In this document: positions 1 to 23,548 of the stretch, piece after piece
Layout of the letters: every line of letters begins with the position of its first letter
How positions within the stretch are numbered: the first letter of the stretch is position 1
Source: Hydnum rufescens UP504
Lineage: Eukaryota > Basidiomycota > Agaricomycetes > Cantharellales > Hydnaceae
Length of the DNA: 23,548 nt
Assembly: GCA_014904985.1 (NCBI GenBank)
Contig: MU129191.1
Location: 19,522-43,069 of the forward strand
Reading direction: 5' to 3'
Notes under the pieces: model-generated
Seen by the model: only the letters and a program-made list of their open reading frames with translations
The model's database searches: none
What the model was told of the DNA's origin: nothing
Program-made: the position numbers and the translations under genes

Positions 1-380
1 TCAATTATGATACACACTATATCCAAAAAAATGGAATGAATTGGGATGTGTGGAAGTGGCTGAAGTTGAGGGGGAGGGGAGGAAAATCAAAATGAATTAC
101 ACAAGATGTAGAGCAGGGATGGATCTGATATTAAGCCACTAGTGCATATGTATATGGGAAGCTCATATGCCAAAATTCAGCCTAACCAGATCCCATTTAA
201 GCATTGCTCCACATCATCCCCCCCTAACTCACAATTTCCTCCCCAGGGCCTTCCATCCATGCCATTACCCTGAAAATTTACAGTTGGCTCATCCAAACAC
301 ATTTATAACATCCTCAAAATTTCAGATTTCTTACTGCAATGTGAGACCTTGCAGAATATTTTCAGTGCCACTGTAATACA
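1..380. other. Left flank without recognisable gene
   Basis: Moderately AT-rich sequence. The open frames here are short and resemble no family I know. No splice-site series, RNA gene or repeat boundary is evident before the foldback sequence that begins near 381. Confidence 0.5.
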
Positions 381-1004
381 CCCTCCCAGTGAGGGCACTT
401 GCAGAGCTCCAATGACTCTGATTTTTTGTAAGCCACACCTGGTCACCATTTGAGGCTCAGGTGGAAAATTTCAGCCCATTCTAAGCACTTCTGGCATTGG
501 TCACAAATGACCCAGATCTTCCCCTCCCCCTGCTTCACTTAGTGATCCAATTTGCATGGACTCTGTGGCCATTTGTAGTAGTAGTGGGTGACACCCCATG
601 ATTCCAATTTGAAGACATTCCATGCAATATTCATTGAGTTATTCAAAAACATTCCAGATCAATTCAATTTGAGGTCAGAGTACGGTATTTAGTGAAATAC
701 CATACTTCTGACCTCAAATTGAATGATCTGGATGTTTCTTGAATAACTCAATGAATATTGCATGGAATGTCTTCAATTGAATCACGGGGTGGTCACCACC
801 TACTTACACAAATGGCCACAGAGATCATGCAAATTGGAGTCCACTAAGTGAAGCAGGGGGAGGGAAGATCTGGGTCATGTGACCAATGCCAGAAGTGCTA
901 GATGGGCTGAAATTTTGCACGCTGAGCCTCAAATGGGACAGGTGTGGCTACAAAAAATCAGAGTCATTGAGCTCTGCAAGTGCCCTCCACTGGAGGGGGA
1001 ACAG
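381..1004. mobile_element. Foldback palindrome, about 620 bp (MITE-like)
   Basis: The two halves are inverted copies centred on about 692, at GGTATTT-AGTG-AAATACC. The left end reads CCCTCCCAGTGAGGGCAC and the right end GTGCCCTCCACTGGAGGG. Arms of about 310 bp differ by scattered substitutions and small indels, so this is an aged inverted repeat. No transposase frame is present. A target duplication is not clear; an ACA beside each end is too short to rely on. A non-autonomous foldback or MITE element is the best reading. Confidence 0.75.
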
Positions 1005-1265
1005 GCATCGGGAAAATTACAGGCAAGGTCCACAGCAGAAGAAACCGGAAGAGGGAGGAGAAATGAGAGCCCAACTAAAAGGAACAGGAGGAAGGCCGGG
1101 AGAAAGAGAAAGAGGGAGCAAGCGAAAGGACGAGGTACCGAAGCAAGACCCACAACAACGAACGAAGGGGAAAGCAGACGCCCGGCGCAAGATCTCAACC
1201 AGGGCTCTCTCCCGCACCACTGTAGTATTATTCTTACATACCCCTCTGGGGTGGTGTGTTTTGTT
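1005..1265. other. Purine-rich spacer, no gene
   Basis: The stretch from about 1015 to 1165 is strongly G+A-rich on the plus strand. Frames stay open in several registers because of this composition, and they look like low-complexity sequence (R, K, E, G) rather than a protein family. A weak B-stem-like inverted repeat lies around 1237-1260, so Element 1 may begin slightly further left than given. Confidence 0.4.
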
Positions 1266-1273
1266 TGTAATGA

Positions 1274-1299
1274 TTTATTTATTATTATTATTATTATTA
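1274..1299. repeat. ATT/TTA microsatellite at element end
   Basis: A run of TTA units leads into TACTATACATAT and a C-rich block. The same order (TTA run, TATACATATTA, C run) sits inside the ends of Elements 2 and 3, and a weaker version near 23380-23410 in Element 4, so it is part of the family's subterminal architecture. Confidence 0.7.
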
Positions 1300-1393
1300 C
1301 TATACATATCCTCCCCCTTATCATGCACCTGACTCCCAATTGGGAATCAGACTGTTGCCCAGCCTGTCTCTGGCATGATTTTCTGGAGGGGAC

Positions 1394-1498
1394 CTAGAAC
1401 AACAAATAATAATACATTAGTAAAAAGAAAACAAGGGGGCCAAAAGAGCAGCAGAAGCTGCTCTTTTGGCCCTTGTATGTCCTGTAATTAAAACTTAC
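1394..1498 (-). other. Intron-like module L8, Element 1
   Basis: 5' splice site GTAAGT (1498-1493), A stem at about 1432-1475 (GGCCAAAAGAGCAGC pairing with GCTGCTCTTTTGGCC), branch TACTAAT near 1416-1422, and TTCTAG ending at 1394; 105 nt. The B stem expected just upstream of the 5' site is not recognisable here. Confidence 0.65.
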
Positions 1499-1622
1499 CA
1501 GGTGCTTTGCCCGGGGTTGTGTCAGTTGCGGGTGTTTGAGGGCTGGGCCTCAGGTGCAGTTGTCAGGGGCTATGCCTCTGTATTTCATGCAGGGGCTTTT
1601 CACACAGGGAGGGAGAAGGCAC

Positions 1623-1729
1623 CTAGATCGGTAAATAATATGTTAATAAAAAAAAAAGGAGGCAGTGCCAAAAGAGCAGCTTCTGCTGCTCTTTTGGTGC
1701 TGTTGTACGTCCTGTAATTGATAACTTAC
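1623..1729 (-). other. Intron-like module L7, Element 1
   Basis: GTAAGT at 1729-1724, A stem about 1664-1702, branch ATTAAC, GATCTAG ending at 1623; 107 nt. The B stem of the preceding exon is at 1738-1767 and is almost perfectly self-complementary (ACCACACACCCGC with a GTGGGTGTGTGGT partner). Confidence 0.7.
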
Positions 1730-1870
1730 CAGGTATTACCACACACCCGCTGCAGTGGGTGTGTGGTACCATATTTAGTTTGGTGTTGTGCAGATCCAGA
1801 GTTCAGGCAGCTGCACACATTTGTATTCATCTCAAACCTCATTGGGTGGGGTATTGTGCAGTGGAGGTAC

Positions 1871-1980
1871 CTAGATAATAAGACATTAGTAAAGAAAAAA
1901 AAACCAAAGACAACGCCAAAAGAGCAGCTGGCGCTGCTCTTTTGGTGTCATCATACCATATGCCCATAATAAAAACATTT
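1871..1980 (-). other. Intron-like module L6, Element 1 (5' site lost)
   Basis: TTACTAATG branch and TATCTAG 3' site ending at 1871 are intact and the A stem lies at 1914-1948. At the place of the 5' site the minus strand reads AAATGT where sister modules have GTATGT, so this intron should not splice normally. B stem at 1989-2018. Confidence 0.6.
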
Positions 1981-2123
1981 CTAATATTGCCACACACCCG
2001 CTTTGGTGGGTGTGTGGCATCATTGTATTGTGGATAGTCAAGTGTTGAGGTCTTGCATGGCTGCGCACACTCCGGTATTTTGCCTGGGTGCATTCTTTGC
2101 ATGGGGGTTTCATGGGAGAAGGC

Positions 2124-2224
2124 CTGGAATAATCAGTATGTTAGTTTTAAAAAAATAACAGAAGCAACACCAAAAGAGCAGTTGGTGCTGCTCTTTTGGT
2201 GCCATACTGTACTCAAAAACTCAC
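2124..2224 (-). other. Intron-like module L5, Element 1
   Basis: GTGAGT at 2224-2219, A stem about 2169-2203 (CACCAAAAGAGCAG pairing with CTGCTCTTTTGGTG), branch AACTAAC, TTCCAG ending at 2124; 101 nt. B stem at 2233-2261, with one arm carrying GTGCATGG in place of GTGTGTGG. Confidence 0.7.
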
Positions 2225-2367
2225 CCAATATTGCCACACACCCGCCGAAGTGGGTGCATGGTTCGTTTGGGGCCCCGCAGCCTTGTGCTGTGTGTTCCCA
2301 TTACTGGGTTTTGTCTGGGGGGTGTTCTTGGCATGTCATGTTTTGGCCTCTGGTTTGGCAGGCGTGT

Positions 2368-2469
2368 TTAAAATAAAAGTTATGTTAGTATCAATGATTC
2401 AAAGCAGTGCAAAAGAGCAGCTTTTGCTGCTCTTTTTGTGCCACTGTATTTACAGTAATAAAAACATAC
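2368..2469 (-). other. Intron-like module L4, Element 1 (3' site lost)
   Basis: GTATGT at 2469-2464, A stem about 2404-2446, and a good TACTAAC branch near 2385. The 3' end reads TTTTAAAC, with no AG where other modules have YAG. B stem at 2478-2507. Confidence 0.6.
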
Positions 2470-2621
2470 CTTATATTACCACACACCTGCCGAAGTGGGT
2501 GTGTGGTTCCATCTGGCATTTCTGGCATCTTGCGTTGTGCATCCCTGTTCCCAGGTTTTGTCTGGTGGGTCAGGGGTTTTTGGTTCGTGGTTTGTGCGGG
2601 TTGTGGGTACAGATGGGCAAC

Positions 2622-2729
2622 CTACGATAATAAATCAGACATTAGTTGAGAGCCAAAATAAATAAAAAAGAAAAGCCATGCAAAAGGAGCAGCCTAGGCT
2701 GCTCCTTTTGCATGATGGTAAGTACTTAC
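2622..2729 (-). other. Intron-like module L3, Element 1
   Basis: GTAAGT at 2729-2724, A stem at 2677-2714, branch AACTAAT, CGTAG ending at 2622; 108 nt. The A stem differs from the consensus on both sides at once: GGAGCAGCC pairs with GGCTGCTCC, a compensatory change. B stem at 2736-2764. Confidence 0.7.
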
Positions 2730-2888
2730 CTTGAAACCAACACACCCTTCGGCGGGTGCATGGTTCCTGTGGCTCTCATGGTCTTCTGGTGTGGTTTTGG
2801 CAGGTTATGATTCAGGGGTGGTGTGCAGGTTGTTGTTTTGGGGAGGGGGGTTCGTTTGGCAGGGGTTTCTTGTGGTTGAGGCGATGGT

Positions 2889-2988
2889 CTAGAATAAGAG
2901 ATGATATATTATTTAAAATTGAAACCAGCCCAAAAAGAGCAGCATTGGCTGCTCTTTTTGGGCTATTAGAGGTGCATGATGGACTTAC
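2889..2988 (-). other. Intron-like module L2, Element 1
   Basis: GTAAGT at 2988-2983, A stem at 2927-2964 (AGCCCAAAAAGAGCAGC pairing with GCTGCTCTTTTTGGGCT), TTCTAG ending at 2889; 100 nt. A clear CTAAY branch is not visible. Its B stem (3506-3535) is now separated from the 5' site by the solo LTR at 3002-3503. Confidence 0.65.
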
Positions 2989-3001
2989 CTTACATAGAAC
3001 C

Positions 3002-3503
3002 TGTTAGTGGTGTCAAAGTCCCTTAAGCCACTTTGGTAGATGTATGGATCAAGGGGTTGGCTCCCTAGTAGCTAGAACCCTTTTATTCCCTTCTCTCTCA
3101 TTTTCTACCCTAAACCAGTGGGAAGCTTCTCCCACAGGGAGTTTGGTGCTGCCCCAGGAATTGCCACCTTACTTAGATAGTCTCTATTAGTTACATAAGC
3201 TGTAAGGGAAAAGCCATGGCAATGCCTGAGGCAATATATCTTTTCTACCATCACCATCTGTCCGTCTCGTGGAGCCGCGGACTTACAGATTACGCACTAT
3301 ACACTGTGCGACCCCCAGCCTAATGGCTAAACCTTCCTATTTTGCCTTATGGGTATAGAGACATTAACCCTCCAGGAGCTACTGGCTGCCAGGCAAGACG
3401 GAAGGGTCTTAGTCCCTCTAACTGGCCTAATCCATTAGAGCCAGAGCCTCCTCCATCTCCTGGCTCCACCCCATTCCTTAGTTCAGATACGACAGAACTA
3501 ACA
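3002..3503. mobile_element. Solo LTR, 502 bp, inserted in Element 1
   Basis: The insert begins TGTTAGTGGTGTC and ends CAGAACTAACA, so it has the TG...CA termini and short inverted ends (TGTTAGT / ACTAACA) of a retrotransposon LTR. It is flanked by a perfect 5-bp direct repeat, GAACC, at 2997-3001 and 3504-3508. Removing the insert and one repeat restores the normal order of 5' splice site, 8-12 nt gap and B stem seen in sister modules. No internal retroelement sequence remains, so the likely origin is LTR-LTR recombination after insertion. Orientation and superfamily cannot be told. Confidence 0.85.
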
Positions 3504-3687
3504 GAACCACACACCCACTGCAGCAGGTGTGTGGTTTGCATGGTCACTCAGTGGGCACATTCTCACTTGTCGTGGTGTCATTTGGTGTCTTTTTGTTTGT
3601 TGCATATTCGGTTGGCACATTGTTGTTTGGACCTGACCATTTGGTCCTTGTTGTTGGCCGGTTTTCTTTTGAGCACCAGGCCATGAT

Positions 3688-3796
3688 CTAAGATAATAAA
3701 AGAATAACATTAGTAATGATATTCAAAGCCATGCAAAAGAGCAGCTTTTGCTGCTCTTTTTGCGCCTGTGTATCTGCTTCAATCAAAAAAACTCAC
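3688..3796 (-). other. Intron-like module L1, Element 1 (nearest core)
   Basis: GTGAGT at 3796-3791, with an overlapping GTAAGT just upstream (3800-3795) as an alternative donor. A stem about 3731-3766, branch TACTAAT, TCTTAG ending at 3688; 109 nt. B stem at 3804-3833. Confidence 0.65.
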
Positions 3797-3892
3797 TTAC
3801 ATGACCACACACCTGCTGCTGCAGGTGTGTGGTTGTTGGCTTGCCTCTCTTGGTTGTCTGTTCAGTGTGTGGCTGCGTAGTTGCGGAGAGCA

Positions 3893-4238
3893 CAACTCAA
3901 TGCTGGCAAATGCCGGCACTCAAAAAGTGCCAAGTCCTGTGGCCACAAGCACAATATAAATTAATAGCAGCATCTAGACATGTTCTAAATACTAAATAAT
4001 AATATTTATCCAAAAATGCGAAAGAAGATGACAATAATAAGTCTGGGCTCAATAAGGCACAATAGGCCTATCATGCCTTATTGAGCCCTAACTTATTATC
4101 ATCATCATCTTTTGCATTTTGGATAAATATTTATTATTTAGTATTTAGAACATGTGTAGATGCTTGCTATTAATTTATATTGTGCTTGTGGCCACAGGAC
4201 TTGGGTGCTTTTTGAGTGTCAGCATTTGCCAGTGTTGA
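3893..4238. repeat. Core palindrome of Element 1
   Basis: Inverted repeat centred at AGGCCT (4063-4068) with arms of roughly 170 bp. Matching blocks include TTAATTTATATTGTGCTTG and its complement and the CTCAATAAGGCA block. Arms differ by substitutions and small indels. It separates minus-strand modules on the left from plus-strand modules on the right and is the presumed origin of divergent transcription. Confidence 0.75.
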
Positions 4239-4363
4239 GTTGCATTCTCTTCACAACCACAACAACCACCCACCACAACCACCCAGAAAAGGAAGCAGGG
4301 AAACACCCAAAAAGGGAAGCAGATGACCATGCACCTGCTGCTGTGGGTGTGTGGTCATATAAG
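4160..4363 (+). other. First exon-like segment, right arm of Element 1
   Basis: From an ATG at 4160 a frame stays open for 68 codons to the donor position at 4363, beginning MLAINLYCACGHRTWVLFEC and then becoming Thr/His/Pro-rich. The matching segment of Element 2 (8836) begins MLGTIVYCACSASAWALLEY. The 81 nt compared align without gaps. If the next intron were removed, the frame would stop 32 codons into the next exon. The left arm has a 1-nt indel just after the ATG that changes frame. A conserved RNA leader is as good a reading as a short peptide. B stem at 4326-4355. Confidence 0.35.
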
Positions 4364-4483
4364 ATGAGTTTCTTTTTTTATCATAGTAGCTACAATAGCG
4401 CAAAAGAGCTGCTGTTGCTGCTCTTTTTGCACTCCTTTAGATTTTTTTACTAACATATCTTTTATTGTCTTTTATTATTCTAG
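4364..4483 (+). other. Intron-like module R1, Element 1 (AT donor)
   Basis: The donor reads AAG|ATGAGT, so the essential GT is AT. Branch TACTAAC and ATTCTAG ending at 4483 are intact. A stem about 4398-4432, where the inner stem is spoiled (GAGCTGC opposite GCTGCTC). About 120 nt. Confidence 0.6.
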
Positions 4484-4695
4484 ATCACAGCCTGGTCAAG
4501 GCATGGCAGGCCTTGTCAAACGATGCTGGCCCAAACAGAAATGCGAGAAAAAGAATGCAGCACACAAGAACATGACACATGAGACACGACACACGAGAAT
4601 GCAATGCATGAGAACGCGCCCAATGCACCAGACATGCCCAATGAGTGAACCAGAGACCACACACCTGCTGCAGCAGGTGTGTGGTACTATATAAG

Positions 4696-4793
4696 GTGAG
4701 TCCTCCCCCAAATCGATACAGCACACAAAAAGAGCAGCAAAAGCTGCTCTTTTTGTGCTGATTTAATTTGTAACTACATATCTGTTTTTCTAG
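4696..4793 (+). other. Intron-like module R2, Element 1
   Basis: AAG|GTGAGT, A stem at 4719-4760 (CAGCAC...GTGCTG outer pairs), TAACTA branch, TTTCTAG; 98 nt. B stem at 4656-4685 is a nearly perfect 30-nt palindrome (ACCACACACCTGCTG / CAGCAGGTGTGTGGT), ten bases from the donor. Confidence 0.75.
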
Positions 4794-5036
4794 GTGATCT
4801 GCTTGACCACCAATGAAGAAAAGAATGAACGGAACAGACACCTGCCAAATGAACCCAAGCCCCCCAAAATGACAGCCCACCACATGAACACACGCCAGAT
4901 GGCAACCCATGTACCAAAGACCACATGCCAATGAAACCCGCGCAGGTGAGACCAGATGATGGCACAAAACAATGCAGAGCCAACGAGTGGCCCCAGGAAC
5001 CACACACCCACTGTGGTGGGTGTGTGGTACCACAAG

Positions 5037-5136
5037 ATAAGTTTTTTATTTTGTATTTTTTTGTGGTGCAAGAAGAGCAGCATAAGCTGCTCTTCTTGCA
5101 ATCTTTAATGTTTAACTAACATGTTTATTCTTCTAG
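5037..5136 (+). other. Intron-like module R3, Element 1 (AT donor)
   Basis: Donor AAG|ATAAGT, again AT for GT. A stem at 5067-5100 is TGCAAGAAGAGCAGC with GCTGCTCTTCTTGCA, a paired A-to-G/T-to-C change from the consensus. AACTAAC branch and CTTCTAG are intact. 100 nt. B stem at 4999-5028. Confidence 0.65.
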
Positions 5137-5388
5137 CTTTTGGACTCGCACCCACATGAACCCCACCCCAAACCTGCCGAGTGAAACCCCACAACCACGA
5201 CCCTGCCAAATGAAGACCCAGTGAGCAAAACCCGCCCAAAGACATGCCAAATGACCCACCCCCCCTTCCTATACAACACAACAAAGAAAACTGTGAAAAC
5301 ACGACCAGTGCGACCACGACAGAGGACAACATGTGCAGCAAACGGCAGCACAAACCACACCTGCTACAGCGGGTGTGGCCTATATATG

Positions 5389-5494
5389 GTGAGTCCCGCC
5401 CCCAGCAGTGTATAGCCATGCAAAAAGAGCAGTGTAAGCTGCTCTTTTTGTGCTGCCTTTACTTCTTTACTGACCAACTTTTTTTTTCTATTAG
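5389..5494 (+). other. Intron-like module R4, Element 1
   Basis: ATG|GTGAGT, A stem about 5417-5454 with one mismatch (GAGCAGT opposite GCTGCTC), weak branch GACCAAC, long T run, ATTAG; 106 nt. B stem at 5355-5378 is shortened. Confidence 0.65.
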
Positions 5495-5621
5495 GTCTTC
5501 ACCTTTCACGTGAGCAAATACCAATGTGAAAACCCCCATGACCCCGCATATCGAAACCCAGCTGACCATACACGGGGAATATAAAGTACCACACCCACCG
5601 CCATGGGTGTGGTACTACAAG

Positions 5622-5719
5622 GTGAGTTTTTTTCATTAATCCTGCAGTGCAAGAAGAGCAGCATAAGCTGCTCTTCTTGCAAAGCTTTATTGTCTAACAT
5701 GTTTTTTTTTTTTTCCTAG
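5622..5719 (+). other. Intron-like module R5, Element 1
   Basis: AAG|GTGAGT, A stem at 5648-5681 with the same GAAGAGC/GCTCTTC variant as R3, TCTAAC branch, 12-nt T run, CCTAG; 98 nt. B stem at 5588-5613. Confidence 0.7.
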
Positions 5720-5892
5720 ATCTTGGACTCAAATCCACATGAACCCCTGACCCCAAACCCACCAAATGAACACCTGGTGAATGAAGATCTGGCGAGCCGA
5801 GCCTTGTGACCCACCCCATGACCCCAAACCCGCTGAGCTGAACCCCGCGACCCCAAACCTGGGGAACCAAGCCAAACCCCCCCCACATGAAG

Positions 5893-5956
5893 GTGAGGTT
5901 TTTTCTTTGGCTGTGATTGTGCAAGAAGAGCAGCCTCTGGCTGTTCTTCTTGGGCA
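5893..5956 (+). other. Truncated intron-like module R6, Element 1
   Basis: AAG|GTGAGG donor and an eroded A stem (about 5919-5956) are present, but no branch site or YAG follows; the sequence passes directly into an unrelated inverted repeat. No B stem precedes it. This marks the broken right end of Element 1. Confidence 0.55.
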
Positions 5957-6150
5957 CATGGGTGAGCCCCACTGGTATGGTTGCCACGGTCAGGTTTTGG
6001 TCAGGTTTTGCCCAATTTGGGCAAAACCTAAACCTGACCAGGTTCCAAAATCACCCATGAGGGCAAAACCTGAACCTGACCTGAGGTTTGGTCTCATTCA
6101 GGTCAGGTTCAGGTTTAAACCTGAAACCTGAGGTATGAGGGAAGCCAACA
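5957..6150. repeat. Compound inverted repeat with AGGTTT-type motif
   Basis: The motif CAGGTTTAGGTTTTGCCC recurs in both orientations. One hairpin (about 5991-6041) has GGTCAGGTTTTGCCCAA opposite TTGGGCAAAACC, and CATGGGTGA at about 5958 is matched by TCACCCATG at about 6051. A second set of copies fills 6060-6133. It may be a small TIR element or a simple-repeat-derived MITE that replaced the end of Element 1. Confidence 0.55.
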
Positions 6151-6341
6151 TTTTCAGGGGGTATTACAGAATATCTACACCCTCTGCTCAAGCCTCTGCC
6201 TCTGCCACTCCCTTTACATCCTGCTTTAGATCCACATATCCTTCCTAGCCCCCTTTCACTTCAATTTACTGCTCACACATCTTCTGGAGATGGTATTTAG
6301 TCACTACATTCTGTCATGTGACTTGTGACCTGCACCAATTA
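6151..6341. other. Spacer, nothing recognised
   Basis: About 190 bp between the AGGTTT-type repeat and the end of Element 2. Pyrimidine-rich on the plus strand, with no repeat, gene or RNA signal that I can see. Confidence 0.4.
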
Positions 6342-6600
6342 CAGGCTGGTCAGTCACATAGGGGACCTAATTTAGGTACCACTTTCGGGCAGAAAATGGT
6401 ACCTAATAGGTCCCCCAAACCTTACGGCTGAAATCAGGCTATTCCAATTCAGTTTTTGGGCCATCTGTCGGCCAATCCATGGCTGTGCTAGATTATATAC
6501 TTATTTATTATTATTTGTTTACTATTTATTATTATTATTATTACTACTATTATTATATACATATTACACTATATACATATTATCCCCCCCGGGGTCTGCC
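6342..6600 (+). repeat. Terminal repeat of Element 2 with subterminal TTA run
   Basis: Begins CAGGCTGGTCAGTCACATAG. Inside is the stem TTAGGTACCA...TGGTACCTAA with a loop containing CTTTCGGGCAGAAAA, followed by a GGCC-containing block, a TTA/ATT microsatellite (about 6500-6560) and a C run. The same order occurs at 10922 and, inverted, at 15583, and a diverged version at 23149, so it is the terminal signature of the family. Confidence 0.75.
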
Positions 6601-6819
6601 ACCACAGGGGGGGATGGTTGATGCGGGTCACGCACCTGCATATACCCACCACACCCGCTGCAGCGGGTGGGGTTCACACACCCCGATTGGGGGCCGGCTC
6701 CATTTGGGCGCTCCCTCAAGGGGGCCGGTTTTCATTCGCAGGCTCGTTCGTGGTTATCGTCGGCGATGTCGTTTGGCGGATTTGTATTCGGGAGTTCGCC
6801 CTGGGTTCTGGCCTAGGAT

Positions 6820-6929
6820 CTAAAGAAATAATTAAGGAAACATTAGTTGAATATTAATGCAGCACAAAAAGAGCAGCTTATGCTGCTCTTTTTGCGCCAC
6901 AAGAAGAAATTTATAAAAATAAAACATAC
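6820..6929 (-). other. Intron-like module L5, Element 2 (outermost)
   Basis: GAG|GTATGT donor (6929-6924), A stem at 6862-6896, AACTAATG branch, TCTTTAG; 110 nt. The last exon beyond it (minus strand, below 6820) contains a further B stem at about 6647-6672. Upstream B stem at 6936-6967. Confidence 0.75.
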
Positions 6930-7074
6930 CTCCTAGTACCCCACACCCGCTGCGGCGGTGTGGGGTACTGAGCCCGTGTACATACGGCGGTTCCTACGGA
7001 TGTCCGTCGTTTGGGCGTCGATACGGGGGGCACGGGGGTTTTGCGTCGGTATTCGTTTGCGGGGGCATTGAGAC

Positions 7075-7182
7075 CTGCGAGATAAAGTTTTTAAATTAGT
7101 TAGAATCAAAAACCACGCAAAAAGAGCAGCTTTCGCTGCTCTTTTTGCGTGGCTGTAGGTACTGAGGAGGGCGGGGACTTAC
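7075..7182 (-). other. Intron-like module L4, Element 2
   Basis: CAG|GTAAGT donor (7182-7177), A stem at 7113-7152 with CCACGC/GCGTGG outer pairs, TAACTAAT branch, CTCGCAG; 108 nt. The following exon is 145 nt. B stem at about 7193-7222. Confidence 0.78.
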
Positions 7183-7408
7183 CTGATATAGAACCACACA
7201 CCCGCCGGGGCGGGTGTGTGATTCCGTGCCCTCGTTTGGTGCGTTGCCGTGGGCTTTGGTGCGGTCGCGTCGTTGGCCCATTGCTGTGTCGCGTTGGTGT
7301 ATCGTGTTGCCGTGTATCGTGTTGCCGCGTCGCGTTGCCATGTGGCACGTCGCTGTTTGGGCTCTCGTCATTTCGTGGGTTATCGTCCTGCGTTGGAGGG
7401 GCCGCAAT

Positions 7409-7516
7409 CTAGAATAATGCACATCAGTAAAAAAAAAATTCCAAAGCAGCGCAAAAAGAGCAGCTTACGCTGCTCTTTTTGCGCCACAAGAATAAAAAAA
7501 CGAAAAGAAATCTTAC
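7409..7516 (-). other. Intron-like module L3, Element 2
   Basis: GTAAGA donor (7516-7511), A stem at 7449-7484 with GCGC/GCGC outer pairs, TACTGATG branch, TTCTAG; 108 nt. B stem at 7523-7556 is a long one (GTACCCCACACCCGC with GCGGGTGTGGGGTAC). Confidence 0.75.
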
Positions 7517-7674
7517 TTTGTAGTACCCCACACCCGCTGGAGCGGGTGTGGGGTACTGGAGCCGTACTCCAGCTCGCATGTGCGGCGGTTTGTACGGGTC
7601 CCCTCGTTCGGGTGTCGACGGGCGGGGTTATGGGGGTTCTTGCGTAGGTATTCGTTCGCGCGGGAAGTGGTGAC

Positions 7675-7779
7675 CTGGAATATAAGATTATACGTTAGTT
7701 AAGAGTTAAAGACCACGCAAAAAGAGCAGCTTTCGCTGCTCTTTTTGCATGCCTGTAGTTACTGGGGGGGGGGACTCAC
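7675..7779 (-). other. Intron-like module L2, Element 2
   Basis: AAT|GTGAGT donor (7779-7774), A stem about 7713-7751, AACTAACG branch, TTCCAG; 105 nt. B stem at 7790-7819. The following exon is 158 nt. Confidence 0.77.
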
Positions 7780-8065
7780 ATTATATAGTACCACACACCC
7801 GCCGTGGCGGGTGTGTGGTTCCTGGGGGCCTCATTTGGCGCGGTCGCGTGCTTGTTTGGCGCGTTGCCGTAGGTCGGGTTGCCGTGTGTCGCATTACCGT
7901 GTGTCGCGTCTTCGTTTGGCGCGTTGCCGTTTGGCGCGATTGCCGTGTCGCGCTGTCGTGCGTCGCGTTTCTGTGTCGCGTTGCCGGATGTCGCGTTGCT
8001 GCGTCGTGTTTCCGTACGTCCCATGGCTGTTTGGGCTCTCATCATGCGTTGGACGAGGCCTCAAC
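7780..8065 (-). other. Exon-like segment 2, left arm of Element 2, with short internal repeats
   Basis: This 286-nt segment between two intron-like modules has very few T residues on its sense strand outside the B stem. It consists largely of short quasi-repeats built from CGACACACGGCAACGCG and CGCCAAACGGCAACG. Joined to exon 1 in phase, the frame runs about 52 codons, rich in Arg and Thr, and then meets a TAA. No protein domain is recognisable. I take it as exon-like non-coding sequence. Confidence 0.45.
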
Positions 8066-8170
8066 CTAAAATAAATAAAGAGACGTTAGTAAGATGTTCC
8101 AAAGCAGCGCAAAAAGAGCAGCTTTCGCTGCTCTTTTTGCGCCGTTGTATCTACTAGAAAAAATACTCAC
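8066..8170 (-). other. Intron-like module L1, Element 2 (nearest core)
   Basis: AAG|GTGAGT donor (8170-8165), A stem at 8107-8142 with perfect GCGCAAAAAGAGCAGC pairing, TACTAACG branch, ATTTTAG; 105 nt. B stem at 8176-8207. Confidence 0.78.
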
Positions 8171-8349
8171 CTTGTGACCACACACCCGCAGCGGCGGGTG
8201 CGTGGTCGTGCGGTTGCCTTTTCGGGCGGTTGCTTGTTGTGGTTGCGGAGATAGGAAGCAAGATGCAGATTCAACACCGGCAATTGCCGATACTCAAGAA
8301 GCGCCCAAGCGCTGGCGCTGCAAGCACAGTACACAATAGTACCAAGCAT

Positions 8350-8380
8350 GTATATTATAAATAAATACTATATAATAAAA
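8350..8380 (-). promoter_or_regulatory. TATA-like box upstream of left first exon
   Basis: On the minus strand TATATAGTATTTATTTATAA precedes the ATG at 8349 by under 30 nt. It is the exact mirror of the plus-strand copy. Promoter function is inferred from position and composition only. Confidence 0.3.
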
Positions 8381-8804
8381 AATTGTCCAGGAAAACCCGA
8401 AGAAGAGGATGGTAATGAGTCAGAGGTCAATAAGGCATGAGATCGCTAATTACAGAGTGGATTGGGCCACTTCTACGCATCAGAATTGGCCCAAATTTGA
8501 ATATAGTAGTGTTATATATACGATCTACATGGGCGATTAATTATCTCGGACGATTTTCGCATTTTCAATTTTTCACGCCTTCAATTCCCTAAATAGGGAA
8601 TTGAAGGCGTGAAAAATTGAAAATGCGAAAATCGTCCGAGATAATTAATCGCCCATGTAGATCGTATATATAACACTACTATATTCAAATTTGGGCCAAT
8701 TCTGATGCGTAGAAGTGGCCCAATCCACTCTGTAATTAGCGATCTCATGCCTTATTGACCTCTGACTCATTACCATCCTCTTCTTCGGGTTTTCCTGGAC
8801 AATT

Positions 8805-8835
8805 TTTTATTATATAGTATTTATTTATAATATAC
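8805..8835 (+). promoter_or_regulatory. TATA-like box upstream of right first exon
   Basis: TATATAGTATTTATTTATAA ends just before the ATG at 8836. With its mirror copy it would make the core a two-way promoter. The distance to the ATG is short, so transcription could start downstream of this ATG. Confidence 0.3.
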
Positions 8836-9123
8836 ATGCTTGGTACTATTGTGTACTGTGCTTGCAGCGCCAGCGCTTGGGCGCTTCTTGAGTATCGGCA
8901 ATTGCCGGTGTTGAATTTCGAACTCTACGCAGCCACACCCAGCAAGCGACCGCATGACCACGACACAACAGCAACAGCAACAACAGCAACAACAGCAACA
9001 ACAGCAGCAACAGCTGCAGCTGCTGCAGCTGCTGCAACAGCAGCAGCAACAGTGCACGACCGCGACCGCATGACCCACGACCACACGACCACACACCCGC
9101 TGATGCGGGTGTGTGGTTATGAG
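8836..9123 (+). other. First exon-like segment, right arm of Element 2
   Basis: A 96-codon open frame from ATG 8836 to the donor at 9124: an N-terminal part MLGTIVYCACSASAWALLEY shared with the left arm, then a long Thr/Ala run from a CAG/CAA repeat, then a B stem (about 9091-9116). Removing the 103-nt intron gives only 13 more codons before a TGA. No domain or signal peptide is convincing. The shared start is explained by the core palindrome and need not be coding. Confidence 0.35.
8963..9052 (+). repeat. CAG/CAA and CTG repeat block
   Basis: About 90 nt of ACAACAGCAACAG-type units pass into CAGCTGCAGCTGCTGCAG and return to CAGCAGCAACAG, so the block is itself self-complementary. Present only in the right arm of Element 2; the left arm has other sequence at this place. 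Confidence 0.8.
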
Positions 9124-9226
9124 GTAAGTTTTGTCTCAGTAAATACAATACCGCAAAAGAGTAGCGCAAGCTACTCTTTTTGCGCTGCCATGAATTTTTA
9201 TACTAACATAGCCTCTATTCCTCCAG
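9124..9226 (+). other. Intron-like module R1, Element 2
   Basis: GAG|GTAAGT, A stem about 9151-9186, TACTAACA branch, CCTCCAG; 103 nt. The A stem has GAGTAGC opposite GCTACTC where all others have GAGCAGC/GCTGCTC: a clean compensatory pair change. Confidence 0.8.
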
Positions 9227-9312
9227 ATCAAAACCAAAACAACAAACGACAGGCCGCCCAGTGAGTGAGCCCAGGAACCACACCCGCTGCGGCGGGTGTG
9301 GTTCTATTTAAG

Positions 9313-9414
9313 GTGAGTCTCCCCCCCCTAATAGATGCAGCCGCGCAAAAGAGCAGCGAAAGCTGCTCTTTTTGCGTCGCTTTTAATTTTGTAACTAATT
9401 ATATTTTATTCTAG
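9313..9414 (+). other. Intron-like module R2, Element 2
   Basis: AAG|GTGAGT, A stem about 9339-9380, AACTAAT branch, ATTCTAG; 102 nt. The preceding exon is only 86 nt, and its B stem is at 9274-9304. Confidence 0.78.
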
Positions 9415-9525
9415 GTATTGCCATAAATGAAGGACCCAAGCAGCAAGCCCGCCACAAAGGAGACCCGCGAAACGAAGAGACGAACCACACACCCGCTACT
9501 GCGGGTGGTGGTCTATCTATACAAG

Positions 9526-9620
9526 GCAATGTAACGCACCACCCGACGACGCAAAAAAGACAGCGAAAGCTTGCCTCTGTGTGCTTGTTAATTCTTTTTA
9601 CTAATATTTTTTATTCCTAG
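9526..9620 (+). other. Intron-like module R3, Element 2 (weak donor)
   Basis: Donor reads AAG|GCAATG, so it would need a GC donor or is mutated. The A stem (about 9548-9585) is eroded. TACTAAT branch and ATTCCTAG are good. About 95 nt. The B stem near 9484-9512 is disturbed (GCGGGTGGTGG). Confidence 0.55.
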
Positions 9621-9773
9621 GTACAGTATTGTCACAAATGAAGACCGAAGAACGCCACGAAGCAAGCAACCCCCACCAACGTAACACGCCCCGAGGAGGG
9701 ACCCCGAACGACGACGGCCACACGAAGAGACGAACAAACACACCGCCTTCGGCGGTGCGTGTGTAATTTTAAG

Positions 9774-9870
9774 GTGAGCATATAACCACCGCAAAAGGAG
9801 CAGCGTACGCTGCTCTTTTTGCGTGCGCTTTTTCTTTTTTCCTTGTTACTAACATTATACGTTATTTTAG
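9774..9870 (+). other. Intron-like module R4, Element 2
   Basis: AAG|GTGAGC, A stem about 9789-9829, TACTAACA branch, TATTTTAG; 97 nt. B stem about 9738-9764 (ACACACCGCC loop GGCGGTGCGTGTGT). The next exon-like segment (9871-10061) ends in a short B stem, and a donor-like GGTTTTTT lies just before the gap. Confidence 0.7.
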
Positions 9871-10093
9871 GGTTGTCTGAACCACACGACCCCACCAAGC
9901 AAACACAGGAGAACGGCAACGGACCCACCAAACGAAACACGCGAGAGTTCAAACCCCCAACATTTTGACGACCAAGCCCCGTTACCTGAGTACGAACCGC
10001 ACGGACCGCGTACAAAACCAAGGACCACAACCCCACTTCGGGTGGTGTAGTCCTTACAAAGGTTTTTTAATTTATTTCCTCCCCTCTTTTTTT

Positions 10094-10118
10094 NNNNNNN
10101 NNNNNNNNNNNNNNNNNN
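10094..10118. other. Assembly gap of 25 N
   Basis: The gap joins the right arm of Element 2 to copia sequence with no family terminus between them, so about 700 bp of Element 2 plus unknown flank are missing here. The real gap size and the correctness of the join are unknown. Confidence 0.95.
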
Positions 10119-10742
10119 GTGGCTCAATTCTCCTCTCGTCCAGGCATAAACACATCACTGCCACCAAGCACCTGCTCCGGTACCTCGCTGGCTCTATCCA
10201 TATGCATCACCTTCTGACATGATGGTGGAAACCTTCTGGGTTACACTGACTCTGACTATGCTATGGACCCTACAACTTGCAAATCCATCTCAGGCTACAT
10301 CTTCACCCTCTCCAGTGGCCTGGTTTCGTGGAGCTCTAAAGGCCAAGCCACTGTTGCCCAATCTTCACCAAAGCAGATATGTTGCTGCTGCTGAAGCTGC
10401 CAAAAAGGCTTGTCTGGATCTGCCACTACTGCTGGGTTTAGATCAGGATGTCACCTCCCACCACCTCTCTTCATTGATAATTGCGGTGCCCAACTCCCAG
10501 AAAAAAAACCCATTAATCACATGCACACAAAACACATCAATGTACAACACCACTACATCTGCCAATGCATCACTGATGGATCCATTGACCTCAAGTTCAT
10601 CTCCCCATGCCAACAACCCGCAACCTATTCACCAAACCACTTGGCCTGCACAAAGTCCACCTCTTTCGAAATTTGGTGGGGTAAAACACCTCCCCCTGAG
10701 TCATGGCACCTAGATCCTTGTCAGTGGTCGAGTGAGGTGGCA
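10119..10742 (+). pseudogene. Ty1/copia RNase H fragment (left, damaged copy)
   Basis: Plus-strand frames carry HITATKHLLRYLAGSIH at the C-terminal edge of reverse transcriptase and then RNase H sequence, broken by several frameshifts. It is the mirror image of 15763-16380, which has the same protein nearly uninterrupted, so this copy has lost or gained single bases at many places. The differences look more like sequencing error than ordinary decay. A polypurine-type tract, GTGAGGTGGCA, ends just before the LTR start at 10743. Confidence 0.75.
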
Positions 10743-10921
10743 TGTTACGGCAAAATGCTCTGACACTGCCACTGCAATGTCCGCCACCACCACTATCCAT
10801 TAGATGCCACACGATCCGGACATGCACCAAAGCGCGCATTGTCCGCATGCATTGCTTTCCCCATTTCTTCCATATAAACTTATGCTAGCCTTGCAACTCA
10901 GCAACCAATTGATTACGGTTC
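10743..10921 (+). mobile_element. Partial copia LTR (left copy, first 179 bp)
   Basis: Starts TGTTACGGCAAAATGC directly after the polypurine tract, includes a CATATAAACTTATGC TATA-like stretch, and ends abruptly at the terminus of Element 3. The mirror copy at 15584-15762 has exactly the same length. Confidence 0.65.
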
Positions 10922-11397
10922 CAGGCTGGTCAGTCACATAGGGGACCTAATTTAGGTACCACTTTCGGGGCAGAAAATGGGTACTAATAGGTCCCCCAAA
11001 CCTTACGGCCGAAATCAGGCTATTCCAATTCAGTTTTTGGGCCATCTGTCGGCCAATCCATGGCTGTGCTAGATTATATACTTATTTATTATTATTGTTA
11101 CTATTATTATTATTATTATTATTACTACTATTATTATATACATATTACACTATATACATATTATCCCCCCGGGGTCTGCCACCCACAGGGGGGGATGGTT
11201 GATGCGGGTCACGCACCTGCATATACCCACCACACCCGCTGCAGCGGGTGGGTTCACACACCCCGATTGGGGCCGGCTCCATTTGGGCGCTCCCTCAAGG
11301 GGGCCGGTTTTCATTCGCAGGCTCGTTCGTGGTTATCGTCGGCGATGTCGTTCGGCGGATTTGTATTCGGGAGTTCGCCCGGGTTCTGGCCTAGGAT

Positions 11398-11508
11398 CTA
11401 AAGAAATAATTAAGGAAACATTAGTTGAATATTAATGCAGCGCAAAAAGAGCAGCTTATGCTGCTCTTTTTGCGCCACAAGAAGAAATTTATAAAAAATA
11501 AAACATAC
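11398..11508 (-). other. Intron-like module L5, Element 3
   Basis: GTATGT donor (11508-11503), A stem about 11439-11476 with GCGC outer pairs, AACTAATG branch, TCTTTAG; 111 nt. B stems at 11515-11547 and, in the terminal exon, 11227-11253. Confidence 0.75.
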
Positions 11509-11652
11509 CTCCTAGTACCCCACACCCGCTGCGGCGGTGTGGGGTACTGAGCCCGTGTACATACGCGGTTCCTACGGATGTCCGTCGTTTGGGCGTCGAT
11601 ACGGGGGGCACGGGGGTTTTGCGTCGGTATTCGTTTGCGGGGGCATTGAGAC

Positions 11653-11764
11653 CTGCGAGATAAAGTTTTTAAATTAGTTAGAATCAAAAACCACGCAAAA
11701 AAGAGCAGCTTTCGCTGCTCTTTTTGCGGTGGGCTTTGGTACTGAGGAGGGCGGGGAAACTTAC
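11653..11764 (-). other. Intron-like module L4, Element 3
   Basis: GTAAGT donor (11764-11759), A stem about 11690-11729, TAACTAAT branch, CTCGCAG; 112 nt. B stem at 11779-11804. The insert of a few bases relative to module L4 of Element 2 looks like base-calling noise. Confidence 0.72.
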
Positions 11765-11991
11765 TTGTTTAGGGAACCCACACACCCGCCGGGGCGGGTG
11801 TGTGAAATTCCGTGCCCTCGTTTGGTGCGTTGCTGGCTTTGGTGCGGTCGGTCGTTGGCCCTTTGCTGTGTCGCGTTGGTGTTTTGTGTTTGCCGTGTAT
11901 TCGCGTGGCCGTCGCGCGTTGCCGTGTGGCACGTCGCTGTTTGGGCTCTCGTCGTTTCGTGGGTTATCGTCTGCGTTGGGAGGGCCGCAAT

Positions 11992-12100
11992 CTAGGGATA
12001 ATGCACATCAGTAAAAAAAAATTCCAAAGCGCGCAAAAAGAGCAGCTTACGCTGCTCTTTTTGCGCCCCACCAGAATAAAAAACGAAAAGAAATTCTTAC
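11992..12100 (-). other. Intron-like module L3, Element 3
   Basis: GTAAGA donor (12100-12095), perfect A stem about 12030-12066, TACTGATG branch, TCTAG; 109 nt. B stem at 12108-12141 has one unpaired base. Confidence 0.7.
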
Positions 12101-12256
12101 TTTGGTAGTACCCACAACCCGCTCCAGCGGGTGTGGGGTACTGGAAGCGTACTTTCAGCTCGCATGTGCGGCGGTTGTTACGGTCCCTCGTTTCGGGTGC
12201 GACGGGCGGGGTTATGGGGTTCTTGCGTAGGTATTCGTTCGCGCGGGAAGTGGTGA

Positions 12257-12365
12257 CTGGAATATAAAGATTATAACGTTAGTTAAGAGTTAAAGACCAC
12301 GCAAAAAGAGCAGCTTTTCGCTGTCTTTTTGCGTGCCTTTGTTAGTTACTTGGGGGTTTGGTCAC
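12257..12365 (-). other. Intron-like module L2, Element 3
   Basis: The donor reads GTGACC where the counterpart in Element 2 reads GTGAGT; AACTAACG branch and TTCCAG are kept. The A stem about 12297-12335 is missing one base (CTGTCTTTTT). B stem at 12376-12405. Confidence 0.65.
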
Positions 12366-12650
12366 ATTATATAGTACCACACACCCGCGTGGGCGGGTGT
12401 TTGGTTGCCTGGGGGCCTTATTTGGCGCGGTCGCGTGCTTGTTTGGCGCGTTGCCGTAGGTCGGGTTGCCGTGTGTCGCATTACCGTGTGTCGCGTCTTC
12501 GTTTGGCGCGTTGCCGTTTGGCGCGTTGCCGTGTCGCGCTGTCGTGCGTCGCGTTTCTGTGTCGCGTTGCCGGATGTCGCGTTGCTGCGTCGTGTTCCGT
12601 ACGTCCCATGGCTGTTTGGGCTCTCATCATGCGTTGGACGAGGCCTCAAC

Positions 12651-12755
12651 CTAAAATAAATAAAGAGACGTTAGTAAGATGTTCCAAAGCAGCGCAAAAA
12701 GAGCAGCTTTCGCTGCTCTTTTTGCGCCGTTGTATCTACTAGAAAAAATACTCAC
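12651..12755 (-). other. Intron-like module L1, Element 3
   Basis: GTGAGT donor (12755-12750), A stem about 12692-12727, TACTAACG branch, ATTTTAG; 105 nt, same as module L1 of Element 2. B stem at about 12761-12792. Confidence 0.75.
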
Positions 12756-12829
12756 CTTGTGACCACACACCCGCAGCGGCGGGTGCGTGGTTCGTGGCGT
12801 TGCCTTTTCGGCGTTGGCTTGTTTGTGGT

Positions 12830-13690
12830 TGCGGAGATTAAGGGAAGCAAGATGCCAGGATTCCAAACAACCGGCCATTGCCATTTACTCCAGGAGCGCC
12901 CAAGCGGCTGGCGCTGCAAAGCCACAGGTAAACATAAGTACCAAGGATGTATATTTATAAAATAATACATAATAATAATTGTCCAGAAACCCCCCGGAAG
13001 AAAGGGATGGTAATGGAAATTAGAGGGTCAAAAAGGGCATGAATCCGGCTAAATTACAGGAAGGTGGATTTTGCACTTTTACGCATCAGAATTGGGCCCC
13101 AAATGAATATTAGTGTGTTTATTTACGGATCTACCCATGGCGGGATTAATCTTCGGGACGGATTTTTCGGGGCATTTCATTTTCCAACGCTCAATTCTAT
13201 TAGGGAAATGAGGCGTGAAAATTGGAAAAATGCGGAAAATCCGGGTCCGAATTAATTAATTCGGGGCCATGGAGTCGGTTATTAATAAACACTTTCTATC
13301 AAATTTTGGGGGCCAATCTTGGGATGGCGTAGAATGCAATTCCCATCGTTTAATTGGGGATTTCATTCCCTTTATTGGACTGGGGGAAACTCCATACCAT
13401 TTCCCTCTTTCGGTTTTCCTGGGACAAATTTTTTTTATATAGTAATTTATTTATAATATACATGGCTGGTTACTATGGTTTAACTTTGTGGGGCTTGGGC
13501 CAGCCGGGCCAGCTGGGCGTTCTGAAAGTTTATCGGCCCAATTTGCGGGTTGTTGAATCGGCATTCTTGGTCCCTATTCTTTCCGGACCCCACAAACAAG
13601 GGGCAAAACGCCCGGAAAAAGGCAAAACCCGCCAGACCCCCAACGCCACCGGGGCCGCTGCGTGGTGTGGTCCCAACCAAAGGTTGAGGA
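12830..13690. repeat. Core palindrome of Element 3, disturbed
   Basis: The blocks of the Element 2 core can be followed (TTGTCCAG, GGATGGTAATG, TTACGCATCAGAATTGG, a centre near CAATTCTATTAGGGAAATG), but nearly every line has added, lost or changed bases, with doubled C, G, A and T runs. The clean core of Element 2 and the clean outer arms of Element 3 argue that this is poor sequence rather than old sequence. Confidence 0.55.
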
Positions 13691-13802
13691 AAGTATTTTT
13701 GTAGTACAAACGGCGCCAAAAAAGAGCAGCGAAAAAGTGCTCTTTTTTGCCGCTTGGGCTTTGGGGAACATTCCTTACTACCGTTCCTTTTATTTATTTT
13801 AG
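13686..13802 (+). other. Intron-like module R1, Element 3 (disturbed)
   Basis: Mirror of module L1. Donor region AAAGTATTTTT, A stem about 13715-13752 with extra A and T bases, and a TTATTTTAG 3' end followed by GGTTGAG as in Element 2. Boundaries approximate. Confidence 0.5.
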
Positions 13803-14117
13803 GGTTGAGCCCTCGTTCCAACGCCATGATAGAGGCCAAACACCCAGCCATGGACGTAACGGAAACACGACGGCAAGGCAACGGGCGACATCCGAACCGA
13901 CAACGAAACGCGACGACCCGACAGCGCGACACGGCAAAACGGGGCCAAACGGCCAACGCCCAAACGAAAGAACCCCGGGACACACGGTAAATGCCGACCC
14001 ACACGGCAACGACCCACGGAAAACGGCAAAAACAAGGACGGGAACCCGCCTGCAAATTTGGAGGGCCCCCCAGGGGGAACAACCACCACCGCCAGCGTGT
14101 TTGTACATTATTTTAAT

Positions 14118-14226
14118 TGGGAGCCCCCCCCAATTTAAACTACAGGCCCACGGCCAAAAAAAGAGCAGCGAAGGCTTTCTCTTTTTTGCGGAGTCCTTAA
14201 TTTACTAACGTATATTCTTATATTCA
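14118..14226 (+). other. Intron-like module R2, Element 3 (disturbed)
   Basis: The donor region is scrambled (TTGGGAGCCCC for TGTGAGTCCCC). A stem about 14155-14190 is incomplete. TACTAACG branch and ATTCAG are readable. Mirror of module L2. Confidence 0.5.
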
Positions 14227-14395
14227 GTCCACCCACTTCCCGGCCCGAAACGGAATTAACCTACCGCCAAAGGACCCAAATACGACCCGCCGTCGACACC
14301 CGAAAACGAACCCCGTACCAAAACCGCGGGCAATGCGAAAGGGGCTGGAGTACGGGCTCCAGTAACACACCCGCTGAAAGCCGTGTACTAACAAA

Positions 14396-14513
14396 GTAGG
14401 ATTCTTTCGTTTTTTTTTTTCTTTGTGGCGGGCCCAAAAAGAGAGGGCGTAAGCTTGCCCTCTTTTCCCGCTTGGCTTTTGAATTTTTTTTTATATTGTG
14501 GCATTTATTCTAG
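14396..14513 (+). other. Intron-like module R3, Element 3 (disturbed)
   Basis: Donor GTAGGA for GTAAGA; the A stem near 14431-14473 is barely recognisable (GAGAGGGCG / GCCCTCTTTT); TTATTCTAG then GGATTGCGGG as in the mirror arm. About 118 nt. Confidence 0.45.
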
Positions 14514-14742
14514 GGATTGCGGGCCCTCCCAACGGGCCAAGGGCGATTAAACCCACGAAAAACGACGGAAAGACAAAACAGCCGACGTGCCCAACACGGC
14601 AACGCGACCCCAAACCGATACACGCAACCACGATACACAACGCGACGCGAGCAATGGGCCAACGAGCGACCGCAACAAAGCCCACGGCAACGCACAAACG
14701 AGGGCACGAATCACACACCGCCCGGCGTTTGTTCTATATCAG

Positions 14743-14854
14743 GTAAGTCCCCGCCCTCCTCAGTTACCTACAGCCACGCAAAAAGAGCAGCGGAAAGCTG
14801 CTCTTTTTGCGTTGTTTTTGATTCTAACTAATTTAAAAACTTTATCTCGCGAAG
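14743..14854 (+). other. Intron-like module R4, Element 3
   Basis: CAG|GTAAGT, A stem about 14775-14812, TAACTAAT branch, 3' end CTCGCGAAG where the mirror module has CTCGCAG; 112 nt. From here outward the right arm is clean again. Confidence 0.68.
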
Positions 14855-14997
14855 GTCTCAATGCCCCCGCAAACGGAATACCGACGCAAACCCCCGTGCC
14901 CCCCGTATCGACGGCCCAAACGACGGACATCCGTAGGAACCCGCCGTATGTACACGGCTCATACCCCCACACTGCCGCAGCGGTGTGGGTACTAGGA

Positions 14998-15105
14998 GTA
15001 TGTTTATTTTATAAATTCTTCTTGCTGGCGCAAAAAGAGCAGCATAAGCTGCTCTTTTTGCGCTGCATTAATATTCAACTAATGTTTCCTTAATTATTTC
15101 TTTAG
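14998..15105 (+). other. Intron-like module R5, Element 3 (outermost)
   Basis: GTATGT donor, A stem about 15028-15064, AACTAATG branch, TCTTTAG; 108 nt. It is followed by the terminal exon with B stem around 15252-15276 and then the C run and TTA run of the element end. Confidence 0.75.
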
Positions 15106-15583
15106 ATCCTAGGCCAGAACCCGGGCGAACTCCCGAATACAAATCCGCCGAACGACATCGCCGACGATAACCACGAACGAGCCTGCGAATGAAAACCGGC
15201 CCCCTTGAGGGAGCGCCCAAATGGAGCCGGCCCCAATCGGGGTGTGTGAACCCCACCCGCTGCAGCGGGTGTGGTGGGTATATGCAGGTGCGTGACCCGC
15301 ATCAACCATCCCCCCCTGTGGTGGCAGACCCCGGGGGATAATATGTATATAGTGTAATATGTATATAATAATAGTAGTAATAATAATAATAATAATAAAT
15401 AGTAAACAAATAATAATAAATAAGTATATAATCTAGCACAGCCATGGATTGGCCGACAGATGGCCCAAAAACTGAATTGGAATAGCCTGATTTCGGCCGT
15501 AAGGTTTGGGGGACCTATTAGGTACCATTTTCTGCCCCGAAAGTGGTACCTAAATTAGGTCCCCTATGTGACTGACCAGCCTG

Positions 15584-15762
15584 GAACCGTAATCAATTGG
15601 TTGCTGAGTTGCAAGGCTAGCATAAGTTTATATGGAAGAAATGGGGAAAGCAATGCATGCGGACAATGCGCGCTTTGGTGCATGTCCGGATCGTGTGGCA
15701 TCTAATGGATAGTGGTGGTGGCGGACATTGCAGTGGCAGTGTCAGAGCATTTTGCCGTAACA
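15584..15762 (-). mobile_element. Partial copia LTR (right copy, first 179 bp)
   Basis: On the minus strand it begins TGTTACGGCAAAATGC right after a polypurine tract, AGTGAGGGGGCA, and runs into the terminus of Element 3. It is the mirror of 10743-10921. The rest of this LTR is not found on the far side of Element 3, which is where a simple insertion would have put it. Confidence 0.7.
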
Positions 15763-15783
15763 TGCCCCCTCACTCTGACCACT

Positions 15784-16896
15784 GACAGGATCTAGGTGCC
15801 ATGACTCAGGGGGAGGTGTGTTAGCCCCACCAAATTTCGAAAGAGGTGGACTTTGTGCAGGCCAAGTGGTTTGGTGAATAGGTTGGCGGGGTTGTTGGCA
15901 GTGGAGATGAACTTGAGGTCAATGGATCCATCAGTGATGCATTGGCAGATGTAGTGGTGTTGTACATTGATGTGTTTTGTGCATGTGTGATTAATGGGGT
16001 TTTTTTCTGGGAGTTGGGCACCGCAATTATCAATGAAGAGGGTGGTGGGGGAGGTGACATCCTGATCTAAACCCAGCAGTAAGTGGCAGATCCAGACAAG
16101 CTCTTTGGCAGCTTCAGCAGCAGCAACATATTCTGCTTTGGTGGAGGATTGGGCAACAGTGGCTTGGCCTTTAGAGCTCCACGAAACCAGGCCACTGGAG
16201 AGGGTGAAGATGTAGCCTGAGATGGATTTGCAAGTTGTAGGGTCCATAGCATAGTCAGAGTCAGTGTAACCCAGAAGGTTTCCACCATCATGTCAGAAGG
16301 TGATGCAATAGTGGATAGAGCCAGCGAGGTACCGGAGCAGGTGCTTGGTGGCAGTGATGTGTTTTATGCCTGGACGAGAGGAGAATTGAGAGAGTGTGGC
16401 AACAGCATAGGCGATATCTGGGCAGGTTCCAGTCATTGCATACATTACGGATCCAATCACCTCAAGGTATGGGAAATTGCGAGTGGCTTCAACCTCTGCA
16501 TCAGTCGCAGGCTCCAGGATGGTTCCTTCAGGGAGGGGGGTCAATGTTGGTTTGCAGTCGGCCATCCCAAAGTGGGCAAGTACGGTTTTCAGATACTGCG
16601 ACTGATTGATGGTGAGGGTGGCTGTTTCCAGATTGTAGTGGACATGCATTCCAAGGATCCAGCACACAAGTCCAAGATCAACCATTTTGAAGCATGACTG
16701 CAGTTTGGTCACAATCTGCTGCATCATGGCCTCATTGCTGTAGCCAAGAAGGAGGTCATCGACATATAGGGATATGATGACATATTTGTTGTTTTGGTGG
16801 AGAAGGTAGATGCAGTGGTCCACTTGCATGCAGTGGAAGCCTAAGGAGAGGAAGAGGTGTCAATGGTAGCGTACCATTCGCGACCTCCTTGCTTTA
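15784..16896 (-). pseudogene. Ty1/copia reverse transcriptase C-terminus and RNase H
   Basis: Read from 16829 to 15792, the frame shows the reverse-transcriptase catalytic YVDDLL motif, then CPDIAYAV and RYLAGS, and an RNase H domain with YTDSDYA, TKAEYVAAAEAAKE and IDNCGA, matching the acidic residues expected for a Ty1/copia polymerase. One in-frame TGA near 16268, just before HDGGNLLGY, breaks it; a CGA-to-TGA change explains it. Upstream, 16860-16896 encodes LKQGGREWY (the copia GLKQ..R.WY region) in a shifted frame, ending at the MITE. The N-terminal RT, integrase and Gag are missing. The stop and the truncation make it non-functional. Confidence 0.88.
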
Positions 16897-17265
16897 GGCT
16901 ATTGCATGGGGGTGGCACCCCCCTTCAGGGGTTGGCCAATCCTGCCACTTTTTTGAAGCTAGCTCTTCAAGGTTTGAGGAGGGGGTGGCGGGGAACCCCC
17001 CCTACCCCCATCTCAAGCCTTGAAGGAGCTAGCTTCAAAAAAAGTGGCAGGATTGGCCAGATTACTCCATGGGGTTGGCAAATATGCCAACCCCACGGAG
17101 TAATCTGGCCAATCCTGCCACTTTGTTTTGAAGCTAGCTCTTCAAGGCTTGAGATGGGGGTAGGGGGGGTTCCCCGCCACCCCTCCTCAACCTTGAAGAG
17201 CTAGCCTCAAAAAAGTGGCAGGATTGGCCAACCCCTGAAGGGGGGTGCCACCCCCACGCAAAGCC
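16897..17265. mobile_element. 369-bp MITE with TA target duplication
   Basis: The ends are long inverted repeats: GGCTATTGCATGGGGGTGGC on the left against GCCACCCCCACGCAAAGCC on the right, continuing through CAATCCTGCCACTTT and AGCTAGCTCTTCAAG blocks to a central hairpin at ATGGGGTTGGCA-AATA-TGCCAACCCCAC. TA stands immediately outside each end (16895-16896 and 17266-17267), as expected for Tc1/mariner-type insertion. No coding capacity. It sits in the copia RT relic at the codon before LKQGG. The inserted family is unknown. Confidence 0.8.
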
Positions 17266-18589
17266 TAATGTGTACTCCCCATAATATTTATTAGCCTAGT
17301 GGTATAAGATCAGAAGCCACCTATGTACTACACTTATGTATTCACTATTGATCTTCCTCCCTCCCCCCTAATTTCGCCCACTTCACACATCAATTCAATT
17401 CTATTTTTGGATAATAGTAAGGACTTACTGTTCAAAGCCAATCCATCTAGTTTTTGTTTCTAATGTTGGATGGTACAACATTCATAGTAGGTTTGGTTTC
17501 TCCATTTGCTCCACGGAAAAGTTTGTTGCTAAGGTTTACATAAAAAGCTGAATTTATTGCACATGTTTATTCATTATAAGAACATTTCATGCAAAATTCG
17601 GTTTATATCCTGTCCTGTAGGGGGATAATTTTCAATGTTACAATGCTTGGTTCATAACTTAATACCTGCATGGATAATAGGCTTGAAATTATTGAATAGA
17701 ACGTTCTAACGTTCCCTTAAAAACATTGCAATTTTTCGAAATTTCAGGTTTTCCTGGTAACCCACTTGTCCTTTTCACCTGCCTTAAAGTGATGATGGAT
17801 AAATAAATGTTTGCAATAATTTATCCTATTGGTTTTTCTTGTAATTTCAAGTCCCGATATTCTAAATAGGGGGAGAAATTAATTCATTACCACTTGTTTT
17901 GCTCAATATCCACTTTACGAATTGATTTGGTGAAATTGATATGATGGTTGCGGCAGATAGTTTCTATCTGTGCCAAGTTTTAGACACCTCCGCCCAGCAT
18001 AGTTCGCCTTCAGTAGTTATGGCTGTTTCCCCCCCCCCCCTGTTAAGGGTCTTTGGTACTGTGCTGGTTTTTGGCTTATCGGGTCCCTAGGGTTTCTCCT
18101 CCCTCAGGCACTCCCTGGTCGGACCCCATTGGCTTTGGAATCTAAATATTTGGGTTTGGATGTACTCTATCACAAAAATCTAGAAAAGTCCCATTTTTGG
18201 TCGATGGGGGGATCAGACTAGGGTTAGTGGCCTTGGAGGAAAAAGGTGGGAAAGGACTGGCATTTTGATTCTGTGGGGGCCCGGTGGAACCCACCTTTCC
18301 GGGGTCCGACCTAATCCCAAAGTGGTTCCGCAGGTCCTAACTTGGCAACCCCAGGGCCAACTTTGGGTTTTGTCCCCGACCAAGAACCCCAGGAGCTTCT
18401 TGGGGGCTCTTGACCATGACAAAAAACCCCCGGTTTCTTGGAGGGGACCAGGGCCTGAAATACAATCCTGGGAGAAAACCTTTCAGCAAAATAGATAAGG
18501 TTTGAGTTAAGTTCACTTACACTTTTGGGGACTCTAGTAGGTTTGTTTGAGGTAGCGGATAAGAGCTTGGATTGAAAATCGGAAAGAAA
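17266..18589. other. No recognisable gene
   Basis: 17270-17990 is AT-rich, with no long frame. 18000-18490 is more GC-rich, with a 10-nt C run at about 18031 and frames on both strands that resemble no family I know. There is no copia sequence that would continue the relic interrupted by the MITE. Probably old, decayed repeat DNA. Confidence 0.4.
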
Positions 18590-19600
18590 AAGTTTGCACC
18601 TAGGGGCTTAATCAAAAAGCACCGACTGATTATCTTAGGGAAATCTTGTAGATTAGTTCAACCCGACGGATCTTATTTTCCTCTTGCCATATTGGAACTT
18701 TTACTTCATCCTTACGCATTTTTTTTACATCCTTATGTGGTTTCTGTGCCTCATGTTAGTTAGTAAGGATGGCTTTGCAATAATCTCAAGGCTTCTCTGT
18801 GGGGTGTGTTCTTCCACCAACTGGCTTATCCCAACTGGGTGGGATCGAGTCTCACCATCCTACCCAACCTCCTCCCACTTAGTAACGGGGAAATTTCTTT
18901 TCGCATGCATAACTGTTTCAAACTTCTCAACTTAGAAATTTGCCATAAGGGTAAATTTACAATTAGCTTACTAGGTTTAATTAAGGTTGTTTGCCTTAGG
19001 TTTGCCACCAACCTAGTTGTGGCTTTAAGTCAAACTGTTCACAGTGTTTGGGAGCACGCAGAAATAATGGAGCAACCGAAAATTAACGCAATCGGAAGCA
19101 AGCGCAAACCTTAGGGGGCTATGCAACGACCACTCATTTTGGAATTCTTGTAATGAATAGTTTTCACCAGTGGGGTCTTCCTTGCACCATCTTTTGACTT
19201 TACTTTCAATCCTTACCCATATTTACCAATCTTATGTTTGTTTTCCTGTGCTCACAGTAAATTGTATCAAAGGATGGCCTTTTGACCCACATAATCTCAA
19301 GGAATTTTTCTCTGTTTGTGTTTGTTCTCCAACCCTGCCTTTAAGTCCCTGGGCCAAATCGAGTCCTTGCTGATCCACGAATTCGTCTCACCCGTAAGTA
19401 TCAGGGGGAGTTTTTTCTCCGCGAATCATAACCTTCCCGTAGGTTATGGGCCTCGCTGCTTTTCTCTTTAAGAAACACATTTTAACCCCTTATTTTTCCT
19501 CAACTTAAGAACAACAACTTATTGAGGCACAATTCCAAGAAATTTTTTGTTGGTTTAAAAAAATTGGTGGCACGATGGTACCCTGGGTCCCAACATATCC
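18590..19600. repeat. Possible degenerate direct duplication, about 505 bp apart
   Basis: Loosely matching blocks occur in the same order about 500-515 bp apart: GCACCTAGGGGCTTAATC near 18597 and GCAAACCTTAGGGGGCTATG near 19104; TTCATCCTTACGCATTTTTT near 18706 and TTCAATCCTTACCCATATTT near 19187; AAGGATGGCTTTGCAATAAT near 18763 and AAGGATGGCCTTTTGACC near 19270; ATCGAGTCTCACC near 18844 and ATCGAGTCCTTGC near 19360. The copies are heavily diverged and could be old LTRs or a tandem duplication. Alignment was by eye. Confidence 0.35.
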
Positions 19601-20515
19601 GCACCCGATTTTTTGGGCCTCGATGCGAAGGCTTCCTGAAGAACCTTACAGTGGAACTCAGAACTTAAATAGCAACTGCCCAGTACGGGTTTTTGATGGC
19701 TTGCGGAGGGTGTTCAGGTTGACCTGCGTTCGAAGCACAAACAGAGAAGGGAAAGATATAACCACAACGCTAATGCAATGGGAAAAAATCTGGTATACCC
19801 ACACAACAAAGGGACACACAGTCTCGCACCTATCGCGTGGGAAATCCTGGAAAAGAGATCAAGAACTGGGGAAATTTCCCAAACTGCGAAGGGCTTAAAT
19901 AACTAATTTCTGCACAGCTCCAACTATTTTCCCAGGCTTTTCGCTGTCTTTTTTCCATAAACCTTACCGATCCTCCTAGATGCCCGGCTCAACAAGCCTT
20001 CAGTCCGCCTCCCACAAAGCCCCTCACTTTAAAGCCTTCACTTAAGCTTGAAGCCGTGTTTACATCCTTGTTGCACTCCGATGGATATGCCCCAATACAA
20101 GTATCACCTTTAGTATGTTTACTTCCAAGGCAGTGTAACTCCTGGGGTAGTCAAAAGGTGTCCAAATAAAGTGTAAAATGCGTAATGAACGTGAATGGTT
20201 CGGAGGGGAATGGGTGGATGTGGAAATTCGGACTGGGGGTGAGGAGGCAAAAGGGGGAAGTCTGGATTTGGGGACCCCGATGGACTTTGCCGTGGGAAAG
20301 CGACGGGAGAACAGGTTTGCTGACAGGCGCCAATTGCTGCCTTGGTTGAACTTAAACCCAAGCACATAGCCCCGATTGGCTTTGAAGGCCTGTAGACGAG
20401 GGCAAAATTAATATAAAGGAATGCCGATGAATGAAAAGATGACAATAACCCTGTAGTGGGAATGGAAGGGAGAGGGATAGACAGAGAAGCATTTTTTTAA
20501 GGAAAATTAAAGGCG
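19601..20515. other. No recognisable gene; possible leader of copia relic 2
   Basis: Frames of about 100 codons occur on both strands but none shows a family motif. The purine-rich stretch 20178-20340 runs toward the Gag relic and may be its 5' untranslated region or LTR, yet no TG...CA boundary or primer-binding site is evident. Confidence 0.35.
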
Positions 20516-21363
20516 CCATATGATAGAGTCGATGAAGAATGATACTCTGACGGGTAAGTCCTTAGGCGGAAGCAAATGTCAATTTGATCCTGACAGGAGG
20601 CTCGATGGAAGAAGGACGAGGCCATGGTTAAGCAACTTGTGGCTGGCTCGGTCCCCGATACAGTGTTCAGCCAGATTAAGGCTGGACTAAAGGCCAAGGA
20701 GGTCTGGGATCAGCTCTGGGCTTTATACGAAGGATGGTCAAAGTTATTTTGGTCGACTTACGAAAGTGATTACAGAATACTCGCTGCGGCACAGATGATG
20801 ATGTCCGTGCGCACTTCAACAAATTGTCCAATCTTAAAGAGCAGTTGGCAGCCATGGGCGCCACTATTCTGGACGAAGAATACAGAAACATTCTATTGGG
20901 ATCACTCCCCGACTCATACGATAATACGATAAATTCGATTATGGCTGCCATGGATCTCAGTGGCAAGTCTATTATGCCGACTCTGGTAATCCACCTCATG
21001 ACAGACGAGTATGACCAGCAAACCCTGAAGAAGGGGAAGTCCAAATCGAATAACGACGAGGCCTTCCATGCCAATGGGCAAAGGAAGAGCAAGAAGGATG
21101 TCAAGTGCTTCAATTGCCACCGAAAGGGACACTTCAAAGTGGACTGTTGGGCAAAAGGGGGAGGAAAGGAAGGCCAGGGACCCCACGGATCGCCGAACTC
21201 TAGGATGGGTGCTAAGGAAAGCACCTCAGCAGCTGCACATGCCAACGTTGAGGCATGGGCAACAATCGAGGCTGTCAGGCCACAGCCAGATATTGCAGCA
21301 ACAACGGATGAATGGACGAAATCCCCCGCCTATGCCAAAATATACAATTCAGGGGCCACCTGA
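20516..21363 (+). pseudogene. Ty1/copia Gag-like region with zinc knuckle (copia relic 2)
   Basis: 20624-20740 encodes MVKQLVAGSVPDTVFSQIKA and the KAKEVWDQLWALYEG block typical of the copia-type Gag (UBN2) domain. After a frameshift near 20745, the frame through DDDVRAHFNKLSNLKEQLAA, LLGSLPDSYD and LMTDEYDQQ stays open to 21360. A CCHC knuckle, CFNCHRKGHFKVDC (C-x2-C-x4-H-x4-C), lies at about 21107-21148. The frame then reaches the protease active-site region, where the motif is NSGAT instead of DSGAT, followed by TGA at 21361. The catalytic Asp is therefore lost. The start of Gag was not identified. Confidence 0.85.
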
Positions 21364-22934
21364 CACATGTCTCCATATAAGGAGCAATTCATTAATTACC
21401 ATCCTATCAACCCTCACCCAATCCTTGCAGCTAATAACCGAGTATTCCATGCTATTGGTGCCAGCGACTTAAAGATTCAAGTGCCGAATGATGGGAAATT
21501 CACCCCAGTCATCTTGCACGATGCCCTCCATGCTCCAGAACTCAGATTAACAGTCATTTTGATAAACCAAATTACGAAAGTGGGTCACAAAGTCCTATTC
21601 AACGGAAACTCATGCAAAATCAAAAACCCAAAAGGTGTCCTTATTGGATGCATCTCTGGTGGCGATAATGGCTTATACAAAGTCAAACATGCTAATTCGG
21701 CAGCTACAATTGCACGTGAGATGGTGAAGCTCTTGGATCTTCACAGACAATTGGCCCATATTTTGGTCGATACAATACACATGCTTATCAAAAACAACAT
21801 TATCGAGGGCATTGACCTAATTGATGACATCAAGGATTTTTCCTGCGACTCCTGCGAGTATGCCAAGGCCACACAGAAGGCCATCAAGAAAGAGTGGGCA
21901 GCCCCACTCGCCTCCTCATTCAGCGAGGAAATTCACACAGATGTTTGGGGGCCATCACCCCTAAATTCCTTAGGTGGGTGCTCATATTACATCACATTTA
22001 CAGATGATGCCACGAGATATACGAAGCTTCGACTATTATGTACAAAGGATGAGGCACTCAATGCCTACAAAGACTTTGCAGCTTGGGCGAAGATGCAGCA
22101 TGGAGTCCAAATTAAACAGCTTTGATCTGACTGTGGAGGCAAATACACAAGTCATGCATTCACAAAGTTTCTAGGGGATCAGGGCACAGAGCACCAATTA
22201 ACCACCCACAATACTCCCCAGCACAACGGAGTTGCCGAATCACTGAATTGGCGGATTCTCAAATGAACTCGCGCTATGTTACATCAGTCTCAATTGCCGA
22301 AAAATCTCTGGGGCGAGGCTGTGAATTGGGCCATCTGGCTCAAAAACCGTACCTCTATGCGTGTCTTAGGCCACATGACACCACTTGAACAGCTTACAAA
22401 GGAAAAGCCAAACCTCGCAAATGTCCCTATTTGGGGCCAATGAGTCTGGGTTCATAATGACTCCAGATCAAAACTCGATGAACGCGCAAATGAGGCCTTC
22501 TGGTGGGCTATGATAACAATAGCCCACATGCTCATAGGGTTTACTGGAAGGGAAGGAACAAAATTTCTGTCGAACGTAATGTAAAATTCACTACCTTGAC
22601 AATTGACATTTCTGTCGATCCCCCAGTTACGAGCTCAAGGCCACGGATAGATTCCCTGCCAACCAACAACAACTCTCCAGATCCTGAAGACTCAGACGAC
22701 AACAAAACCCTAAATTCTAGGCTGACTACCCCCGCAGAACCCCCTCCTATGCCAAAACAGACCCCACCCGCTGAACCCGAACAATGCTCCACATGTGTCC
22801 CCAAACCATCTCAATATGTGCAACACCTCACACAGGGTGAAGGGACAGTTCATGGATACACACACAAATCCGACTCTCAGATCCCGGCATCAGGGGGAGC
22901 AGTGATAATATCGGCAAGAATTCAGCATTTCTCC
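21364..22934 (+). pseudogene. Ty1/copia protease-integrase region (copia relic 2)
   Basis: It continues in the same frame as Gag after the TGA at 21361. It contains the rest of the protease, the integrase zinc-binding region (LHRQLAH and later CDSCEYAK), and the catalytic core with Asp in HTDVWGPSP, Asp in SDCGGKYTS and Glu in NGVAESLN. The C-terminal block VGYDNNSPHAHRVYWKGRNK and ISVERNVKF is typical of fungal copia integrases. In-frame TGA stops lie at 22123, 22264 and 22441, and a 1-base shift near 22500. Every stop stands where the family usually has Arg, so each is explained by CGA to TGA. Downstream to 22934 is a variable Pro/Ser/Thr-rich linker. Confidence 0.88.
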
Positions 22935-23148
22935 TAAATGATGCTGTCTATCATATAGAATTTAATGACGCAGCTTTCGTGACCATTCAAGATATAGACA
23001 GAGATCCGAAATCCCTGGAAGAGGCCAAGTCACAAACGGATTGGCCACAATGGAAACAAGCTATAGATATCGAGCTCAAGACCATCAAAGATGCTGGAAC
23101 TTGGGAAGAAGTCCAAGACCACCTGACAAAAACATTGTCGATTGTAAA
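22919..23148 (+). pseudogene. N-terminal start of copia reverse transcriptase, cut by Element 4
   Basis: The frame from 22919 gives NSAFLLNDAVYHIEF, then DPKSLEEAKSQTDWPQWKQA and IDIELKTIKDAGTWEEV, the characteristic N-terminal stretch of Ty1/copia RT (A..S.....W..A...E...I...GTWE). A 1-base shift near 23120 leads to PPDKNIVDCK, after which the family continues with WVF. Here the sequence switches at about 23149 to the terminus of Element 4. The palm domain is therefore absent from this window. Confidence 0.82.
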
Positions 23149-23548
23149 CTCACCTTGGTCAGTCATCTAAGCCTACCTAGTTAGGTACCACTTTTGGGGC
23201 AGATAATGGTACCTAAGTAGGTCCCATCACTATTCCGGCCGAAATGGCCATTTTACGGTCTGCACCTTGTGGCCCAGAGTTGGCCAAAATGGCCGAAAAT
23301 TGGCCAAAAATTGGCCGAATCTGGGACTTAGAGAACCTCAGACTTGCAGCGGGCCATACGGCATACCAGGGATAGTTCCATTTATAATTATTTATATTAT
23401 ACATCCCCAGGTCATTGACTTGTTTATTTATTGATTTATTGATTTAAAAATTCAATATACACCTTGGGCCTATATGCATCCCTCAAAATGAAAAAAAAAA
23501 TTTAAGTAGCACCACACACCCATCCTAGCGGTGTATGGTCCTGTCTTA
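23149..23548 (+). mobile_element. Element 4: left end of another hairpin-array element
   Basis: CACCTTGGTCAGTCATCTAA resembles the terminus CAGGCTGGTCAGTCACATAG of Elements 2 and 3. The subterminal stem TTAGGTACCA...TGGTACCTAA, with the loop CTTTTGGGGCAGATAA, is kept almost unchanged, followed by GGCC-rich short repeats, an AT-rich run near 23380, a CCCC block, and a first B stem at 23512-23539 (ACCACACACCC...GGTGTATGGT). The window ends there. It is inserted in the RT region of copia relic 2, so the family moved after that retrotransposon arrived. Confidence 0.75.

What the first reader, a model, noticed from the sequence alone, without database searches (positions are those of the whole stretch)
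1394..15105. Family of arrays in which every unit is a canonical intron carrying its own hairpin
Seen directly: about 30 units share a fixed order of B stem, donor (GTGAGT/GTAAGT/GTATGT), A stem, CTAAC/CTAAT branch site, T-rich tract and YAG, at 95-120 nt from donor to acceptor. Unit orientation switches exactly at the palindromic cores. Known: this spacing and these signals match fungal spliceosomal introns, and introner elements are known to spread hairpin-bearing introns in fungi and algae. Inference: the arrays are multi-intron transcription units that travel as one mobile element. I know of no described family with this architecture.
Basis: partly seen in the sequence, partly recalled or inferred. 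Interest (0 to 1): 0.92.

Follow-up and report, generated by a model that had tools for sequence, protein, structure and literature searches.

The report
Transposon built from intron arrays
An apparently fungal genome carries a DNA transposon of roughly 5 kb, with about 520 recognisable ends, whose two arms are strings of intron-like modules pointing outward from a central palindrome; if transcribed, these would likely be spliced out of long RNAs that look non-coding, so introns would be the main body of a mobile element.

Summary
The observation largely holds. In 31 loci, 217 of 390 A hairpins carry a strict donor plus branch site and acceptor on exactly one strand, none on both (random control 2.2%). 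Oriented by the B hairpin alone, 169 of 273 have the full set on the expected strand and 1 on the other. The arrays are the body of a DNA transposon. It has inverted ends (520 exact matches in 63 Mb, control 0), paired A with B in 19 of 21 listed cases, mostly 4.4-6.9 kb apart, and 7-8-bp target duplications in 4 of 11 copies (control 0). Modules run outward from a palindrome of about 650 bp. Without the hairpin the introns are about 60 nt, against 55 nt for 11 host introns. Exons are T-poor and show no sign of coding. The third array (10919-15586) is probably a fold-back artefact. Transcription and splicing are inferred; no RNA was available. Introner membership is not supported. Best reading: a likely non-autonomous transposon with two divergent, multi-intron, probably non-coding transcription units.

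The parts
6341..10077 (.). Copy 1 of the transposon: end A, left array, central palindrome and right array; cut short by the N gap at 10094-10118, so its end B side is missing
   Evidence: Matches full copies L009, L010 and L016 at 91-96% identity; end found
6342..6400 (+). End A (CAGGCTGGTCAGTCACATAGGGGACCTAATTTAGGTACC...), inverted terminal repeat
8269..8916 (.). Central palindrome (99.7% self-inverted); predicted divergent promoter region, TATATAG at 8811
   Evidence: promoter is inference
8066..8170 (-). Intron module, aag|GTGAGT ... TACTAAC ... YAG, 105 nt
7675..7779 (-). Intron module, aat|GTGAGT ... AACTAAC, 105 nt
7075..7182 (-). Intron module, cag|GTAAGT, 108 nt
6820..6929 (-). Intron module, gag|GTATGT ... 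AACTAAT, 110 nt
9124..9226 (+). Intron module, gag|GTAAGT ... TACTAAC, 103 nt
9313..9414 (+). Intron module, aag|GTGAGT ... AACTAAT, 102 nt
9774..9870 (+). Intron module, aag|GTGAGC ... TACTAAC, 97 nt
1394..3800 (-). Second family, left array (units at 1394-1498, 1623-1729, 2124-2224, 2622-2729, 3688-3796 and others)
3675..4496 (.). Self-inverted centre of the second family (75%), about 70% similar to the centre of copy 1
4364..5719 (+). Second family, right array (introns 4696-4793, 5389-5494, 5622-5719; units at 4413 and 5082 have AT in place of the GT donor, by eye)
10919..15586 (.). 'Copy 2': fold-back duplicate of the copy 1 left arm with an error-rich middle; probable assembly or read artefact
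23151..23548 (+). End B (CACCTTGGTCAGTCATCTAAGCCTACCTAGTTAGG...) and start of a further copy, cut by the window edge

Best explanation
This is a DNA transposon, mostly 4.4-6.9 kb between its inverted ends, whose body is two arrays of intron-like modules running outward from a central palindrome, and the modules are predicted to be spliced by the host spliceosome out of two likely divergent, probably non-coding transcripts. Shown: ends, A-B pairing, copy number, target duplications in some copies, order and orientation of the modules, effective intron length. Inferred: a promoter in the palindrome, transcription, splicing, and movement by a transposase supplied in trans. The A hairpin would loop out and bring donor and branch site to the distance usual in this host. 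Modules appear to be gained and lost as whole exon-plus-intron units inside the array: several copies differ from L009 by exactly one unit. What the element gains is the least certain step; I favour that efficient splicing would let long, hairpin-rich transcripts pass as normal pre-mRNA and so would blunt silencing or early termination.
For: Full strict signal set on exactly one strand of 217 of 390 A stems, 0 on both, random control 2.2%. 169 of 273 against 1 of 273 when oriented by the B stem only; for branch plus acceptor alone 241 against 10. 185 of 193 strict full-signal units within 2.5 kb of the centre of the fetched loci point outward. TACTAAC (111) and AACTAAT (84) are the two commonest of 324 branch sites, with A-to-AG distance 17-26 nt. 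Element introns: median 104 nt, 60 nt (5-95%: 48-77) without the hairpin, n=243; 11 hand-read host introns have median 55 nt (49-73). Exon T 11.3% against intron T 41.1%. Exon indels of 2-60 nt by length mod 3 are 71:48:100, and a 211-aa open stretch has no Pfam match. 520 ends, reversed control 0; 19 of 21 listed convergent pairs are A+B; target duplications in 4 of 11 copies, control 0. L019, L025, L043 and L044 have one unit fewer than L009. A-stem loops are GNRA in 175 and ANRA in 100 of 343 four-base loops, the reverse type in 3.
Against: No RNA data. 124 of 390 stems have no strict donor on either strand; 4 of 22 larger unit clusters lack a GT donor and 4 more have weak ones (by eye). 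GT/AG dinucleotides are not clearly better kept in copies than other intron bases (2.75% of 946 aligned cells; non-CpG substitutions in introns 2.6%), so any selection must have acted on source copies. No spliced retrocopy: of 251 matches from 40 scored candidates (not all listed), the two listed ones that cross a junction are introns that lost their hairpin. Units more than 2.5 kb from the centre show no outward bias (17 out, 19 in), perhaps because they belong to neighbouring copies. The A stem shows no excess of G-U over A-C (35 against 37). 7 of 11 copies show no target duplication. No transposase hit lies between listed ends (0 of 48).
Confidence: 0.7

Rival explanations
1. The hairpins work as DNA (binding sites or cruciforms for a transposase or recombinase), and the splice-like signals are by-products or relics of an ancestral transcribed unit.
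For: A stems are near-perfect palindromes with G-U and A-C mismatches equally common (35 and 37). GNRA-type loops are also stable in single-stranded DNA (recalled). Splice dinucleotides decay at about the neutral rate in copies, and 124 of 390 stems lack a strict donor.
Against: It does not explain why donor, branch site and acceptor stand in the right order on one strand only, why most donors stay within the splice consensus while the spacers differ, or why the length without the hairpin is close to that of host introns. B stems favour G-U over A-C (45 to 14), but related copies inflate this (9 to 3 among the 22 larger clusters).
Confidence: 0.15
2. Introner source: each module is, or was, a unit that inserts singly as an intron into host genes, and the arrays are built by repeated insertion.
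For: Introns spread by mobile DNA with inverted repeats and target duplications exist elsewhere as introners (PMC9860276, passages read). 8 of the 100 listed units have no listed neighbour or end within 6 kb.
Against: Target duplications sit at the element ends, not at the splice sites. Copies differ by whole exon-plus-intron units. The one seemingly single unit that I read, L053, lay in an array. Among the listed matches to spliced exons none shows a clean junction without intron (capped list).
Confidence: 0.07
3. Decayed multi-intron protein-coding gene carried by the transposon.
For: T-poor exons leave open stretches up to 226 aa after in-silico splicing.
Against: Indels are not multiples of three (71:48:100), no Pfam match to the 211-aa open stretch given, and stops in all frames.
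Confidence: 0.04
4. Assembly or sequencing artefact.
For: Copy 2 (10919-15586) has the marks of a fold-back read or chimera.
Against: 30 further copies were fetched, 21 of them without any N; 520 ends and 1,069 units match in the whole genome.
Confidence: 0.03

Closest known systems
Introners / introner-like elements (PMC9860276, passages read; van der Burgt et al. 2012, seen only as a cited reference)
   Same: Repeated spliceosomal-type introns spread by mobile DNA; some families have inverted repeats and target duplications
   Different: Here the splice sites are not the element ends, the introns sit in their own T-poor exons in arrays, and no insertion of a single unit into a gene was shown
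Non-autonomous TIR (class II) DNA transposons (recalled)
   Same: Inverted ends, target duplications, many copies, no transposase found inside
   Different: The body is two arrays of spliceable-looking exon-intron modules around a central palindrome, with two distinct ends A and B
Foldback elements (recalled)
   Same: Large inverted structure with internal repeats
   Different: The two arms are not mirror copies; in full copies only about the central 650 bp is a palindrome, and the units carry splice signals
Stwintrons of Hypoxylaceae (PMC8469720; search listing and abstract start only)
   Same: Sequence-similar introns multiplied in fungal genomes, with internal symmetry
   Different: Those are nested introns in genes; here there are single introns in a transposon's own arrays

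Membership tests
TIR DNA transposon | Inverted terminal repeats at both ends | tested here: met
   Ends A and B, 520 exact matches, 19 of 21 listed convergent pairs A+B, 2 B+B
TIR DNA transposon | Target site duplication | tested here: met
   7-8 bp in 4 of 11 copies, mismatched-flank control 0; absent in 7 of 11
TIR DNA transposon | Own transposase (autonomous) | tested here: not met
   0 of 48 listed hAT and KDZ hits on contigs C1-C34 lie between listed convergent ends; other superfamilies and contigs not tested
hAT superfamily | 8-bp target duplication | tested here: inconclusive
   One of 8 bp with one mismatch, three of 7 bp
Introner | Same intron inserted singly at new positions in many genes | tested here: inconclusive
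Introner | Mobile unit is bounded by the splice sites | tested here: not met
   Ends and duplications lie outside the arrays
Spliceosomal (U2-type) intron | Donor, branch site and acceptor in order at host-like spacing | tested here: met
   217 of 390 stems with strict signals, lengths; not met for every unit: 4 of 22 larger clusters lack a GT donor
Spliceosomal (U2-type) intron | Removed from RNA | not testable with these tools
   No transcriptome available; no spliced retrocopy seen (capped list)
Protein-coding gene | Frame kept by indels | tested here: not met
   Indels 71:48:100 by length mod 3
Known structured RNA family | Rfam match at gathering score | tested here: not met
   0 matches in the window and L009

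The most novel reading that the evidence does not exclude
A mobile long non-coding RNA locus whose repeating body is made of introns: a transposon that carries strings of strong, hairpin-shortened introns so that its divergent transcripts are spliced into RNAs bearing rows of exon-end hairpins, and that uses the host spliceosome for its own expression or protection.
Probability: 0.4. Interest if true: 0.9.

Novelty: new variant of a known kind. Interest (0 to 1): 0.73.

Why it matters
Introns are usually seen either as passengers in transposase genes or as single inserted introners. Here they would be the main substance of a mobile element, with about 520 ends and over a thousand strong donor-hairpin matches in one genome. 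That offers a natural test of why a non-coding transposon should invest in splicing (escape from silencing, RNA stability, avoidance of early termination) and of whether such arrays can seed introns in genes.

Tried and rejected
Giant perfect palindrome: rejected. In full copies such as L009, L010 and L016 the self-inverted part is about 650 bp and the arms differ; the apparent 6-kb palindrome at 10123-16390 is a probable artefact.

Splicing evidence from retrocopies: in-silico spliced arms aligned across junctions in 11 local matches. The seven that I inspected were one-unit differences, a chance alignment or introns without their hairpin, not spliced copies.

First versions of the strand tests accepted GTGTGT as donor, which lies in the B stem.

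Coding exons: rejected. RNA-level selection on stems: A stem none, B stem weak. Transposase partner: not found. Host: one search puts one eEF2 piece closest to yeast eEF2; many KDZ transposases suggest a basidiomycete (recalled association); no species was named. The rRNA search did not complete.

Literature: searches gave listings with abstract starts; passages of PMC9860276 were read. None of the listed papers described this architecture by title or abstract start. This says only that these searches of the open PMC library found none.
Full report
What is there. The window lies in contig C283 of a 63.2-Mb assembly of 539 contigs. One eEF2 piece from it is closest to yeast eEF2, and 11 introns that I read in conserved genes are short, so I take the host to be a fungus; many KDZ transposases suggest a basidiomycete. 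Neither is proved.

Units. Searching with 9000-9500 returned 121 matches in this genome. I fetched 30 further copies, up to about 8 kb each. In the window plus these 30 loci, 390 A stems were found by a strand-symmetric rule. With strict donors (GTGAGT, GTAAGT, GTATGT, GTGAGC), 217 have donor, branch site and acceptor on exactly one strand, 208 of them with nothing on the other, and none has the full set on both; random positions give 2.2% per strand. 124 have no strict donor on either strand. Branch plus acceptor alone occur on one strand only in 330, on both in 8, on neither in 52. In a second test the B hairpin alone oriented 273 of 335 stems; 169 had the full set on that strand and 1 on the other, and branch plus acceptor alone gave 241 against 10. 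Earlier, laxer counts took a motif inside the B stem for a donor and are replaced. The copies are related and not independent. They group into 77 unit clusters, 22 with three or more members; the spacers between donor and stem differ widely between clusters. By eye, 18 of the 22 have GT at the donor (4 of them weak), 3 GC and 1 AT. Across the genome the donor-plus-A-stem pattern occurs 1,069 times, with 0 for the reversed pattern.

Order and direction. In the 30 fetched loci, 185 of 193 strict full-signal units within 2.5 kb of the centre point outward; of 36 further away, 17 point outward and 19 inward, which may belong to neighbouring copies. In the window the strand changes at each core. 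The centre is a palindrome of about 650 bp, with a TATATAG at 8811 and its mirror; a divergent promoter there is my inference.

Intron-like properties. The commonest branch sites are TACTAAC (111 of 324) and AACTAAT (84), with the branch A 17-26 nt from the AG. In 81 of the 324 the script took a GTGTGT as donor; I dropped these before measuring lengths. The remaining 243 introns have a median of 104 nt and, without the hairpin, 60 nt (5-95%: 48-77). Eleven host introns that I read by hand have a median of 55 nt (49-73). Thus the hairpin makes the element introns longer on paper but hardly in effect. RNA folding of five unit pieces gives z-scores of -7.2 to -9.0; a sixth piece, which by my choice of coordinates did not hold a whole unit, gave -1.1. 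A-stem loops are GNRA in 175 of 343 four-base loops and ANRA, the expected CpG-decay form, in 100; the reverse complement type occurs 3 times.

Exons. Exons hold 11.3% T and introns 41.1%. Indels of 2-60 nt in exons are 71:48:100 by length mod 3, stops occur in all frames after in-silico splicing, where the longest open stretch is 226 aa, and 211 residues of it matched no Pfam family. They look non-coding.

The mobile element. Two distinct inverted ends, A (CAGGCTGGTCAGTCA...) and B (CACCTTGGTCAGTCA...), bound the copies. They match 520 times in the genome, control 0. Among the first 100 listed ends, 21 neighbouring convergent pairs are 19 A+B and 2 B+B; 18 of the 21 are 4.4-6.9 kb apart. Four of 11 full copies show 7-, 7-, 7- and 8-bp duplications exactly at the ends, control 0; seven show none, perhaps through recombination between copies. 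In L020 the element sits in an array intron of another copy, with AATGTATT/AACGTATT on its sides. No listed hAT or KDZ hit on contigs C1-C34 lies between listed ends (0 of 48), so the element is likely moved in trans; its superfamily is open.

Evolution. About half of the differences between copies are at CpG sites (61% in exons, 45% in introns). GT/AG dinucleotides change at 2.75% of 946 cells, close to the non-CpG rate of introns (2.6%), so copies are not under visible selection; if the signals are kept, it must be in the source lineage. L019, L025, L043 and L044 have one exon plus one intron fewer than L009, as if two introns had recombined; in L019 and L045 an intron has lost its hairpin, in L019 with its splice signals kept. 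The A stem shows no preference for G-U over A-C (35 to 37), the B stem does (45 to 14), but only 9 to 3 among the larger clusters. Evidence for selection on RNA structure is therefore weak.

Copy 2. The stretch 10919-15586 matches copy 1's left arm twice, forward and inverted, together with inverted Copia flanks. Its outermost 300-base bins differ from copy 1 by 0.7-2% substitutions, but bins of the middle reach 191 substitutions and 121 indels per kb; one bin between, from 12419, is clean. A read folded back on itself or an assembly error explains this better than age.

Mechanism. I commit to this: the element is probably transcribed in both directions from its centre, and its modules are probably spliced. 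The benefit is open; I favour that splicing lets the transcripts pass as ordinary pre-mRNA. This last step is a proposal and rests on no result here.

Comparison. It works like an introner only in that introns are spread by DNA transposition. It fails the feature that the moving unit is the intron itself. It is a TIR transposon by its ends and duplications. I found no description of this architecture in the listings of my searches of the open library.

Noticed in passing
window 381-997: A separate inverted repeat, 89% identical over 638 columns, centre near 690: another foldback-type element beside the arrays.
   Followed up: no
window 16894-17268: A 375-bp palindrome, 95% identical, directly beside a Copia reverse transcriptase fragment.
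   Followed up: no
window about 3000-3500: An insertion with ends CTGTTAGT...ACTAACAG and a possible 3-bp duplication sits between a B hairpin and its donor (2988) in the second family's array (read by eye).
   Followed up: no
window 20770-22122 and 16296-16859: Pieces of Copia-type retrotransposons: gag, polyprotein and RVT_2 matches in separate open frames.
   Followed up: partly
genome G000: KDZ transposases are very abundant: 584 candidates in the first look, 154 matches from 150 scored.
   Followed up: no
L019:4938-5359 and L045:4861-5199: An array intron has lost its A hairpin and shrunk to about 45 nt; branch and acceptor are kept, and the donor is kept in L019: a natural comparison for the hairpin's role.
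   Followed up: partly
window 8969-9052: A CAG/CAA repeat in the first predicted exon next to the central palindrome, also present in L009 and L053.
   Followed up: no
C3:610185, C4:96559, C5:74391, C5:90607, C5:292668, C6:202740, C7:522543, C12:449827 of G000: Eight of 100 listed units without a listed neighbour or element end within 6 kb; they could be remnants or single insertions.
   Followed up: partly
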